From contig MAAN01000006.1 in assembly GCA_002163135.1 (NCBI GenBank), positions 1 through 64,000 on the forward strand: a stretch of 64,000 nt of DNA, in the 5' to 3' direction. Both the position numbers and the translations under genes were made by a program. Positions 1-64,000 of this stretch are shown piece by piece (position 1 is the stretch's first letter; each line of letters starts with the position of its first letter). The notes under the pieces were generated by a model. It was not told where the DNA came from, ran no database searches, and saw only the letters and a list, made by a program, of their open reading frames with translations. This DNA is from Alphaproteobacteria bacterium 46_93_T64. GTDB lineage: Bacteria > Pseudomonadota > Alphaproteobacteria > Sneathiellales > Sneathiellaceae.

Positions 1-716
1 CTCTACATGATTTGACTGTTGCAAGAAAAACAGAACAAATGCGTGTTGATTTCATTGCAAATGCCAGTCATGAACTTCGGACGCCTCTTGCAATATTGGT
101 CGGTTCAATTGAGACCTTGTTAGGGCCAGCCTCTGGAGACGTAAAGGCGCAGGCGAGATTTCTGGATATTATGCAGGCCCAATCAAGCAGGATGTCGCAC
201 TTGATTGATGATCTTCTTTCATTGTCTCAAATTGAAATGGAGGAGCACACACGTCCATCGAAACAGGTGAACCTTAATGAGTTGCTGGACTCAGTAACTC
301 ATATGCTTACAAGCAAAGCCGCAGATTTGGGGAAAAGAATAGATCTGGACCTTTCTCTCGATCCAATAACTGTTATAGGTGAGCCTGATCAACTGTTTCA
401 GGTTTTCACAAATTTAACTGATAATGCCCTGAAATATGGCCGGGAACAGACATCCGTTGCCGTGAAACTTAAGTTATTAGGTAATGATGTTCACGTTTCA
501 ATCGCTGATCAAGGGGAGGGGATCTCTCCGGAACATCTTCCACGTCTGACAGAACGCTTCTATCGCGTAGATACAAACCGCAGTCGGGAAATCGGTGGCA
601 CTGGGCTGGGTCTTGCAATTGTTAAACATATTGTGAGTCGTCACCGCGGGCAGCTTGAAATTGACTCGGTTGTAGGCAAAGGATCTATTTTTACAGTCAA
701 GCTTCCCAAAATTTGA
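1..716 (+). CDS. phoR: Phosphate regulon sensor histidine kinase PhoR, C-terminal part (5' cut by window edge)
   Basis: Membrane sensor kinase that phosphorylates PhoB when phosphate is scarce. The visible part is the cytoplasmic catalytic half: the HisKA dimerisation helix with the phospho-acceptor His in NASHELRTPL, then an HATPase_c domain with N box (FTNLTDNALKYG), G1 box (DQGEGI) and G2 box (GGTGLGLAIVKH). The reading frame is open to the left edge: the codons before the TTG at 12 read L-H-D-L-T, as is usual in PhoR just before HisKA, so the gene starts outside the window and the TTG is not the start. The N-terminal membrane and PAS regions are therefore not visible. It precedes pstSCAB-phoU-phoB in the same direction, the usual alphaproteobacterial order, which supports the assignment. 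Confidence 0.93.
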   Translation, partial: LHDLTVARKTEQMRVDFIANASHELRTPLAILVGSIETLLGPASGDVKAQARFLDIMQAQSSRMSHLIDDLLSLSQIEMEEHTRPSKQVNLNELLDSVTHMLTSKAADLGKRIDLDLSLDPITVIGEPDQLFQVFTNLTDNALKYGREQTSVAVKLKLLGNDVHVSIADQGEGISPEHLPRLTERFYRVDTNRSREIGGTGLGLAIVKHIVSRHRGQLEIDSVVGKGSIFTVKLPKI

Positions 717-760
717 TATAGAAAGGGCAGAAATGCGGGGAAGTAGGGGCCGTAACAATA

Positions 761-779
761 GTGTCACATTAGTGTAGTA
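761..779 (+). promoter_or_regulatory. Candidate Pho box upstream of pstS
   Basis: The bases GTGTCAC-ATTA-GTGTAGT resemble two 7-mers of the PhoB consensus (CTGTCAT) with the canonical 4-base spacer, i.e. an 11-base repeat period. The first half matches 5 of 7 positions, the second only 4 of 7. It lies about 75 bases before the chosen pstS start, in the only gap of the region large enough for a promoter. The downstream -10 region (TAATTG near 786) is poor. Position is good, sequence match is weak. Confidence 0.4.
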
Positions 780-852
780 ATTCCGTAATTGTGAGGCGGC
801 ATTGTCCGTATATCGACAGAAGATACTGTCGTTCACAAAACGGAGAATAGAC

Positions 853-1884
853 GTGCTAAAGAAAACTCTCGGACTAGCTGTCATCGCGACAGTCGCAATC
901 GTTGGCCAGGCTGCCGCTCGTGATCAGATCAGGATCGTTGGCTCTTCAACAGTATTTCCATTTTCAACAACCGTCGCTGAAACTTTCGGTAACAAAGGAA
1001 ATTTCAAAACACCAGTTGTCGAAAGCACTGGTTCAGGCGGCGGATTGAAATTATTTTGCTCAGGTATTGGCGATGCACATCCCGATATCACAAACGCCTC
1101 ACGTCGTATCAAAAAATCTGAAGTATCAAAATGTGCAAAAGCTGGCATTACCGATATCACAGAAGTGAAAGTTGGTTTTGATGGCATTGTTTTGGCGAAC
1201 GCTAAAACGACAGCGCCTATAAGATTGACAAAAAAGCAAATTTTCTTGGCTCTTGCTATGCAAGTTCCCGTAAATGGTAGCTTGATCGCCAATCCATATA
1301 GAACATGGAAAGATATTGATCCATCTCTCCCAAATACAAAAATTGAAGTGCTTGGTCCACCTCCTACCTCTGGAACTCGGGATGCATTTGTTGAACTTGC
1401 CATGGAAGGCGGCGCGAAAAAGTTCCCAAGTCTGAAAGCACTTCGAAAATCCGACAAAAAAGCGTTTAAAGTTATTGCGCATACGGTTCGTGAGGACGGC
1501 GCTTATATTGAGGCCGGTGAAAACGACAATCTGATTGTTCAAAAGCTTGTTGCTAACCCAAACGCAGTTGGCATTTTCGGCTTTAGCTTTCTCGACCAAA
1601 ATTCAGATCGTATTCAGGGCGGAATTATTGAGGGTGTAAAGCCAACTTTTGAAAATATATCAAAAGGCGCGTATGGCATTTCCCGGTCTTTATATTTTTA
1701 TGTGAAGAACGCACATGTTGGTAAAGTTCCTGGTATCAAAGAATTTATCGCAGAATTCACAAGTGAAGATGCCTTCGGCGAGTTTGGCTACCTTACGGAT
1801 AAAGGTCTGATCCCTCTTTCAAAAGAAGAGCGGACAGCAATCCGGAAGCAAGCGACTTCGCTAACAAATCTGAAAATGATGTAA
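853..1884 (+). CDS. pstS: Phosphate ABC transporter, periplasmic phosphate-binding protein PstS
   Basis: High-affinity periplasmic binding protein that delivers orthophosphate to PstCA. The mature part begins with the family motif IVGSSTVFPF and carries ESTGSGGGLKLFC and the PTSGTRDAF phosphate-binding loop; about 343 residues in all. I chose the GTG at 853 because it follows a CGGAGA ribosome site and gives an immediate signal peptide (Lys-Lys, hydrophobic stretch, A-A-A before RDQ). A start at 802 would put 17 charged residues in front of the signal. First gene of the pst operon, separated from pstC by a perfect hairpin. Expected to be PhoB-activated; a weak Pho box lies upstream. Confidence 0.95.
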   Translation: MLKKTLGLAVIATVAIVGQAAARDQIRIVGSSTVFPFSTTVAETFGNKGNFKTPVVESTGSGGGLKLFCSGIGDAHPDITNASRRIKKSEVSKCAKAGITDITEVKVGFDGIVLANAKTTAPIRLTKKQIFLALAMQVPVNGSLIANPYRTWKDIDPSLPNTKIEVLGPPPTSGTRDAFVELAMEGGAKKFPSLKALRKSDKKAFKVIAHTVREDGAYIEAGENDNLIVQKLVANPNAVGIFGFSFLDQNSDRIQGGIIEGVKPTFENISKGAYGISRSLYFYVKNAHVGKVPGIKEFIAEFTSEDAFGEFGYLTDKGLIPLSKEERTAIRKQATSLTNLKMM

Positions 1885-1893
1885 TCATATTTT

Positions 1894-1924
1894 GGGCGGA
1901 TGGGCAATCATCCGCCCTTCTTTT
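1894..1924 (+). terminator. Intercistronic hairpin between pstS and pstC
   Basis: A perfect 9-bp stem (GGGCGGATG at 1894-1902, CATCCGCCC at 1909-1917) with a six-base loop is followed by TTCTTTT. It lies 10 bases after the pstS stop. It has the form of a rho-independent terminator but sits inside an operon, so it probably acts as a partial terminator or 3' stabiliser that lets the binding protein be made in excess over the membrane subunits. Confidence 0.8.
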
Positions 1925-1953
1925 GAATAGAGATCAAAGGAAAAAGTAAACCC

Positions 1954-3195
1954 ATGAGTATTTTACCACTCATAATTCTACTGCTTGCCATGTGTGCCAC
2001 GGGATATTGGTATGGATCGAAAAAAGCCTTATCGGCACCCTTGCCTGTAAGATATTTGAGTTCAGGAAATCCCCATCAATTTGGTCTCTTTGTGGTCGTA
2101 TGGGGAGTGCTCCCGCCTGCAATGTTGTTCATACTCTGGTTGGTTTTTTCTTTTTTACCTATTGATGCAGATGGCAGCATCGCTCAGCAGATTGATAAGG
2201 TGGTTTTCCCTGCTCTGATCATGCTAGGAGCGGCAGCAGGATTGTATATGGCAATCCGAGAAATAAACCCTAAGCTTCGCGTTAGAAAGTCTCTAGAACG
2301 GTGTGTATATGCTGCCCTGCTTCTGGCCTCGACATTATCCGTTTTTACGACTGTAGGTATTGTGTTGTCCTTGTTGTTTGAGACGATACAGTTCTTTGAA
2401 AAAGTTCCTTATTCCGAGTTCTTTTTGGCATTAGACTGGAGCCCCCAAACAGCAATGCGGGCTGACCAAGTAGGGTCTTCGGGCTCTTTTGGCGCTGTGC
2501 CCTTATTCACGGGGACGATGCTAATTACATTCATTGCAATGATCGTCGCAGTCCCTCTTGGATTGATGAGTGCCATCTATATGACTGAATATGCCAGTCG
2601 GCGTTTTAGGGCGACGGTTAAACCGATACTGGAAATACTGGCTGGTATTCCAACAGTTGTGTACGGTTTTTTTGCGGCCCTCACTGTGGGCGTATTCTTC
2701 AGAGATGTCGGAACTGCAATTGGACTTGACGTGGTAACGGAAAGTGCCCTTGCCGCAGGTGTTGTGATGGGGATGATGATCATCCCGTTTATATCTTCTC
2801 TAAGCGATGACGTTATTATGGCCGTTCCGCAAAACCTTCGGGATGCCTCATACGGTCTAGGTGCCACTAAGTCAGAAACTGTTCTTAAAGTTATCATTCC
2901 TGCAGCCCTTCCAGGGATTGTCGGTGCGATTTTGCTGGCAATGAGTCGTGCCATCGGAGAGACGATGATCGTTGTAATGGCTGCAGGATTTGCCGCTAAC
3001 CTAACAGCGAACCCACTTGAAGCCGTCACTACAGTAACCGTGCAAATCGTCGGACTACTGGTTGGAGATCAGGAGTTTGATAGTGCAAAAACACTTGCAG
3101 CTTTTGCCCTCGCCCTCACTCTTTTTGTAATCACGCTGTGTTTGAATGTGATCGCCTTGTTGGTTGTCCGAAAATATAGAGAAAAGTATGACTGA
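1954..3195 (+). CDS. pstC: Phosphate ABC transporter permease PstC
   Basis: One of the two inner-membrane permease subunits of the high-affinity phosphate importer. 413 residues, about 90 longer than E. coli PstC. The first ~170 residues hold extra membrane segments (the PstC N-terminal extension known in many Alphaproteobacteria); the C-terminal part is the ordinary permease domain with SGSFGAVPLFTGTM, the PTVVYGFFA stretch, and the EAA loop region DASYGLGATKSETVLKVIIP. Start ATG 1954 follows AAAGGA. Its 3' end overlaps the start of pstA by 8 bases, implying translational coupling. Confidence 0.94.
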   Translation: MSILPLIILLLAMCATGYWYGSKKALSAPLPVRYLSSGNPHQFGLFVVVWGVLPPAMLFILWLVFSFLPIDADGSIAQQIDKVVFPALIMLGAAAGLYMAIREINPKLRVRKSLERCVYAALLLASTLSVFTTVGIVLSLLFETIQFFEKVPYSEFFLALDWSPQTAMRADQVGSSGSFGAVPLFTGTMLITFIAMIVAVPLGLMSAIYMTEYASRRFRATVKPILEILAGIPTVVYGFFAALTVGVFFRDVGTAIGLDVVTESALAAGVVMGMMIIPFISSLSDDVIMAVPQNLRDASYGLGATKSETVLKVIIPAALPGIVGAILLAMSRAIGETMIVVMAAGFAANLTANPLEAVTTVTVQIVGLLVGDQEFDSAKTLAAFALALTLFVITLCLNVIALLVVRKYREKYD

Positions 3196-4495
3196 TACTC
3201 AAGAGCTCAAAGAAAAAGTAAGTTGGGTCACGGACGATGCTATGGAGAAGCTTGCAAGGCGCCATCGTTCAGAACGTAGGTTCAAACGTTTGGGTCTGTC
3301 TGCCATCGTAATTGCCCTGGTAATGCTCGCAACTTTGTTGGTGAGTATTATTGGTAGAGGCTACACCGCATTTATTCAGACTACGATTACTCTGGATGTG
3401 ACGTTTAGTGAGGCGATTATTGATCCTAAGGGGGCACGGGATCATAAAACACTTAAAGCAGCCTCATACAGAACACTGATCAGAGAAGCCCTTCGAAAAG
3501 AATTTCCCGATGTGAGTACTCGCAAAGATCTTAGAGCCCTTTTTGGTCTTATAAGTAAAGGCGCAGTACAGGAGTTCCGGGATCTGGTGATTTCAGATCC
3601 AGATTTGATCGGTACGACGTCCTCGGTTGAGCTAACTGCCAGTGATGATATTGATATGTTTAGTAAAGGATATATCTCTCGGAATGTGTCTGAAGAGGAC
3701 AGGCGTGTTAAAGACATAGAGATAAAATGGTTTGATCAATTGCAATCAAATAATGCTATTCAAACCGTCTTTAATAAGCGTTTTTTTACAGGTGGCGACA
3801 GCCGTGAGCCGGAAGTTGCTGGTATAATGGGGGCCTTGGTAGGTTCTCTCTACACATTGTTGATTACCTTTATTATTTCTTTTCCAATTGGTCTGATGTC
3901 GGCGATTTATTTGGAAGAATTTGCGCCAAAGAACAAAATTACAGTCTTGATCGAAGTTAATATCAACAACTTGGCCGCTGTTCCTTCAATCGTTTACGGG
4001 TTGTTAGGTGTGGCGTTGTTTTTAAATGTGGCTCATATGCCAAGATCCGCGCCACTGGTAGGCGGACTGACTTTGGCGCTAATGACGTTGCCCACAATCA
4101 TTATTGCCGCGCGCGCCTCTATTCGCGCTGTGCCCGATAGCATTCGAAATGCGGCTCTTGCTTTGGGAGCATCGAAACAACAGTCGGTCTTTCATCATGT
4201 GCTGCCTCTATCCATGCCTGGTATTCTGACAGGAACAATTATTGGGCTTTCACAAGCGCTCGGGGAAACGGCCCCCCTTCTGATGATCGGGATGGTCGCT
4301 TTTATCGTAGATATTCCCGGTGGCGTTACGGATCCGGCTACTGTCTTACCGGTCCAGATCTTCCTTTGGGCGGATAGCCCAGAACGTGCATTCGTCGAGA
4401 AGACATCCGGTGCAATTATCGTTCTTTTAGGATTTCTTGTTTTCATGAATGCAATTGCAGTGTTGCTGCGCAAAAAATTTGAACGTCGTTGGTAG
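3188..4495 (+). CDS. pstA: Phosphate ABC transporter permease PstA
   Basis: Second permease subunit of the phosphate importer. About 435 residues, longer than E. coli PstA (296) because of an N-terminal extension: one membrane helix (residues ~30-55) followed by a ~170-residue soluble, presumably periplasmic, region, the arrangement known as DUF3333. The C-terminal permease domain shows [19 protein letters not shown] and the EAA-type stretch [21 protein letters not shown] chose ATG 3188 rather than TTG 3164 because it follows a GAGAAAAG site and gives a short 8-base overlap with pstC. Confidence 0.93.
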
Positions 4496-4509
4496 AAAGA
4501 ATATTTGAT

Positions 4510-5310
4510 ATGCAAATGTTGGCTAAAGATATGAATACGGTATACAACGACACAAAATCCATAATTTCTGCAAAAGACGTGAGTGTTTTCTATGGAGAAA
4601 AGCGGGCGCTAAAAAGCGTCAGTCTAGATATTCCGGAAAATCAGATTACGGCATTGATTGGCCCGTCAGGTTGTGGAAAATCTACTTTCCTACGCTGTCT
4701 GAACCGCATGAATGATACCATTGAAAACTGCCGTGTAGAGGGCAATATCACCGTGGACGGGCAAGACATATATGCACCTCATGTTGATGAAGTTTTGCTG
4801 CGAGCACGTGTTGGAATGGTTTTTCAAAAGGCAAACCCTTTTCCCAAATCAATTTATGACAATGTTGCGTATGCACCTCGTATCCATGGGCTCGCCAAAA
4901 ATAAAGATGAGTTGGATGATATCGTGCTGGCCAGCCTTGAAAAGGCAGGTCTGTTGGATGAAGTGAAAGATCTTCTCAACGAGTCAGGAACCGGGCTTTC
5001 TGGAGGACAGCAGCAACGCTTGTGCATCGCACGTGCTCTTGCAGTGCAACCTGATATAATATTGATGGATGAACCTTGTTCTGCTCTTGATCCCATTGCA
5101 ACAGCTAAAGTCGAAGAACTTATTGAAGAGCTCCGAAAAAATTACACAATTATTATTGTCACCCATTCTATGCAACAGGCCGCGCGAATATCTCAGAAAA
5201 CGGCCTTCTTCCACTTGGGCGAAATTGTTGAAATTGGAGAAACGGAACAGCTTTTTACCAGCCCGAATGATAAGCGGACCCAAGGTTACATAACCGGACG
5301 CTTCGGCTAA
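4510..5310 (+). CDS. pstB: Phosphate ABC transporter ATP-binding protein PstB
   Basis: Cytoplasmic ATPase that powers PstCA and takes part in Pho signalling with PhoU. Motifs are complete: Walker [11 protein letters not shown]-loop at [12 protein letters not shown], signature LSGGQQQR, Walker [14 protein letters not shown], and the switch His in [12 protein letters not shown]; about 266 residues, close to the family norm. Several in-frame starts exist (TTG 4489, ATG 4510, 4516, 4531). ATG 4510 is preferred because GAAAGA lies nine bases upstream; the exact start is uncertain. Gap to pstA is 14 bases. Confidence 0.96.
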
Positions 5311-5339
5311 TTTTGGATTCACGTATAAGGATAGAGATT

Positions 5340-6086
5340 ATGGGCAGTACAGACCATATCGTTAGCTCGTTTGACGATGAACTTCAGGAAATACGCAACG
5401 CCATTATTGAAATGGGTGGCTTGGCAGCATCTCAATTGGAGTCTGCTACTCGCGCTCTTGTTGATCGTAATACGGATTTGGCGCAACGAACCATTGAAAC
5501 CGATGCTGAAATTGATGCGCTTGAAAAGAGCATCGACAATATGGCAATTAGATTGCTCGCTCTTCGGAACCCTGTAGCTGATGACTTGAGGTTGGTTATC
5601 TCAGGGTTGAAAATGGCATCCTTGCTAGAGCGTGTTGCTGATTACGCGGCAAATATGGGGAAAAGGGGCATTGCACTTAATCAGGCTCCCGTAATCCGGA
5701 TGGTTTCAGCGATCCCGCGGATGAGTGAACTTGTACGGCGAATGATTGATGATATCTTGGCGGCGTACGCTCAGAATGATGCAAATTTAGCCCTTGATGT
5801 TTGGAGGCGTGATCAGGAAGTTGATCAACTTTATAACAGTATGTTTCGAGAACTCCTCACGTATATGATGGAGGATCCTCGAAGTATTACAAGTTGCACG
5901 CATTTGATCTTTATGGCCAAAAATATTGAGCGTATAGGGGATCATATGACAAATATTGCTGAAATAATTATATATCAAATAACTGGCAACACGCCGACTG
6001 AATCCAGACCAAAAGCCGATATAACCAGTACAACGATGATTGAGAATGAACTATCTCTGTCTTCGACTAATGAAGGTGATAAATGA
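5340..6086 (+). CDS. phoU: Phosphate transport regulator PhoU
   Basis: Negative regulator of the Pho response that links PstB to PhoR. 248 residues, all-helical, with two PhoU repeats; metal-binding-type motifs are visible as E-x3-D around DTDAEIDALEKSIDN (first repeat) and RDQEVDQLYNSMFRELL (second), and the AKNIERIGDHMTNIAE motif near the C terminus. ATG 5340 is chosen over TTG 5313 because of the AAGG site upstream. The stop codon overlaps the phoB start (ATGA), indicating coupling. Confidence 0.95.
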   Translation: MGSTDHIVSSFDDELQEIRNAIIEMGGLAASQLESATRALVDRNTDLAQRTIETDAEIDALEKSIDNMAIRLLALRNPVADDLRLVISGLKMASLLERVADYAANMGKRGIALNQAPVIRMVSAIPRMSELVRRMIDDILAAYAQNDANLALDVWRRDQEVDQLYNSMFRELLTYMMEDPRSITSCTHLIFMAKNIERIGDHMTNIAEIIIYQITGNTPTESRPKADITSTTMIENELSLSSTNEGDK

Positions 6087-6763
6087 GAATACTAATTGTT
6101 GAAGACGAGCCGGCTATGGTTGAGCTGCTTCGCTATAATCTGGAAAGTGAGGGTTTCGATGTAAGCTCTGCGCAAGATGGGGAAGAGGCAATGTTAAGCA
6201 TTGAAGAGCAGACGCCGGATATGGTGTTGTTAGATTGGATGCTCCCCAAGATTTCAGGAATAGAGATATGCAGACGTCTTCGTCTGAGCAGTGACTACAG
6301 AAATTTACCTGTCATTATGATCACGGCACGGGGCGAGGAAAGTGATCGTATCCGTGGATTGGATGTTGGGGCTGACGATTATGTGGCAAAACCATTTTCA
6401 CCCGCCGAATTATTAGCACGTATTCGCGCAGTTCTTCGGAGGCATAATCCCGATATTAGCGGAGATACAATCACTATTGCTGATGTAACCCTGGATTTGG
6501 TTGCGTATAAAGTGAACCGCTCTGGCCTAGACTTACATTTAGGACCTACTGAATTCAAACTTCTTCGCTTTTTTATGGAACGCGCAGGGCGTGTCTTGAC
6601 CCGTGAACAGCTATTAGATGGTGTTTGGGGGCATAATGTTTATGTCGAAGATCGGACGGTTGATGTTCATATTCGGCGTTTGCGAAAAGCACTAAATAGC
6701 AACGACGGTACTGATCTGATCCGAACTGTTAGAGCTGTTGGATATTGTTTTGAAAAGGGCTAA
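6083..6763 (+). CDS. phoB: Phosphate regulon response regulator PhoB
   Basis: OmpR-type transcription activator that binds Pho boxes when phosphorylated by PhoR. Receiver domain (residues ~1-120) has the acidic pair in VEDEP, the phospho-acceptor Asp in VLLDWMLP, the switch Thr in MITARG and Lys in YVAKPFSP. The winged-helix domain carries LGPTEFKLLRFFMERAGRVLTREQLL and VDVHIRRLRKAL. 226 residues, normal length. Last gene of the operon; the next genes are on the opposite strand ten bases away. Confidence 0.97.
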   Translation: MRILIVEDEPAMVELLRYNLESEGFDVSSAQDGEEAMLSIEEQTPDMVLLDWMLPKISGIEICRRLRLSSDYRNLPVIMITARGEESDRIRGLDVGADDYVAKPFSPAELLARIRAVLRRHNPDISGDTITIADVTLDLVAYKVNRSGLDLHLGPTEFKLLRFFMERAGRVLTREQLLDGVWGHNVYVEDRTVDVHIRRLRKALNSNDGTDLIRTVRAVGYCFEKG

Positions 6764-6772
6764 GGCGCCCTG

Positions 6773-7414
6773 TTATTTCGGTGCGTCCGATACGTGACTG
6801 CGGAGTTTTTCAAGTAAGCCTTCGACTTCGCCGCCATTTCGACTGACAACGGAAGAAAACTCTTCACGGTGGGTTAAAGCCATGCTGACATTTTCAACTA
6901 TCATGTCGATGATTTTTTGCTCACCTTTTTTCGTGTTGCGAACACGCCAGTCCAGTTTGATTGGAGGACCTTTTGGTCTTAGAATTTGAGAGTTGACCAA
7001 AACTTCTTTCTTGTTCAAAGGGGTGGCTTTAACAATTTTCAAGTTTTCACCGGCATAGTCACCGATGCGTTTTTGGTATGTCACGATGATATATTGTTGG
7101 AACAAGCTTTGAAATTCGGCTTGTTGTTCTTTACTCGCTTTTTTCCAGTGTTTTCCAAGAACGAACCTACCGATTAGCGGCATATTAAAGTTCGTTTTAA
7201 TCAACTTGGTAAAACCAACGCGTTTGTCATCTGCAGAAACGTCAGCATTTGAAAGCAAGTTTACTGCTTCTGTTCCCAGTTTTTCAACTAGGCCAATGGC
7301 TGAAGTTTCTCTAGCCGTTTCAGCGTAGGCGGAGGATACAGGCGTTACAAGCAACGGAGCAGTAACCAAGAATGGCGCTGCGACAGCCAAGATCATCAGT
7401 TTTTTAACTAGCAT
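6773..7414 (-). CDS. mlaC: Phospholipid-binding periplasmic protein MlaC (Ttg2D family)
   Basis: Periplasmic shuttle that carries phospholipids between the outer-membrane MlaA complex and the inner-membrane MlaFEDB transporter. 213 residues with an N-terminal signal peptide (LVKKLMILAVAAPFLV ... SSAYA) and the MlaC/Ttg2 fold signature: FTKLIKTNFNMPLIGRFVLGKHWK, then EQQAEFQSLFQQYIIVTYQKRI. It lies 15 bases downstream of mlaA on the same strand, so the two are one transcript. The transporter genes mlaFED are not in this window. Convergent with phoB. Confidence 0.9.
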   Translation of the reverse strand: MLVKKLMILAVAAPFLVTAPLLVTPVSSAYAETARETSAIGLVEKLGTEAVNLLSNADVSADDKRVGFTKLIKTNFNMPLIGRFVLGKHWKKASKEQQAEFQSLFQQYIIVTYQKRIGDYAGENLKIVKATPLNKKEVLVNSQILRPKGPPIKLDWRVRNTKKGEQKIIDMIVENVSMALTHREEFSSVVSRNGGEVEGLLEKLRSHVSDAPK

Positions 7415-7429
7415 CCTCGGGTCTCCAGC

Positions 7430-8284
7430 TTAGTTTGCGATAGAGGACGCTTTTTTTGAAGTTGCATCATCATCTTCGAACAGCAGAGATACGCTATCAC
7501 TAGCAGGCTGATCATCTTCCATTTCAAAAGAAATGTCGGGAAGAGGGGTCATTTCACCTTTACCATCCAAAATCAGGTTCTTGCGATTCTGACGGTACAA
7601 GCTTCTGACAGCAGCATAGAAGTCGATGGAATTTTTCTCAATTTCATCAAGAGATTCGATCGACTTCGAGCGGAAATCGACTACATTTCCGGCTGCTCGG
7701 TAAAGGGCAAAATTAGCAACATCATTGTTGCGAGCAACAAGATTTGCTGGATCTATGAAATACTCTCCCACGATACCTACAGCTTCGCGTGATGTATTTG
7801 GGCCAAGAATTGGCAGAACTAAATAAGGACCCTCAGAGATACCCCAAACTGCGAACGTTTGACCTAAATCTTCATTTTGGGTGTCTAGTTTCGCAACGTC
7901 AAACAATCCGCCGATACCGAGGAAAGTGTTTGTGAAAAAAGCGCCCATGTTGTCGCCGGCGCCATCTAAGTCGCCTTGCGCAATGTTATTCAGAAAGTAG
8001 ATTGGCTGTGAAAGGTTATGTAAGAAGTTACTTACGCTTTCTTGAACGCCTTCAGGTAAAGCATCCCGGTAAATGTGGGCTATTGGCTTAAGCGCAACAG
8101 CGTCAATAGCGTTGTTTACGTCGAAAAAGTAACGGTTTAACGGCTCAATCGGATCATGAACTTCATTGTAAGTCACGTTTGTTGTGTCATCACCAGGAGG
8201 TGTCGCACACCCGCCAAGCAAGCCTGCCATCGCTATGGCTACACAGCTACTAACCAGTGTTGATTTAAACTTCTTTGAAATCAT
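7430..8284 (-). CDS. mlaA: Outer-membrane lipid asymmetry lipoprotein MlaA (VacJ)
   Basis: Lipoprotein that removes mislocalised phospholipids from the outer leaflet of the outer membrane and hands them to MlaC. 284 residues. A lipoprotein signal peptide ends at the lipobox LLGGC (Cys26). The MlaA core follows, with DPIEPLNRYFFDVNNAID, the NFLHNLSQPIYFLNNIAQGD stretch, FFTNTFLGIGGLFDVA, and GPYLVLPILGPNTSREAVG. The last ~40 residues are acidic and Ser-rich and look disordered. First gene of a two-gene minus-strand operon with mlaC. Confidence 0.93.
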   Translation of the reverse strand: MISKKFKSTLVSSCVAIAMAGLLGGCATPPGDDTTNVTYNEVHDPIEPLNRYFFDVNNAIDAVALKPIAHIYRDALPEGVQESVSNFLHNLSQPIYFLNNIAQGDLDGAGDNMGAFFTNTFLGIGGLFDVAKLDTQNEDLGQTFAVWGISEGPYLVLPILGPNTSREAVGIVGEYFIDPANLVARNNDVANFALYRAAGNVVDFRSKSIESLDEIEKNSIDFYAAVRSLYRQNRKNLILDGKGEMTPLPDISFEMEDDQPASDSVSLLFEDDDATSKKASSIAN

Positions 8285-8587
8285 TTCTTCACCCAGCTCT
8301 TTTCCAACAGCTTTTAAGACGTTCTGTAAACAAGCACATTAAACGTTACAAAAGTCTTTATCATTAGAAAACAAAACAAACCGACAAATCGAACTACAAA
8401 ACGTTCGATATCAAATTAACACACTTGTTCAGTTTATTAACACACGAAAAATGCAATGGCTAGTATCGGATTGTAGTGTTTGTTCTTTCAAAATTTCTGT
8501 GTTGCCTAAAAGTCGCGAGGAATTAGATATGTACAAAGATATAAATATATGTTTATATCATCAGGTAATTTATTGGATTGGTTAAGT
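8285..8587. other. Divergent intergenic region mlaA / methionine regulator
   Basis: About 300 AT-rich bases between two divergent genes. It must carry both promoters. Near the right-hand gene there is a striking perfect palindrome (listed separately). The left two thirds hold short repeats of AAACGTT (near 8341 and 8400) but no hairpin or riboswitch fold that I can recognise; in particular I see no SAM or cobalamin riboswitch. Confidence 0.6.
8538..8559. promoter_or_regulatory. Perfect palindrome, candidate operator of the ArsR-methyltransferase regulator
   Basis: Arms GATATAAA (8538-8545) and TTTATATC (8552-8559) are perfect inverted complements separated by six bases. Imperfect, AT-rich palindromes of this kind are typical operators of ArsR-family dimers. 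It lies 29 bases before the regulator start chosen here, so it would block RNA polymerase and give autoregulation of the regulator-metF-metH unit. The ATG at 8549 falls inside the palindrome, an argument against that codon as the start. Confidence 0.6.
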
Positions 8588-9562
8588 ATGGAACACCTTT
8601 TACAAGGTTTGAGAGCTGCGGGTGAAGAGACACGCATGAGGTTGCTGGTTCTCTGCGGGCATGCGGAGCTTACAGTAAGTGAGCTGTTGCAGATACTTGG
8701 GCAGAGTCAGCCTCGCGTCTCCCGGCATTTAAAATTGCTGTGTGAAGCTGGATTAATTGATCGTTTTCAAGAAGGTAGCTGGGTTTATTATCGCTTGGCA
8801 TCCAAAAGTGAAAATTCGCTATTGGCGCGCTATCTCGTCGATTTAACAAAAGAAACTGACCCGGTCGTTGCGAGAGATCTAGGACGACTTGATACCATAA
8901 AACAAGCTCGTAGTGATGCTGCCACGGCTTATTTCAAAATGAATGCTTCTCGTTGGAACGAAATACGCTCTCTTCACGTTGACGAAGAAGAAGTCGAATC
9001 TTTTTTGCTTGCAACAATGAGAGAACATCAGGAACGTTCTGGAAAAGAAATCGTGGACTTTCTTGATATCGGCACAGGCACCGGGCGAATCCTCGAATTG
9101 TTCGGACCGCGCGTTGAATACGCTGTGGGGGTAGATACCAGTCGGGAAATGTTGGCGTACGCGCGCACAGCAATTGAAGAAAAAGGGCTGCGAAATTGTC
9201 AGGTTCGCATGGGCGATATGTATACACTACCCATGGCTAATCAGTCACAGGATGCGGTGGTAATTCATCAGGTTCTTCATTATGCAGATCGCCCAACCGT
9301 TGTTATCGAAGAGGCACGGAGGGTTATTCGATCCGAAGGGGTTTTGATAATTGTTGATTTTGCGCCGCATGAAGTTACCGCATTGAACGAAGAGCACGCT
9401 CACCGTCAGTCTGGTTTTGAATTGAAACAAGTCAAGGAGTGGTGTGAGGCCGCTGGATTTCTAAATGTCTCTACACATGTCCTTAAAGGGGACCCCTTGA
9501 CGGTAAATATTTGGGTGGCAGAAGCGGGCCGTGCCAACAGTTCCTTAGGAGTTATTAAATGA
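8588..9562 (+). CDS. ArsR-family regulator fused to a SAM-dependent methyltransferase domain (SahR-like)
   Basis: Likely transcription regulator of the SAM/methionine cycle. Residues ~1-75 form an ArsR winged helix with the recognition helix in LGQSQPRVSRHLKLL and wing GSWVYYRLA; the cysteine metal site of arsenic sensors is absent. Residues ~115-320 form a class I methyltransferase domain with motif I DIGTGTGRILELFG and acidic residue in GVDTS. The stop overlaps the metF start (ATGA), so it is coupled to metF. ArsR-type SahR proteins sense S-adenosylhomocysteine and control metF/metH genes in several Proteobacteria; by context this protein may do the same, with the methyltransferase domain as the ligand pocket (inference). 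ATG 8588 chosen; ATG 8549 lies in the operator-like palindrome and lacks a ribosome site. Confidence 0.85.
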   Translation: MEHLLQGLRAAGEETRMRLLVLCGHAELTVSELLQILGQSQPRVSRHLKLLCEAGLIDRFQEGSWVYYRLASKSENSLLARYLVDLTKETDPVVARDLGRLDTIKQARSDAATAYFKMNASRWNEIRSLHVDEEEVESFLLATMREHQERSGKEIVDFLDIGTGTGRILELFGPRVEYAVGVDTSREMLAYARTAIEEKGLRNCQVRMGDMYTLPMANQSQDAVVIHQVLHYADRPTVVIEEARRVIRSEGVLIIVDFAPHEVTALNEEHAHRQSGFELKQVKEWCEAAGFLNVSTHVLKGDPLTVNIWVAEAGRANSSLGVIK

Positions 9563-10479
9563 CGTTATCGATCGGTTCACATGAGGGTCTGATGGAAGGG
9601 CGCTTGCAAAATGCAGGGCGCCGAAATCCTGTGAATGTGTCGTTTGAATTTTTTCCCCCAAAGTCCGATAAAATGGCGGAAAACTTATGGCGCACATTAG
9701 AACGCCTCGCACCTATGGATCCCACTTTCATTTCAGTGACATATGGTGCTGGCGGTACCACGCGAGAGCGAACACATGAAGTTGTTGCACGCGTTAGACA
9801 AGAGACGAACTTGGCGCCCGCGGCACATCTAACATGTGTTGGCGCATCGGTTGGAGAAATTGAAGAAGTCGCTGAGGCTTATTGGGATGCAGGTATTCGC
9901 CACATTGTTGCTCTTCGCGGGGATCCACCTGAAGGCGAAAATAAGTTTGTGGCACGACGTGACGGATTTAGTGGATCAGCAGCGTTGATCGAGCATTTGA
10001 AAAAAATGCATGATTTCGAAATTAGCGTTGGGTGTTATCCAGAAATTCATCCTGATGCATCCTCCAGTATCGCTGATCTTGATTATCTCAAACGCAAAGT
10101 AGATGCCGGCGCGACGCGGGCAATTACTCAGTTCTTTTTCGATCCTGAAAGCTACTTAAGATTTCTGGACAGAGCAGAAGCGCATGGCATAAATATACCC
10201 ATTATTCCCGGTATCTTGCCTGTAACGAGTTATTCAAGTATCAAAAAATTTGGGGCTCAATGCGGCACACAAATTCCTGCATGGCTGACCCATTTATTCG
10301 AAGGTCTAGACGATGACCCCGTTACTCGTAATCTGGTGGCATCTATGGTCGCGGCAGAGCAATGCCGCATATTGCAAAAAGCCGGGGTGTCGGATTTTCA
10401 CTTCTATACTCTAAATCGTGCTGATCTGGTTTACGCGATATGTCACACGCTTGGTATTCGGCCAAAAATCGAATCCTGA
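9559..10479 (+). CDS. metF: 5,10-methylenetetrahydrofolate reductase MetF
   Basis: FAD enzyme that reduces 5,10-methylene-THF to 5-methyl-THF, the methyl donor used by MetH, encoded next. 306 residues, normal length. Visible family motifs: VSFEFFPPKS with the catalytic Glu at the N terminus, FISVTYGAGGTTRERT, HLTCVG, the ALRGDPP motif, SVGCYPEIHPDA, and GATRAITQFFFDPESYLRF. Start ATG 9559 overlaps the stop of the upstream regulator by four bases. 45 bases separate it from metH. Confidence 0.96.
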   Translation: MTLSIGSHEGLMEGRLQNAGRRNPVNVSFEFFPPKSDKMAENLWRTLERLAPMDPTFISVTYGAGGTTRERTHEVVARVRQETNLAPAAHLTCVGASVGEIEEVAEAYWDAGIRHIVALRGDPPEGENKFVARRDGFSGSAALIEHLKKMHDFEISVGCYPEIHPDASSSIADLDYLKRKVDAGATRAITQFFFDPESYLRFLDRAEAHGINIPIIPGILPVTSYSSIKKFGAQCGTQIPAWLTHLFEGLDDDPVTRNLVASMVAAEQCRILQKAGVSDFHFYTLNRADLVYAICHTLGIRPKIES

Positions 10480-10524
10480 GTTGCTGTTCCCTACCCAAGT
10501 CTCTAATTAATTGGTTTGTACCCC

Positions 10525-13500
10525 ATGAAAAAATCTACAAGTTTTGTTCAAATTGAAGCCGCCTTGAAGAACCATATTTTGGTGCTTGACGGGGCGATGG
10601 GGACAATGATCCAAACTTTTGACCTTGAAGAGGACGATTACCGGGGAGACGCATTCAAAGATACAAAAATTGATCTTAAGGGTAACAGCGATCTGCTGAC
10701 TGTTACGCGTCCAGATGTGATCGATGATATTCATGATCAGTTTTTGGCCGCCGGTGCAGATATACTTGAAACCAATACATTTAGTAGTACTTCGATTGCG
10801 CAGGCAGATTATGCTCTTGAAGCGGAAGTCTACCGTTTGAATTTTGAAGGCGCTAAACTAGCCCGTAAAGTCGCTGATAGATGGACCGCGAAGACGGCAG
10901 AAAAGCCGCGGTTTGTTGCCGGAGTGCTTGGTCCGACCAACCGAACAGCCTCAATTTCTCCGGATGTGAATGATCCGGGTTTTCGGAACGTTACTTTTGA
11001 CCAATTGGTCGAAGCCTATGATGAGGCTCTTCGCGGGCTAATCGATGGTGGATCAGATATTATTCTGATCGAGACGATCTTTGATACGCTTAACTGTAAA
11101 GCAGCGATCTATGCAGTTTTACGCTACTTTGATGAAGTCGGAGTTCGCTATCCTGTCATGGTGTCGGGAACAATTACCGATGCCTCTGGCCGGACACTTT
11201 CAGGACAAACTGCAGAAGCTTTCTGGGCATCCGTCTCACACGTAAAACCCATTTCAATCGGTTTTAACTGTGCGCTTGGGGCCAAGGATTTACGCCCACA
11301 CGTACAATCTGTGTCTTCAATTGCAGACACTGGCGTTAGTGTTCATCCAAATGCGGGTCTTCCTAATGAACTTGGCGAATATGATGATACGCCTGAATAT
11401 ATGGCTGAAATGCTCGCGGAATTTGCTGAGAGTGGTTTGGTGAATATAGTCGGTGGTTGTTGCGGCACGCGTCCTGAACATATCAAGGCTATTGTAGAAG
11501 CGCTCAAAGTTACAACGCCAAGAGTCATCCCCGTAACAGATACAATGTGCCGTTTGAGTGGTTTGGAGCCACTTTATTTAGATGAGACGGTTGGGTTTGT
11601 GAATGTAGGGGAGCGAACCAACGTTGCTGGGTCTGCCAAATTTAAAAAACTGATCATGAACGGTGAATATGATGCCGCGCTAGATGTGGCGAGGAGCCAA
11701 GTTGTAAATGGAGCGCAGGTTGTCGATGTCAACATGGACGACGCCATGCTGGAAGCTCAAACCGCAATGCCGACGTTCCTTAACCTGATTGCATCGGAAC
11801 CTGATATTAGCCGTGTACCCTTGATGATTGATAGTTCGAAATGGGATGTATTAGAAGCCGGTTTGAAAACTGTGCAGGGTAAATGCATTGTGAATTCAAT
11901 TTCCTTGAAAGAGGGAGAAGAAGAATTCATCAAATATGCGCGTGAGATCCGGCGTTATGGTGCCGCAGCAATTGTCATGGCGTTTGATCAGGACGGGCAA
12001 GCTGATAGTAAACAGCGGATGATCGAAATTTGTGAACGATCCTACAAGATACTTACGGAAGTCGTTGGTTTTCCACCTCAGGACATTATTTTTGATCCGA
12101 ATGTTTTCCCGATAGCAACCGGCATTGAAGAGCATAGTAATTTCTCGAACGATTATATTGAGGCCACTAAGTACATTAAAGCGAACCTGCCCCATGCGAA
12201 GATAAGTGGTGGTGTCAGTAATATGTCTTTCTCTCTGCGCGGGAATAATCCGATGCGCGAGGCAATGCATGCTGTCTTTCTTTATCACGCTGTAAAAGCT
12301 GGTATGGATATGGGGATTGTAAATGCGGGTCAGTTGGCTGTTTACTCTGATATTCCCGAAAATATTCGAGAGCGTGTTGAAGACGCGGTCCTTAACAAAC
12401 GGGAAGATGCAACAGAGCGATTACTTGAAGTTGCAGAAGAGGCGGTTGGCCAAAAAACGAGTAAAGTACAGGACCTATCGTGGCGTGAAGGAACAGTTGG
12501 CGAACGGCTTGCTCATGCGTTGGTTAAAGGTATTTCAGAATATATCGTAGGGGATACCGAAGAGGCACGCTTAACAGTTGACCGACCAATTGAGGTCATT
12601 GAAGGTCCTTTAATGGACGGAATGAACATTGTCGGCGATCTGTTTGGGGACGGCAAAATGTTTTTGCCGCAAGTGGTGAAAAGTGCCCGGGTTATGAAAC
12701 AGGCTGTGGCCCATTTGCTTCCCTTCATTGAGGAAGAAAAGGCGGAAAGCGGCAAAAGCAACGCAAAGGGTAAAATCCTCTTAGCGACAGTTAAGGGAGA
12801 CGTGCATGATATTGGGAAAAACATTGTGGGCGTTGTTTTGCAATGTAATAATTTCGAAGTCATCGACCTCGGCGTGATGGTGCCGTACAGCAAGATCATT
12901 GAAACGGCCAAAGCTGAGAATGTCGATATTATCGGCCTTAGTGGATTGATTACCCCTTCACTCGAAGAAATGGCAACTGTTGCGGCTGAGCTGCAGCGGG
13001 ACGACTTCCAAGTGCCACTGCTGATTGGCGGTGCGACAACGTCAAAGGTACATACAGCTCTTAAAATTGCCCCCAATTATGAAGGCTCAACTATCTACGT
13101 GACGGATGCTTCACGCGCAGTTGGTATTGCGACTCAGCTTACAAGTCGAGATAATCGCGAGAAACTGGTTGCCGATATTAAAGCTGAATATGAGATAGTT
13201 CGCGATAATTATTATCGCAAAGCCAAACCAGACGCACAGTGCAGTATCGAAGATGCACGTGCAAATTCTGCAAAGGTAAACTGGGAGGGATATCAACCTC
13301 CGAAACCTCAGTTTTTGGGCGTTCAGCAATTTGACGATATAGACCCTTCTACGATAGTCGAGTATTTCGATTGGTCGCCTTTTTTCAGAACATGGGAGCT
13401 CGCAGGGCATTTCCCCAAAATTCTGGATGATGAGATCGTTGGCGAGACTGCAACTGAGCTTTATAATGACGCTCAAAATATGCTTGCCAAAATTATCAGT

Positions 13501-14226
13501 GAAAAGTGGCTGACGATTAAAACGGTCGTGGGGTTCTTTCCGGCGGCTAAGGACGGTGATGATGTTGTTCTCTATAGAGATGAAAGCAGAACGAGTGAGC
13601 TTCATCGGTTCTGTTTTGTGCGCCAACAAATGAGCAGGAAGAACAAGCGAGCAAATCATTCATTAGCCGATTTCATTGCAGCTGAGGATACAGGTATCCC
13701 TGATTATATTGGTGCCTTTATGGTGACGAGTGGGCTCGGTATTGAAGATCAATTGGCAGAATTTGCAAAAACCTATGATGATTATAGCAGTATTCTATTG
13801 AAGGCTCTTGCCGATCGTTTTGCAGAAGCAACAGCAGAATATATGCACACAAAAGTTCGAAAGGAACTTTGGGGATATGATGCCGAAGAAGCTCTTTCTA
13901 ATGACGATTTGATCCGTGAAAACTATCGTGGTATTCGGCCTGCACCGGGATATCCTGCATGTCCAGATCATTCTGAAAAAGTTGGTTTGTTCGAGTTGTT
14001 GGACGTGGAGAAGCGAATTGGCGCGGAGCTTACTGAAGGGTTTGCGATGATGCCAGCGTCATCCGTTTCAGGATATTATTTCTCTCACCCCGACGCTCGA
14101 TATTTTGGTGTTGGTAAAGTTGCTGAAGATCAGGTGGAAGATTATGCCAAACGCAAGAATGTGTCGGTTGAACAAGCGGAGCGCTGGCTTGCCTCCAATT
14201 TAGGTTATGATCGTCAACGCGGATGA
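10525..14226 (+). CDS. metH: Cobalamin-dependent methionine synthase MetH
   Basis: Transfers the methyl group of 5-methyl-THF to homocysteine through cobalamin. About 1,233 residues with all four modules: homocysteine-binding barrel (~1-330; zinc ligands in FNCAL and GGCCGTRP), folate-binding pterin domain (~355-620; [16 protein letters not shown]), cobalamin module (~650-890; [15 protein letters not shown] with the axial His in DVHDIG), and the C-terminal reactivation domain (~920-1230; [15 protein letters not shown]). ATG 10525 is preferred to TTG 10516, though no strong ribosome site is seen. The organism must therefore make or import cobalamin. No cobalamin riboswitch is visible in the short upstream gap. 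Confidence 0.97.
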
Positions 14227-14303
14227 ACTCCTCTGACAATAAAGTGATTTAACAAACAGTCCGAATTCGTGAATTTTGAGGGACCTATAGCAGAGGAATG
14301 CTT

Positions 14304-14765
14304 ATGTCTCTCAAAATTTTGCGATATGTTCTTGTCACGTTTCTTATCCTTTTTCCGTTGTCAGCTAGTGCATTTGAAGAAATTAACACTGGTTATTTTA
14401 ATAGCCTTGCCCTTCAAGGGTATGATAGTTCGGGCTATTTCACAGATGGGACCGCGAAGAAAGGCACCAAGACATTTAGTTTTCAGTGGAAGGGAGCTAA
14501 GTGGCAGTTTGCCGACGTAAAAAGCCGCGACCTTTTCGCAGCCAATCCTGACAAATATTCTCCTCAATATGGCGGGCATTGCTCCAATCAAATGAGCCTT
14601 GGAAATTTATCAGACATCGATCCGGGTGTGTGGTTGATAAACGAGGGCAAACTTTATTTCTTTGGTCATCAGATCGGTAAAGATCGTTGGGAAAGCACGG
14701 GCATTGCCGCGAGAATTGAAGATGCGGATCGCCACTGGAAGACGTACTTATTGGAAAATAAATAG
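14304..14765 (+). CDS. Exported YHS-domain protein
   Basis: Small exported protein of 153 residues. Signal peptide (SLKILRYVLVTFLILFPLSASA) followed by a YHS-type domain: LALQGYDSSGYFTDG, KGAKWQFADVKSRDLFAANPDKYSPQYGGHCSNQMSLG. YHS domains are proposed to bind metal; the single Cys in GGHC and nearby residues are typical of this secreted YHS subfamily, whose function is not established. ATG 14304 is chosen because AGAGGA lies six bases upstream; the ATG at 14298 directly abuts that site. Stands alone between metH and the next gene. Confidence 0.8.
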   Translation: MSLKILRYVLVTFLILFPLSASAFEEINTGYFNSLALQGYDSSGYFTDGTAKKGTKTFSFQWKGAKWQFADVKSRDLFAANPDKYSPQYGGHCSNQMSLGNLSDIDPGVWLINEGKLYFFGHQIGKDRWESTGIAARIEDADRHWKTYLLENK

Positions 14766-14831
14766 GCATCTTGCCGAGCGATCATAATAAATCTATCCTG
14801 CTAAAAAATGTAGAATACAGGGCAGGTTTAT

Positions 14832-15764
14832 ATGCAGTTCATTAGTTACGAGGATGCGGATTCCAAACTAAATTGGATAGAAACCGCTGACGCTATTGAA
14901 GCAGGGCATAGACTTGAAAAAGCGCAAATTGGTGATTTGCTTTTAAGTAAAGATGACCGCAGTTTGCTCAGCCGAGCAGCCTGGATTGATGGTGTTGGTA
15001 TTGCCCTGAAATCAGTGACGGTATGCCCTGATAATGGTTTAAGAAACCCGCCGTTACCTTCTGTGCAGGGCGCGATGCTCATTTTCAGTAGCGATGACGG
15101 GTCATTAAAAGCGATAGTTGACGGGCCGCTTGTGACGAAATGGAAAACGGCAGGCGATAGTGTGTTAGGTGCCCGCATCCTTGCACGGCCGGATGCCAAA
15201 TCCTATCTCGTGGTTGGGGCTGGGACAGTCGCCAAATCACTGTTTCAAGCCTACAGAGATGTTTTTCCGGAATTAGATACTTTTACCGTCTGGAATAGAA
15301 GTTCAGCAAGAGCCGAGTCTTTGGCGAAAGAGTTGGAGAGTGAAGGTTTTAATGTAAATGTAGCAGATGATCTGGCAGTTGCTGCATCCAATGCTGACAT
15401 TATTTCCTCAGCGACACTTTCAAAGGAACCTGTTCTTAAAGGGGAGTGGATTACTCCCGGCACCCATGTAGATTTAATCGGCGCCTACCGCCCAGATATG
15501 CGTGAAGCAGACGATGAATTAATTAAAAAGGCGTCCATTTTTGTTGACGCTCGAGAGACCACAATTGGCGAAATTGGAGAGCTAATCATACCAATGTCCT
15601 CAGGCGTAATTTCAGAGGTTGATGTTTTGAGCGACTTCCGGGATCTGTGTAATGGTGGGGTAGGGCGTCAATCAAGTGATGAGATCACCTTGTTCAAGAA
15701 TGGCGGCGGGGCTCACCTCGATTTGATGACGGGGATAATGATTGTCGAAAAAATGAAAATTTAG
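14832..15764 (+). CDS. Ornithine cyclodeaminase / mu-crystallin family protein
   Basis: NAD(P)-binding protein of 310 residues. The family covers ornithine cyclodeaminase, alanine dehydrogenase of the AlaDH-archaeal type, and delta1-pyrroline-2-carboxylate / ketimine reductases. Visible: GVGIALKSVTVCPDN with the conserved substrate Lys, the Rossmann motif VVGAGTVAKSLFQAY, TVWNRSSARAESLA, and GTHVDLIGAYRPDMREAD with the conserved Asp. Context (single gene between a YHS protein and rmlA) does not reveal the substrate; a ketimine or pyrroline-carboxylate reductase is as likely as a true cyclodeaminase. Confidence 0.82.
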   Translation: MQFISYEDADSKLNWIETADAIEAGHRLEKAQIGDLLLSKDDRSLLSRAAWIDGVGIALKSVTVCPDNGLRNPPLPSVQGAMLIFSSDDGSLKAIVDGPLVTKWKTAGDSVLGARILARPDAKSYLVVGAGTVAKSLFQAYRDVFPELDTFTVWNRSSARAESLAKELESEGFNVNVADDLAVAASNADIISSATLSKEPVLKGEWITPGTHVDLIGAYRPDMREADDELIKKASIFVDARETTIGEIGELIIPMSSGVISEVDVLSDFRDLCNGGVGRQSSDEITLFKNGGGAHLDLMTGIMIVEKMKI

Positions 15765-16018
15765 TCGGTCGTAAAAATAATACGAAGGCGGGATAAATGC
15801 GCACGAGCCTGATTTTTCTTCCTACATATTATCTCAACAAATCCCAAAGCATCAGGTATCTGACGGTCTTCAGACAATGTCCAATTTATAACGCTTTTCA
15901 TTTCAGATCTTTCTGGATTGTTAAGAACTCCATAGTATTTATCGGCTGAATAATAACACTCTTCAAGTTTCAATCTAAAAGTAGTGAAATTTGATTGTAT
16001 ATTTGAGAAATCTTCCAT
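15761..16018 (-). CDS. Possible small hypothetical protein
   Basis: An open frame of about 85 codons (105 from a GTG at 16078) fills the ~300-base gap between the cyclodeaminase-like gene and rmlA on the opposite strand. No motif, signal peptide or ribosome site is recognisable; the sequence is charged with several Arg/Lys/Ile. It may be a real lineage-specific gene or chance; it is reported because nothing else explains this gap. Confidence 0.22.
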   Translation of the reverse strand: MEDFSNIQSNFTTFRLKLEECYYSADKYYGVLNNPERSEMKSVINWTLSEDRQIPDALGFVEIICRKKNQARAHLSRLRIIFTTD

Positions 16019-16071
16019 ATCACTTATGGATATTATCCGATTGGGTATGGGGATTCTGAGGGGGACGATTG

Positions 16072-16941
16072 ATGACACACAAAGGTATCATTTTGGCCGG
16101 GGGAACTGGATCGCGTCTGCATCCACTCACTCTAGCTGTTAGTAAGCAATTGATGCCAGTTTACGATAAGCCCATGATCTATTACCCATTAACCGCGTTG
16201 ATGCTTGCTGGAATTCGGGAAATTTTAATTATTACGACTCCTGAAGAACAATCGTTGTTCCAAAGATTGCTAGGTGATGGGCACAGGTGGGGAATAGAGA
16301 TTACGTACGCAGCACAACCTTCGCCAGATGGTTTAGCTCAGGCCTTTATCATTGGTGAAGACCATGTGGGCGATGATCCTTCCGTTTTAATTCTGGGAGA
16401 TAATATCTTCTACGCAGCGCAGTTCACGCAATTGCTTGAGAGTGCTAAGAATAGGAAAGAAGGGGCTACAGTCTTTGGCTATCATGTTTCAAACCCAACC
16501 GCATACGGTGTCGCTGAATTCGATCAAAACGGTAAGGTTATAGGGGTCGAGGAAAAGCCGGCAATTCCAAAATCCAATTTTGCGATCACAGGGCTCTATT
16601 TTTATGACAATCAAGTTGTTGAAATGGCAAAAGCATTGAAGCCGAGCGTGCGAGGAGAGTTAGAAATTACTGATTTGAACCGCCTGTACCTTGATCAAGG
16701 CCAGTTGCATATGGAATTTATAGGGCGTGGAAGCGCTTGGCTGGATACGGGAACACACGATAACTTAATGGAGGCATCTTCGTTCGTTCAGACAATTGAA
16801 AAACGTCAGGGTCTCAAAATAGCATGTCCTGAAGAAATCGCATTTCAAAAAGGCTATATCAACGAAGACCAATTAGAAGCACTAGCTGCGCCCTTAATGA
16901 AAAGCGGGTACGGCGCTTACCTATTGTCATTGATGAGTTAA
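16072..16941 (+). CDS. rmlA: Glucose-1-phosphate thymidylyltransferase RmlA/RfbA
   Basis: Makes dTDP-glucose from dTTP and glucose-1-phosphate, the first step to dTDP-L-rhamnose and other deoxysugars. 289 residues, normal length. N-terminal nucleotide site [16 protein letters not shown] followed by [17 protein letters not shown], then [38 protein letters not shown] and [18 protein letters not shown] 16072 is preferred over TTG 16069, with GGGGGA just upstream. The other rml genes (rmlB, C, D) are not in the window, which is unusual since they normally cluster. Confidence 0.95.
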
Positions 16942-16945
16942 AAGC

Positions 16946-16976
16946 CAGCGATAGAGTGATATCGCTGACTTATTTT
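16946..16976. terminator. Terminator-like hairpin between rmlA and cysN/C
   Basis: Perfect 7-bp stem CAGCGAT (16946-16952) / ATCGCTG (16961-16967) with an eight-base loop, followed by ACTTATTTT. It lies between the convergent stops of rmlA and cysN/C and would serve mainly rmlA. Confidence 0.6.
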
Positions 16977-16983
16977 AAACTCT

Positions 16984-18882
16984 TTAAATAATCCCTTTTT
17001 CTTTTAGGGTCTCGATAATGACATCCGCAGCAGCTTCTACTGAAAGCTTGCCTCCTTCGATTATTATTTCAGCATTTTCCGGAGTTTCATAAGCGGAATC
17101 AATTCCGGTGAAATTCTTAATCTCACCGGCTCTAGCCTTCGCGTAAAGGCCCTTAATGTCGCGTTCCTCGCAAATCTCAAGTGGGGTATCAACAAACACC
17201 TCAAGAAACTCTCTCTCTTCCATCAAGTTACGCGCCATTTGACGTTCGCTTCTAAAAGGAGAAATGAAGGAAACGAGTGTAATAAGGCCAGCATCAGCAA
17301 ATAGCTTCGCAGTTTCTCCGACCCTGCGAATATTCTCAACACGGTCAGCGTCAGTAAAGCCAAGATCTTTATTTAGGCCATGGCGCACATTATCCCCATC
17401 AAGAAGGTAGGTGTGTTTACCCATAATGTGCAATTTCTTCTCAACCTGATTGGCAATGGTTGATTTTCCAGAGCCGGAAAGTCCAGTGAACCACAGGACT
17501 GCGGGTTGTTGGCTTTTCTGTTCCGCACGGGCCTTTTTATCGATATCCACAGACTGCCAGTGAATATTCTCAGCACGCCTTAGAGCAAAGTCAATTACCC
17601 CGGCACCAACGGTTTCATTCGTAAAACGGTCGATCAAGATGAAGGAACCTGTTTTACGATTTTCACCGTAAGCGTCAAAGGACACAGCTTTATCCAAAGC
17701 GAAATTACAGACACCAATCTCGTTAAGAGCCAGCGTCTTTGCCGCCGTGTGTTCAAGCGTATTGACGTTAATTTTATACTTAAGAGCACTAACACGTGCT
17801 GTTGACGTATTTGCTCCCATTTTGAGGATGTAGTTTCTACCGGGAAGTAGCTCTTCGCTGCTCATCCAAACAAGTTTGGCCTCAAATTGGTCCGCAGTAA
17901 CTGGGCGATCTTGAAGCGCACAAAGCGTGTCTCCGCGGCTAATGTCAATTTCGTCATTTAACGTAATTGTTATAGCTTGACCTGCATAGGCTGTTTCTTG
18001 GCTACCATCAAAAGTAACGATGTCTTTTACGGTGCTTGTTTGACCGGAGGCGGGTTCAACAATTCCATCACCAATATGGATGGAGCCGCTGGCCACGGTG
18101 CCAGAGAAACCACGAAAATCAAGATTTGGGCGGTTCACCCACTGCACAGGAAGGCGAAATGGTTTGTCTTCTAAATCTTCGTCTACCTGTACGTCTTCCA
18201 GGTGAGAAAGAAGTGTCGGGCCCTGATACCAACGCATGTTTTCACTATGCGCAATGATATTGTCACCCGCTAGAGCTGAGAGAGGGATTGGGGTTACAGC
18301 GTTAAAATCAAGCTCAGCGGCGAATTCGTTATACTCTTGCACAATTTTGTTGAACACATGGTTGTCATAGTCAACCAGATCCATTTTGTTCACAGCCAAA
18401 ATGACGTTCTTGATTCCAAGGAGAGATACCAGAAAACTGTGCCGCATTGTTTGCGTTAAAATTCCCTTACGAGCATCAATCAGGATGACAGCCAGATCCG
18501 CAGTGGAGGCGCCGGTTACCATGTTACGCGTATATTGTTCGTGTCCCGGTGTATCCGCTACAATAAATTTCCGCTTGTCTGTAGCGAAAAAGCGATAGGC
18601 CACATCAATTGTAATGCCTTGTTCTCTTTCTGCCTGGAGGCCATCGAGTAACAACGCATAATCCAGATTACCGCCTTGGGTTCCAACGCGCTTGCTTTCG
18701 GATGCTAGCGTTGCGATCTGGTCTTCGAACAGCATTTTAGAATCCCAAAGAAGGCGTCCGATAAGTGTACTCTTACCATCGTCTACGCTACCGCATGTGA
18801 TGAAGCGGAGCATGCCTTTTTGTTCTTGAGATCTCAGGTACTCGTCAATTTCAGAATTTGTATTATCCAGAGCTTTGCCCAT
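16984..18882 (-). CDS. cysNC: Bifunctional sulfate adenylyltransferase large subunit / APS kinase (CysN-CysC fusion)
   Basis: Works with CysD to make APS from sulfate and ATP, driven by GTP hydrolysis, then phosphorylates APS to PAPS. 632 residues. N-terminal elongation-factor-like GTPase ([34 protein letters not shown]) and beta-barrel domains to ~430; C-terminal APS kinase from ~455 with Walker [34 protein letters not shown] and [13 protein letters not shown]. The same fused architecture is called NodQ in rhizobia. Start overlaps the cysD stop by one base. No sulfite or PAPS reductase gene lies nearby, so PAPS may feed assimilation elsewhere or sulfation. Confidence 0.96.
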
Positions 18883-19790
18883 TAGAAATAGCCCTCCTGC
18901 TTTTTCCGCTCCATTGATCCAGATTGATCCTTATCGATTAACCTGCCTTGACGCTCAGATGTCCGAGCGACCAGCATTTCCAGAATAATTTCGGGAAGAG
19001 TTGATGCAGTAGATTCAACTGCACCAGTAAGGGGGTAACAACCAAGGGTGCGGAACCTGACAGATTTCATTTTCGGCGTTTCGCCCTCATCCAGTGGCAT
19101 TCTTTCATCATCAACCATGATCATCATGCCATCACGTTCTACCACGGGACGTTTTTTTGCTAAATAGAGCGGTACAATTGGGATATTTTCCAGATATATA
19201 TATTGCCAGATATCCAGTTCAGTCCAGTTCGACAACGGAAATGCACGGATGCTTTCGCCTGGATGCACGCGCGCATTGTACGTATTCCAAAGTTCCGGGC
19301 GCTGTGCCTTTGGATCCCACCGATGAGTTTCTGTCCGGAATGAGAATATACGCTCTTTCGCGCGAGACGCCTCTTCATCGCGTCTCGCCCCGCCAAATGC
19401 GGCGTCAAATTTGTACTGATTAAGTGCTTGCTTTAGGCCTTCAGTTTTCATGACATCCGTATGAAGCGCTGAACCATGACTAAAGGGTCCAATATTCTTT
19501 TCAACTCCGTCAGGGTTAATGTGAACTAACAAATCCAAATCGTATTCTTTAACGATTTTTTCCCTGAATTCGATCATTTCCTTAAATTTCCATGTGGTAT
19601 CTACATGAAGCAAAGGAAAGGGAACGGGGGAGGGGTAGAAAGCTTTTCTTGCTAAATGCAACAAGACCGAACTGTCTTTACCGATAGAGTAAAGCATCAC
19701 CGGTTTTTCAAATTCAGAAACGACTTCCCTGAATATATGAATACTTTCGGCTTCTAACTGTTTTAAATGGGTTAGTCGAGCATTTGGCAT
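18882..19790 (-). CDS. cysD: Sulfate adenylyltransferase small subunit CysD
   Basis: Catalytic subunit forming adenosine-5'-phosphosulfate; partner of CysN. 302 residues from ATG 19790, the same length as E. coli CysD; the GTG at 19808 would add six residues without a ribosome site. Motifs: [20 protein letters not shown] (PP-loop SxGKDS), [46 protein letters not shown] and [12 protein letters not shown]. First gene of the cysD-cysNC operon. Confidence 0.96.
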
Positions 19791-20085
19791 ATTGGCTATT
19801 CTCGTCACTACAAGTTTGCAAATAAAAAACTGATACCTATCGAATTATGTGTTTTTTGCTCTAACTACAAGTCTTAAAGCTTATATTTCACATACTGTTT
19901 ATGTTAATAGTAGTTATTTCCGACAATATTATGTATTTGTTGAAATTTCGGGTGCGAGGGTTTGTTTTTTTTAATTCAGTTGCAGAGTTGTATTACGTAT
20001 TACCCTTTATCGGGCTGGACCAGTTGTTTTAACTGTGCAAAATACCCCTATATAAAATCATACATTCTATTTTGAGGATTTCTGA
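19791..20085. other. Divergent intergenic region cysD / pqiA
   Basis: About 295 AT-rich bases carrying the promoters of two divergent operons. A run of T (around 19965-19971) and many TA-rich hexamers are present, but I see no repeat, hairpin or operator that I can defend. Confidence 0.5.
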
Positions 20086-20733
20086 GTGACGGGGAGTGGA
20101 CCGCTGGAGGCTGGCAACAGCAGTAATATGAAAGTGCGTCTGGCTTGTCCGGAATGTGATCTACTGCATGAAAACCAAAAAATTAAAACAGGACATTCAA
20201 GTTATTGTCGAAGATGTGGAGCGATATTATTTCGTGGACAAAAAGATAGTTTAGATCGAACTCTGGCTTATGCGTGCACAGGCTTAGTATTCTTCCTACT
20301 GGCTAATATTTCTCCAATACTTGTTTTCAAAATGAGAGGAAATTTGTCTGCAAACCAACTTGTGGATGGTGCGTTAGCATTTTTGAGCTCCGGATATTGG
20401 CCGCTTGGAATTTTGGTTCTATTTGCGAGCGTTATTGCCCCTCTTATGGTGCTTTGTTTTTTAGTTAGTATCCTGTTGCCGCTCAAGTATCACCGACTAC
20501 CAATATTCCCTGAATGGCAGATTCGGACCCTTCTTGCTTTAAGACCATGGGCTATGGCTGAAATATTTGTCATCGGCATTATGGTTGCCTTCGTAAAATT
20601 GCGAGATTTTGCGGATGTTGGTATCGGGGGATCTCTTGTTGGTATTATCTGCATGGTTTCGGCCATGGTTCTGGCATTTTTATCACTTGATCATCGTGAA
20701 CTGTGGAAGCGTTTGGAGGAGCTCAAAAAGTGA
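20086..20733 (+). CDS. pqiA: PqiA-domain membrane protein, first half
   Basis: Inner-membrane partner of the PqiB MCE tunnel, which moves lipids across the periplasm. 215 residues: an N-terminal four-Cys zinc-ribbon-like motif (CPECD ... CRRCGA) and then four membrane helices, the first in ACTGLVFFLLANISPILVF with the PqiA-type N-I-x-P stretch. Start GTG 20086 follows TGAGGA by about eight bases. E. coli PqiA has two such PqiA units in one chain; here the second unit is a separate gene starting inside the stop of this one. Confidence 0.88.
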   Translation: MTGSGPLEAGNSSNMKVRLACPECDLLHENQKIKTGHSSYCRRCGAILFRGQKDSLDRTLAYACTGLVFFLLANISPILVFKMRGNLSANQLVDGALAFLSSGYWPLGILVLFASVIAPLMVLCFLVSILLPLKYHRLPIFPEWQIRTLLALRPWAMAEIFVIGIMVAFVKLRDFADVGIGGSLVGIICMVSAMVLAFLSLDHRELWKRLEELKK

Positions 20734-21371
20734 AAGTACGGGCACTTACAGCGAAGAATGCAGGGCTAATTGCCTGCGAGAGCTGCCATAAATTGATTGA
20801 TAAAGGCCATTCGAAAACAAACGAGCCGATATGCCCGCGTTGTAATGCAAGTGTTTCGCAGAGAAAAAAGGATAGTTTGAATAGAACATGGGCATTACTT
20901 GTGTCGGCGCTGGTTTTATATATTCCAGCAAATCTGTTCCCGATTATGACATTGATTTCTTTCGGTAAGGAAAGTAAGGAAACTATCTTGAGTGGCATTC
21001 ATCAATTGTTTGTATCAGGACAGTGGGTGATTGCAATTGTTGTTCTTTTTGCAAGTGTGTTTGTTCCAATATTCAAAATAATTGCGCTATCTTTTTTGGT
21101 AATTTCTATCCACGTCGGGATGAGTTGGCAGCCAGTACTCAGGACACGCTTATACCGATTTGTTGAATGGATCGGCAGATGGTCGATGATTGATATTTTT
21201 ATGATTTCCGTTTTAATCGCTTTGGTAAAATTGAAAGAACTAGCTACAGTTGAAGCCGGACCGGGTGCAATGGCATTTGCCGCTGTGGTCATATTAACAA
21301 TGTTTGCGTCGAAGGCGTTTGATCCAAGGCTAATCTGGGATCGCTTGGAAGGTGAAGATAATGGACAATAA
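20730..21371 (+). CDS. pqiA: PqiA-domain membrane protein, second half
   Basis: Second PqiA unit, 213 residues, again with a four-Cys motif (CESCH ... CPRCNA) followed by four membrane helices, the first in VLYIPANLFPIMTLI. GTG 20730 is chosen because GGAGGA lies nine bases upstream and GTGA overlaps the stop of the first unit, so the two halves are translationally coupled and presumably made in equal amounts. Overlaps pqiB by 11 bases. Confidence 0.88.
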   Translation: MKVRALTAKNAGLIACESCHKLIDKGHSKTNEPICPRCNASVSQRKKDSLNRTWALLVSALVLYIPANLFPIMTLISFGKESKETILSGIHQLFVSGQWVIAIVVLFASVFVPIFKIIALSFLVISIHVGMSWQPVLRTRLYRFVEWIGRWSMIDIFMISVLIALVKLKELATVEAGPGAMAFAAVVILTMFASKAFDPRLIWDRLEGEDNGQ

Positions 21372-23070
21372 AGCTGAAGCAGAGGCGCATGCTCCGGTGG
21401 TACGTCGTGGTTATTCAGGCCTAATGAGTATTTGGCTTATCCCGTTGATTGCGGTGGCTATTGCTGGCTGGCTGATCTTCCAATCTTTTCTCGATAAAGG
21501 TCCGGAAATAAGTATTTCGTTGTCCAGTGCTAAAGGGCTCGAAGCTGGAAAAACTTATTTAAAATATAAAGATGTAATTATCGGCTTGGTAAACCGCATT
21601 GATATCCCGGATGAGGATGAAGGTGTAAAAGTCATCGTTTCGGTCGATAAGAATGCAAGTAAGTATTTAACTGAAACAGCGCGTTTTTGGGTTGTCTCTC
21701 CTGCAATCAGTCTTGAAGGTGTTTCCGGTTTGGAAACACTGTTTTCGGGGGCATATCTTGAGATTGACCCTGGAAAGGGTGGGGATACGGCTCTAGCCTT
21801 TACTGGATTGGAAACTCCACCAGTTATAACTTCCAAAATACCCGGGCGCGAATATGTTTTACGGTCTGATCGGCTTGGTAATATTAAGCGAGGAACTCCC
21901 GTTATTTACAAGGGGCTGCAGGTTGGCAAAGTCCTGGGATATCGATTGTCTGATGATCAGAATTCTGTGGAACTCATAACGTTTATTGAAAGCCCACATA
22001 CCGAGTTAATTTATGAAGGTACACGGTTTTGGAATGCAGGGGGTGTTTCTGTAACAGTGTCTGCATCCGGAGTTCAAATGGACGCTGTATCACTCCCAGC
22101 GTTAATATCTGGCGCGATCGAATTTTTGCCACCGGCTCAATCTCAAAACGGCACATTTGCTCCTGAAGGGTATGAGTTCAAGTTGTATGCTGGTCGAAAC
22201 GCTATGGATGAAGCAATCTACACCGAACGGCTACCATACCTTCTCTATTTTGATGGATCCGTTAGTGGATTGGAAATCGGAGCTGCAGTTGAATTCAAAG
22301 GTATTAAGATCGGATCAGTTCAAGACATTACTTTGGAAATTGAAGAGGGTACTGGAAATTACTTCATCCCGGTACTAATTGATATTGAACCGCAACGATT
22401 AAAAGTTCAGGGTCGAAGTAGTGAGGATCAGTCCCAAGAAAGACGCGAAACGTTGAGGCAACGTGCACTGGAATCCCTGATCAAAAGGGGACTTAGAGCA
22501 CGACTTAAATCCAAGAATTTTTTAACTGGGCAGTTAATCGTTGATCTGGATCTATTTCCAGATAAACCGGCCCGCTATGTCTCAACGACTAGTGAATTTC
22601 AAGAATTGCCGACCCTTCCAACTGAACTTGAAGAAATAACAACGTCACTTACGCGATTGGTTGAGAAAGTAGAGAAATTGCCAATTGAAAAACTGGCGAA
22701 CTCACTTATCCGTACTGCTGATGGATTAGAGGAAATAGTAAGCGAAGGGCAATTGATAGAAACGATTACCGAATACAGAAATCTTGCCAAATCGGTTAGT
22801 TCAATGATTAATCAGGTGAACAAGGAAACTCTACCCCGAATTTCGGAAACTGTAGATGAAGGGCGAAACGCTTTGAAACGTGTAGATGAAACTCTGAAAA
22901 GTGCAACAAAACTGTTTAAAACGGCGGATATGACGTTATCTGATGGGTCGCCTCTTAAATATGATTTATCTGTCATGATGCGGGAGCTTTCAGCGGCAAG
23001 TAGATCGGTTCGAAATCTGGCAGAATTTCTAGAGCGCAATCCGAGTGCATTGCTGGGCGGCAAAAAATAA
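21361..23070 (+). CDS. pqiB: PqiB, MCE-domain lipid-transport tunnel protein
   Basis: Inner-membrane anchored periplasmic protein whose stacked MCE domains form a hexameric tunnel for lipids. 569 residues: one N-terminal helix (LMSIWLIPLIAVAIAGWLIF), three MCE repeats beginning near residues 45, 160 and 285 (each with the yKd/yKG/fKGi-xxG turn, e.g. TYLKYKDVIIGLV, PVIYKGLQVGKVLGY, AAVEFKGIKIGSV), then a long C-terminal helical region (~400-569) expected to form the coiled needle. ATG 21361 follows GGAAGGTG. Between pqiA and pqiC in a continuous operon. Confidence 0.93.
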   Translation: MDNKAEAEAHAPVVRRGYSGLMSIWLIPLIAVAIAGWLIFQSFLDKGPEISISLSSAKGLEAGKTYLKYKDVIIGLVNRIDIPDEDEGVKVIVSVDKNASKYLTETARFWVVSPAISLEGVSGLETLFSGAYLEIDPGKGGDTALAFTGLETPPVITSKIPGREYVLRSDRLGNIKRGTPVIYKGLQVGKVLGYRLSDDQNSVELITFIESPHTELIYEGTRFWNAGGVSVTVSASGVQMDAVSLPALISGAIEFLPPAQSQNGTFAPEGYEFKLYAGRNAMDEAIYTERLPYLLYFDGSVSGLEIGAAVEFKGIKIGSVQDITLEIEEGTGNYFIPVLIDIEPQRLKVQGRSSEDQSQERRETLRQRALESLIKRGLRARLKSKNFLTGQLIVDLDLFPDKPARYVSTTSEFQELPTLPTELEEITTSLTRLVEKVEKLPIEKLANSLIRTADGLEEIVSEGQLIETITEYRNLAKSVSSMINQVNKETLPRISETVDEGRNALKRVDETLKSATKLFKTADMTLSDGSPLKYDLSVMMRELSAASRSVRNLAEFLERNPSALLGGKK

Positions 23071-23083
23071 AGTGAGAGCGAAA

Positions 23084-23710
23084 ATGATTTCGAAGAACGG
23101 ATTTTTCAAAATAGTATTTGCGTTGATCATGCCGATTTTTGCAAGCGGGTGTGCAAATATTGTATCACAATCTACACCGACTGAATTCTACAGGCTTATT
23201 GATGCAACAGACCAACAACTAGCACTAAAAGCCATGAGTTTTTCTGATGATATTCAAATTGGAGTGGGTCCCATTACCATCCCGGGATATGCTGATCGAC
23301 CACAGATCGTGAGCAGTGGCTCAGGTGGACGATTGATGGTCGATGATTTCAATCACTGGGCTGAGCCTGTTCAGGAAAATATTGAACGGATTATGGTCTC
23401 GAACATATCTTCTCTCTTAAGTGAAAAACAGGTGTTCCACTATCCGGCTAATTTTCATCCAGCTCCCTCAAGTATACAAGTGGCTGTGGAAATTCGTGAA
23501 ATGATCCGCGATGAGAGTGGGGCCGTCTTCTTATCGGCTAGCTGGAATGTGAAACGCATGCTGGATAACAAATTGTTAGTTCGAAATGCAGTAAAATATA
23601 AAAGCTCGCAATCGGCGTCTGGATTTTCTGAATACACTCTGGCTTTAAGCGCATTGTTTGGCAAACTGTCGTCGGACATTATGCAATCAGTGCATTCAGT
23701 CAGCAATTAA
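23084..23710 (+). CDS. pqiC: PqiC, outer-membrane lipoprotein of the Pqi system
   Basis: Lipoprotein (ABC-transport auxiliary family, formerly DUF330) that docks PqiB to the outer membrane. 208 residues; lipoprotein signal with lipobox FASGC (Cys23), then the family stretch PTEFYRLIDA, IGVGPITIPGYADRPQIV and the C-terminal YTLALSALFGKLSSDIM. ATG 23084 is the start consistent with the signal peptide. Last gene of pqiA-pqiA-pqiB-pqiC. Confidence 0.9.
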   Translation: MISKNGFFKIVFALIMPIFASGCANIVSQSTPTEFYRLIDATDQQLALKAMSFSDDIQIGVGPITIPGYADRPQIVSSGSGGRLMVDDFNHWAEPVQENIERIMVSNISSLLSEKQVFHYPANFHPAPSSIQVAVEIREMIRDESGAVFLSASWNVKRMLDNKLLVRNAVKYKSSQSASGFSEYTLALSALFGKLSSDIMQSVHSVSN

Positions 23711-23747
23711 CACATCACACAAACTATAGTCGTGGGAGTAATACGCG

Positions 23748-25274
23748 ATGAATGTACTTTTTATTACGATTGATCAATGGCGCGCAGATTGGCTTGGCGC
23801 AAACGGCAATGATACAATCAAAACGCCTAATCTTGATGAACTTGCTAAAGGCGCCGCTCTTTTTAAGAACCATTATACTTGCTCAGCCCCGTGCGGCCCT
23901 TCTCGGGCGACATTGCATACTGGCATGTATCCAACAAACCACCGCTCTATTCGTAACGGTACTCCGCTTGATGGATCTCTCACAAATCTCGCGTTAGAGG
24001 CGCGGAAAGCTGGCCACGAGCCTATGTTGTTCGGATATACGGATGTCACGGTTGATCCACGCGAGAAACATGCAAATGATCCGGATCTGAAAACCTTTGA
24101 AAGTGTTTTGAAGGGATATCAGGTTGGTGCGAAATTAGCAGAGGACAGCCGCCCATGGCTGGCCGATCTAATATCAAAAGGATATGAAGTCGAAGCTGCC
24201 GGATACAGTATTTATCGCCCAGATCCAGATTTTAGTTTGCCAGAGGATCGGCATTCCACATTTGCTCCCGCAAAGTTTAAGGCTGAAGACAGTGAAACAG
24301 CATGGCTTACAAATCGGACAATTGACTATCTAAATACAAGATTTGGAGATCCGTTCTTTTGCCATGTGAGTTACTTGCGGCCACATCCTCCGTTTATCTC
24401 ACCTCCTGAATATCACGACATGTATTCGCCGGAAGATATGCCGCGTCCCCTTCATTTTGGTGATGCAAATGCTGTGGGCGATAGCCATCCAATGTTGGGT
24501 CTCGCGATTGACTATATAAAACAATCCTCATTCTTTGACGCTGAAGATGGACTAGCAAGTGATTTGTCTGAGCAAGATGTTCTTCAGATCCGTGCGACGT
24601 ATTCGGCGCTGGTAAGTGAGGTGGATGCAAATGTCGGGCGATTGCTGTCCACGCTGAAAGCAACAGGCCAGTATGATGAAACAATGATTGTTGTAACCGC
24701 GGATCATGGCGAACAGCTTGGAGATCATCACCTATTTGGAAAATTAGGTTTCTATGATCAAAGCTTCCACATTCCATTGATTATCAAAGCGCCCAAATCT
24801 TGGGATGCACCCGCGCGAACTGTAGATAGTTTTACAGAGTCTATTGATATCATGCCAACCATATTGAACGCGCTTGATCAAGCTGTGCCAGCACAATGTA
24901 ACGGTGCCTCTTTGACCCCTTGGCTGAAGGGCTTAACACCTGGAAAATGGCGGAACTCAGTGCATTGGCTTTTTGATTTTCGGGATGTGGAAAATGCCAT
25001 TCCGGAAAAAGCACTTGGTTTGGCGCATGATGAATGCTCCGTGCTTGTTTATCGCGACGACAGTTTTAAGTATGTGCATTTTGCAGCTTTGCCACCGCTG
25101 CTATTTGATCTTAGAAATGATCCTGATGAATGTCATAATTTGGCGGAAGAGCCGGATTACCAAGCTGTGGTTCTTGATTATGCCCAAAAGATGCTGTCAT
25201 GGCGCATGAAGAATGAAAATGGCACACTTCATAACTACGCCGTGACAGATAATGGTATTATTTCAGCGTCTTAA
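23748..25274 (+). CDS. Alkaline-phosphatase-superfamily sulfatase / phosphonate monoester hydrolase-like enzyme
   Basis: Cytoplasmic (no signal peptide) hydrolase of 508 residues. The formylglycine motif CxPSR is intact: Cys49 in APCGPSRATLHTGM. Metal ligands are visible at the N terminus (FITIDQWRADW, Asp9) and in VTADHGEQLGDHH. Length, absence of a signal peptide and the GPSRATLHTGMYP context resemble the Rhizobium/Burkholderia phosphonate monoester hydrolases and choline-sulfatase-like enzymes; the substrate cannot be fixed from sequence. It needs a formylglycine-generating enzyme or equivalent, not seen here. Ends four bases into the convergent dehydrogenase gene. Confidence 0.82.
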   Translation: MNVLFITIDQWRADWLGANGNDTIKTPNLDELAKGAALFKNHYTCSAPCGPSRATLHTGMYPTNHRSIRNGTPLDGSLTNLALEARKAGHEPMLFGYTDVTVDPREKHANDPDLKTFESVLKGYQVGAKLAEDSRPWLADLISKGYEVEAAGYSIYRPDPDFSLPEDRHSTFAPAKFKAEDSETAWLTNRTIDYLNTRFGDPFFCHVSYLRPHPPFISPPEYHDMYSPEDMPRPLHFGDANAVGDSHPMLGLAIDYIKQSSFFDAEDGLASDLSEQDVLQIRATYSALVSEVDANVGRLLSTLKATGQYDETMIVVTADHGEQLGDHHLFGKLGFYDQSFHIPLIIKAPKSWDAPARTVDSFTESIDIMPTILNALDQAVPAQCNGASLTPWLKGLTPGKWRNSVHWLFDFRDVENAIPEKALGLAHDECSVLVYRDDSFKYVHFAALPPLLFDLRNDPDECHNLAEEPDYQAVVLDYAQKMLSWRMKNENGTLHNYAVTDNGIISAS

Positions 25275-26239
25275 AGAGTAATTGGGTTGGGAATTTCTCG
25301 GCCCGCAAAAAAGGCATCCAGATTATCAAGGCATTTGAATCCCATAGCGTCACGTGTTTCAATCGTGGCGCTACCAACATGTGGCAATACAAACAGGTTT
25401 CTGAGTTCCAGATAGTCTGGATTTAAGTTTGGCTCGTTTTCAAATACGTCGAGGCCCGCTGCTGCAATTTTACCGGATTTGAGAGCTTGAATTAGGGCGT
25501 TTTCGTCGACAATTGGCCCACGTGCAGTATTTACGAGCACTGCATTGTCAGGGAGCCTAGCTATCGATGTTTCATTAATCAGATGATGCGTACTATCTGA
25601 CAATGGACAATTGATCGATAAAAACTCACTTTGTGCCAGCAGATCCTTCAGGTTGTCATGGTATACTGCCTCTTCCAAGCCTCGTGCTGTTACAGGGCGG
25701 CGGTTATGATAGTGGATTTTCATATCAAATCCGCGAGCACGCCGTGCCACAGCTTGACCAATACGTCCCATCCCAAGGATACCCAATTTTTTCCCGCTCA
25801 TATGGATGCCTAGAAACTGCGTTGGGGACCAGCTATTCCAGCCACCATCCCTCAAAGTCTCGGCTGCGCTCTGGGCCATCCGCGCTGCACCTAACATACA
25901 GAGGAGTGCAATATCTGCCGTGGCATCGGTAAGTACATCAGGTGTGTTGCCGAGCAATATTCCTTTTTCTGACGCTGCTGCCACGTCCAGATGATCATAT
26001 CCCACTGAGAATGTGGTAATCATTTTGATATTGTCGGGGAGTATTTCAATCATTTCGCGGTCAAATCGAGAAGTTGAGTCGCAAAAGATCGCATCGGCAG
26101 ATTTTGAGAACTCCAGAATGTCTGACTGTCCATATGCCTCAAGTGTTGGCGTTCCAACTATCTCATAGGAGCTGGATAACCTCTCCATCACAGCTGATGG
26201 GAAAAGTCGAGTTAGGAAAATACGGGGTGTTTGTGACAT
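25271..26239 (-). CDS. D-isomer-specific 2-hydroxyacid dehydrogenase (glyoxylate/hydroxypyruvate reductase-like)
   Basis: NAD(P)H-dependent reductase of a 2-oxoacid, 322 residues. Rossmann motif LGILGMGRIGQAVARRA with HNRRPV after it (the Arg suggests NADPH), catalytic triad Arg in NTARGPIVDE, Glu in DVFENEP and His in LPHVGSAT. Most like glyoxylate/hydroxypyruvate reductases. It is 12 bases downstream of the alpha/beta hydrolase on the same strand, so probably co-transcribed; the pathway is not evident. Confidence 0.88.
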   Translation of the reverse strand: MSQTPRIFLTRLFPSAVMERLSSSYEIVGTPTLEAYGQSDILEFSKSADAIFCDSTSRFDREMIEILPDNIKMITTFSVGYDHLDVAAASEKGILLGNTPDVLTDATADIALLCMLGAARMAQSAAETLRDGGWNSWSPTQFLGIHMSGKKLGILGMGRIGQAVARRARGFDMKIHYHNRRPVTARGLEEAVYHDNLKDLLAQSEFLSINCPLSDSTHHLINETSIARLPDNAVLVNTARGPIVDENALIQALKSGKIAAAGLDVFENEPNLNPDYLELRNLFVLPHVGSATIETRDAMGFKCLDNLDAFFAGREIPNPITL

Positions 26240-26251
26240 ATGGCTCTCTAC

Positions 26252-27133
26252 TTAATCTGAGGAAGTTAGGTTCATTGCATTTCGAATGAAACGGGATGGG
26301 GCGCTGGTTGGATCTGCAAGTGCGCCCATGATTGTAAAATGATTATAAGGGGCAAGTATCTCAGGTTTTGTTGCAAAGTTGGGCCAAGCATCCTTCAGCG
26401 CCTGACTTTGTGCTTCATATTCTTCACCTTCAAGATCGCCGACTATAGAATAGAATTTTCCAGCACTGGGCTCGGGAAGCAAGACAGGACTATTTTCGGT
26501 AACATCCTCGTTTGAAAGGCCAAGATCGTTTTGTAAAAAACATTTACTGATAGGGCGTAGATCATAGAGTCCGCTTAAACCGACAGCTGACTTTACTATT
26601 TGATTAGGTAGATCTTCGTTGTAGGTGCTCCAACTGGTCGCTAGACACATTGCGGCTATATGGCCTCCGGCAGAATGCCCAGAAATGTGAATGTTATCTT
26701 TTGACAGGCATAGGCTGTCTGCATTTTCATAAATAAACGCAATGGATTGCCGGCATTGACGGATAAGTTCTCCCATGGAAACATCAGGGATTAATTGGTA
26801 ATCAACAAGAACGGTTGCAATCCCATAATCGGCGAACGCCCGAGCAGCGAACAAACAATCCTCTCTTGAAAGGGCTTTCCAGTAGCCGCCATGGAAGAAA
26901 ATTTGAACTGGAACTTGTGTGTGATACATGTTGCGCGGGTAAATGATGTCCAGTTCTTGACCACTGATGTTGTCAAAACAGACAGTTTTTGAGATTGGGT
27001 ACTCGTGCATAGTTGTCGCGCACAGGGCCTTCCATTCTTGAACGTAGCTTGGAAAACTAGCGACTTTTGCTCGATTGTCATACTGCGCATCAAGCTCTAA
27101 CTGTGTGTAGTTTTTATAGATATAGTTTTTCAA
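26252..27133 (-). CDS. Alpha/beta hydrolase (kynurenine-formamidase-like esterase)
   Basis: Soluble hydrolase of 293 residues. Oxyanion motif FFHGGYWKALSRED, nucleophile elbow ISGHSAGGHIAAM (Ser), and a late His in APYNHFTIMG. The HGGYW and GHSAGGH combination and the N-terminal LDAQYDNRAKV stretch are those of the arylformamidase-like branch of the carboxylesterase family; tryptophan-pathway partners are absent, so the substrate is open. First gene of a two-gene minus-strand unit with the 2-hydroxyacid dehydrogenase. Confidence 0.8.
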   Translation of the reverse strand: MKNYIYKNYTQLELDAQYDNRAKVASFPSYVQEWKALCATTMHEYPISKTVCFDNISGQELDIIYPRNMYHTQVPVQIFFHGGYWKALSREDCLFAARAFADYGIATVLVDYQLIPDVSMGELIRQCRQSIAFIYENADSLCLSKDNIHISGHSAGGHIAAMCLATSWSTYNEDLPNQIVKSAVGLSGLYDLRPISKCFLQNDLGLSNEDVTENSPVLLPEPSAGKFYSIVGDLEGEEYEAQSQALKDAWPNFATKPEILAPYNHFTIMGALADPTSAPSRFIRNAMNLTSSD

Positions 27134-27276
27134 TAATTCAGTTCCTTCAATTACTGCTCGATCTTAATGATATCGGACATGAGGAAAAGCGGTTTTTATA
27201 CTTTTGTATTTCTTAGAATGCGTTTATTCTCGCGCCACTAAACAAAAATAACGAGCTCTAACATAAGGGGGATACA

Positions 27277-27741
27277 ATGCCCGAGCCAATTACTAAAGAA
27301 GAATTCCTGTCATCGAAAGGAACTGAGTACGGTCCTGGTGAATGGTTTAAAGTGGATCAGGAACGCATTAATAAATTTGCGGAAGCCACGGAAGATTACC
27401 AATTTATCCATGTAGATCCAGAAGCGGCCAAAGCAAGTCCGTTTGGGGGGACAATTGCGCATGGTTTTCTAACTCTTTCATTGCTGGCATATTTGGTGCC
27501 GCAAATTACTCCAAAAGCACAAAATGTGGAGATGGGTGTAAATTACGGAATGAATAAACTTCGTTTTTTAGCACCAGTACCTGTCGACAGTGAAGTGCGG
27601 GTAAGAAATAAAATCCTGGACATAGTTGAAAAACGTCCGGGGCAAGTGCTGGTCACCACAGAAGTCAGCATTGAAATTAAAGGTCAGGAAAAACCTGCTT
27701 TGGTCGCCGAATGGTTAAGCATGCAGTTTCTTGCTGACTAA
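27277..27741 (+). CDS. MaoC-family (R)-specific enoyl-CoA hydratase
   Basis: Hot-dog-fold hydratase, 154 residues. The hydratase-2 motif is visible: FAEATEDYQFIHVDPEAAKASPFGGTIAHGFLTLSL contains the Asp and His of the active site and the following GTIAHG. It hydrates trans-2-enoyl-CoA to (R)-3-hydroxyacyl-CoA. Immediately followed (34 bases) by an MFE-2-like dehydrogenase that would take that product. Start ATG 27277 follows AAGGGGG. Confidence 0.87.
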   Translation: MPEPITKEEFLSSKGTEYGPGEWFKVDQERINKFAEATEDYQFIHVDPEAAKASPFGGTIAHGFLTLSLLAYLVPQITPKAQNVEMGVNYGMNKLRFLAPVPVDSEVRVRNKILDIVEKRPGQVLVTTEVSIEIKGQEKPALVAEWLSMQFLAD

Positions 27742-27775
27742 TTAAGTAATTATACAAAACACTGAAGGAATAAAT

Positions 27776-28696
27776 ATGAGCATCCGTTTTGATGGGCGTG
27801 TTGCAATCGTCACAGGTGCGGGAAATGGTCTTGGCCGTTGTCATGCCATTGAACTTGCTGCACGCGGTGCCAAGGTTGTTGTAAATGATCTGGGCGGTGA
27901 CCGGGATGGTGTCGGTGCCTCCAGTGATGCGGCAAAAGCCGTTGTCGCAGAAATCGAAGCTGCGGGCGGCACGGCAATCGCCAATGGCGCTGATGTCACG
28001 AACTACGAACAAGTAGAGGCGATGGTTCAGGAGGCCAAGGATACTTGGGGTAGTGTTGATATTCTCGTCAATAATGCGGGTGTTCTCAGAGACAAATCTT
28101 TCATTAAAATGGAGATGAAAGATTTTGGCTTTGTATTGGATGTCCATTTGATCGGAACTGTTAATTGTACGAAAGCTGTATGGCCACTTATGCGGGAGCA
28201 AAATTACGGCCGCATCGCAATGACAACTTCTTCCAGCGGATTGTATGGTAATTTTGGCCAGACAAACTACGGTGCTGCCAAAATGGGTGTGATCGGCTTG
28301 ATGAACACACTCGTTCTTGAAGGTGGCAAATACGGCATCCGTGTAAATGCACTCTCTCCATGTGCCGCGACACGGATGACAGAAGACTTGATGCCTGAGA
28401 ATTTACTGGATTTGTTGAAGCCGGAAGCAGTAACACCTGCACTTCTGTATATCGTCTCAGAAGAGGGCCCCAATAGAACCATAATTACCGCGGGTGCCGG
28501 TACTTACGCTTGCTCGAAGGTGTATGAAACAGGCGGAATGTGGTTGCCTGAAGATGAACAGACACCTGAAAAAATTGCTGAAAACTGGGCTACAATTTCA
28601 GATCCGGCGACACAGTCAGAATATACAAGCGGGAACGATCAGACGCAAAATATGCTGACAAAAGCGGCTGAAGGACTAGGAATCAAGCTTTCCTAA
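27776..28696 (+). CDS. SDR dehydrogenase, MFE-2-like (3R)-hydroxyacyl-CoA dehydrogenase
   Basis: Short-chain dehydrogenase of 306 residues. TGAGNGLGRCHA cofactor loop, VNDLGGDRDGVG, NNAGVLRDKSF, catalytic Ser in TTSSSGLYGNFGQTNYGAAK (Tyr and Lys also there), and RVNALSPCAATRMTEDLMPE. The stretches VVNDLGGDRDG and YGNFGQTNY are characteristic of the dehydrogenase part of peroxisomal multifunctional enzyme 2. With the preceding MaoC protein it reproduces both MFE-2 activities as separate proteins, suggesting beta-oxidation of an unusual acyl chain. Confidence 0.87.
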   Translation: MSIRFDGRVAIVTGAGNGLGRCHAIELAARGAKVVVNDLGGDRDGVGASSDAAKAVVAEIEAAGGTAIANGADVTNYEQVEAMVQEAKDTWGSVDILVNNAGVLRDKSFIKMEMKDFGFVLDVHLIGTVNCTKAVWPLMREQNYGRIAMTTSSSGLYGNFGQTNYGAAKMGVIGLMNTLVLEGGKYGIRVNALSPCAATRMTEDLMPENLLDLLKPEAVTPALLYIVSEEGPNRTIITAGAGTYACSKVYETGGMWLPEDEQTPEKIAENWATISDPATQSEYTSGNDQTQNMLTKAAEGLGIKLS

Positions 28697-28704
28697 TCGA
28701 CATA

Positions 28705-28756
28705 TGCGAATATCAGAGCAATGGATGAGACAATGCCTTTTGTTCGGATATTCGCA
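28705..28756. repeat. 10-bp inverted repeat between the SDR and TetR genes
   Basis: TGCGAATATC (28705-28714) and GATATTCGCA (28747-28756) are perfect inverted complements 32 bases apart. It starts nine bases after the SDR stop. It may be a large-loop terminator or a two-site operator for the TetR regulator downstream; no T-run follows the right arm. Confidence 0.5.
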
Positions 28757-28833
28757 AACTACCCAAATATAGAATAGATCCTATCCATTTCGTCATTCAT
28801 TGTTTAAACTCCGCCTACTAATTGGGGGGAAAA

Positions 28834-29451
28834 GTGACACGTACGACGGGATCAAGGGGGGACAGAACCTTGAAAGCGCTGCAGTCTGCAGGACTGGAGA
28901 GGCTTTATAAACACGGTTTTGCCGGAATGACATTGCGCGAACTTGCCGCGGATGTCGGTATTCAGGCAGGCTCATTATATAATCATTTTACCAATAAACA
29001 GGATTTCTTGTTTTGTTTGATGCATCAGGTCATGACGGATCTGATTGATGTTTCAAAGGCAAAACTGGAAAATACTAAAAATCCAAGACAGGCTTTGCTC
29101 GCCTTTGTCGAATGCCACGTCATTTTTCATAGCGAATATAGAAAAGAAGTGCAGGTCAGTACGACAGAACTTCGTAGTTTGACGCGTGATAATTATGCCA
29201 AAATAGTTGCCATGCGAGACGAATATGAAGGACAGCTTCTAAATATACTCGATCAAGGATGTTTAGGCGAATATTGGACCCATAATGATCCAAAAATCGT
29301 TACAAAACTAATATTGGGGATGATGACGAGTGTCGGTATCTGGTATCGCGATGATGGACCCGTTGACCTAAACGGAATAGTGAAGATTTATCAAGATATG
29401 ATTGAAAACTTACTTTTAAACGAAATTGAGGTGTCTCAACTTCACGCATAG
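28834..29451 (+). CDS. TetR/AcrR-family transcription regulator
   Basis: 205 residues from the GTG at 28834, which follows a GGGGGGA site. N-terminal helix-turn-helix TLRELAADVGIQAGSLYNHFTNKQDFL is typical TetR; the C-terminal ligand domain has LRSLTRDNYAKIVAMRDEYE as in regulators of fatty-acid/acyl-CoA genes. By position it probably represses the MaoC-SDR pair in response to an acyl-CoA (inference). Confidence 0.88.
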   Translation: MTRTTGSRGDRTLKALQSAGLERLYKHGFAGMTLRELAADVGIQAGSLYNHFTNKQDFLFCLMHQVMTDLIDVSKAKLENTKNPRQALLAFVECHVIFHSEYRKEVQVSTTELRSLTRDNYAKIVAMRDEYEGQLLNILDQGCLGEYWTHNDPKIVTKLILGMMTSVGIWYRDDGPVDLNGIVKIYQDMIENLLLNEIEVSQLHA

Positions 29452-29516
29452 TAATATTTTATTAAATCTGACAGTATATTTTCAACTTTTGTACTAATTC
29501 AATTCGTGTGTCGGGT

Positions 29517-31718
29517 ATGCTAGAAGAACGTTTATTAGAAGCACAGTCAAAAGTAAAAAAACGAATACAAGAACTAATACTTCCCCTATTAGTTTTTATT
29601 GTTGGCGCGTTTGGCGTTCTATTTTTCGGGATTTGGCAAAGTGTTACCGAACTTGACAAAAGTGAAGTTAAGACTTCTGAAACTCTCTTTGGTGCACTTA
29701 TTAAGGATCAAGGTGAGCAACTAAGAGGCTTGGTGGTTGATTTCGGTTTCTGGGACGCTGCTGTAACTAATCTTGTCGTTAATGTAGACCTTAACTGGGC
29801 TGCACTTAATGTGGGCGCGTATCTCCACGACGCATACGAACTATCTGGAACATATGTGGTTGATGATGAAGATCGCACTATTTATGCCGCGGAAAATTCG
29901 GAAGATGTAAATGTTGATCTAATCGTGAAATTTCCCGGCATCAAGAAAATGCTGGAAACTACGCGTTTGAAGTTTAACAAGGAATATGTTCAAGGGGCTG
30001 TTTTTGATCTTCGACGGGGATCCGACGGTGGCATATATATTGTATCAGCTGCCGTAATAACTCCCGATTTTTCGGAAATGGAAAAGGGCTCTTCAGAACA
30101 GATCATTCTAAAACGATATATCCTGTTATTGGCAAAACCCGTTGACCAAAACTATTTGAATTCAATATCTGAACGCTACACTTTTCCCAAAATTAAATTG
30201 TTAGCAGGAAAACCTGAATTTATACCGGAGACTTCCTACTGGGAATTTCTCGCTGATGATGGTGCAAGTGTCGGATGGGCATCTTGGCAGATCGAACTAC
30301 ATGGCGCGGATTTGCTTCGTGATACATTAAAAAATATATCGATAGGTATCATAGCGCTGCTGATACTCACCGCCTACATCACGTATCGAGGAATGGGACT
30401 AACCACCATTGTCAATCAAGGGATCTCTGATTTCGGTGAAACTAAAAGAATAACACAGGATTATGAACGTGCGATTTCTGAATTAGGGCATGGGCGTTCT
30501 TTATATGAATTGTCTGTAACGGAAGCTTTTAAAAAAATAGCTGTTAACGCTGCTGAAACATTGAGAGTCGATCAAGTAAGTTTGTGGCGCTTTGACGAAG
30601 ACGAAAGCTTGTTAACCAATGTCTGCTGCTATGAACTAGCTACCGGCGATATCAAATCTGAAATAAAAATTTCGACAAACGATTTCCCCTCACTGATTGA
30701 TGATACCGGAAAGGCGCGGACCTTTTGCGTGTCTAATGTATGGAATGCGGCCCCAATCAAAAAGTTTGGAGAGATTTGCTTTGAGACTCGTGATCCGGTT
30801 TCGATGCTTGGAATTCCTATTGTTAGGCATCGTAAATTAATGGGGCTGGTTTATTTTGCTGTAATGGATCCCAGTTTTGATTGGTCAGAGGAGCGGCAGC
30901 GCTTTGCAAATTCCATAGCGGATTTTGTATCGTTGATCTTTGAAGTTCAAACTCAAAAGAAGGTCGAAACAGAACTTCGGAATGCAAAAAATAAAGCTGA
31001 AGAAGCGAATATCGCAAAAAGTGATTTTCTTGCAAATATGAGTCATGAACTCCGGACGCCGTTAAATGCCATTATTGGCTTTTCCGATCTGATCAGACAG
31101 GAAATATACGGCAAGCTGGGATCTGATCATTATCAAGAATATATAGACGACATTAATATAAGCGGAAAGCATTTGCTTAGCCTGATTAATGAAATTCTCG
31201 ATGTGTCGAAAACTGAGTCTGGAACTTATGTCATTCATCCGGAAGATGTTGATATAGCCGGCGAAATGGCAAACGCAGAAAGGCTGCTTAAAGGAAGGTT
31301 TGGAACGCGAAAATTTACCATCGATGTAAATATGCAAGATGGTGTTGATACGATATCAGTGGATGCAAAAAGTTTCCGTCAGATTATTTTGAATATTTTG
31401 ACCAATGCGATAAAGTTTTGCGACGCGGAAAGCCATATAATGGTATCTGTAACTCGTGAATTAGGTGGTATTGACCTTTCTTTCCAAGACAACGGAATTG
31501 GCATTCCCGAAGACAAGCTTTCCGAAGTCTTTAAACCCTTTTTCCAAATTGAAGGTGCACTAAGCAAGAGGTTCGAAGGAACCGGTCTCGGATTATCGAT
31601 TACACGTGCTTTGGTTGAGCTACATAATGGTACTATTTCAGTTGAAAGCAATGTGGGCGCAGGTACAACAATTAGAATAAATTTGCCCGTTGAACAGTCA
31701 AAATCATCCGCCGCTTGA
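29517..31718 (+). CDS. Membrane sensor histidine kinase with CHASE4-like sensor and GAF domain
   Basis: About 733 residues. Two membrane helices (ILPLLVFIVGAFGVLFFGIW near residue 20 and NISIGIIALLILTAYITYRG near 275) flank a periplasmic sensor with the CHASE4-like feature LVVDFGFWDAAVTNL. A GAF domain follows (~330-480; LRVDQVSLWRFDEDESLL, VSMLGIPIVRHRKLMGLVYF), then a linker helix, HisKA (SDFLANMSHELRTPLNAIIGFS) and HATPase_c (ILTNAIKFC, DNGIGIP, FEGTGLGLSI). No receiver or Hpt domain and no adjacent response regulator, so it is an orphan kinase. The start (ATG 29517 or GTG 29508) is uncertain. Confidence 0.88.
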   Translation: MLEERLLEAQSKVKKRIQELILPLLVFIVGAFGVLFFGIWQSVTELDKSEVKTSETLFGALIKDQGEQLRGLVVDFGFWDAAVTNLVVNVDLNWAALNVGAYLHDAYELSGTYVVDDEDRTIYAAENSEDVNVDLIVKFPGIKKMLETTRLKFNKEYVQGAVFDLRRGSDGGIYIVSAAVITPDFSEMEKGSSEQIILKRYILLLAKPVDQNYLNSISERYTFPKIKLLAGKPEFIPETSYWEFLADDGASVGWASWQIELHGADLLRDTLKNISIGIIALLILTAYITYRGMGLTTIVNQGISDFGETKRITQDYERAISELGHGRSLYELSVTEAFKKIAVNAAETLRVDQVSLWRFDEDESLLTNVCCYELATGDIKSEIKISTNDFPSLIDDTGKARTFCVSNVWNAAPIKKFGEICFETRDPVSMLGIPIVRHRKLMGLVYFAVMDPSFDWSEERQRFANSIADFVSLIFEVQTQKKVETELRNAKNKAEEANIAKSDFLANMSHELRTPLNAIIGFSDLIRQEIYGKLGSDHYQEYIDDINISGKHLLSLINEILDVSKTESGTYVIHPEDVDIAGEMANAERLLKGRFGTRKFTIDVNMQDGVDTISVDAKSFRQIILNILTNAIKFCDAESHIMVSVTRELGGIDLSFQDNGIGIPEDKLSEVFKPFFQIEGALSKRFEGTGLGLSITRALVELHNGTISVESNVGAGTTIRINLPVEQSKSSAA

Positions 31719-31992
31719 AACATCGAGTCACATTTCAATTCCTTTGTTCTGCCCAAACGCAGAAAATATATGTGTGGAGAGTTGTTGAATTTTCGGTGTA
31801 TTTAGCATGATTTTTTGAGGAAAACTTAATTTTTTTGCCTAAAATTCGGACGTTTATGTTGATTTGAAGCAAATATTCCCGATTTTTTCCATAAAAACAC
31901 AACTAATCGACTGACGTGGGCTTGAGCTTTTTAAATAAACAGCTAATGTGTTGAAAATTGTTAAGCGTACACGATCAGACAGGTAGAGCAGC
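31719..31992. other. Intergenic region upstream of the glutamine-synthetase-like gene
   Basis: About 275 AT-rich bases. A small hairpin (TTCTGC 31747-31752 / GCAGAA 31759-31764) lies after the kinase gene. A weak sigma70-like pair, TTGAGC (31922) and TAATGT (31944) with a 16-base spacer, could start the downstream gene. T-runs near 31811 and 31833 are notable but not part of a hairpin I can see. Confidence 0.3.
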
Positions 31993-33360
31993 ATGGAAGC
32001 AAGAGACGTAAAAACTATCGAAGATGCGAAAGCAATCGTCGAAGAACGAGGCCTTGATTATGTGAAGGTCGGCATCTTTGATGTAGATGGTATTATGCGA
32101 GGGAAATACCTAAATAAATCCAAGTTTTTTAGTATTCTGGATAAAGGATTTGGCTTTTGTGATGTTGTCTTGGGATGGGATGTGGATGACAAGCTATATG
32201 ACAAAGAAAGCTATACCGGATGGAAATCGGGTTACCCTGATGCGCAAGTTGTTCCTGTAATAGATAGTTGCCGCGATCTTCCCATGGAAGATAACATGTT
32301 GCTGTTCCTTCTGGAATTTGCTGACCGAGCTGAGGGGGTGTGCCCACGGGGAGTTTTACGCCGAGTACTCGCAAAAGCCGCTGATATGGGATACACAGCA
32401 ACCGCAGCTTGCGAGTATGAATTTTTCGTCTTTAAAGAAACACCAAAATCTGTCCGTGAGAAGAACTATAAAGATCTTGAAACTCTAACGCCGGGTAATT
32501 TCGGATATTCCATGTTGCGGGCGTCTGTTGAGTCAGAATTTTACGAACAGCTCCTTGAGTTGTGTACGCGAATGGATATGCCGATTGAGGGTTTGCATAC
32601 GGAGACAGGCCCAGGTGTTCTTGAAGCCGCGCTCGAATATGACGAAGCCCTTGCAGCAGCCGATAAGGGTGCTTTATTCAAGACATTTACTAAGGTATTG
32701 GCACAGAAGAATGAGCTGATGGCCACGTTTATGGCTAAATGGTCGCCGGACTATCCGGGGCAAAGCGGCCATATTCACCTATCCCTTGCCAACAAAGAAG
32801 GCGGCAGCGTCTTTCATGACCCAGGTAAGCCAGACAACATGAGTGATGCTATGCGCCATTTTATTGGCGGTCAGCAGGCTCTTATGCCACAGGTTCTTGC
32901 AATGGTCTCTCCGACAATCAATAGCTATACCCGTCTAATACCAGGCTTTTGGGCGCCAACCGACGCCAGTTGGGGAATGGATAACCGGACTTGTGCTTTG
33001 CGGGCAATTCCGGGCGACCCTAATTCGCAACGCGTCGAATATAGGATTTCTGCGGCTGATATGAACCCGTATATTGCTATCGCTGCGGCACTTGGGTCTG
33101 GTCTTTGGGGTATTGAAAATAAAATAGAACCAACTGATGGTATTGTTGGAAGTGCTTATGAAGTCGAATTCCCGGAACATCTTGCTTTGCCAAGAACACT
33201 CGGAGATGCAGCAGAGGCTTTAAGAAAATCTGAAGCTGCACGCGAATTGTTCGGTGACGCTTTCGTTGATCATTATGCAATAACCCGTGATTGGGAAGAG
33301 CGTGAATTCCGCCGTGCAATTACTGACTGGGAAATGCAACGCTATTTCGAAATTATTTGA
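31993..33360 (+). CDS. Glutamine-synthetase-family ligase (probable gamma-glutamyl-amine/amino-alcohol synthetase)
   Basis: 455 residues of the GlnA fold, but with the features of GS-like enzymes that ligate glutamate to amines (PuuA, IpuC, GlnA4 types) rather than housekeeping GS. N-terminal beta-grasp: VKVGIFDVDGIMRGKYLNKSKF. Catalytic part: AACEYEFFVFKETP (metal Glu residues), LHTETGPGVLEAALEYD in place of the usual GS H-x-E-V-A-x-x-Q loop, GQSGHIHLSL, SYTRLIPGFWAPTDASWG and RVEYRISAADMNPYIAIAAAL. No Tyr adenylylation loop is recognised. It stands first in a run with a glutamine-amidotransferase-like hydrolase, an aldehyde dehydrogenase and an alcohol dehydrogenase, the set needed for a gamma-glutamylation pathway (inference). 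Confidence 0.85.
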   Translation: MEARDVKTIEDAKAIVEERGLDYVKVGIFDVDGIMRGKYLNKSKFFSILDKGFGFCDVVLGWDVDDKLYDKESYTGWKSGYPDAQVVPVIDSCRDLPMEDNMLLFLLEFADRAEGVCPRGVLRRVLAKAADMGYTATAACEYEFFVFKETPKSVREKNYKDLETLTPGNFGYSMLRASVESEFYEQLLELCTRMDMPIEGLHTETGPGVLEAALEYDEALAAADKGALFKTFTKVLAQKNELMATFMAKWSPDYPGQSGHIHLSLANKEGGSVFHDPGKPDNMSDAMRHFIGGQQALMPQVLAMVSPTINSYTRLIPGFWAPTDASWGMDNRTCALRAIPGDPNSQRVEYRISAADMNPYIAIAAALGSGLWGIENKIEPTDGIVGSAYEVEFPEHLALPRTLGDAAEALRKSEAARELFGDAFVDHYAITRDWEEREFRRAITDWEMQRYFEII

Positions 33361-33388
33361 GTGAACCTCAATTTATCAGGAGGGAGAA

Positions 33389-34852
33389 GTGTTTTTCTCC
33401 GTTGATCGTGGGTTAAAAACGAGCATTCAGGAACAGCTGCGTACAAAAATTGTCGCAGCCATTCTTGAGGGTCAGTTAATGCCCAGTTCACTTCTTCCCT
33501 CGACCCGGGAACTAGCTCGAAAATTGAATATCTCTCGAACCACGGTTGTAAGTGTTTACGAGAAATTGGTCGAAGATGGATTTCTTATCTCGAAAGACCG
33601 TTCGGGTTTTTGTGTAAGCCCGAATGCAAAACCATTGGCCTTTACTGTGCCGAAAACCGTACCAAAATCTCATAATGAGGCACTTGCTGATGCGCCTAGT
33701 TGGCACCAGCGTTATAAGCTGAACCCAAGTCTGCAGCGCAATATTAGTAAGCCAACAGATTGGCAGAATTATCGATATCCATTTGTTTATGGTCAGCCGG
33801 ATCCCACCCTTTTTCCACTGGCGGCCTGGCGGGAATGTTCGCGTCAAGCGATGAGTGAACTTGCGATGCGTGACTGGTCCGGCGACGCTATCGCAGAAGA
33901 CGACCCCTATCTAATTCAGGAAATAAGATCCAAACTACTCCCGCGCAGAGGCATATTTGCCAAAGACGAAGAGATTTTAATTACAGCGGGGGCGCAAAAT
34001 GGGCTTTTTCTTATTGCGTCTTTGCTAATGAATAAGGGGGTTACTGTTGGGGTGGAAGAGCCCGGATACCCTGATGCTCGAAATATTTTTTCCATTCACG
34101 GCGCAAAAATACATCCTCTTGAGATTGATACGGAGGGGGCCCAAACGCCTGCTGAAAATATCCACTGCGATTATCTTTTCCTGACGCCAAGTCATCAGTC
34201 TCCAACAACCATTACAATGTCAGTAAAGCGCCGTGAAGAATTTTTTGAGAATGCCACGCGCGAAGACAGCATCATCATTGAAGATGATTTTGAAAGTGAT
34301 ACAAATTATCTTGGCTCACCAGTCTCTGCAATGAAAGCGGATGATGAAAACGGGCGGGTTATCTATGTGGGAAGTTTATCCAAATCGATGTTCCCCGGCT
34401 TAAGGCTTGGATATATTGTTGGTAGTTCGGATCTCATAAAGGAGTTGAGGGCACTTCGCAGATTGGTTCTGCGTCATGTTCCAAACAATAATCAACGCAC
34501 GACCTCACTCTTCATTTCTCAAGGTTTTCATGACACTTATGTTAGGAAGCTGAACCGGGTTTATCAGGAACGTTGGCAAGTGATGCAAGAGAGCATTGAT
34601 CAGTATTTGCCGGGGATGAGCGAGAGCCCTAAATTTGGTGGAACAAGTTTTTGGATGGCTGGAGGGTTGGGCGTTGATTCTGGGGAATTAGCAGAGCAGG
34701 CCTTGCAGCAAAGTGTGGTTATAGAGCCGGGACTTCCTCATTTCCAAAATCTTAATAATAAAGAACACTTTTTTAGATTGGGTTTTTCCTCAATCCCCAC
34801 TGAACGAATTGCAGATGGCGTGCGACTTTTGTCGCTGATTTTGAAAAAATGA
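33389..34852 (+). CDS. MocR-type PLP-dependent transcription regulator
   Basis: 487 residues. N-terminal GntR winged helix (residues ~10-75: LPSTRELARKLNISRTTVVSVYEKLVEDGFL) joined to a class I aminotransferase-like domain with the PLP Lys in VGSLSKSMFPGLRLGY and VGVEEPGYPDARNIF. MocR proteins (GabR, TauR, PdxR, EnuR) regulate use of amino compounds that react with PLP or their products. Start GTG 33389 follows a strong AGGAGGGAG site. It sits 28 bases after the GS-like gene and likely controls this cluster. Confidence 0.92.
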   Translation: MFFSVDRGLKTSIQEQLRTKIVAAILEGQLMPSSLLPSTRELARKLNISRTTVVSVYEKLVEDGFLISKDRSGFCVSPNAKPLAFTVPKTVPKSHNEALADAPSWHQRYKLNPSLQRNISKPTDWQNYRYPFVYGQPDPTLFPLAAWRECSRQAMSELAMRDWSGDAIAEDDPYLIQEIRSKLLPRRGIFAKDEEILITAGAQNGLFLIASLLMNKGVTVGVEEPGYPDARNIFSIHGAKIHPLEIDTEGAQTPAENIHCDYLFLTPSHQSPTTITMSVKRREEFFENATREDSIIIEDDFESDTNYLGSPVSAMKADDENGRVIYVGSLSKSMFPGLRLGYIVGSSDLIKELRALRRLVLRHVPNNNQRTTSLFISQGFHDTYVRKLNRVYQERWQVMQESIDQYLPGMSESPKFGGTSFWMAGGLGVDSGELAEQALQQSVVIEPGLPHFQNLNNKEHFFRLGFSSIPTERIADGVRLLSLILKK

Positions 34853-34979
34853 TTATTCTGGTCTTATTCAATTTTAACAATTGGACCTAACGAGTCAACT
34901 GTCGTTCCTCTACCAAAGATACCAGATAATCTTGCAGCATTGCGCGCAGGTTGAAATACTCAAATCATGAGGTGCGTTT

Positions 34980-35834
34980 ATGGGATATAGTACAATTGAA
35001 GTTGAAAGAATGGGTGCGTCTTTAGGGGCATATGTTCATGGTGTGGATTTTTCAAAGAAACTTTCGGATGAACAATTTCAAGATGTCCATGACGCTTTAG
35101 TAGACAATTCTGTAATTTTCTTTCGCGATCAAGATTTATCGCGTGAAGGTCAAATGGAAATTGGACACCGATTTGGAACTCCTGAAATACACCCCATTGT
35201 CGCTGGTTCCAATGACCACCCAGAACTGATCGAAGTGCTGAAGCCGGCTGGTGAAGGGGCGTCATTTGGTACAGGATGGCACACAGATAATACTTTTTTT
35301 GAAAAACCAACCATGATTACAATGCTTTATGGTATTGAAACACCGCCAGTTGGGGGTGATACCATGTGGGCGAGCATGGAAAAAGCCTATGATCATCTCT
35401 CCGATGGTATGAAAGAAATGCTTGCGGATATGGTTGTTGTTCATTCAGCAAAAGTAGCTTTTGATCCACGCACTACTGCAGATAAGTATGAAGGGAAACA
35501 TTCTCTCAAGTATACATATTCTGATGTGGTGAATGAAGAAGTTGAGCATCCACTTATTAGAACACACGATGTTTCTGGTCGGAAAAGTATTTTCGTGAAC
35601 CCGATGTTCAGCATTCGCATCAAGGGAATGACTGAAAAGGAGAGCGCGCCAATCCTTCAGTATTTATATGATTTCTCAACGCAGCCAGAGTTCGTTTGCC
35701 GTTTCCGTTGGCAAGATAAATCAATAGCTATGTGGGATAACCGCTGCACGCAGCATTTTGCCATGAACGATTATGTTGAATATAAGCGTTTGATGCGCAG
35801 GATTACAATCGGCGGCGATAAACGCCCAGTATAA
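34980..35834 (+). CDS. TauD/TfdA-family 2-oxoglutarate, Fe(II)-dependent dioxygenase
   Basis: 284 residues, the length of taurine dioxygenase. The iron triad is intact: His101-x-Asp103 in GTGWHTDNTF and His259 in RCTQHFAMNDY, with the 2-oxoglutarate Arg in LMRRITIGG. The N terminus (LGAYVHGVDFSKKLSDEQF) is the usual TauD start. Substrates of the family include sulfonates, phenoxy-acids and phosphonates; no sulfonate transporter is adjacent. Followed 35 bases on by the amidotransferase-like hydrolase. Its role in the cluster (hydroxylating an amine, sulfonate or aminophosphonate) is unknown. Confidence 0.88.
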   Translation: MGYSTIEVERMGASLGAYVHGVDFSKKLSDEQFQDVHDALVDNSVIFFRDQDLSREGQMEIGHRFGTPEIHPIVAGSNDHPELIEVLKPAGEGASFGTGWHTDNTFFEKPTMITMLYGIETPPVGGDTMWASMEKAYDHLSDGMKEMLADMVVVHSAKVAFDPRTTADKYEGKHSLKYTYSDVVNEEVEHPLIRTHDVSGRKSIFVNPMFSIRIKGMTEKESAPILQYLYDFSTQPEFVCRFRWQDKSIAMWDNRCTQHFAMNDYVEYKRLMRRITIGGDKRPV

Positions 35835-35869
35835 TCAGCCTGTAGCTTTTTTAAGACGGAATACTCTTT

Positions 35870-36727
35870 ATGGTGAACAACACAATTCGCTTTCTCATTC
35901 TCGATGGATATCCCAAAATTCATCGAGCGCCTTTGGTTGATAATGGCGGAACACTTGCGGGCGAGCTCTATGCACAACGACTTAAAGACTGTGCGCCGGG
36001 ATGCGAGACACATGTTTTGTTTCCCGCCGATGCAGACTGTGCTTTGCCGCAAGGAGAAAGCCTTGAACAGTATGACGGAATTGTCTGGACGGGATCTAGT
36101 CTGACTATTCATGACGAAACCGATGTGCAGGTAGTCCGTCAAATTCGCTTTGCTCAAGCTGCTTTCGAAGCAGGGGTACCTATGTTTGGAAGTTGCTGGG
36201 CGGCTCAGATGGCTGTAACAGCGGCAGGCGGAAGATGTGCCCCCAATCCTCGAGGACGTGAGTTTGGATTGGCCCGTAAAATCGAATTAACGCCAGCCGG
36301 ACGCGGACATCCACTTTACGCAGGGAAACGATCTGTTTTCGATGGATATACTAGTCATCAAGACGAGATAACGCATTTGCCGACAGGCGCTGTGGCTCTT
36401 GCCGGAAACGAGTTTACTTCCGTGCAGGCCGTTGATGTCACGTATAAAAAAGGTAGCTTCTGGGCATTGCAGTATCATCCTGAATACGATCTGCATGAGA
36501 TTGCCAGTCTTTGCCGTTGGCGTCGTGATGCTTTAACAGTGCAAGGAAATTTTGCAACTATTAGGGAAGCAGATCAATACATCGAGAAGCTGGAAGTACT
36601 TCATGAGGAGCCTAGCCGTTCCGACTTAAGATGGCAGCTTGGTGTGGACGATGACGTTCTCAACAGCGATGTCAAAATGTTGGAAATTCGAAACTGGATA
36701 GCAGCTAAAGTGCTTTTTCAGGGCTAA
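35870..36727 (+). CDS. Class I glutamine-amidotransferase-like hydrolase (candidate gamma-glutamyl hydrolase)
   Basis: 285 residues. The catalytic Cys109 lies in MFGSCWAAQMA and the His203/Glu205 pair in LQYHPEYD, so the GATase1 triad is complete. No synthetase domain is attached and no partner is adjacent, which fits a stand-alone hydrolase of the PuuD/IpuF type that removes gamma-glutamate, rather than GMP synthase. The C-terminal ~80 residues (after the His) form an extra charged region. Paired with the TauD-like gene in one transcript; the companion GS-like ligase is 2.5 kb upstream. Confidence 0.8.
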   Translation: MVNNTIRFLILDGYPKIHRAPLVDNGGTLAGELYAQRLKDCAPGCETHVLFPADADCALPQGESLEQYDGIVWTGSSLTIHDETDVQVVRQIRFAQAAFEAGVPMFGSCWAAQMAVTAAGGRCAPNPRGREFGLARKIELTPAGRGHPLYAGKRSVFDGYTSHQDEITHLPTGAVALAGNEFTSVQAVDVTYKKGSFWALQYHPEYDLHEIASLCRWRRDALTVQGNFATIREADQYIEKLEVLHEEPSRSDLRWQLGVDDDVLNSDVKMLEIRNWIAAKVLFQG

Positions 36728-36742
36728 TATCGGTCTAATTTT

Positions 36743-37501
36743 TTAGAGCGCAACTTTGATCTTATTCGCACCAATTTGATCGACGATATCATCCGGCGGC
36801 ATCTGATCTGTGATAAGTAGGTCGATATCCTTAAGCGCGCATACATTGATCACTCCAGGTTTGTCAAATTTGGTGTGATCTACCGCTACAATTAGTTGTT
36901 CCGTTTGCGGGATGATCGCGCGTTTAAATTCGGCTTCTGGCAAATCAAAATCTAGACACCCTTGTTTGCCATGAATAGATCCCATTGAAATAACAGCTTT
37001 TTGTGTTGTGAATTGACGTGCAAATTCTACAGCTGCGGGGCCATATGATGCACTATCGTCAGATCGGATTTCACCGCCAGCCATAAAAACGCGATTGTGA
37101 TTACGAGAGCATAACTCCCGGGCTACCTCGGTCGAATTTGTAACAACTGTAAGATTTCTGTAGGCAATGAGTTCTTTGGCAAAGTAACAGGACGTACTGC
37201 CATTATCTATGAGCAGGGTTTCGCCGTCTTTAACAAGGCTTGCAATAAGCCGTGCAATTTTTTGCTTTTCTTCGCGTTGCTCTTGCAAGCGGCTGAGAAA
37301 TGGCGGTTCCAAGGAATTGTGAGGTAGCATAACGCCGCCATGAATTTTTTCGACCGCACCTGTTGCCGCCAAATGTCGAATGTCGCGCCGAATGGTTTCA
37401 TCAGAAACGTCCAAATGTTCAGCGAGTTCGATAACACTGCATGAGTTTCGGATTTGCAGCACTTTCATGATTTCGAGCTGTCTTTTTGATTGTTTGATCA
37501 T
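36743..37501 (-). CDS. DeoR-family transcription regulator
   Basis: 252 residues from ATG 37501 (a start at 37546 would add 15 residues beyond the family norm). N-terminal helix-turn-helix with the DeoR signature (VIELAEHLDVSDETIRRDIRHLAATG ... KIHGGVML) and a C-terminal sugar-isomerase-like sensor domain with IDNGSTSCYFAKEL, VVTNSTEVAREL and GSIHGKQGCLDFDLPEAEFKRAI. DeoR proteins usually sense phosphorylated metabolites. Divergent from the aldehyde dehydrogenase gene 260 bases away, which it likely controls. Confidence 0.9.
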   Translation of the reverse strand: MIKQSKRQLEIMKVLQIRNSCSVIELAEHLDVSDETIRRDIRHLAATGAVEKIHGGVMLPHNSLEPPFLSRLQEQREEKQKIARLIASLVKDGETLLIDNGSTSCYFAKELIAYRNLTVVTNSTEVARELCSRNHNRVFMAGGEIRSDDSASYGPAAVEFARQFTTQKAVISMGSIHGKQGCLDFDLPEAEFKRAIIPQTEQLIVAVDHTKFDKPGVINVCALKDIDLLITDQMPPDDIVDQIGANKIKVAL

Positions 37502-37760
37502 GAAATTTCGACTCACAATTAGATTTACGGTAATTGGACTTAACATGAAATGATGGAATTCAAAATAAAAATGTGGAAATCCAACTTATTTATGACATTT
37601 TTGTTGAATATCTGACGGTATTAAGTGAAAGCTGATGAGGTGTACTAGCGAATGTGAAAAAAATGGTTGAGGTATAGAGGCGAAAATGACTAAATAGCTT
37701 CAAATTACGAGATGACTGGTCACTTGTAATATAACCATCCTGTTTAAGTGGATTTTATAT

Positions 37761-39152
37761 ATGTCTGATAGTTTGAAATGTTATAGCCCGGTTGACGGCA
37801 GCCTTTATCTTGAGCGTCCTTATATGTCAGCAAGTGACATTCCCGCGCTGATCAAAAATGCTGAAGAAGCACAAGCTGAGTGGAAGCTAAAAACCGTTGA
37901 AGAGCGCGCAGAGTTGCTTCGAAAATGCGTTGCTAATTTTGTGGCGAAGCAAGAAACTATATCAGAAGAACTTGCGTGGCAGATGGGACGGCCTATCCGC
38001 TTTGGCGCTGGTGAAGTTGGCGGCTTTAATGAGCGTGCCACTCATATGATTTCGATTGCAGAAGAGGCTTTGAAGCCGGTCGCGGTTGAAGAAAAAGAAG
38101 GTTTCACAAGATACATCAAACGCGAACCATTGGGTGTTGTCTTTACAATTGCGCCGTGGAATTTCCCGTACATGACTGCTGTGAACTCTATCGTTCCTGC
38201 GTTGCTTGCAGGGAATGCATTAATTTTGAAGCATGCTACTCAAACTCATTTGTGCGGCGAAACCATGCAAAAGGCCTTTGTTGAAGCAGGACTACCTGAA
38301 GGCCTTTTCCAACTCGTTGTCGCAACTCATAAATTTGCGGCTGATCTTATTCAGTCTGGTGGCGTCAATTTTGTGGCCTTTACCGGATCAGTTCCAGGTG
38401 GTACCGCCATTGAAACAGCCGCGTCTGGGCAGTTCATTGGTGTCGGGCTGGAACTAGGCGGTAAAGATCCTGCTTATGTGCGCGGTGATGCTGATCCCGC
38501 GTATGCTGCTGAGAATCTTGTAGATGGCGCTATGTTTAACTCCGGTCAATCCTGCTGCGGTATTGAACGCATTTATGTGCATGAAGATGTCTATGACGCT
38601 TTCGTCGAAAATGTCGTTAAAACTGTAAACGAGTATAAATTGGGCTCACCGCTTGATCCGGAAACAACTTTGGGCCCTTGCGTGAATGCGAAAGGGGCTG
38701 ATTTTGTCCGCGGACAAATCAAAGATGCAGTGGCAGCTGGTGGTAAAGCGCTGATCGACCCAGCCACCTTTACGGCAGACAAAGAAGGTACGCCTTATCT
38801 CGCGCCGCAGGTTCTGGTCAACGTTGATCATAGTATGCGTGTTATGACTGAAGAAAGTTTCGGTCCGGTTGTTGGCATTATGAAAGTCTCAACAGACGCG
38901 GAAGCGATCAAATTGATGAATGACAGTGAGTTTGGTCTTACCGCCTCTGTTTGGACAAATGATGAAGCAGCAGCAATTGAAATTGGGGATCAGGTGAATA
39001 CTGGGACATGGTTCATGAACCGCTGCGATTATCTTGATCCTGCGCTTGCTTGGACAGGTGTTAAAAATTCTGGCCGGGGTTGTACGCTTTCAAGTGTGGG
39101 CTTTGAAAGCCTGACACGTCCAAAGTCCTACCACTTGCGCACAAAAATCTAA
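37761..39152 (+). CDS. NAD(P)-dependent aldehyde dehydrogenase
   Basis: 463 residues. APWNFPYMTAVNSIVPALLAGN, GLELGGKDPAYV (catalytic Glu) and FNSGQSCCGIERIYVHE (catalytic Cys) are intact, as is EESFGPVVGIM. Belongs to the succinate-semialdehyde/gamma-glutamyl-aminoaldehyde type of ALDH rather than to a known specific subgroup I can name. It is 12 bases before an iron alcohol dehydrogenase, so the pair could oxidise an alcohol to an acid through the aldehyde. In this context the likely substrate is a gamma-glutamylated amino aldehyde; phosphonoacetaldehyde (PhnY activity) is an alternative. Confidence 0.88.
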   Translation: MSDSLKCYSPVDGSLYLERPYMSASDIPALIKNAEEAQAEWKLKTVEERAELLRKCVANFVAKQETISEELAWQMGRPIRFGAGEVGGFNERATHMISIAEEALKPVAVEEKEGFTRYIKREPLGVVFTIAPWNFPYMTAVNSIVPALLAGNALILKHATQTHLCGETMQKAFVEAGLPEGLFQLVVATHKFAADLIQSGGVNFVAFTGSVPGGTAIETAASGQFIGVGLELGGKDPAYVRGDADPAYAAENLVDGAMFNSGQSCCGIERIYVHEDVYDAFVENVVKTVNEYKLGSPLDPETTLGPCVNAKGADFVRGQIKDAVAAGGKALIDPATFTADKEGTPYLAPQVLVNVDHSMRVMTEESFGPVVGIMKVSTDAEAIKLMNDSEFGLTASVWTNDEAAAIEIGDQVNTGTWFMNRCDYLDPALAWTGVKNSGRGCTLSSVGFESLTRPKSYHLRTKI

Positions 39153-39163
39153 GGATTGTATAT

Positions 39164-40342
39164 ATGTCTCTAAGTATCGAACAACTTTCAGGAAACTGGA
39201 ATTATCCAACAGCTGTACGATTTGGTGTTGGCCGAGCGCAGGAAATTGGTGAAGCATGTAAAGAGCTAGGAATGAAAAACCCCTTGCTCGTAACGGATCC
39301 AGGTCTCGCAGGCCTGCCTATGATCAGTAATGCTGTGGCATCATGCGAAGCTGCTGGTTTGAAATGTGCCGTTTTTAGCGATATTAAACCAAACCCAGTC
39401 GGGGAAAATGTAGAAGACGGCGTTGCCGTTTACCGCAGTAATGGACATGACGGCGTAATCGCGTTTGGTGGTGGCTCTGGCTTGGATGCAGCTAAGGCAA
39501 TTGCTTTGGTATCTGGGCAAACAGGCAGCGTGTTTGATTATGAAGATGCAGGCGACAATTGGACGTTGGTTAAGCCTGAAGGTGTCGCACCAATTGTTGC
39601 GGTTCCGACAACTTCTGGTACTGGATCTGAAGTTGGGCGTGCATCTGTCATTACAGATGCGGCAAATCACGTTAAGAAAATCATTTTCCACCCGAAAATG
39701 CTGCCAGCAATTGTTGTTGCTGACCCAGAACTTACTGTTGGTTTGCCCGCGCACATTACAGCGGCAACTGGAATGGATGCGCTTTCGCATAATCTGGAGG
39801 CTTATTGCTCTCCGTTCTTTCATCCAATGGCAGAAGGCATCGCGGTTGAAGGTATTCGGCTTGTAAAAGAATATTTGCCGACTGCGGTTGAGGATGGAAC
39901 TGATCTTATCGCTCGCAGTCAAATGATGGTTGCTTCAACAATGGGCGCGACTTCGTTTCAGCGCGGCCTTGGCGGAATGCATGCATTAGCTCATCCTCTT
40001 GGCGCTTTGTATGATGCCCATCATGGTTTGCTAAACGCAATCTTGATGCCTTATGTACTAATCCGTAATCGATCTGAAATTGAAGAGCGCATCGCACGCC
40101 TTGCATCTTATATGGGATTGGAAGATGCGAGTTTTGATGGGTTCCTAAACTGGGTTCTTGATTTGCGTAAGCAGCTTAATATCCCGAATGACTTGGGCGC
40201 GCTTAATATTGACGATGAAAAAGCTGATTTGGTGGGCCGTATGGCTGTTGAAGATCCGTCGTCGGGCGGTAACCCAATTTCACTAACTGCCGAAGAGTAT
40301 ACAGAAGTTTTCCTAAAAGCGGTTAAAGGCGATCTAGGCTAG
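39164..40342 (+). CDS. Iron-containing (group III) alcohol dehydrogenase
   Basis: 392 residues. Cofactor loop FGGGSGLDAAKAIAL, PTTSGTGSEVGRASVI and the iron-binding region AATGMDALSHNLEAYCSPFFHPMAEG and MHALAHPLGALYDAHHGLLNAI with the Asp and His ligands. Group III enzymes oxidise or reduce short alcohols and aldehydes, including phosphonoacetaldehyde reductase in phosphonate makers. Co-transcribed with the preceding aldehyde dehydrogenase; followed by a strong bidirectional terminator. Confidence 0.92.
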   Translation: MSLSIEQLSGNWNYPTAVRFGVGRAQEIGEACKELGMKNPLLVTDPGLAGLPMISNAVASCEAAGLKCAVFSDIKPNPVGENVEDGVAVYRSNGHDGVIAFGGGSGLDAAKAIALVSGQTGSVFDYEDAGDNWTLVKPEGVAPIVAVPTTSGTGSEVGRASVITDAANHVKKIIFHPKMLPAIVVADPELTVGLPAHITAATGMDALSHNLEAYCSPFFHPMAEGIAVEGIRLVKEYLPTAVEDGTDLIARSQMMVASTMGATSFQRGLGGMHALAHPLGALYDAHHGLLNAILMPYVLIRNRSEIEERIARLASYMGLEDASFDGFLNWVLDLRKQLNIPNDLGALNIDDEKADLVGRMAVEDPSSGGNPISLTAEEYTEVFLKAVKGDLG

Positions 40343-40358
40343 ATTTCTGTCGGAAATG

Positions 40359-40393
40359 AAAAGGCCGCTCCTTAAACGGGAGCGGCCTTTTTT
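40359..40393. terminator. Strong bidirectional rho-independent terminator
   Basis: GGCCGCTCC (40363-40371) pairs perfectly with GGAGCGGCC (40379-40387); flanking AAAA and TTTT extend the stem to 13 bp and give U-runs on both strands. Loop TTAAACG. It separates the alcohol dehydrogenase gene from the convergent DMT-family transporter gene and overlaps the last codons of the latter. Confidence 0.92.
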
Positions 40394-41255
40394 ATGCGTA
40401 GATCACAACGGCGATAATCCCAAGGGACAGAATTCCAGATGCTAACAAGCGCCTAGCAATAGCACCTTCGTTCAGAAAGTAACCTCCCAGTATAACTGAA
40501 AGCGGGATAGATGCCTGACGGACAGTCGTAACTGCCGCGACATCGCCGCCTTGTGAATAGGCGAGGAGGATCAACACGTAGGACCCGTAAATACATGTGA
40601 CTAGTTTCAAATGAAGAAACGGCATTCTTACGAGGCGTAACAGGCCCATCATGGCCGGCATCTTGTTACCGTTCAGAACGTAGACACCTGTCAGTAGAGG
40701 CCAACAGATAATTTGGACCCAGAAAAACAGAACAGGCGGTTCAATCTGTAGCATCAATTGCGAGTCGGACAATGAGTATATGCCTGTACCGCAAAGAGCA
40801 AGAACCGCTAGGAGTAGCGTCTTCGTATCTGTTAGCAGATTTACACCGCGACGATACAGGAGCAAAACAGCTCCGAGAATAACAAGAAAAATGCCACCAA
40901 GAACCGGCAAGTCATACGTGACACCTAGGAACAAAAAACTGAAGGCAACGATAAATACCGGGGATGCGCGAATGATGGGGTAATAGGCCGATAAATCACC
41001 CCGCTTCAATGTCGCAACTAAAGCCAGACTATATAGCATCTGCCCTAAGACAGAGACGAGAATAAGTACCCATTGTTCAAGTGTCAGCCAAAAGTTAGCA
41101 CCTGTGATTAAGCCATGAAAAAAACCAACGGCAGCGATCGAAAAAGCCATAGTTATAAAGGCGGCTTCGGGTTCAGGATCTTTCTTGATGAGTAAGTTCC
41201 ACAAAGGATGCAGGGCTGCAGAAAAAAGAACCAGTAAGGTCACGGTGAGGGTCAA
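40392..41255 (-). CDS. EamA/DMT-superfamily transporter
   Basis: 287 residues with about ten membrane helices and two EamA repeats (first ~1-135, second ~145-287; RASPVFIVAFSFLFLGV and RQASIPLSVILGGYFLNEGAI occupy equivalent positions). Such proteins export or import amino acids and other small metabolites. The start is TTG 41255 (GTG 41243 is possible). The LysR gene lies 26 bases upstream on the same strand, so the two are probably co-transcribed. By position it may move an amine or phosphonate-derived metabolite. Confidence 0.85.
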   Translation of the reverse strand: MTLTVTLLVLFSAALHPLWNLLIKKDPEPEAAFITMAFSIAAVGFFHGLITGANFWLTLEQWVLILVSVLGQMLYSLALVATLKRGDLSAYYPIIRASPVFIVAFSFLFLGVTYDLPVLGGIFLVILGAVLLLYRRGVNLLTDTKTLLLAVLALCGTGIYSLSDSQLMLQIEPPVLFFWVQIICWPLLTGVYVLNGNKMPAMMGLLRLVRMPFLHLKLVTCIYGSYVLILLAYSQGGDVAAVTTVRQASIPLSVILGGYFLNEGAIARRLLASGILSLGIIAVVIYA

Positions 41256-41281
41256 AATGCGATCTTTCTAGAGATTTTGGA

Positions 41282-42148
41282 TTAGCTTGCAGAGGTATTG
41301 TTTGTATTAAAAAAAGCTTCAATGGTTTTTATTTGCCGTTTTTCTTTCAAACAAACCAAAGATTCTGTCATTGTAGCATCGCAGTCAATCAGTGGAAGAG
41401 CCACAAGCCGAGTGTCATACCCAAACTCTGGCCTACTAACAATACCAACGCCAATATCTGCGGCAACTGCTTCCCGCACAGCCTCACGACCCTGAACCAC
41501 CATCGCAACATTCATTGGAAGATCAGCTTTTTGAAATTCATGCTCTGTATGGTTTCTTGTTCGCGATCCAGGTTCACGAAGTATCAGTGGAGCGCCAGAC
41601 AGTTCCTTTAAGGTTATGCCATCTCGCTTCGCAAGAGGATGCTCTTTCGAGACGAAAGCGACAAGAGGGTCTTCGCATAATGTGAGGGCGTGAAAGCGAT
41701 CATCCTCCTGCATGTCGGCCACAATTCCAATGTCGTAGGAGAAATCGAGAAGACCCGAGATAATTTCTTGTGCGTTGCCGATACGCATACTGACTTCGAT
41801 GCCGCTATAGTCTTTCTTGAACTGTCCAATGAGCGGCACAACATGCAAAGGGGTGTCTGCGGCAACACTTAAGTGTCCTTTCTCAAGAGACTGATGGGCC
41901 GAAAGCAGATCTATAGCTTGTGCTTCCAATTGAAACTTACGGTGTGTGATTTCAAGTAGTTGTTCGCCAAGTGGCGTCAACTTCACAACGCGTTTGTGGC
42001 GATGAAACAATAAGACGCTAAAGCGTTCTTCCAGTTTCTTCACTTGATCGGAAAGAGCTGGCTGTGTCAGCCCTAAATGATGGGCGGCTTTAGAGAAGCC
42101 TCCTTGGGTAGCTACAGCGTGGAATGCGCGGAATTGAGAATAATACAT
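41282..42148 (-). CDS. LysR-family transcription regulator, probably of the aminoethylphosphonate operon
   Basis: 288 residues from ATG 42148 (MYYSQFRAFH). Helix-turn-helix GGFSKAAHHLGLTQPALSDQVKKLEERF, then the periplasmic-binding-like effector domain. LysR proteins often regulate the divergent neighbour, here the AEP-transport operon, across a 350-base shared region. LysR regulators of AEP genes (AepR type) are known from Pseudomonas and Vibrio relatives; the same role is inferred here. Confidence 0.88.
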   Translation of the reverse strand: MYYSQFRAFHAVATQGGFSKAAHHLGLTQPALSDQVKKLEERFSVLLFHRHKRVVKLTPLGEQLLEITHRKFQLEAQAIDLLSAHQSLEKGHLSVAADTPLHVVPLIGQFKKDYSGIEVSMRIGNAQEIISGLLDFSYDIGIVADMQEDDRFHALTLCEDPLVAFVSKEHPLAKRDGITLKELSGAPLILREPGSRTRNHTEHEFQKADLPMNVAMVVQGREAVREAVAADIGVGIVSRPEFGYDTRLVALPLIDCDATMTESLVCLKEKRQIKTIEAFFNTNNTSAS

Positions 42149-42501
42149 AAGCCTGAATGATGTAATTGATAAAATAAACAACTTGGATTTATATTATTTA
42201 GTAGGCTATCATCAGGTCAAGCATAATTACTGCAGTATGATGAATTTTGCTGGATTTTGTGGAAGTTTGTCTACATAATTTGGGAATGCTGCGTAATTGT
42301 AGTGGTTTCGTTCATAATTTCAATGTTTGTCATTCAAACATAGGTGTGAACGGAAGATTGGGAGGTCGTAATAAAACGATAACAAGCCGTATTTAGAAGG
42401 TTGCTCAGCAATGCAATAAGCAAATGTCGCTTTTAGGCGATAATAATGAGCGCTTACTTGATATTGGTACATTATAATTATCTAACAGAAGGGGTTCAAA
42501 C
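42149..42501. promoter_or_regulatory. Divergent regulatory region LysR / AEP operon
   Basis: 353 AT-rich bases without a gene, between the divergent LysR gene and the AEP-binding-protein gene. It holds a perfect 10-bp palindrome TACTGCAGTA at 42228-42237, about 80 bases before the LysR start, a plausible place for a LysR recognition site. Several ATAATT repeats occur (42224, 42276, 42317, 42473). A hairpin-forming stretch TCGCTTTTAGGCGA lies at 42428. No further feature is clear. Confidence 0.45.
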
Positions 42502-43539
42502 ATGAAATCACAAATTTTGAAAACTGTACTAGCGGGTGCGACTGGCGCATTTGTTGGTGCAACAGCACTGGCTGGTTCAGCACTCGCGGGTGATAGCTTG
42601 ACGGTATATACTGCTGTTGAAGCGGAAGACTTGAAGAAATACGCAAAAAACTTTAATGCGGATCATCCAGATATCAAAATTAATTGGGTTCGTGATTCTA
42701 CAGGTATCATCACAGCTAAGCTTCTTGCAGAAAAAAACAATCCACAAGCCGACATCGTTTGGGGCCTAGCCGCTACAAGTTTGATGCTTCTCAAAGAAGA
42801 AGGAATGCTTGAAGCTTATTCACCTAAAGGCGTTGAAAAGCTCGATTCAAAATTCCGCGATTCTGATAGTCCGACATCATGGACAGGTATGGATGCATGG
42901 GTTGCATCCGTTTGTTTCAATACTGTTGAAGCTAAAAAAGCAGGCTTGCCAGCACCAAAGTCATGGCAAGATTTGACTAAACCTGTTTATAAAAACCATA
43001 TCATTATGCCAAACCCGAACTCTTCTGGTACAGGCTTCCTCGACGTTTCTTCTTGGTTGCAAATCTTTAAGGAAGACGGCGGCTGGAAATTTATGGATAG
43101 CTTGCATGCAAATATTGCGCGCTACACCCATTCAGGTTCAAAGCCTTGTAAATTGGCAGCAGCTGGTGAGATTCCGATTGGCATTTCCTTTGCTTTCCGT
43201 GGTGCAAAATCCAAAGCTAAAGGTGCTCCGCTTGAAATCATTGTACCAACTGAAGGTGTCGGTTGGGACATGGAAGCGACTGCGATCATTAAAGGTTCGA
43301 AAAATCTGGCAGCAGCGAAAACACTTGCTGATTGGACTGTGACTAAAAAGGCAAACGTAATGTACAATAAAGGTTATGCTGTTGTCGCATATCCTGGTGT
43401 TGCCAAGCCGGTCAAATTTTTCCCAGCTGAAATTGCTTCTGGTATGATCGATAACGATTTCCAGTGGGCGGCATCTAATCGTAAGCGCATTCTTTCTGAA
43501 TGGCAGAAACGCTACGATTCAAAATCTGATCCAAAATAG
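42502..43539 (+). CDS. phnS: 2-aminoethylphosphonate ABC transporter, periplasmic binding protein
   Basis: 345 residues with a signal peptide ending at ALAG before DSLTVYT. Type II binding protein of the iron(III)/AEP class: SLTVYTAVEAEDLKKYAKNF, WVRDSTGIITAKLLAEKNNPQADIVWGLAATSLMLL, MDAWVASVCFN and NPNSSGTGFLDVSSWLQ match the AEP-binding family (PhnS2/AepX type) that I recognise, and the neighbours (fused permease, PhnW) confirm the substrate class. Followed by a long hairpin before the ATPase gene. Confidence 0.9.
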   Translation: MKSQILKTVLAGATGAFVGATALAGSALAGDSLTVYTAVEAEDLKKYAKNFNADHPDIKINWVRDSTGIITAKLLAEKNNPQADIVWGLAATSLMLLKEEGMLEAYSPKGVEKLDSKFRDSDSPTSWTGMDAWVASVCFNTVEAKKAGLPAPKSWQDLTKPVYKNHIIMPNPNSSGTGFLDVSSWLQIFKEDGGWKFMDSLHANIARYTHSGSKPCKLAAAGEIPIGISFAFRGAKSKAKGAPLEIIVPTEGVGWDMEATAIIKGSKNLAAAKTLADWTVTKKANVMYNKGYAVVAYPGVAKPVKFFPAEIASGMIDNDFQWAASNRKRILSEWQKRYDSKSDPK

Positions 43540-43557
43540 TCAGAAAATAGAATGTAC

Positions 43558-43593
43558 TGGAGGCCTTCGTTTGTGATCAAGCGGAGGCCTTCA
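43558..43593 (+). terminator. Long intercistronic hairpin between binding-protein and ATPase genes
   Basis: TGGAGGCCTTCGTTTG (43558-43573) pairs with CAAGCGGAGGCCTTCA (43578-43593) over 16 bp including three or so G-T wobbles, with a four-base loop TGAT. CTTTAAATT follows, so the U-run is short. Likely an attenuator or 3' stabiliser that keeps binding protein in excess, as in the pst operon of this window. Confidence 0.75.
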
Positions 43594-43625
43594 CTTTAAA
43601 TTACGGTCGCCCCAGCCGGATAAGT

Positions 43626-44738
43626 GTGAGCTATAGTATGAAAAATGATACCGCCGACCTTAAAGATGAAACCTATCTTCAAGTCCGAAATGTTACGAAA
43701 AAATTTGGAACATTTACTGCCCTCAAAGATATCTCGCTTGATGTGATTGAAGGTGAGTTTGTTTGCTTTCTAGGACCATCCGGGTGCGGAAAGACCACAT
43801 TGCTCCGGGCTATTGCTGGACTAGATATTCAAACCCTTGGAAGCGTTTATCAGGGTGGCAAAGAAATTTCAAACTTGCCTGCATCTGAGCGCGATTTCGG
43901 AATTGTATTCCAATCTTATGCCTTGTTCCCAAACCTGTCAGTAAACGAAAATGTCGGATATGGATTGGTAAATATCAGAACAAGCAAATCAGATATTAAA
44001 GACAGAGTTACAGAACTTTTATCCCTGGTGGGATTGGAAGATCAGGGGGATAAATTCCCGGCGCAACTCTCAGGCGGACAGCAACAGCGTGTTGCATTAG
44101 CCCGCGCACTTGCCATGTCGCCGGGGCTTTTGTTGCTTGATGAGCCGCTTTCAGCGCTTGATGCGAAAGTTCGGGTACATTTGCGACACGAAATGAAAGA
44201 ATTACAGCGTCGTTTAGGTGTAACAACCATTATGGTGACACACGATCAGGAAGAAGCCTTGACCATGGCGGACCGGATTGTTGTGATGAATGACGGGGTT
44301 ATCGAACAAGTCGGTACACCAGAAGAAATTTACGGTCATCCAGCCAGCCCATTTGTCGCAGAGTTCGTCGGAACGATGAATTTCCTAAAAGCTACAAAAG
44401 GCGACAATGAGAACATTAATTTGGGCGCTCATACGCTGAGCCTTGATGACGAAGAAAAAGCGAAATTAAATGGCGCCGATGTCCTTGCCTGCGTACGTCC
44501 GGAAGATATTGTCGTGCGCGGTGTTGATGCAAATACAGAAAATTCGTTTGACGCAACGGTGCTGGATCTTGAGTTCTTGGGATCATTCTGCCGGGCTACT
44601 TTAACCTATGGCGATGGTGATGTTAATCTGAATGCTGATTTCTCCATCAATCTGGTGCGCGACAAAGGGATCGAAGTTGGTGGTACTGTCCGTATCGCGC
44701 TCCCTGCCAATAGTATTCACATTTTTTCTGCAGGATAA
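43626..44738 (+). CDS. phnT: 2-aminoethylphosphonate ABC transporter, ATP-binding protein
   Basis: 370 residues. Walker A GPSGCGKTT, signature LSGGQQQR, Walker B LLLLDEPLSALD, switch His in VTHDQEEAL; a C-terminal TOBE domain (~285-365; VLACVRPEDIVVRG). It is of the polyamine/iron/AEP importer type. Start is GTG 43626 or ATG 43638; both lack a clear ribosome site. Five bases separate it from the permease gene. Confidence 0.9.
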   Translation: MSYSMKNDTADLKDETYLQVRNVTKKFGTFTALKDISLDVIEGEFVCFLGPSGCGKTTLLRAIAGLDIQTLGSVYQGGKEISNLPASERDFGIVFQSYALFPNLSVNENVGYGLVNIRTSKSDIKDRVTELLSLVGLEDQGDKFPAQLSGGQQQRVALARALAMSPGLLLLDEPLSALDAKVRVHLRHEMKELQRRLGVTTIMVTHDQEEALTMADRIVVMNDGVIEQVGTPEEIYGHPASPFVAEFVGTMNFLKATKGDNENINLGAHTLSLDDEEKAKLNGADVLACVRPEDIVVRGVDANTENSFDATVLDLEFLGSFCRATLTYGDGDVNLNADFSINLVRDKGIEVGGTVRIALPANSIHIFSAG

Positions 44739-44743
44739 GTAGT

Positions 44744-46450
44744 ATGACGGATCAAACTATGTCCTCCGCAAGTCCTGCTATCGTTAAACCAAAGTTGAGC
44801 CGCGACGATTGGGTCATGCGGGCCTTTATTTTGGTTATTGGTCTCTGGCTTGTTGTCACTTTGGTGATGCCTCTTTATGTCATGCTTTCGAAAAGTGTGC
44901 AGAATAAAGACGGATTTTTCATCGGACTTTCAAACTATATCGAGTATTTCTCAACGCCTGCGTTGTTTTACTCCATTAATAACAGTTTCTTTATTGCCTT
45001 TCTTTCCACAGCTATTTCAATCAGTTTGGCTTCAGTTTTTGCCTTTATCCTTTCCCGCTCAACGATCCCCGGGAAAAGTGTCTTTAAAAACATTGCTCTG
45101 CTTCCCTTGCTCGCACCTTCATTGCTCCCCGGTATTTCCTTTGTTTACCTTTTTGGACGTCAAGGAGTCCTAAAGGGATTGATTGGAGATTATAGCATTT
45201 ATGGTCCTATCGGCATTGTTATGGGCGAGGTGTTCTACACTTTCCCACATGCCTTAATGATTTTGATCGCTGCCTTTTCTATTGCAGATGCTCGTCTATA
45301 TGAAGCAGCTTCAACCCTCAGAACCAACAGGATTCGGACTTTCTTTACTGTCACATTACCGGGTATCAAATACGGTCTGATTAGTGCGATATTTGTTGTT
45401 TTCACTTTGGTGATCACAGACTTTGGTATCCCCAAAGTTATTGGTGGTCAGTATAACGTATTAGCGACTGATATTTACAAGCAGGTTATCGGTCAGCAAA
45501 ATTTTGAAATGGGTGCTGTGGTTAGTGTCGTTCTTTTGATTCCTGCAATATTGGCTTTTGCTGTTGACCGTTTTGTACAGCGGAAGCAGGTAGCCATGCT
45601 AACCGCCCGGGCCGTGCCGTACGAACCAAAGCCGCACGCAATTTTTAATCGGTTCTTCTTTCTTTATTGCTGCATTATCAGTGTGATGATTATTGGTACT
45701 ATTGGGATGGCGGGATATGCTTCATTCGTGACCTTCTGGCCATATAATCTCGAGCTCTCACTAAATAACTATGACTTTGATGTCATGGATGGCGGGGGAT
45801 GGGGGTCGTTCTACAACTCTCTCGAAATGGCTGCATATACGGCAGTTATTGGTACTTCGGTCATTTTCACCGGCGCGTATATGGTAGAAAAAGCGAAGGG
45901 GTTTGGTATTGTGAGAGGAATTATTCAATTCCTTTGCATGATCCCAATGGCGGTTCCGGGCATGGTGCTTGGATTAGCCTATATCTTCTTCTTCAATCAT
46001 CCCGACAACCCTCTTGGTTTCATATATGGCACAATGCCGATTTTGGTGATCGTTACGATCGCCCATTTCTATACGGTCAGTCATTTGACATCTATGACCG
46101 CACTGAAACAAATGGACCCTGAGTTCGAGACTGTATCTGCATCGCTGAAAGTTCCGTTCTTTAGGACTTTCTTGAAAGTGACTGTTCCTGTTTGTCTTCC
46201 TGCAATTTTAGATATTTCCATCTATTTGTTTGTGAATGCGATGACAACGGTATCGGCTGTCATTTTCCTATATTCATCGGATACGGCGCTGGCCTCCATC
46301 GCGGCGCTAAATATGGATGATGCCGGTGATGTCGCGCCAGCGGCCGCCATGTGTATGGTTATCGTGGCGACCTCAGCATCGGTTCGGGTCGTCCATGCAC
46401 TGCTTTCTAAAGGAATTTCGGCTAAAACTCAGAAGTGGCGGACAAGATAA
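44744..46450 (+). CDS. phnU: 2-aminoethylphosphonate ABC transporter, fused permease
   Basis: 568 residues with about twelve membrane helices, i.e. two permease units in one chain. Each unit has an EAA-type loop: LYEAASTLRTNRIRTFFTVTLPGIKYGL in the first and FETVSASLKVPFFRTFLKVTVPVCLP in the second. The fused arrangement is typical of the putative AEP permease (PhnU2) found with this binding protein and ATPase, where the classical system has separate PhnU and PhnV. Ends directly against the ammonia-lyase gene (no gap). Confidence 0.9.
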   Translation: MTDQTMSSASPAIVKPKLSRDDWVMRAFILVIGLWLVVTLVMPLYVMLSKSVQNKDGFFIGLSNYIEYFSTPALFYSINNSFFIAFLSTAISISLASVFAFILSRSTIPGKSVFKNIALLPLLAPSLLPGISFVYLFGRQGVLKGLIGDYSIYGPIGIVMGEVFYTFPHALMILIAAFSIADARLYEAASTLRTNRIRTFFTVTLPGIKYGLISAIFVVFTLVITDFGIPKVIGGQYNVLATDIYKQVIGQQNFEMGAVVSVVLLIPAILAFAVDRFVQRKQVAMLTARAVPYEPKPHAIFNRFFFLYCCIISVMIIGTIGMAGYASFVTFWPYNLELSLNNYDFDVMDGGGWGSFYNSLEMAAYTAVIGTSVIFTGAYMVEKAKGFGIVRGIIQFLCMIPMAVPGMVLGLAYIFFFNHPDNPLGFIYGTMPILVIVTIAHFYTVSHLTSMTALKQMDPEFETVSASLKVPFFRTFLKVTVPVCLPAILDISIYLFVNAMTTVSAVIFLYSSDTALASIAALNMDDAGDVAPAAAMCMVIVATSASVRVVHALLSKGISAKTQKWRTR

Positions 46451-47854
46451 ATGACACTTGGTACGGAAGTGGAAAAAACACGTCCTCATCAATCGGAAGG
46501 GGACGTGAATTTTTCGCCGCGCAGAAAAGAGTGGGCGGCAAAGAATATTGACAGCACGACAGCAGCATTATTGAAACGTGATGCAAATGCCTTTCTGCAT
46601 CAGTCGGTTTCCAGTCCCTGCCTCAATAGTATTAAGAGTGCGGAGGGCGCCTACATTATAGATGGCCAAGGGCGTCGGTATTTGGATTTCCACGGTAATA
46701 ATGTCCATCATATCGGATATGGTCATCCGCGCTTGAAGGCCGCAATCGCCAAGCAAATGGATGACTTGTCATTTGCACCTCGTCGTTTTGCATGTGAACC
46801 CGCGGTGGAATTAGCGGAGAAACTCGCAGAAATATCGCCTGGTGATCTATCAAAAGTGTTGTTTGCTACAGGTGGATCAGACGCTATTGAAATGGCAATG
46901 AAAGTTGCGCGTGCAAAAACAGGCCGATTTAAGACCATTTCGTTCTGGGATGCTTTTCACGGTGCGGGGTTCGGCGCATCCAGTATTGGCGGAGAACAAC
47001 TATTTCGGGGTCAGGCAATAGGGCCCTTACTTCCGGGGACAGAGCATGTAGCACCTTATGCTTGCTATCGCTGTCCTTATGGCTTTGAAGTCGATGCGAA
47101 CGGCCAACCTAACCAACAGGTGTGTAAAACCACCTGCGCCAACATGATCCGCTATGTACTTGAAAAAGAGGGTAATGTCGCTGCTGTTATTGCGGAACCT
47201 GCTCGGGCTGTTCCGTACACACCGCCACCTGGTTTCTGGAAAATGGTGCGGGAAGCTTGTAACGACGCAGGTGCATTGTTAATTTTTGATGAAATCCCTA
47301 CTGGACTTGGTAAAACGGGACGTTTATTTGCCTGTGATCATGATGACGTGACCCCAGATATTTTGGTAATGGGTAAAGCGCTCGGCGGAGGTATCTTACC
47401 TATTGCAGCAACACTTTGCAGACCTGAGCTTGATGTTCTTGGCGACTATGCAATCGGGCATTATACCCATGAGAAAAACCCGGTTACAACACGAGCAGCC
47501 CTGACGACCATCGAAATTATTGAAGATGAAGGACTGGTGGAAAATGCCGCAACGGTAGGCGCTTTTGCGCTTGAACGCATGCAGGATATGAAAGACAAAT
47601 ACTCGCTTATCGGTGATGTGCGGGGGCGTGGTTTCCTTCTGGGGCTTGAGCTGGTGACTGACAGGGATAGCAAAGAGCCAGCCAAGGACGAAGCAGAAGA
47701 AATCCTCTATCGTGCGTTTGATGCTGGTTTGAGTTTCAAAACTACAATGGGGAATGTACTTACACTTACCCCATCGCTCATAACGACCAAGGAGCAAATG
47801 GATTTCGCTCTTGATGTGCTGGAAGATGCAATACGCATCGTATCCTCACGCTAG
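46451..47854 (+). CDS. pbfA: (R)-1-hydroxy-2-aminoethylphosphonate ammonia-lyase, PbfA-like (class III aminotransferase fold)
   Basis: PLP enzyme of 467 residues with the class III transaminase fold. PLP Lys309 in LVMGKALGGGI, Asp280 in LIFDEIPTGLGKTG, and phosphate-binding GGSDAIEMAMKVARAKTG. PbfA enzymes convert (R)-1-hydroxy-AEP to phosphonoacetaldehyde and ammonia, feeding the same intermediate as PhnW. The assignment rests on the fold, the Cys-containing insert YACYRCPYGF (residues ~203-213) and the position between an AEP transporter and phnW, the setting in which PbfA was discovered. A true transaminase for AEP analogues is the main alternative. Confidence 0.82.
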   Translation: MTLGTEVEKTRPHQSEGDVNFSPRRKEWAAKNIDSTTAALLKRDANAFLHQSVSSPCLNSIKSAEGAYIIDGQGRRYLDFHGNNVHHIGYGHPRLKAAIAKQMDDLSFAPRRFACEPAVELAEKLAEISPGDLSKVLFATGGSDAIEMAMKVARAKTGRFKTISFWDAFHGAGFGASSIGGEQLFRGQAIGPLLPGTEHVAPYACYRCPYGFEVDANGQPNQQVCKTTCANMIRYVLEKEGNVAAVIAEPARAVPYTPPPGFWKMVREACNDAGALLIFDEIPTGLGKTGRLFACDHDDVTPDILVMGKALGGGILPIAATLCRPELDVLGDYAIGHYTHEKNPVTTRAALTTIEIIEDEGLVENAATVGAFALERMQDMKDKYSLIGDVRGRGFLLGLELVTDRDSKEPAKDEAEEILYRAFDAGLSFKTTMGNVLTLTPSLITTKEQMDFALDVLEDAIRIVSSR

Positions 47855-47973
47855 TATTTTTTAGCATAAGTTGTAATGATATATTTGATCGAAAATAGCA
47901 ATTTGACTTATCCATCGCCTACGCGCCATATGGGGTATCAATGCCATTTGCCCTTTGTTGAAGGAGAGGGATC

Positions 47974-49158
47974 GTGACCAAACATACAGCAACACCAATG
48001 GAATATTCTACAAGTGAGGGCGTATTCCAAATTGGATCAGAACCCCATCTTTTAACACCGGGCCCGTTGACGACGGCGCCGTCGACTAAGGCTGCCATGC
48101 TCAAAGACTGGGGCTCCTGGGATGGGGAGTTCAAAGCTGTTACAGCTGAGATCCGCAGCCGCCTAGTTGCCATGTGTAACGGTGGGGACGACTATGATTG
48201 TGTTCTTATGCAGGGAAGTGGCACATTTTCTGTTGAAGCTGCATTGGCATCTTTTATTCCTAAAGATGGCAAAGCACTTATCTTGATGAACGGTGCCTAT
48301 GGTGCACGTTCAGCAAAAACTCTGGATTACATTGGCCGCGATTACGTGACATTGGATAAAGGTGATTACATGCCTCCAATGCCAGAAGAAGTAGATGCGC
48401 TGCTAGCGGAAAATCCTGATGTTACACATGTAGTTGTAGTTCATTGCGAGACGAGTTCGGGCATTTTGAACCCACTTAAGGGGATTTCGGATGTCGTTCA
48501 TGGGCGAGGACTTAAACTTATTGTCGACAGCATGAGTGCTTTTGGGGCGGTTCCTGTAGAAGTACAGGAAATCCCATTTGAAGCTTTGGTTTCCTCTGCA
48601 AACAAGTGCATAGAGGGGGTTCCGGGGTTTGGCTTTATTCTGGCGAAAAAAACGGCGCTTGAAGCGGCAAAAGGCAATAGTCATTCGTTGAGTCTGGATA
48701 TCCACGATCAGTGGATATATATGAATAATACTGGGCAGTGGCGATTTACACCACCTACTCATACAGTTGTTGCATTTCTGGAAGCGTTGCGTTTGCATGA
48801 AGCTGAAGGTGGCGTTCAAGGCAGGTTAGCTCGCTATACTGAAAATCGCGACATACTGGTGTCTGGAATGCGGGGATTAGGCTTTGAAACTCTCTTGGAA
48901 GATGAGTGGTTATCGCCTATTATCACGACCTTCTTTAGCCCGAACGATCCTAAGTTTGATTTTACGCAGTTTTATGAAGAGATAAAATCGCGCGGATTTA
49001 TTATTTATCCGGGCAAACTGACAGTTGCCGATAGCTTCCGTGTAGGATGCATTGGCGCGTTAGATGCGACTGTGATGCGCGGTGTTTTAAAAGCGATGAA
49101 AGACAGTTGTGAACATATGGGGGTGATCAATTTCGGTCCACCCGACGGAGTGAGATAG
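47974..49158 (+). CDS. phnW: 2-aminoethylphosphonate-pyruvate transaminase PhnW
   Basis: Transfers the amino group of AEP to pyruvate, giving phosphonoacetaldehyde and alanine. 394 residues, slightly longer than usual (~365) at the N terminus. LTPGPLTTAPSTKAAMLKDWGSWDGEF is the PhnW hallmark; GSGTFSVEAAL, HCETSSGILNPL, VDSMSAFGAVPVE and the PLP Lys211 in SSANKCIEGVPGFGF follow. GTG 47974 is supported by an AAGGAGAGG site. The gap from pbfA is 119 bases, so it may have its own promoter. Confidence 0.95.
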   Translation: MTKHTATPMEYSTSEGVFQIGSEPHLLTPGPLTTAPSTKAAMLKDWGSWDGEFKAVTAEIRSRLVAMCNGGDDYDCVLMQGSGTFSVEAALASFIPKDGKALILMNGAYGARSAKTLDYIGRDYVTLDKGDYMPPMPEEVDALLAENPDVTHVVVVHCETSSGILNPLKGISDVVHGRGLKLIVDSMSAFGAVPVEVQEIPFEALVSSANKCIEGVPGFGFILAKKTALEAAKGNSHSLSLDIHDQWIYMNNTGQWRFTPPTHTVVAFLEALRLHEAEGGVQGRLARYTENRDILVSGMRGLGFETLLEDEWLSPIITTFFSPNDPKFDFTQFYEEIKSRGFIIYPGKLTVADSFRVGCIGALDATVMRGVLKAMKDSCEHMGVINFGPPDGVR

Positions 49159-49165
49159 AAAAACA

Positions 49166-50869
49166 GTGGATGCAACATCAGTACTGATAAGTTTGCTAGG
49201 AGGTGTATCCCTTCTGCTTTGGGGCCTGAGAATGGTCAACACGGGTGTTACCCGGGCATATGGCCGAGAGCTTGGAAAGATCCTGAACTTCAGTCTGAAA
49301 AACAGAGTGAATTCATTCTTTGGTGGCCTTGGGGTCACCATGCTTTTGCAAAGTAGTACTGCAACGGCACTCCTGACAGCGTCATTTGCTGGCAGGGGGC
49401 TTGTTGCAGCTTCTGCTGGCATCGCTGTTATGTTAGGTGCTGATGTTGGGACTACATTAGTCGCGCAGGTATTGAGTTTCGACTTATCGTGGCTGGCACC
49501 TATTCTTCTATTCGTTGGATTTATACGTCACTCTACCGCTAAATCCACACGTGCCAAAAACTTGGGCCGGATATTACTTGGTCTAGGGATGATGCTAACC
49601 GCACTTAAATTGCTGGTTTTAGCGTCTGGGCCGATCAGGGATTCTGAAGTTGCACAATTTGTCTTTAGCTCGTTATCTGGTGAACCTCTTTTAACCGTTA
49701 TAATTGGTGCCCTGATAACGTTTGTTGCCCACTCCAGTTTGGCGACGGTCTTGTTTATTCTGACGTTGGTTGCAACCGGCGGCGTTCCAATGGATGTGGC
49801 ACTTGCCATGATCCTTGGGGCAAACTTGGGTGGAGCCTTGCCGCCAGTACTCGCGACAATGAACGCGGATGCGCCGTCACGACGCCCGCCGCTTGGTAAT
49901 TTGATTTGCCGTGTGATCGCAGTTCTGGTTGTGCTGCCTTTCCTAGGTATCATGGGGTCAGAGCTTGCGAAATTGACCGCCGACCCAGCACGTCAGATCG
50001 TAAACTTCCATACTGGTTTTAACTTGGCCTTAGCTGCAGTGTTCATTTTCTTTACTGGACCTCTTGGGCGGTTGACCGAACTTCTTCTGCCGGAAAAGGT
50101 TGATAATGATAACGCCGCGCCACGCCCAATCCACTTGGATCGCGCCGCTCTAGCAAGCCCTCAACTTGCCATGGCAAACGCAGTGAGAGATACGCTGCGG
50201 ATGGGAGATATCGTCGAGAAAATGTTCCGCGATTTTCACGAGGCATTCAAAAAGAACGATACAAAGCTATTACAAAAAGTGAGAGATTCTGATGATAGTA
50301 TCAAGGAATTCAATGCAGGCGTGAAAAGCTATTTGACGGAACTTGGCCGTGAAATGCTAGAAGAAGAAGACGAAAAACGCTGCACGGATATTATGACATT
50401 CACTACGAATATGGAGAATGTGGGGAATATCGTTGTGTTGAATATGGCAGAGCTGTTAGAGCGCAGCACCAATCATCAAGTCGCCTTTTCAAAAGAAGAT
50501 ACAGAAGATCATAACAAACTGTTTGATATGGTCCTTGCTAACCTTAAACTTTCTTTTAGTGTCTTTATGACGAAAGAGAACGCGGCCGCCCGAAGCTTGA
50601 TTGAGCAAAAACAGGCGCTGCGTGATAAGGAACATCTGGCTGTAAATGCGCATTTGGAACGATTGCGCCGTAACGAGCACATGGACGAAGTGTCGAGTGC
50701 TATGCACCTTGGCTTACTGAGCGATTTGCGTCGTATCAACTCCATGATTACGTCAGTGGCTTATCCAATTGTTGCAGAGAGTGAAGCGCAAAATAATGCA
50801 GCAAAGAAAGCAAAGAAAAGCGAGAAGGATAAATCGAACAAACGTTTCGATCCTGCAAGTAATCTTTAA
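49166..50869 (+). CDS. Na/Pi cotransporter family protein with C-terminal PhoU-like domain
   Basis: 567 residues. Two Na/Pi cotransport repeats in the membrane part (~1-300): GGLGVTMLLQSSTATALLTASFAGRGL and FVAHSSLATVLFILTLVATGG contain the QSSTAT and HSSLAT motifs. The C-terminal ~230 residues are helical and PhoU-like (DIVEKMFRDFHEAFKKNDTKLL). Bacterial relatives such as YjbB export phosphate. It starts (GTG 49166) eight bases after phnW, so it is co-transcribed with it; a role in removing Pi freed from phosphonates is likely (inference). Confidence 0.9.
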   Translation: MDATSVLISLLGGVSLLLWGLRMVNTGVTRAYGRELGKILNFSLKNRVNSFFGGLGVTMLLQSSTATALLTASFAGRGLVAASAGIAVMLGADVGTTLVAQVLSFDLSWLAPILLFVGFIRHSTAKSTRAKNLGRILLGLGMMLTALKLLVLASGPIRDSEVAQFVFSSLSGEPLLTVIIGALITFVAHSSLATVLFILTLVATGGVPMDVALAMILGANLGGALPPVLATMNADAPSRRPPLGNLICRVIAVLVVLPFLGIMGSELAKLTADPARQIVNFHTGFNLALAAVFIFFTGPLGRLTELLLPEKVDNDNAAPRPIHLDRAALASPQLAMANAVRDTLRMGDIVEKMFRDFHEAFKKNDTKLLQKVRDSDDSIKEFNAGVKSYLTELGREMLEEEDEKRCTDIMTFTTNMENVGNIVVLNMAELLERSTNHQVAFSKEDTEDHNKLFDMVLANLKLSFSVFMTKENAAARSLIEQKQALRDKEHLAVNAHLERLRRNEHMDEVSSAMHLGLLSDLRRINSMITSVAYPIVAESEAQNNAAKKAKKSEKDKSNKRFDPASNL

Positions 50870-50882
50870 GGACAAATCTTAT

Positions 50883-50918
50883 GCATCCAGTTGACTTCAT
50901 AATCCGTCAGTTGGATGC
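50883..50918. repeat. Inverted repeat after the Na/Pi cotransporter gene
   Basis: GCATCCAGTTGAC (50883-50895) and GTCAGTTGGATGC (50906-50918) pair over 13 positions with a two-base internal mismatch, loop of ten. It lies between the convergent cotransporter and glycerophosphodiesterase genes and probably serves as a terminator; the T-run (TTTTCT at 50925) is seven bases further on. The same GGATGC/GCATCC units recur at 50943 and 50968. Confidence 0.5.
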
Positions 50919-50959
50919 AGATGCTTTTCTATTGCTAACCGTGGATGCCGGTTAGGGTT

Positions 50960-51697
50960 TCACGAAAGCATCCTGTCTGGGAAGTCGGTGATAATCGCGT
51001 CCACACCCCAATCAAGAAGTTGCTTGGCCCGTTCTATATCGTTCACTGTAAACACAAGAAAGCGATAACCCGCGTCCTTCACTGCTTTAACGGCGTCTTC
51101 CGTAACAAACTCGTGGCTGCAATGCAGGCTATCTGCCCTTGCTTCCCTGAGGCGTCGTTCCCATTCGTCCGGAATGGTATCTGCAAGATAGCCGCGAGGC
51201 AGGTGGGGAAGCATGTCTCCAATTGTTACCAATGCTTCAATATTGAATGATGAGAGAAGGACTGGGAGATCTGAAGGTAGTTTTTCTTTCAACTCTTGCC
51301 CAACGAGCTTTGCTGTTGGGACCTGCCAACCGTCTGTCGGTTTTATTTCCAAGTTCAGACTCATTTCGTGACTGCGTACGATCTCAATGGCCTCTGCAAG
51401 TGTAGGGATTTGTTCGCCTTTATATTCACTTGAAAACCAACTACCAGCATCCAGAGACTTAATTTCATTTAGGGACTTGAGAAGTACTGGACCCTTGCCA
51501 TTTGTACAGCGATCCACGCTCATGTCGTGGCAGATGACGCAATGATCATCAGCCGTAACCATGACATCAATTTCAATGGACCTAGTCCCTATTTCAGCTG
51601 CTTTGTGAAAAGAGGCACGGGTATTCTCTGGTGCCAAACCACATGCGCCACGATGTCCGACTATTCGGGGCATGGTTTCAAAAAATGTGGCTCTCAT
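50960..51697 (-). CDS. Glycerophosphodiester phosphodiesterase (UgpQ-like)
   Basis: Hydrolyses glycerophosphodiesters to glycerol-3-phosphate and an alcohol. 245 residues, cytoplasmic (no signal peptide), the UgpQ size. GDPD motif at the N terminus: VGHRGACGLAPENTRASF, EIDVMVTADDHCVICHD with the metal ligands, and LNLEIKP. Start ATG 51697 follows AGGAGA. Substrates could include glycerophosphoethanolamine, which would release ethanolamine (compare the neighbouring amine cluster; inference). Confidence 0.92.
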   Translation of the reverse strand: MRATFFETMPRIVGHRGACGLAPENTRASFHKAAEIGTRSIEIDVMVTADDHCVICHDMSVDRCTNGKGPVLLKSLNEIKSLDAGSWFSSEYKGEQIPTLAEAIEIVRSHEMSLNLEIKPTDGWQVPTAKLVGQELKEKLPSDLPVLLSSFNIEALVTIGDMLPHLPRGYLADTIPDEWERRLREARADSLHCSHEFVTEDAVKAVKDAGYRFLVFTVNDIERAKQLLDWGVDAIITDFPDRMLS

Positions 51698-51726
51698 TGC
51701 TGGTCTCCTAGTTCGTTCTTTTACTT

Positions 51727-52431
51727 CTAAAAAAGTGACGTTTGGTTTTCAGGAATAGCCCAATCAATGGGTGTTTGACCAGTTCTATTTAGATGTACGT
51801 TAGTAGAAGAGAAATGCCCGTTCCCGATGAACCCCCTATGAGCCGATAGGGGGGATGGGTGAACGCTTGTAAGAATGAAATGCTTGCCTCCATCAATCCT
51901 TTCTCCCTTCTTAATTGCATGGTTTCCCCATAGGAGAAAAACAAGGTTCTCTCGATGTTGATTGAGGGCTGAGATGGCAGCGTCCGTAAATTCCTCCCAC
52001 CCCCTTTTTTGATGTGAACCGGCTTTGCCCTCTTCAACTGTCAAAACGCTATTAAGGAGAAGGACACCTTGATCGGCCCAGCATAGAAGTGACCCGCTAG
52101 AAGGGATCGGCAGCAAGAGATCTCTGTTAAGTTCCTTGTATATATTTCGAAGGGACGGTGGAACGCGAACGCCTTCTTGCACAGAAAAACTGAGCCCATG
52201 TGCTTGATTTGGGCCGTGATAGGGATCTTGACCTAGAATAACCACTTTGACTTTGCCAAAAGGGGTGTGTTCAAACGCAGCGAATATACGTTTGCTTTTT
52301 GGGTATATTATTTTGTTCGAGTTGGTTTCAGTCGTGAGAAACCTAATCAGAGTTTTCATGTATTCTTTATCAAATTCACATCCAAGATGCTGACCCCATT
52401 TTGCTTCAAGTTGTTCTTTTTTTACTGACAT
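51727..52431 (-). CDS. ung: Uracil-DNA glycosylase (family 1)
   Basis: Removes uracil from DNA. 234 residues, normal length. The catalytic Asp lies in [22 protein letters not shown] and the second motif [18 protein letters not shown] is intact; [17 protein letters not shown] precedes it. Separated by 29 bases from the phosphodiesterase gene downstream on the same strand. No functional link with its neighbours is apparent. Confidence 0.97.
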
Positions 52432-52594
52432 TTCGTGTAGGCTTTCCAGCTAAAACTCAACTCGTAGAATACGTTAGTTTTATTATGTGAGGGGCGGGAA
52501 TAGAAGTATAATTTTGCAATTTTCTGAATTAACTGTTGGTAGCTTAAGCAGTTTACGATAACGTTTGTATGCATACGAATGAAAGCAGAGATGT

Positions 52595-53437
52595 ATGGGA
52601 GAATATGTTCGGCCAACGGAATTGGGAGACCTTTTTGCTGTAATGGAGCAAAGAGACTGGAAGGTTTTGGCTGGCGGAACAGATTACTATCCAGGGAAAG
52701 TGGGGCGTGCACTTTCTGATGACATTCTCGATATCACCAATATTGATACCCTAAAGGAAATCAGAGAGACCGAGGATGACTGGCATATTGGTGCGACAGT
52801 AAAGTGGTCAAATATCATTGCGGCGAATTTGCCTCAAATGTTCGATGGTCTCAAAGCTGCGGCGAAAGAGATCGGGGGACGCCAAATCCAAAACGCTGGC
52901 ACGCTCGGGGGAAATGTTTGCAATGCTTCTCCGGCTGCAGATGGCATGCCAGCGCTTATAAGTTTAGGCGCCATTGTTGAAATAAGTGATGGAGTTCGAA
53001 GCCACAAAATTCCTATAGAGAATTTTGTCGTTGGAAATCGTGCGATCCAATTGAATTCGAACCAGATCCTGACGAAATTTATTATTCCCAAAGTAAAAAG
53101 CCCTTATTCGTCCGGAAAGTTTCTAAAACTTGGGTCACGGCAGTATCTTGTTATTTCACTGGCGATGGTATCTGGCGTGCTTGGCTGGAATGACGATGGG
53201 ATAATAACGCATTGTAAACTGTCAGTTGGTGCCTGCTCTGAAGTCGCCAAGCGGCTACAAAGGCTAGAGACGCTGCTCATAGGTCAGCCCAAGAATTCCA
53301 AATTATCTCTTCTACTCTCCGCTGAACTCTTTTCAGACCTTCAGCCCATAGATGACGTTCGGGCAACTAGTGAATACAGGCAGATTGCTGCACGCAATTT
53401 GGTTGGCCAGCTTTTGGATAGTTGGGGGGATCGGTAA
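52595..53437 (+). CDS. Molybdenum hydroxylase FAD-binding (medium) subunit
   Basis: 280 residues of the xanthine dehydrogenase/CoxM FAD subunit. FAD sites: VLAGGTDYYPGKVGRAL near the N terminus and GGRQIQNAGTLGGNVCNASPAADGMPALISLGA. Transfers electrons from the FeS clusters of the next gene product to the acceptor. Its stop overlaps the start of the next gene by one base (TAATG). First gene of the heterocycle operon; the promoter should lie in the 160-base gap after the divergent ung gene. Confidence 0.92.
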   Translation: MGEYVRPTELGDLFAVMEQRDWKVLAGGTDYYPGKVGRALSDDILDITNIDTLKEIRETEDDWHIGATVKWSNIIAANLPQMFDGLKAAAKEIGGRQIQNAGTLGGNVCNASPAADGMPALISLGAIVEISDGVRSHKIPIENFVVGNRAIQLNSNQILTKFIIPKVKSPYSSGKFLKLGSRQYLVISLAMVSGVLGWNDDGIITHCKLSVGACSEVAKRLQRLETLLIGQPKNSKLSLLLSAELFSDLQPIDDVRATSEYRQIAARNLVGQLLDSWGDR

Positions 53438-56181
53438 TGGCGCAGGACATGAAGTTGATAGTGAACGAAGAGCAATATGAAATTGCATCCAGCCCTGTAA
53501 CGCGTTTGTCTGATGTTCTTAGAAATGATCTTGGGCTAACTGGAACAAAGACAGGTTGTAATGCTGGTGATTGTGGCAGTTGCACCGTACTTCTGGACGG
53601 AGAGCAAGTTTGCGCTTGCCTGATGCCTGTTGCCCAAGCCGAGGGAAAAGTCATCACAACGGTTGAAGGGCTTGCGCGATCCGGAAAATTGTCGGCACTG
53701 CAGAATTCTTTCGCACGTCATGGGGCGGTTCAATGTGGAATATGTACTCCGGGTATGTTGATGGCCGCGACTAGCTTGCTGGAAACGAATGCAAATCCAA
53801 CGAAAACCGAAGTGCACGACGCGTTGGGCGGCGTTTTATGCCGCTGTACAGGATATCAGAAAATTGTTGAGGCAATTCTTGACGCTTACAATTTTGTTGA
53901 AGAGGAAATGCCTGGAACCGGACAAGCGGTAGGAACCTCAATCATCAAGCTTGACGCAGTCGAAAAACTTGATGGAACGGAGATATTTGGCGCTGACGGC
54001 ATTCCCCAAAATGCTCTTTGGGTTCGAATTTTACGCTCTCCTTTCGCCTATGCTCGTGTGGTCTTAGGTGATATGGCTCTCGCCGTCGCGGCATTAGATG
54101 GAATACGTGATGTTCTGACACACCAGGATATTCCTTTTAACCGGTTTGGGATTTATCCGGTTGGTAAAGATCAACCTGTTCTAACAGAAGGTATTGTTCG
54201 GTATCGTGGCGATGCTGTGATTGCTGTTGTTGGAACGAAAGAGGGTGTTAACTCAACACAGCTTTCAGATTTTTCAATCGAGTTTGAAGAACTTGAACCT
54301 GTTGTAGGCGTGGATGCTGCGAAAAACGAAAACGCCTTACAGTTACATGACGATAAGCCAGGAAATCTTTTGATAAACGGGCACGTGAAAAAGGGCAGAA
54401 CAGAAGTAGCTTTTGAAAATGCGACTGCCTCTAGCGAAGGTGCTTTTGAAACCCGATTTGTCGAACATGCTTATATTGAGCCTGAGGCCGGTTGGGCGCA
54501 ACGTGTCGGCGATAGGGTTGAAGTTTATGCATCGACGCAAGCAGTCCATATGGACCGTGATGAAATTGCAAGTGTTCTGAAAATCGACAAGGATCGTGTT
54601 CGTGTTGTTCCGACAGCATGTGGTGGTGGCTTTGGCGGAAAGCTGGATGTTTCAATACAGCCTATTCTTGCAGTAGCGGCTATGAAATATGACCTTCCAA
54701 TTGCCTACGTTTACGAGCGACCAGAAAGTATGGCAGCGAGTACAAAGAGACATCCCTCAAAAATTTCCACTAAATTTGCAGCCAACGAAGAAGGTTTCCT
54801 CGTCGCCGCAGAGATGACCGCTGATTTTGATACCGGAGCCTATGCATCTTGGGGGCCGACAGTTGCAGGAAGAGTTCCTGTCCATGGTAGTGGGCCGTAT
54901 TTTGTTCCCAACGTTCATGTAACCGGACGCGGATTCTTTACAAATGCCCCGCCAGCGGGAGCATTTCGTGGATTTGGCGTACCGCAAGCAGCGATCGCGC
55001 ACGAATGTATGATGGACGATCTGGCTGAACAGCTGTCTTTAGACAGATTGGAATTTAGACTAAAAAATGCAATCCGACCGGGTCAAGAAACGGCAACTGG
55101 TCAGGTGTTAAAGGCAAGCGCTGGAATGGGTCCGTGTTTGGAAGCCCTTAAGCCTCGTTGGGCGGAATTGAATGCTGCCGTGGAAGCTTTTAATTCAGAT
55201 CAAACAGGAGCTTTGCGGCAAGGGGTCGGCATCGGTGCAATGTGGTATGGTATTGGGAACACATCGCTCTCCAATCCTTCCAAAATGGAAGTAGGTATTG
55301 GTGTCGATGGGCGGCTTGTTTTGTTCAATGGTGCTGTGGATATCGGTCAGGGCTCCAATACAATAATGCCGCAAATCTGTGCAGACGCGCTAGGATTGCC
55401 AGTCGCAGATTTTACCTATGTGATGGGAGATAGCGATCTTACTGAAGACGCCGGGAAAACCTCCGCGTCGCGTCAAACTTTTGTCTCTGGCAAAGCGGCT
55501 GAGTTGGCAGGGCGGGATCTTAGATCAACAATCCTGCGTCATGTTAATGCGGGGGACGATGCTCAACTGATTTTACAGGGAACAATTCTTGTCGTTGAAG
55601 ATGAGGCAGAACGACACGAGATTGATTTGTCAAAACTTGATGCTGGCCACAAGGACATGGTGTTTATGGGAAACGGCACCTTTGATCCTCCCACAACACC
55701 CCTTGATGAAAATGGGCAAGGGACGCCATATGCCACATATGGTTTTGCGGCTCAAATAGCGCTTGTTGAAGTGAATACAGATCTTGGAACAACAAAAGTT
55801 AAGGCGATCGTTGCGGCACATGACGTGGGATATGCCATTAACCCTCAACAGGTGGAAGGACAAATCCACGGCGGGATTGCACAAGGTCTCGGGCTAGCGT
55901 TGATGGAGGAGTATATTCCCGGAAAAACTGAAAATCTGCACGATTATTTGATCCCGACTGTTGGGGACATGCCGCAAATGGAAGTCCTTATCGTTGAAGA
56001 GAAAGAACCTCTTGGACCCTTCGGTGCAAAAGGGGTTGGCGAGCCGGGATTGGTGCCAACGCCGCCAGCAATATTTGGAGCGGTACGTCATGCGACAGGT
56101 GTTCGCGTTACTGAAGCCCCGTTGTTGCCTCACAGATTAAAAGCCAAATTTGAAAAATTGGGGGCACGTTATGGCCGATAG
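53437..56181 (+). CDS. Molybdenum hydroxylase, fused [2Fe-2S] and Mo-cofactor subunits (XdhA/B-like)
   Basis: 914 residues. Residues ~1-160 are the small subunit with both clusters: CNAGDCGSCTVLLDGEQVC and CGICTPGML ... CRCTGYQ. From ~175 on is the large molybdopterin subunit: ACGGGFGGKLD, PPAGAFRGFGVPQ, DIGQGSNTIMPQI and GPFGAKGVGEPGLV with the catalytic Glu. The CO-dehydrogenase loop (A-Y-x-C-S-F-R) is absent, so this is a hydroxylase of purines or other N-heterocycles or aldehydes. ATG 53437 follows GGGGGGA. The lack of an internal FAD domain is made good by the preceding gene. Confidence 0.94.
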   Translation: MAQDMKLIVNEEQYEIASSPVTRLSDVLRNDLGLTGTKTGCNAGDCGSCTVLLDGEQVCACLMPVAQAEGKVITTVEGLARSGKLSALQNSFARHGAVQCGICTPGMLMAATSLLETNANPTKTEVHDALGGVLCRCTGYQKIVEAILDAYNFVEEEMPGTGQAVGTSIIKLDAVEKLDGTEIFGADGIPQNALWVRILRSPFAYARVVLGDMALAVAALDGIRDVLTHQDIPFNRFGIYPVGKDQPVLTEGIVRYRGDAVIAVVGTKEGVNSTQLSDFSIEFEELEPVVGVDAAKNENALQLHDDKPGNLLINGHVKKGRTEVAFENATASSEGAFETRFVEHAYIEPEAGWAQRVGDRVEVYASTQAVHMDRDEIASVLKIDKDRVRVVPTACGGGFGGKLDVSIQPILAVAAMKYDLPIAYVYERPESMAASTKRHPSKISTKFAANEEGFLVAAEMTADFDTGAYASWGPTVAGRVPVHGSGPYFVPNVHVTGRGFFTNAPPAGAFRGFGVPQAAIAHECMMDDLAEQLSLDRLEFRLKNAIRPGQETATGQVLKASAGMGPCLEALKPRWAELNAAVEAFNSDQTGALRQGVGIGAMWYGIGNTSLSNPSKMEVGIGVDGRLVLFNGAVDIGQGSNTIMPQICADALGLPVADFTYVMGDSDLTEDAGKTSASRQTFVSGKAAELAGRDLRSTILRHVNAGDDAQLILQGTILVVEDEAERHEIDLSKLDAGHKDMVFMGNGTFDPPTTPLDENGQGTPYATYGFAAQIALVEVNTDLGTTKVKAIVAAHDVGYAINPQQVEGQIHGGIAQGLGLALMEEYIPGKTENLHDYLIPTVGDMPQMEVLIVEEKEPLGPFGAKGVGEPGLVPTPPAIFGAVRHATGVRVTEAPLLPHRLKAKFEKLGARYGR

Positions 56182-57589
56182 TATCGATACTGGATTGATC
56201 CGCTGCGATGCTTGCCCCGTCCTATGCCGCATACGCAAAGGACAAACGGGTGCTTGTGATCGGTACGCAAATTCGGATGGTGTTTTACTGCGCGTGGACC
56301 CGCTGGTCGTCATGCAAAGTACAGGAAAACACATTCAATTTGCGGATGGGTCACAGCAATGGGGCGGTGAAGTAGTTACCCCTGAGAATAGTATTGTAAC
56401 CGGGGTCGGATCCGGAACAACCTATCCTGACTACAAGCCTGCCCCGTTTATTATCGGCTCAAAAATAGACGACGTTGATACTGTTACCGTTGTTTCAGAA
56501 GGTGTCTTCAGCTATTGCGGTGTGAAAGTAAAAATTGATACAGACCGCTATGTTGGACCTGAGACAGCAGCCGTTTATGCAGATGGCGAACAAGTTGGTC
56601 ATGTGACGACGGCGGAATACGGTAGCCAAATGCTCTCCCTTGGCGGAGTGCGGCACCTTACGGGGGGCTCCAAGAAGGAGGGGCGTATTACTTGTGATAC
56701 GCTACTTAATCTCTGCAACAAAAACGCAGTAGCGTTAGATGTTGATGGTGGTGCAAATCTTGTCGTACAGGCTGGGAAAGCACCAATAATTGATGGTGAT
56801 AAAGAAGAGCGCATGCGTGTGGGGTGCGGCTCTGCAACAATTGGTATTTTTGCCCCACAGTGGCACGGAAAAGTAGATGAAGTGATCGTTGTTGATGATC
56901 ACATCACTGGCGTTTTAACTGAACATCAAGCAGGTCAATTTCTTGAAATGCCTTATTCAGGGATACGGGTCAGGGGCCGGAAATCGACGCCGGGACGTTA
57001 TTTTCAAGTTGCGGATCACGGCGCGGGTTGGGGCGGAACAAACATAACCAATCCGCTGGATATTATTTCGAAGATTGACCCCAAGAAGGCTCATGAAGGT
57101 ATGACTCTTTTAATGGTGTCAACCACGGGTCAAGACAGTGCGTGGTTTGTCCTAAACAAGGATCTTATTCCAGAACCTGCACCGATGCCGGACCAAATTA
57201 GAGTGATCGTTGATCGCATAGCTGAAAACTGCGAACCGGCCCTTTGCACTGTTATGTTTATGGCGGGGGCTGGCGGCTCTCTTCGCGCCGGAGTTACGGA
57301 AAATCCGGTTCGGTTGACGAGATCAGTGAAAGAAACGCTCACGAAAGTTACATCTGGTGGCGCACCAACTTATATCTGGCCGGGCGGTGGTATCACAATG
57401 CTTGTCGATGTCATGGATATGCCGGAAAATTCTTTCGGGTATGTCCCAACGCCTGCTTTGGTGGCACCTATTGAATTTACACTGAGGCGCGAAGATTTTG
57501 AAGCCCTTGGTGGGCATATGGAGAGTATTGTTTCGTTGGATGACGTTCTTAAACAAAACGACATAAAATGGCTTGAGCGAGAAGGATAG
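56171..57589 (+). CDS. 6-hydroxynicotinate reductase-like protein
   Basis: 472 residues. N-terminal four-Cys motif (Cys12, 15, 19, 29: RCDACPVLCRIRKGQTGACD) able to hold an Fe-S cluster; further blocks are VGSGTTYPDYKPAPFIIGSKIDD, EGVFSYCGVKVKID, GHVTTAEYGSQMLSLGG, GWGGTNITNPLDII and PTYIWPGGGITMLVDV. This matches my recollection of the Eubacterium barkeri 6-hydroxynicotinate reductase family, which reduces a hydroxylated pyridine ring with ferredoxin. In an apparent aerobe the true substrate may differ. ATG 56171 (after GGGGG) overlaps the preceding gene by 11 bases. Confidence 0.78.
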   Translation: MADSIDTGLIRCDACPVLCRIRKGQTGACDRYANSDGVLLRVDPLVVMQSTGKHIQFADGSQQWGGEVVTPENSIVTGVGSGTTYPDYKPAPFIIGSKIDDVDTVTVVSEGVFSYCGVKVKIDTDRYVGPETAAVYADGEQVGHVTTAEYGSQMLSLGGVRHLTGGSKKEGRITCDTLLNLCNKNAVALDVDGGANLVVQAGKAPIIDGDKEERMRVGCGSATIGIFAPQWHGKVDEVIVVDDHITGVLTEHQAGQFLEMPYSGIRVRGRKSTPGRYFQVADHGAGWGGTNITNPLDIISKIDPKKAHEGMTLLMVSTTGQDSAWFVLNKDLIPEPAPMPDQIRVIVDRIAENCEPALCTVMFMAGAGGSLRAGVTENPVRLTRSVKETLTKVTSGGAPTYIWPGGGITMLVDVMDMPENSFGYVPTPALVAPIEFTLRREDFEALGGHMESIVSLDDVLKQNDIKWLEREG

Positions 57590-57592
57590 GCC

Positions 57593-58462
57593 ATGGTTGG
57601 GCAGGCATCGGCACAAATAATGGAAGATGGAAGGCGACTGCATTTGCAGCATGGCCCTATCGATATTATGGCTGAGGCGTTTGGTGCTGAAGATGAAGTC
57701 CAAGCGGCTTATCATCAAGGGGCTCAGTTTTTTGAAACGGTTTTACAAAGCCTTGTCATAGATCTCGATTTTTTGCGAAAACCAGTTGATGGGAAAATAC
57801 TCCCGGAACTTGGATTGATATCTCAACAAATGTGGCATGCTGCGTACCGCGTATCAGAAGGTCGATTTGTAACGCCAATGGCCGCCGTTGCTGGGGCAGT
57901 TGCTGATGCTGTGTTGGCATCAATGGCTAAGGGGCGTGATTTACAAAAACTCTACGTGAATAATGGCGGTGATATCGCATTATATTTGAACGATAATGCG
58001 CGTTTCGTTGGAGGCGTTGTCAATAATCAGGATGCCCCTGATATAGATGCCTGTTTTGAACTTACTTCCGCAGATAATGTAGGAGGCATCGCAACTTCTG
58101 GCTGGCGAGGGCGGTCTTTGTCCCCTGGTATCGCCGATGCAGTGACAGTATTGGCTAAAACTTCCGCGTTGGCAGATGTTGCTGCAACAATAATCGCTGG
58201 GGATGTTTGGGTTGAGAATACGGCGATAAAACAAGAACCTGCAAAGACCATTCGGGATGATACTGATTTGGGGGATATGCCTGTGACAATTTTCGTTGGC
58301 AATCTGGATGAGAAATCGCGCAGCAACGCATTGGAAAACGGCTTGAAAACAGCCACGAGTTTATATCAATCCGGTTTGATAGATGGGGCCTATCTTGCAT
58401 TGCAGGGAGATGTGAGAAGCCTGTCCTCTATGACTAAATATATTCAAAGGGAAGTAGCATGA
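57593..58462 (+). CDS. UPF0280 (ApbE-related) family protein
   Basis: 289 residues. Recognised as UPF0280 from HLQHGPIDIMAEAFG, FVTPMAAVAGAVADAVLASM, YVNNGGDIALYLN and GIATSGWRGRSLSPGIADAVTVLA. The last two blocks resemble the NGGGD-type and SxGD/SxxxADA stretches of ApbE flavin transferases, to which the family is distantly related. It follows the reductase gene by three bases and overlaps the DUF1185 gene by four. A role in flavin attachment to the reductase is possible but unproven. Confidence 0.78.
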   Translation: MVGQASAQIMEDGRRLHLQHGPIDIMAEAFGAEDEVQAAYHQGAQFFETVLQSLVIDLDFLRKPVDGKILPELGLISQQMWHAAYRVSEGRFVTPMAAVAGAVADAVLASMAKGRDLQKLYVNNGGDIALYLNDNARFVGGVVNNQDAPDIDACFELTSADNVGGIATSGWRGRSLSPGIADAVTVLAKTSALADVAATIIAGDVWVENTAIKQEPAKTIRDDTDLGDMPVTIFVGNLDEKSRSNALENGLKTATSLYQSGLIDGAYLALQGDVRSLSSMTKYIQREVA

Positions 58463-59046
58463 CTGAATTGGTCAAAGTGCGGAAAATCTCCACACAAATA
58501 GAAGAAGTTTACCATGAAGGCGGACCAACACGTGATGCCCCTATTTTACGCGGATCTATCGTTGCCGTTATCGAAAACCCCTATGCAGGTGCATATGTGG
58601 AAGACATAAAGCCCTTAATGGAAGCCCTTAAACCGCTTGGATTGAAGCTTGCAACGCAACTAATTGAGGCCTTGGGTAATGATCCTAAAGCCATCACTAG
58701 CTATGGCAAAGGCGCCATCGTTGGTGAAGATGGTGAGATGGAACACGGGGCAACGTGGCACGTTGCCGGCGGATACGCCATGAGAGAAGCGTTGGGGCAA
58801 GCACTGGCTATTGTTCCCTCTAGTAAAAAAGTTGGCGGTATGGGGGCGAAGCTGGAAATCCCAATTTCCCACAAGGACGCATCTTATGTGCGTAGTCATT
58901 TTGACGCGATGGAAGTCGGGCTTCCTGATAGTCCGCGGAGGAGTGAAATTCTATTCGCCTTGGTGATGACTACGGGGGGACGTGTACACGCACGGCTAGG
59001 CGGTTTGGCTGCTGACGAAATTTCAAAATTTGACGGACTTCGCTAA
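58459..59046 (+). CDS. DUF1185 'amino acid synthesis' family protein
   Basis: 195 residues. VRKISTQIEEVYHEGG, RGSIVAVIENPYAGAYVEDIKPLM, AITSYGKGAIVGEDGEMEHGATWHV and SHKDASYVRSHFDAMEVGLPDSPRRSEILFALVMTTGGRVHARLGGL are the conserved blocks of this family, which adopts a chorismate-mutase-like fold. Function is unknown; recurring presence beside hydantoinase/oxoprolinase and hydroxylase genes suggests a ring-opening or lactam step. Starts within ATGA of the preceding gene. Confidence 0.82.
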   Translation: MTELVKVRKISTQIEEVYHEGGPTRDAPILRGSIVAVIENPYAGAYVEDIKPLMEALKPLGLKLATQLIEALGNDPKAITSYGKGAIVGEDGEMEHGATWHVAGGYAMREALGQALAIVPSSKKVGGMGAKLEIPISHKDASYVRSHFDAMEVGLPDSPRRSEILFALVMTTGGRVHARLGGLAADEISKFDGLR

Positions 59047-59066
59047 TTTTTTCGTTTGGATGACAC

Positions 59067-61100
59067 ATGACAGGTAAAGTAATTGGGGTCGATGTTGGCG
59101 GCACGTTCACGGATTTGATTTTGGTTGATCCAAAGACAGGGTCTATTGAAGTATCAAAAGTACCGACAACGATGGACAACCAAGCCTTTGGCGTGATTTC
59201 AGCAATAAAGAATGTCGGAGCTGAACTCTCGGATGTTGCAGCAATCAGTCACGGCACGACGACCACAACGAACGCATTACTTGAACGCAAGATAGCTAAA
59301 GTTGGTCTGATTACCACGAAAGGGTTCCGTGATGTGCTCGAACTTGGACGCCGAACGCGACCAACACCCTACGGTTTGAAAGGTCAGTTCAGTCCGCTTA
59401 TTTCTCGTGATGTGCGCCTTGAAGTAACTGAACGTATTGATGCTGATGGTGGCATCGTACAGGCGCTAGACGAAGCTGAACTTAAATCTGCAATTGTTGA
59501 GCTAATTAACGCAGGTGTCGAAAGTCTGGTTATTCATTTTCTGCATTCATATAAAAATTCAATTCACGAAAAACGTGCTTTAAAAATCGCTAAAGAAATG
59601 TGGCCTAATGCCTTCGTGACAGCTGGGCATGAGATTTTATCAGAATACCGAGAGTATGAACGAGGAACAACGGCCGCAATAAACGGGGCAATTCGCCCTG
59701 TACTTGATAGGTATATTACACGTCTTCAATCAGAACTCGAGGATCAGGGATTTGCCCATGACCTGTTGGTCATGCAAGGAAATGGGGGCAGTGTTTCTGC
59801 ACGCCTTGTGGCAGAAAGCGCGGTCAGCACTGTTATGTCGGGCCCTGCATCTGGGGTTATGGCGGCAGCGGCTACCTGCCGTGCTGCCGGGATCGAGAAA
59901 GTGATTACCTATGATATGGGAGGTACAAGTTCAGATGTTGGGCTGGTAGAAAACGGTGTGCCGCAGGTTACAGCAGAACTAGATCTTGAATATGGCATGC
60001 CCATTCACGTGCCAATGGTTGATGTTCATACGATCGGCGCCGGCGGTGGATCGATCGCATTTGTAAATGATGCGGGCATGCTTCAAGTGGGCCCGAAAAG
60101 TGCAGGAGCTTCTCCTGGCCCCATTTGCTATGGAAGAGGCGGAAGTCTTCCAACAATTACAGATGCAAATCTGATCTTGGGACGTTTGGACGCTGACGCG
60201 CTGTTCTCTGTCGATAATTCAATCTCGCTTGAGCATGTTCGACAGATTTTTGAAACTGAAATTGGCGCATATTTTAATATGAACGCAGAAGAGGCTGCGG
60301 CGGCGGTCTTGCAAGTCGCGAACAACAAAATGGCGGGGGCAATTCGCATGGTGAGCTTGTCTCGTGGTCATGATCCACGAGACTTTGCATTATTTGCCTT
60401 TGGTGGTGCTGGCCCCCTTCATGGTGTGGCTTTAGCCAAAGAGCTTGCAATCCCAAAAGTCGTGCTGCCTGCCAAACCTGGAATTACAAATGCACTTGGG
60501 TGCGTTGTCTCCGATTTGCGTCATGATTTTGTGAACACAATAAATACACCGTTAGCTTCCCTTCAGATTTCGGATGTGTACGACATAATCAAGCGGCAAA
60601 TCTCTGACGGCGAAAAAATGATCCAGAACGACAATGTGGCGATTGAGAATATGGAATTCCTCTTTTCTGCAGAAATGCAGTTTCAAGGGCAAAGCCACAT
60701 GTTGAGTGTTGAAATTAGTGGGCCAGATGTCTCGCTTGAGGAATTGCAAAAACGCTTTGATGAAGTGTATTGGGCTCGTTTTGCTGTAGAACTTCCTGAA
60801 ATTAAAGCTGTGTTGGTTAATTTACATACGGCCGTTATTGGGCGGAGAAAGAGTTTCCCGCTGTCAGTTCTATCCGGAAATAAACATAAATCAAAACTGG
60901 TTGAGGCGTTGAGAGCACACAGAAGTGTGATGTTCGATGGTGACTGGTTTGACACACCAATTTATTTACGTGAATTGCTGCCGGTATCCTTAGGCTTTAC
61001 GGGTCCAGCGATCATTGAACAACAAGATACAACAATTGTAATCGAGCCAAATTGTTCTGTGACGATGGATGAAATTGGCAACCTGATTGTGGAGGTGTGA
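59067..61100 (+). CDS. Hydantoinase/oxoprolinase A subunit (HyuA-like)
   Basis: 677 residues. ATP-dependent lactam/hydantoin hydrolase subunit with the ASKHA fold: phosphate-1 loop GVDVGGTFTDLILVD, SHGTTTTTNALLER, EILSEYREYERGTTAAINGAI, ITYDMGGTSSDVGLV and HTIGAGGGSIAFVNDAGMLQVGPKSAGASPGP. Acts with the following B subunit on N-methylhydantoin-, 5-oxoproline- or caprolactam-like rings or on ketones (acetone carboxylase relatives lack the third subunit here). The pair is coupled by GGAGGTG ahead of the next gene. Confidence 0.93.
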   Translation: MTGKVIGVDVGGTFTDLILVDPKTGSIEVSKVPTTMDNQAFGVISAIKNVGAELSDVAAISHGTTTTTNALLERKIAKVGLITTKGFRDVLELGRRTRPTPYGLKGQFSPLISRDVRLEVTERIDADGGIVQALDEAELKSAIVELINAGVESLVIHFLHSYKNSIHEKRALKIAKEMWPNAFVTAGHEILSEYREYERGTTAAINGAIRPVLDRYITRLQSELEDQGFAHDLLVMQGNGGSVSARLVAESAVSTVMSGPASGVMAAAATCRAAGIEKVITYDMGGTSSDVGLVENGVPQVTAELDLEYGMPIHVPMVDVHTIGAGGGSIAFVNDAGMLQVGPKSAGASPGPICYGRGGSLPTITDANLILGRLDADALFSVDNSISLEHVRQIFETEIGAYFNMNAEEAAAAVLQVANNKMAGAIRMVSLSRGHDPRDFALFAFGGAGPLHGVALAKELAIPKVVLPAKPGITNALGCVVSDLRHDFVNTINTPLASLQISDVYDIIKRQISDGEKMIQNDNVAIENMEFLFSAEMQFQGQSHMLSVEISGPDVSLEELQKRFDEVYWARFAVELPEIKAVLVNLHTAVIGRRKSFPLSVLSGNKHKSKLVEALRAHRSVMFDGDWFDTPIYLRELLPVSLGFTGPAIIEQQDTTIVIEPNCSVTMDEIGNLIVEV

Positions 61101-61101
61101 G

Positions 61102-62835
61102 ATGAGTGCGCTTGATCCGATTACTCTTGGCGTAATTCAAAATGGTCTTATTCAAGTCTGTAACGAAATGGACTTGGCGTTTGTCCGTGCAGCTTTTAGT
61201 CCTGTTATCTCGGAAGCGCTGGATAGGTCCGACGGAATATATGCTGCTGAAACCGGGGAGCTGATTGCACAAGGAGAACTGGGACTGCCTGTCTTCGTCG
61301 GGACAATGCAATTTTCAACGCAGGCTGTGATTGAGCGGGCGAAGAACGTGAAGCCAGGCGATATTTATATTGTCAACGATCCATACCTTGGCGGGACACA
61401 TTTGATGGATGTGAAATTCGTCCGGCCGTTTTTCTATAAAGGTAAACTCTGGTCTTGGCTTGCCAACACGGGGCATTGGCCGGACATCGGCGGGGCGGTT
61501 CCGGGTGGGTTTTCAGCAAACGCAACCGAAGTAGAACAAGAAGGCTTGCGCCTTCCACCGGTAAAATTATTCAAAGAAGGCGTTTTGGACGAGGAAATCT
61601 TGTCCATAATACAATCCAATATTCGTATTGCAGATCAGCGTATTGGCGATATTAAAGCGCAAGCAGCGGCCCTTTCTGTGGGTGAACAACGTTTAACTGA
61701 TTTACTCGACAAATACGGTGAGACTGTTGTTACAGATGCGATTGCTGAACTGAAAATACGAGCCTCAGATCAAATGAGGGCTAAAATTTCAGCTATTCCA
61801 GATGGTGAATATCACGGCATCGCTTATGTGGATTCTGACGGGGTCGTTGATGAACCCCTAAAGATAGACATGAAAGTCATATCTAAAGGTGATGAGTTGT
61901 TCTTTGATATGTCAGGCTCTAGTGCGCCGTGTATGGGACCAATGAATTCGGTGCTAGCGACAACGAAATCATCTGTTTATCTCGCGATTAAACATATTTT
62001 TCCAGAAGTCCCCATTAACGCGGGAACGTTTGACCCCCTAAATATCAAAGACCCGGACGGCACATTTTTGTATGCAAAATATCCACGGCCTGTTTCAGGC
62101 TGTGCGGCTGAGGTAAGTCAGCGTATTGCAGAATCCGTTTTCAATGCTTTAGTGGATGTCATCCCTGATTTGTTATTTGCTGCACCAGCGGGCACATCAG
62201 GCAATCTGGCTATTGGAGGGTATGATCCGGAACGAGATAAAGCGTATGTTATGTATGTGATCTCAGGTGGTGGCTATGGCGGCTATGCCGAGGCGGATGG
62301 CCTCACTAATGGATGCTCAACGATTGGTATTTCGAAGACAACACCTATTGAAGTGATGGAACAGTATTATCCGGTCTTGTTTGAGGAATACTCACTTCAT
62401 GAAGGATCTGGAGGGGCGGGGCAGCAGCGCGGCGGTTTTGGTGTTAATTATAAGATTAAGCTGCGCCGTGGCACAGCACGGGCTTCAATGGTGATGGATC
62501 ATGGTCGCTATGGTCCGCTTGGGGCTCTTGGCGGAGAAAATGGCGGACTAAACAAAGTAAGTGTCTCCACTGAGGCGGGCAACTACATTCCGCCGCACCT
62601 ATCCAAAGATCAGGATATTCAGATTAAAGTAGGTGACACCATTTCCGTTTCAACTCCGGGCGGCGGTGGATATGGCAACCCCTTAGCTCGCGATCCTGAA
62701 AAGGTCTCAAGAGATGTTGTGCTTGGATATTATACTCTTGAGCAAGTTAAGCGGCGGTATGGTGTGGTATTAGATCCAGTGAATTTAGAAGTGAATGTCA
62801 ACGAGACGAACCTGTTACGGACTAGTCGATCTTGA
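61102..62835 (+). CDS. Hydantoinase/oxoprolinase B subunit (HyuB-like)
   Basis: 577 residues. DPITLGVIQNGLIQVCNEMDLAFVRAAFSPVISEALDRSDGIY, VNDPYLGGTHLMDVKFVRPFF, TGHWPDIGGAVPGGF and SVSTPGGGGYGNPLARDPEKV are typical HyuB blocks. The start at ATG 61102 follows GGAGGTG. Its 3' end overlaps the convergent livM gene by 14 bases, closing the seven-gene operon. Confidence 0.93.
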   Translation: MSALDPITLGVIQNGLIQVCNEMDLAFVRAAFSPVISEALDRSDGIYAAETGELIAQGELGLPVFVGTMQFSTQAVIERAKNVKPGDIYIVNDPYLGGTHLMDVKFVRPFFYKGKLWSWLANTGHWPDIGGAVPGGFSANATEVEQEGLRLPPVKLFKEGVLDEEILSIIQSNIRIADQRIGDIKAQAAALSVGEQRLTDLLDKYGETVVTDAIAELKIRASDQMRAKISAIPDGEYHGIAYVDSDGVVDEPLKIDMKVISKGDELFFDMSGSSAPCMGPMNSVLATTKSSVYLAIKHIFPEVPINAGTFDPLNIKDPDGTFLYAKYPRPVSGCAAEVSQRIAESVFNALVDVIPDLLFAAPAGTSGNLAIGGYDPERDKAYVMYVISGGGYGGYAEADGLTNGCSTIGISKTTPIEVMEQYYPVLFEEYSLHEGSGGAGQQRGGFGVNYKIKLRRGTARASMVMDHGRYGPLGALGGENGGLNKVSVSTEAGNYIPPHLSKDQDIQIKVGDTISVSTPGGGGYGNPLARDPEKVSRDVVLGYYTLEQVKRRYGVVLDPVNLEVNVNETNLLRTSRS

Positions 62836-63796
62836 TGCTAAGCCGTTTTCCAATATGACTTAACGGTGTTGCTATCAACCCTTTTGGAAGTAACACCACA
62901 CTTACCATAAAGGTGATCCCTAAAATCAGGATCCAATAATCTCCAAATATCTCGGAGAGCCAACTTTCTGCAATCCTGGTTGCAATTGCGCCAAGAAACG
63001 CAGCGAGTAAAACCTCTTTACCGCCAATGGCAACCCAGATGAGAACTTCAGTCGACAACGTAAAGCCAATGAGAGTTGGTGATGCAAAACCATCAATGGT
63101 TACAAACAACGCACCTGCGAGCCCTGCGATCGCTGCGCTTAAGCAAAATACGCTCAACTTGAGTTTCAAAATACTAAAACCGAAATAAGCCAAGCGGTCT
63201 GGGTTTGTCTTTATGGAAGTTAGCAAAATGCCATAATCGGACCGCACCAGATATGTCAGGCCTATTGCTACTGAAAAGACAATTACCCACAAAGTGTAGA
63301 AGGCTGGAAGGCTATCCCAAAGCTCAATGTCATAGCCAAAAGCGCCAAGATTAAGGGGCGGAACATCAAGTAAACCGTTATAACCACCGAGAAGGTACCA
63401 GTTACTCATTAGACGTTCGAGGACGATAGCGATTGCTAGCGTTACAATGGCAAGATAGGCTCCATTGATACCCTTTCCTGCAAATAGAAAGGATCCTAAA
63501 AGAGCTGCAAAAGCGGCGGAACAGAGTATGGCTAAGGCCAATCCAATATAACTATTCATCAAGATCGGCGAAATCATACCTTTCGTAGTGACCGCCATAA
63601 CATAAGCCCCGATGCCAAAAAAGATGGCTTGGCCGAGACATAAGATGCCGCCATATCCCCATACGAGCGACAAAGAGAGAGCAAACAGACCGTAGACTAG
63701 GTAATAGTTCAACTGACTGATCCAATAATCCCCGACAAAGAGCGGAATTAACGCAAGGCTGCCGAATGTAATTATGACCGGGAGTTTATTTTTCAA
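62822..63796 (-). CDS. livM: Branched-chain-type ABC transporter permease LivM
   Basis: Inner-membrane permease of the LIV/urea/amide transporter family. About 324 residues with eight or more helices; GYGGILCLGQAIFFGIGAYVMA and the EAA-like SIKTNPDRLAYFGFSILKLKLSVFCLSAAIAGLAGALF stretch are typical. The start is probably TTG 63796, preceded by GGGAGG inside the end of livH and overlapping the livH stop; ATG 63817 has no ribosome site. It is convergent with the heterocycle operon and may carry its substrate. Confidence 0.88.
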   Translation of the reverse strand: MKNKLPVIITFGSLALIPLFVGDYWISQLNYYLVYGLFALSLSLVWGYGGILCLGQAIFFGIGAYVMAVTTKGMISPILMNSYIGLALAILCSAAFAALLGSFLFAGKGINGAYLAIVTLAIAIVLERLMSNWYLLGGYNGLLDVPPLNLGAFGYDIELWDSLPAFYTLWVIVFSVAIGLTYLVRSDYGILLTSIKTNPDRLAYFGFSILKLKLSVFCLSAAIAGLAGALFVTIDGFASPTLIGFTLSTEVLIWVAIGGKEVLLAAFLGAIATRIAESWLSEIFGDYWILILGITFMVSVVLLPKGLIATPLSHIGKRLSIKID

Positions 63797-64000
63797 TTTT
63801 GCCTCCCAAAATTCCATTTGGACGTAGCCGGATAACAAGTATGGCTAATACGAATACTGCGATTTGTGCCGCGACGGGTGATATCCAAACGGTGAGTAAA
63901 CTGCTGGTGCCACCAACAGCGCCGCCGCCAACGAGAACGCCTGCAAGAGGTCCGGCACCTCCCACGAGGATGGAAAGGAACCCCGGGATCAAATAACCGA
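63786..64000 (-). CDS. livH: Branched-chain-type ABC transporter permease LivH, C-terminal part (5' beyond window)
   Basis: The last ~70 residues of a LivH-type permease: PGFLSILVGGAGPLAGVLVGGGAVGG, followed by a helix and the C-terminal RLRPNGILGGK tail that is characteristic of this family. The frame is open to the right edge of the window, so the start is outside. Its stop overlaps the livM start. Confidence 0.85.
   Translation of the reverse strand, partial: GYLIPGFLSILVGGAGPLAGVLVGGGAVGGTSSLLTVWISPVAAQIAVFVLAILVIRLRPNGILGGKIEK

Follow-up and report, generated by a model that had tools for sequence, protein, structure and literature searches.

Gamma-glutamylation of ethanolamine has already been described for Chromohalobacter and Phaeobacter, and the available part of that report (PMC10132767) gives the operon of Phaeobacter sp. 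MED193 as EtoVWX, ETAGA, GAADDH, GETADH, GGAH and RpiR. For C. salexigens, rows of a published table list PF00120, PF00465, PF00171 and PF05013 (PMC9397018), and the scheme, which goes back to Vetting et al. 2015 as cited by others, contains a PF05013 hydrolase. In Streptomyces, ethanolamine gamma-glutamylation with GlnA4 has been described, according to the accessible text of PMC6529630.

The window, the stretch of 64,000 nucleotides analysed here, carries a related set of genes (Table 1). All genes named in the original prediction are present, each an intact ORF that matches its family strongly, and a further gene, absent from its list, encodes a TauD-family dioxygenase between MocR and the GATase. 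Judged from sequence, the whole picture is quite probably that of a split ethanolamine gamma-glutamylation pathway which encloses a separate TauR-like/TauD/hydrolase module. Of the four enzymes proposed to form a pathway within 8.4 kb, the ligase, the ALDH and the Fe-ADH fit, whereas the hydrolase probably belongs with TauD.

Table 1. Features of the locus and its surroundings, with proposed roles
Feature	Position	Strand	Evidence
GS-like ligase, proposed ethanolamine gamma-glutamylase	31993..33360	+	PF00120, 324.6 bits
MocR-type regulator, TauR-like by operator and gene partners	33389..34852	+	GntR (PF00392) and aminotransferase (PF00155) domains
TauR-type direct repeat CTGGTCTTA / TTGGACCTA, in front of TauD	34858..34889	+	23 bases apart
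TauD-family Fe(II)/2-oxoglutarate dioxygenase (TauD)	34980..35834	+	PF02668, 212 bits
Class-I amidotransferase-like protein (GATase), gamma-glutamyl-peptidase-like hydrolase, apparent TauD partner by descent	35870..36727	+	
DeoR/GlpR-family regulator, divergent from ALDH-FeADH	36743..37546	-	PF00455, 164 bits; PF08220, 62 bits
Candidate DeoR operator TGTGGAAATCCAAC, between DeoR and ALDH	37572..37585	.	palindrome TGTGGANNTCCACA
Aldehyde dehydrogenase (ALDH), proposed gamma-glutamyl-aminoacetaldehyde dehydrogenase	37761..39152	+	PF00171, 406.6 bits
Iron alcohol dehydrogenase (Fe-ADH), proposed gamma-glutamylethanolamide dehydrogenase	39164..40342	+	PF00465, 170.6 bits
Na/Pi cotransporter family protein, probably associated	49166..50869	+	PF02690
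Glycerophosphodiesterase, possible ethanolamine source	50960..51697	-	PF03009, 159.4 bits

The GS-like ligase is distinct from GlnA: the second GS of the genome is the GlnA-like one, to which the ligase is 28% identical, and the ligase reaches 212 bits against a cut-off of 429 for the NCBIfam type I GlnA model. In the alignment it carries Trp at the position of GlnA E327. Its identity to the aligned GS proteins of EtoX-type or similar operons is 64–68%. Among 50 related ligase loci flanked by 5 kb or more on each side (L001 and L002 were left out), ALDH adjoins the GS family in 47 and Fe-ADH in 42, and both are present in 39, a degree of clustering far beyond accident. These counts were taken from tblastn because the ORF caller missed the GS in 16 of 80 loci. 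In one genome, G001, the GS lies beside EtoX, and ALDH and Fe-ADH were not detected within the fetched stretch. The ligase, ALDH and Fe-ADH are most likely members of the already known bacterial route which tags ethanolamine with glutamate and makes glycine; ethanolamine, the amino alcohol originally suggested, is the best reading of the three enzymes. The ligase would join ethanolamine and glutamate, with ATP, to give gamma-glutamylethanolamide, which Fe-ADH would convert to gamma-glutamyl-aminoacetaldehyde and ALDH in turn to gamma-glutamylglycine. These substrates and reactions, like the regulation proposed below, we infer from gene content, conservation and family membership. EutB was found in none of 25 genomes.

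All 14 sequences compared have the palindrome TGTGGANNTCCACA, with at most two mismatches, at this place between DeoR and ALDH. Conservation of the DeoR-type palindrome is confined to this intergenic region; over the whole window its occurrence is not above chance. No shared operator was found before the GS and before ALDH-FeADH, leaving co-regulation of GS and ALDH unsupported.

Between the ligase and the DeoR-ALDH-ADH genes, the TauR-like MocR, the TauD-family dioxygenase and the gamma-glutamyl-peptidase-like hydrolase would form a separate module that most likely acts on taurine or one of its derivatives. Relatives do not keep this gene set together as a single unit. MocR, TauD and GATase are all missing from the GS-DeoR-ALDH-FeADH loci of four fetched genomes of the genus, and of 18 outside loci (18 fetched of 19 genomes with a TauD match, the best match of each only), 8 have the TauD-GATase pair but lack this GS in the vicinity. 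That MocR-TauD-GATase was inserted here by chance and is functionally unconnected with the ethanolamine genes is about as probable as the opposite. The site between GS and DeoR is variable, holding TauD-GATase, an aminotransferase, an AGCS symporter or nothing, and the pair occurs elsewhere without this GS; however, TauD adjoining the GATase also adjoins the GS in all 11 checkable genomes of the order, and the chemistry of the TauD product could meet the ALDH substrate.

The MocR resembles TauR in that, in several relatives, its gene partners and a TauR-type direct repeat go along with taurine genes. It scores 343.5 bits with the NCBIfam PdxR model (cut-off 320), there is no TauR model among the 25 matches listed, and a MocR encoded near xsc in G001 shares 48% identity with it. 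The repeat in front of TauD is the only exact pattern match in the genome. With up to two mismatches the pattern occurs 12 times genome-wide, against 20 for the backward control, and with up to three it occurs 3 times in the window, where 2.9 are expected; only the exact match and its position therefore carry weight. Allowing two mismatches, the repeat lies upstream of 6 of 9 TauD genes of the genus, and it was not found before TauD in L179, L180 or the 18 outside loci. It also precedes an aminotransferase gene in G008 and G021, two of the only three genomes out of 25 in which Xsc exceeds the cut-off, and xsc itself in G008; it was not found before xsc in G021 or G001. Stray repeats with two to three mismatches occur in L278 (not before xsc), L184 and L185.

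The dioxygenase does not pass the NCBIfam taurine dioxygenase model (261.7 bits against a cut-off of 313). Of the taurine-pocket residues of E. coli TauD it keeps His70 and Arg270, whereas Tyr73, Asp94, Asn95 and Val102 are replaced. The same changes are found in related TauD proteins without a GATase. The predicted model is poor near the active site (mean pLDDT 71.0), and for this reason no pocket argument is drawn from it.

The hydrolase was originally predicted to act in the pathway and to have an intact Cys-His-Glu triad. The triad is indeed intact, with Cys109, His203 and Glu205 invariant in 26 aligned relatives, in a class-I GATase fold without a synthase domain. The Pfam scores are 48.7 bits for GATase and 26.4 bits, over the Pfam cut-off, for Peptidase_C26. 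For the predicted structure (pLDDT 94.4) the closest solved fold is Arabidopsis gamma-glutamyl peptidase 1 (Z 26.2, at 17% identity), followed by other class-I amidotransferases at Z 24.2 and below. A PuuD-type reading was rejected, as Peptidase_C26 scores below GATase and SpuA (Z 19.1) below gamma-glutamyl peptidase 1. In a tree of 39 rows, 37 of them distinct (L031 left out; L175 kept, though in frame for its first part only), a clade (support 95/85) unites 11 of the 12 GS-operon GATases and excludes the window GATase. The motif SCWA is shared by the window GATase and all 8 TauD-paired GATases, SCWG by all 12 GS-operon GATases. The nearest outside relative of the window GATase is TauD-paired, with moderate support (83/77). 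By descent, the window GATase looks like the partner of the TauD-family dioxygenase.

It is unlikely, if still to be reckoned with, that the GATase is the pathway's own gamma-glutamylglycine hydrolase and all four enzymes are at the locus. Homologous GATases (37–48% identity) come after GS-ALDH-FeADH in other bacteria, and the intact triad, the gamma-glutamyl peptidase 1-like fold and the 11 of 11 adjacency of TauD and GS favour it, but the clade, the SCWA motif and the TauD-paired nearest relative, this last with its moderate support, speak against it, as do the four genus genomes which keep the ethanolamine genes without a GATase and the position of an FGase with EtoVWX. The assignment of the GATase to the pathway is thus probably wrong, C. 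salexigens using a PF05013 hydrolase and such a gene lying beside EtoVWX elsewhere in this genome. A tempting annotation is thereby corrected: the hydrolase nearest to the ligase is probably not that of the pathway.

Better candidates for the pathway hydrolase (FGase family) and the importer EtoVWX appear to lie on contig 38 of the same genome, in the order RpiR-hydrolase-EtoV-EtoW-EtoX. The EtoX orthologue is 77% identical to an EtoX-like protein which scores 564 bits against 4uab. The FGase-family (PF05013) gene, of which there is none within 31993–40342, is one of four in the genome and was chosen because of its neighbourhood and its 43–44% identity to two GS-linked FGases. FGase and EtoX are paired in only 7 of 13 EtoX genomes, and an EtoX match is absent from 8 of 21 GS genomes. 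One genome, G012, has EtoX and FGase, with the GS match absent. Contig 38 would thus hold the other half of the pathway: the RpiR regulator, the importer and a hydrolase releasing glycine and glutamate.

It is quite unlikely that the taurine and ethanolamine routes meet at gamma-glutamyl-aminoacetaldehyde via the shared ALDH and the paired hydrolase. The TauD-family enzyme may remove the sulfonate from a taurine with a blocked nitrogen, for example gamma-glutamyltaurine, since it keeps the anion-side His and Arg without the E. coli residues facing taurine's free amine; alternatively, it may make aminoacetaldehyde, which the ligase would then cap. Gamma-glutamylglycine would then be the product of the shared ALDH, to be split by the paired hydrolase into glycine and glutamate. 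Against this, the pocket changes also occur without a GATase, and the ethanolamine-type GS is present in none of the 8 outside TauD-GATase genomes, a result which also weakens gamma-glutamyltaurine as a general TauD-GATase substrate. Three of these genomes have other GS-like proteins (best identity 33–37%), in four the only match reaches 88–102 bits, as a GlnA gives, and one has no GS match at 1e-20. Judged by title, the open-access literature on gamma-glutamyltaurine with a dioxygenase yielded nothing beyond nervous-system work, and that on an operon of taurine dioxygenase with glutamine amidotransferase, by title or start of abstract, only unrelated work. In E. coli, aminoacetaldehyde is a listed dead-end metabolite of TauD (PMC3781023, available part). 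If the module shares the gamma-glutamyl intermediate, taurine sulfur use would be tied to ethanolamine breakdown and the fate of aminoacetaldehyde explained.

As to the substrate of the ligase, the same chemistry with another amino alcohol or amine (alaninol, 1-amino-2-propanol, isopropylamine) in place of ethanolamine is improbable. GS-like enzymes with this fold differ in the amine they use, the ligase stays below the cut-off of every NCBIfam ligase model tested, and Csal_0678 has reportedly also been solved with 2-amino-1-propanol. However, an EtoX-type TRAP binding protein or an amino-acid permease is found in 22 of the 50 well-flanked loci. Both permeases tested pass the NCBI ethanolamine permease model TIGR00908 and a Thalassospira EtoX-like protein matches 4uab with 564 bits, so two unrelated transporter types beside the GS family point to ethanolamine; the genome itself has an EtoX orthologue. 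It is most improbable that ALDH and Fe-ADH work independently of the GS, with 4-hydroxybutyrate or succinate semialdehyde as substrate. In favour, they form a separate divergent unit with DeoR, and the highest-scoring NCBIfam models for them are 4-hydroxybutyrate dehydrogenase (337 bits) and succinic semialdehyde dehydrogenase (310 bits); these scores, however, lie under the cut-offs of 500 and 521, and both enzymes track this GS family.

The glycerophosphodiesterase and AEP cluster reported nearby were both found. As ethanolamine context the former may well fit, whereas the AEP cluster seems to encode an independent, neighbouring pathway. The Na/Pi cotransporter gene lies directly 3' of Fe-ADH in five relatives, and in the same five it is adjoined by the glycerophosphodiesterase gene. 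From this synteny the phosphodiesterase may well supply ethanolamine, and together with the phosphate transporter it fits phospholipid head-group salvage. A Sneathiella-type bacterium would be placed among the likely users of the ethanolamine route; no open-access work joining Sneathiella with ethanolamine was found.

Like Phaeobacter sp. MED193 and C. salexigens, the window has the GS-like ligase, Fe-ADH and ALDH, and the gene order on contig 38 matches the published operon, as far as the available part of the report gives it. Compared by gene families and order, the pathway differs in being split over two genome places and in that MocR-TauD-GATase and DeoR separate the ligase from ALDH-FeADH. 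In the accessible text of PMC6529630, the S. coelicolor GlnA4 pathway (SCO1610–SCO1615) likewise proceeds by ethanolamine gamma-glutamylation, then dehydrogenases and a hydrolase, but has a short-chain dehydrogenase at the alcohol step (figure legend), another regulator and no TauD. The PuuABCD and IpuC pathways share the logic of adding glutamate, oxidising and removing glutamate; PuuABCD differs in that the window ligase reaches 185.5 bits where the gamma-glutamylputrescine synthetase model requires 650, and no FAD-dependent PuuB oxidase is among the annotated neighbours of the locus. The TauR taurine regulons, in the part of PMC5320631 available, share the MocR architecture and a direct repeat close to CTGGACYTAA, but the MocR here, which scores as PdxR in NCBIfam, would control a TauD-family gene with a GATase. 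Arabidopsis gamma-glutamyl peptidase 1 is the closest solved fold to the GATase model, yet at only 17% identity. E. coli TauD differs in the four pocket residues and in the model cut-off, which the window protein falls under, while the iron, 2-oxoglutarate and anion-side residues are alike in both.

The open reading frames named in the original prediction are intact, lie at the positions where they were placed and have clear family assignments. That prediction read four of them, a GS-like ligase (GS), a class-I amidotransferase-like hydrolase (GATase), an iron alcohol dehydrogenase (Fe-ADH) and an aldehyde dehydrogenase (ALDH), as a complete gamma-glutamylation pathway for an amino alcohol, accompanied by MocR and DeoR regulators. 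Its chemistry is probably right, and has already been described; its hydrolase was probably misassigned, the GATase grouping with TauD. Overlooked were a TauD-family dioxygenase gene between the MocR gene and the GATase gene, and with it a TauR-like, TauD-containing module. The genome, whose closest named relatives are Sneathiella, comprises 4.0 Mb in 41 contigs and holds two GS genes above cut-off.

Locations of the genes and regions discussed (first nine rows, positions in the window)
Feature	Position	Strand	Match or remark
Sulfate-assimilation genes	16984-19808		APS kinase-GTPase domain fusion; PAPS-reductase-family protein
Sulfatase-fold hydrolase	23748-25274		PehA-like, 580.7 bits (below cut-off 900)
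GS	31993-33360	+
MocR	33389-34852	+
TauD	34980-35834	+
GATase	35870-36727	+
DeoR	36743-37546	-
ALDH; Fe-ADH	37761-39152; 39164-40342	+
PbfA, (R)-1-hydroxy-2-aminoethylphosphonate ammonia-lyase	46451-47854		668 bits vs cut-off 525; inside AEP cluster
PhnA, phosphonoacetate hydrolase	L238:4424-5662 (G000:C10:68424-69662)		527.5 bits vs cut-off 407.55; just beyond the window
EtoX orthologue	contig 38, 35551-36606	-	77% identity
FGase-family gene	contig 38, 38598-39206	-	family match
GATase of relative G005	L175:11169-11678		in frame for about the first 170 residues only
Desulfocapsa MAG region	L020:4692-10000		GATase (48%), AepX-like binding protein (43%), ABC permease, then GS, ALDH in series

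One scan of genome contigs confirmed 574 related ligase loci, of which 80 were listed; neighbours were counted by tblastn, and 50 of the 80 are flanked by 5 kb or more on each side. In these 50 well-flanked loci among the matches listed, ALDH lies beside the ligase in 47 and Fe-ADH near it in 42, the two occurring together in 39; one of three hydrolase families is present in 32, and an EtoX-type TRAP protein or amino-acid permease in 22. Across all 80 listed loci, an EtoX-type protein occurs in 13 and a permease in 14. Both permeases tested score above the threshold of the ethanolamine permease model TIGR00908 (584 and 553 bits; cut-off 381.75), and a Thalassospira EtoX-like protein matches 4uab, which we take to be Csal_0678 with bound ethanolamine, at 564 bits over 319 residues. 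The Desulfocapsa region carries another type of importer, for a pathway that could be the same. Within the order, GS is present at E 1e-60 in 21 of 25 genomes, and EutB has no match in any of the 25. By motif search the window GS keeps the checked metal ligands, E129, E131 and H269 (Salmonella numbering), plus H271, R321 and R344; the search did not resolve E212, E220, E357 and R359. The E327 position is Trp; GlnA4 and PauA7 have Phe or Trp there (PMC6529630).

A TauD orthologue (at least 73%) occurs in 14 of the 25 genomes of the order, split across two contig ends in one, and adjoins GS in all 11 that have both on one contig. Four fetched genomes (L182, L183, L185 and L186) carry GS-DeoR-ALDH-FeADH without MocR, TauD or GATase. 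At a locus from another genus (L188) EtoX adjoins GS, and no MocR, TauD, GATase, ALDH or Fe-ADH was detected across the stretch that was fetched. Among the sampled genomes outside the genus, 19 have a TauD homologue (44-54% identity); 18 of these were fetched, and GATase adjoins TauD in 8 of the 18 loci. None of the fetched stretches contains a GS of the window type. A general gamma-glutamyltaurine route is disfavoured, because an ethanolamine-type GS was not found anywhere in any of the eight genomes.

In a tree of 39 GATase sequences, 11 of the 12 GATases from GS operons form a supported clade (95/85) with the window GATase outside it, the twelfth (L020) being unplaced. The Sneathiella sequences (13 rows, 11 of them distinct) make up one clade (100/100), whose grouping with the TauD-paired L150 is moderately supported (83/77). 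The residue after the catalytic Cys-Trp is Gly in 12/12 GS-operon GATases, and Ala in 13/13 Sneathiella and 8/8 TauD-paired ones. The window GATase probably belongs with TauD and is probably not the pathway hydrolase. Its structure model (pLDDT 94.4) is closest in fold to Arabidopsis gamma-glutamyl peptidase 1 (Z 26.2, rmsd 2.9, 247 aligned), other class-I amidotransferases scoring Z 24.2 and lower; the modelled fold is compatible with a gamma-glutamyl hydrolase, but is no proof of one. The GATase reading frame of G005 is either disrupted or misassembled.

The window TauD keeps the iron and 2-oxoglutarate residues of E. coli TauD and its anion-side His70 and Arg270. In all 13 Sneathiella rows Tyr73 is replaced by Val, Asp94 by Phe, Asn95 by Gly and Val102 by Asn (E. 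coli TauD numbering); these positions, with His70 and Arg270, presumably have roles in taurine binding in E. coli. Unlike the window protein, P. putida TauD retains the E. coli residues (read by eye). Almost every outside homologue shares the changes at Tyr73, Asp94 and Asn95, whether or not a GATase is present, and these changes therefore mark the clade and not the pairing. The window TauD scores below the taurine dioxygenase cut-off. Probably it either acts on an anion different from free taurine or binds taurine in a different manner. Outside Sneathiella, the neighbour of TauD is an FAD/GcvT demethylase-like protein in L138 (identified by Pfam) and L142 (similar in length and start), and a Na:alanine-type symporter in L143, L144 and L150. 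In the window, roughly 15 kb separates the sulfate-assimilation genes from TauD; the sulfatase-fold hydrolase keeps its position near GS genes in L003, L185 and L186.

The TauR repeat has been given as CTGGACYTAA (PMC5320631, section 14). The gap upstream of TauD holds CTGGTCTTA and TTGGACCTA, 23 bases apart, the sole exact match in the genome to the 31-base pattern. Among nine TauD upstream regions, the repeat is present with at most two mismatches in six, with three in one and not at all in two. In two relatives (G008 and G021) MocR at the same place adjoins a class-III aminotransferase, not TauD-GATase, and the repeat lies upstream of that gene (two and one mismatches, respectively). Both are among the only three of 25 genomes with Xsc above cut-off. 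In G008 the repeat also lies about 155 bases upstream of xsc (two mismatches), with pta downstream of xsc; none was found upstream of xsc in G021 or G001. No repeat arose under the same thresholds in a Markov resampling control (60 per locus, four loci). The window MocR shares 48% identity with the one near xsc in G001. In G013, where an AGCS symporter is close to MocR, the search found no TauR-type repeat. Counting against TauR are the NCBIfam name of the window MocR, PdxR, and the lack of a repeat upstream of TauD in any of the 18 outside loci. On balance, the window MocR looks TauR-like.

Five relatives (L179, L180, L181, L183 and L184) have genes for a Na/Pi transporter and a glycerophosphodiesterase downstream of Fe-ADH, a gene order consistent with ethanolamine derived from glycerophosphoethanolamine. 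In the window an AEP cluster separates Fe-ADH from these two genes. Its PhnW scores 488 bits and its LysR falls slightly under the cut-off of its phosphonate model; with these and PbfA, the cluster looks like a separate pathway. An ALDH-like gene adjoins PhnA beyond the window, and PhnA together with PhnW could complete AEP breakdown.

A better candidate for the pathway hydrolase than the GATase is one of the four FGase-family (PF05013-type) genes in the genome, that on contig 38, which shares 43-44% identity with the GS-linked FGases of L017 and L062. EtoX has a match in only 13 of the 25 genomes of the order, and is paired with FGase, by coordinates, in seven of the 13, including this genome (the others being G002, G004, G005, G006, G010 and G012). 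G012, of the same genus, has EtoX and FGase together without a ligase match.

Ethanolamine gamma-glutamylation is already known, since it has been published for Phaeobacter, Streptomyces and C. salexigens. Streptomyces GlnA4 is described as a gamma-glutamylethanolamide synthetase (PMC6529630), and for C. salexigens the families PF00120, PF00465, PF00171 and PF05013 are tabulated (PMC9397018). In Phaeobacter sp. MED193 the genes are RpiR, GGAH, EtoV, EtoW, EtoX, ETAGA, GAADDH and GETADH (Westermann et al. 2023, PMC10132767); several are raised on phosphorylethanolamine, and EtoX binds ethanolamine with a Kd of 7.9 uM (PMC10132767). Contig 38 carries RpiR on the plus strand and then FGase, EtoV, EtoW and EtoX, all on the minus strand, the same gene order as in the published operon (RpiR, hydrolase, EtoV, EtoW, EtoX).
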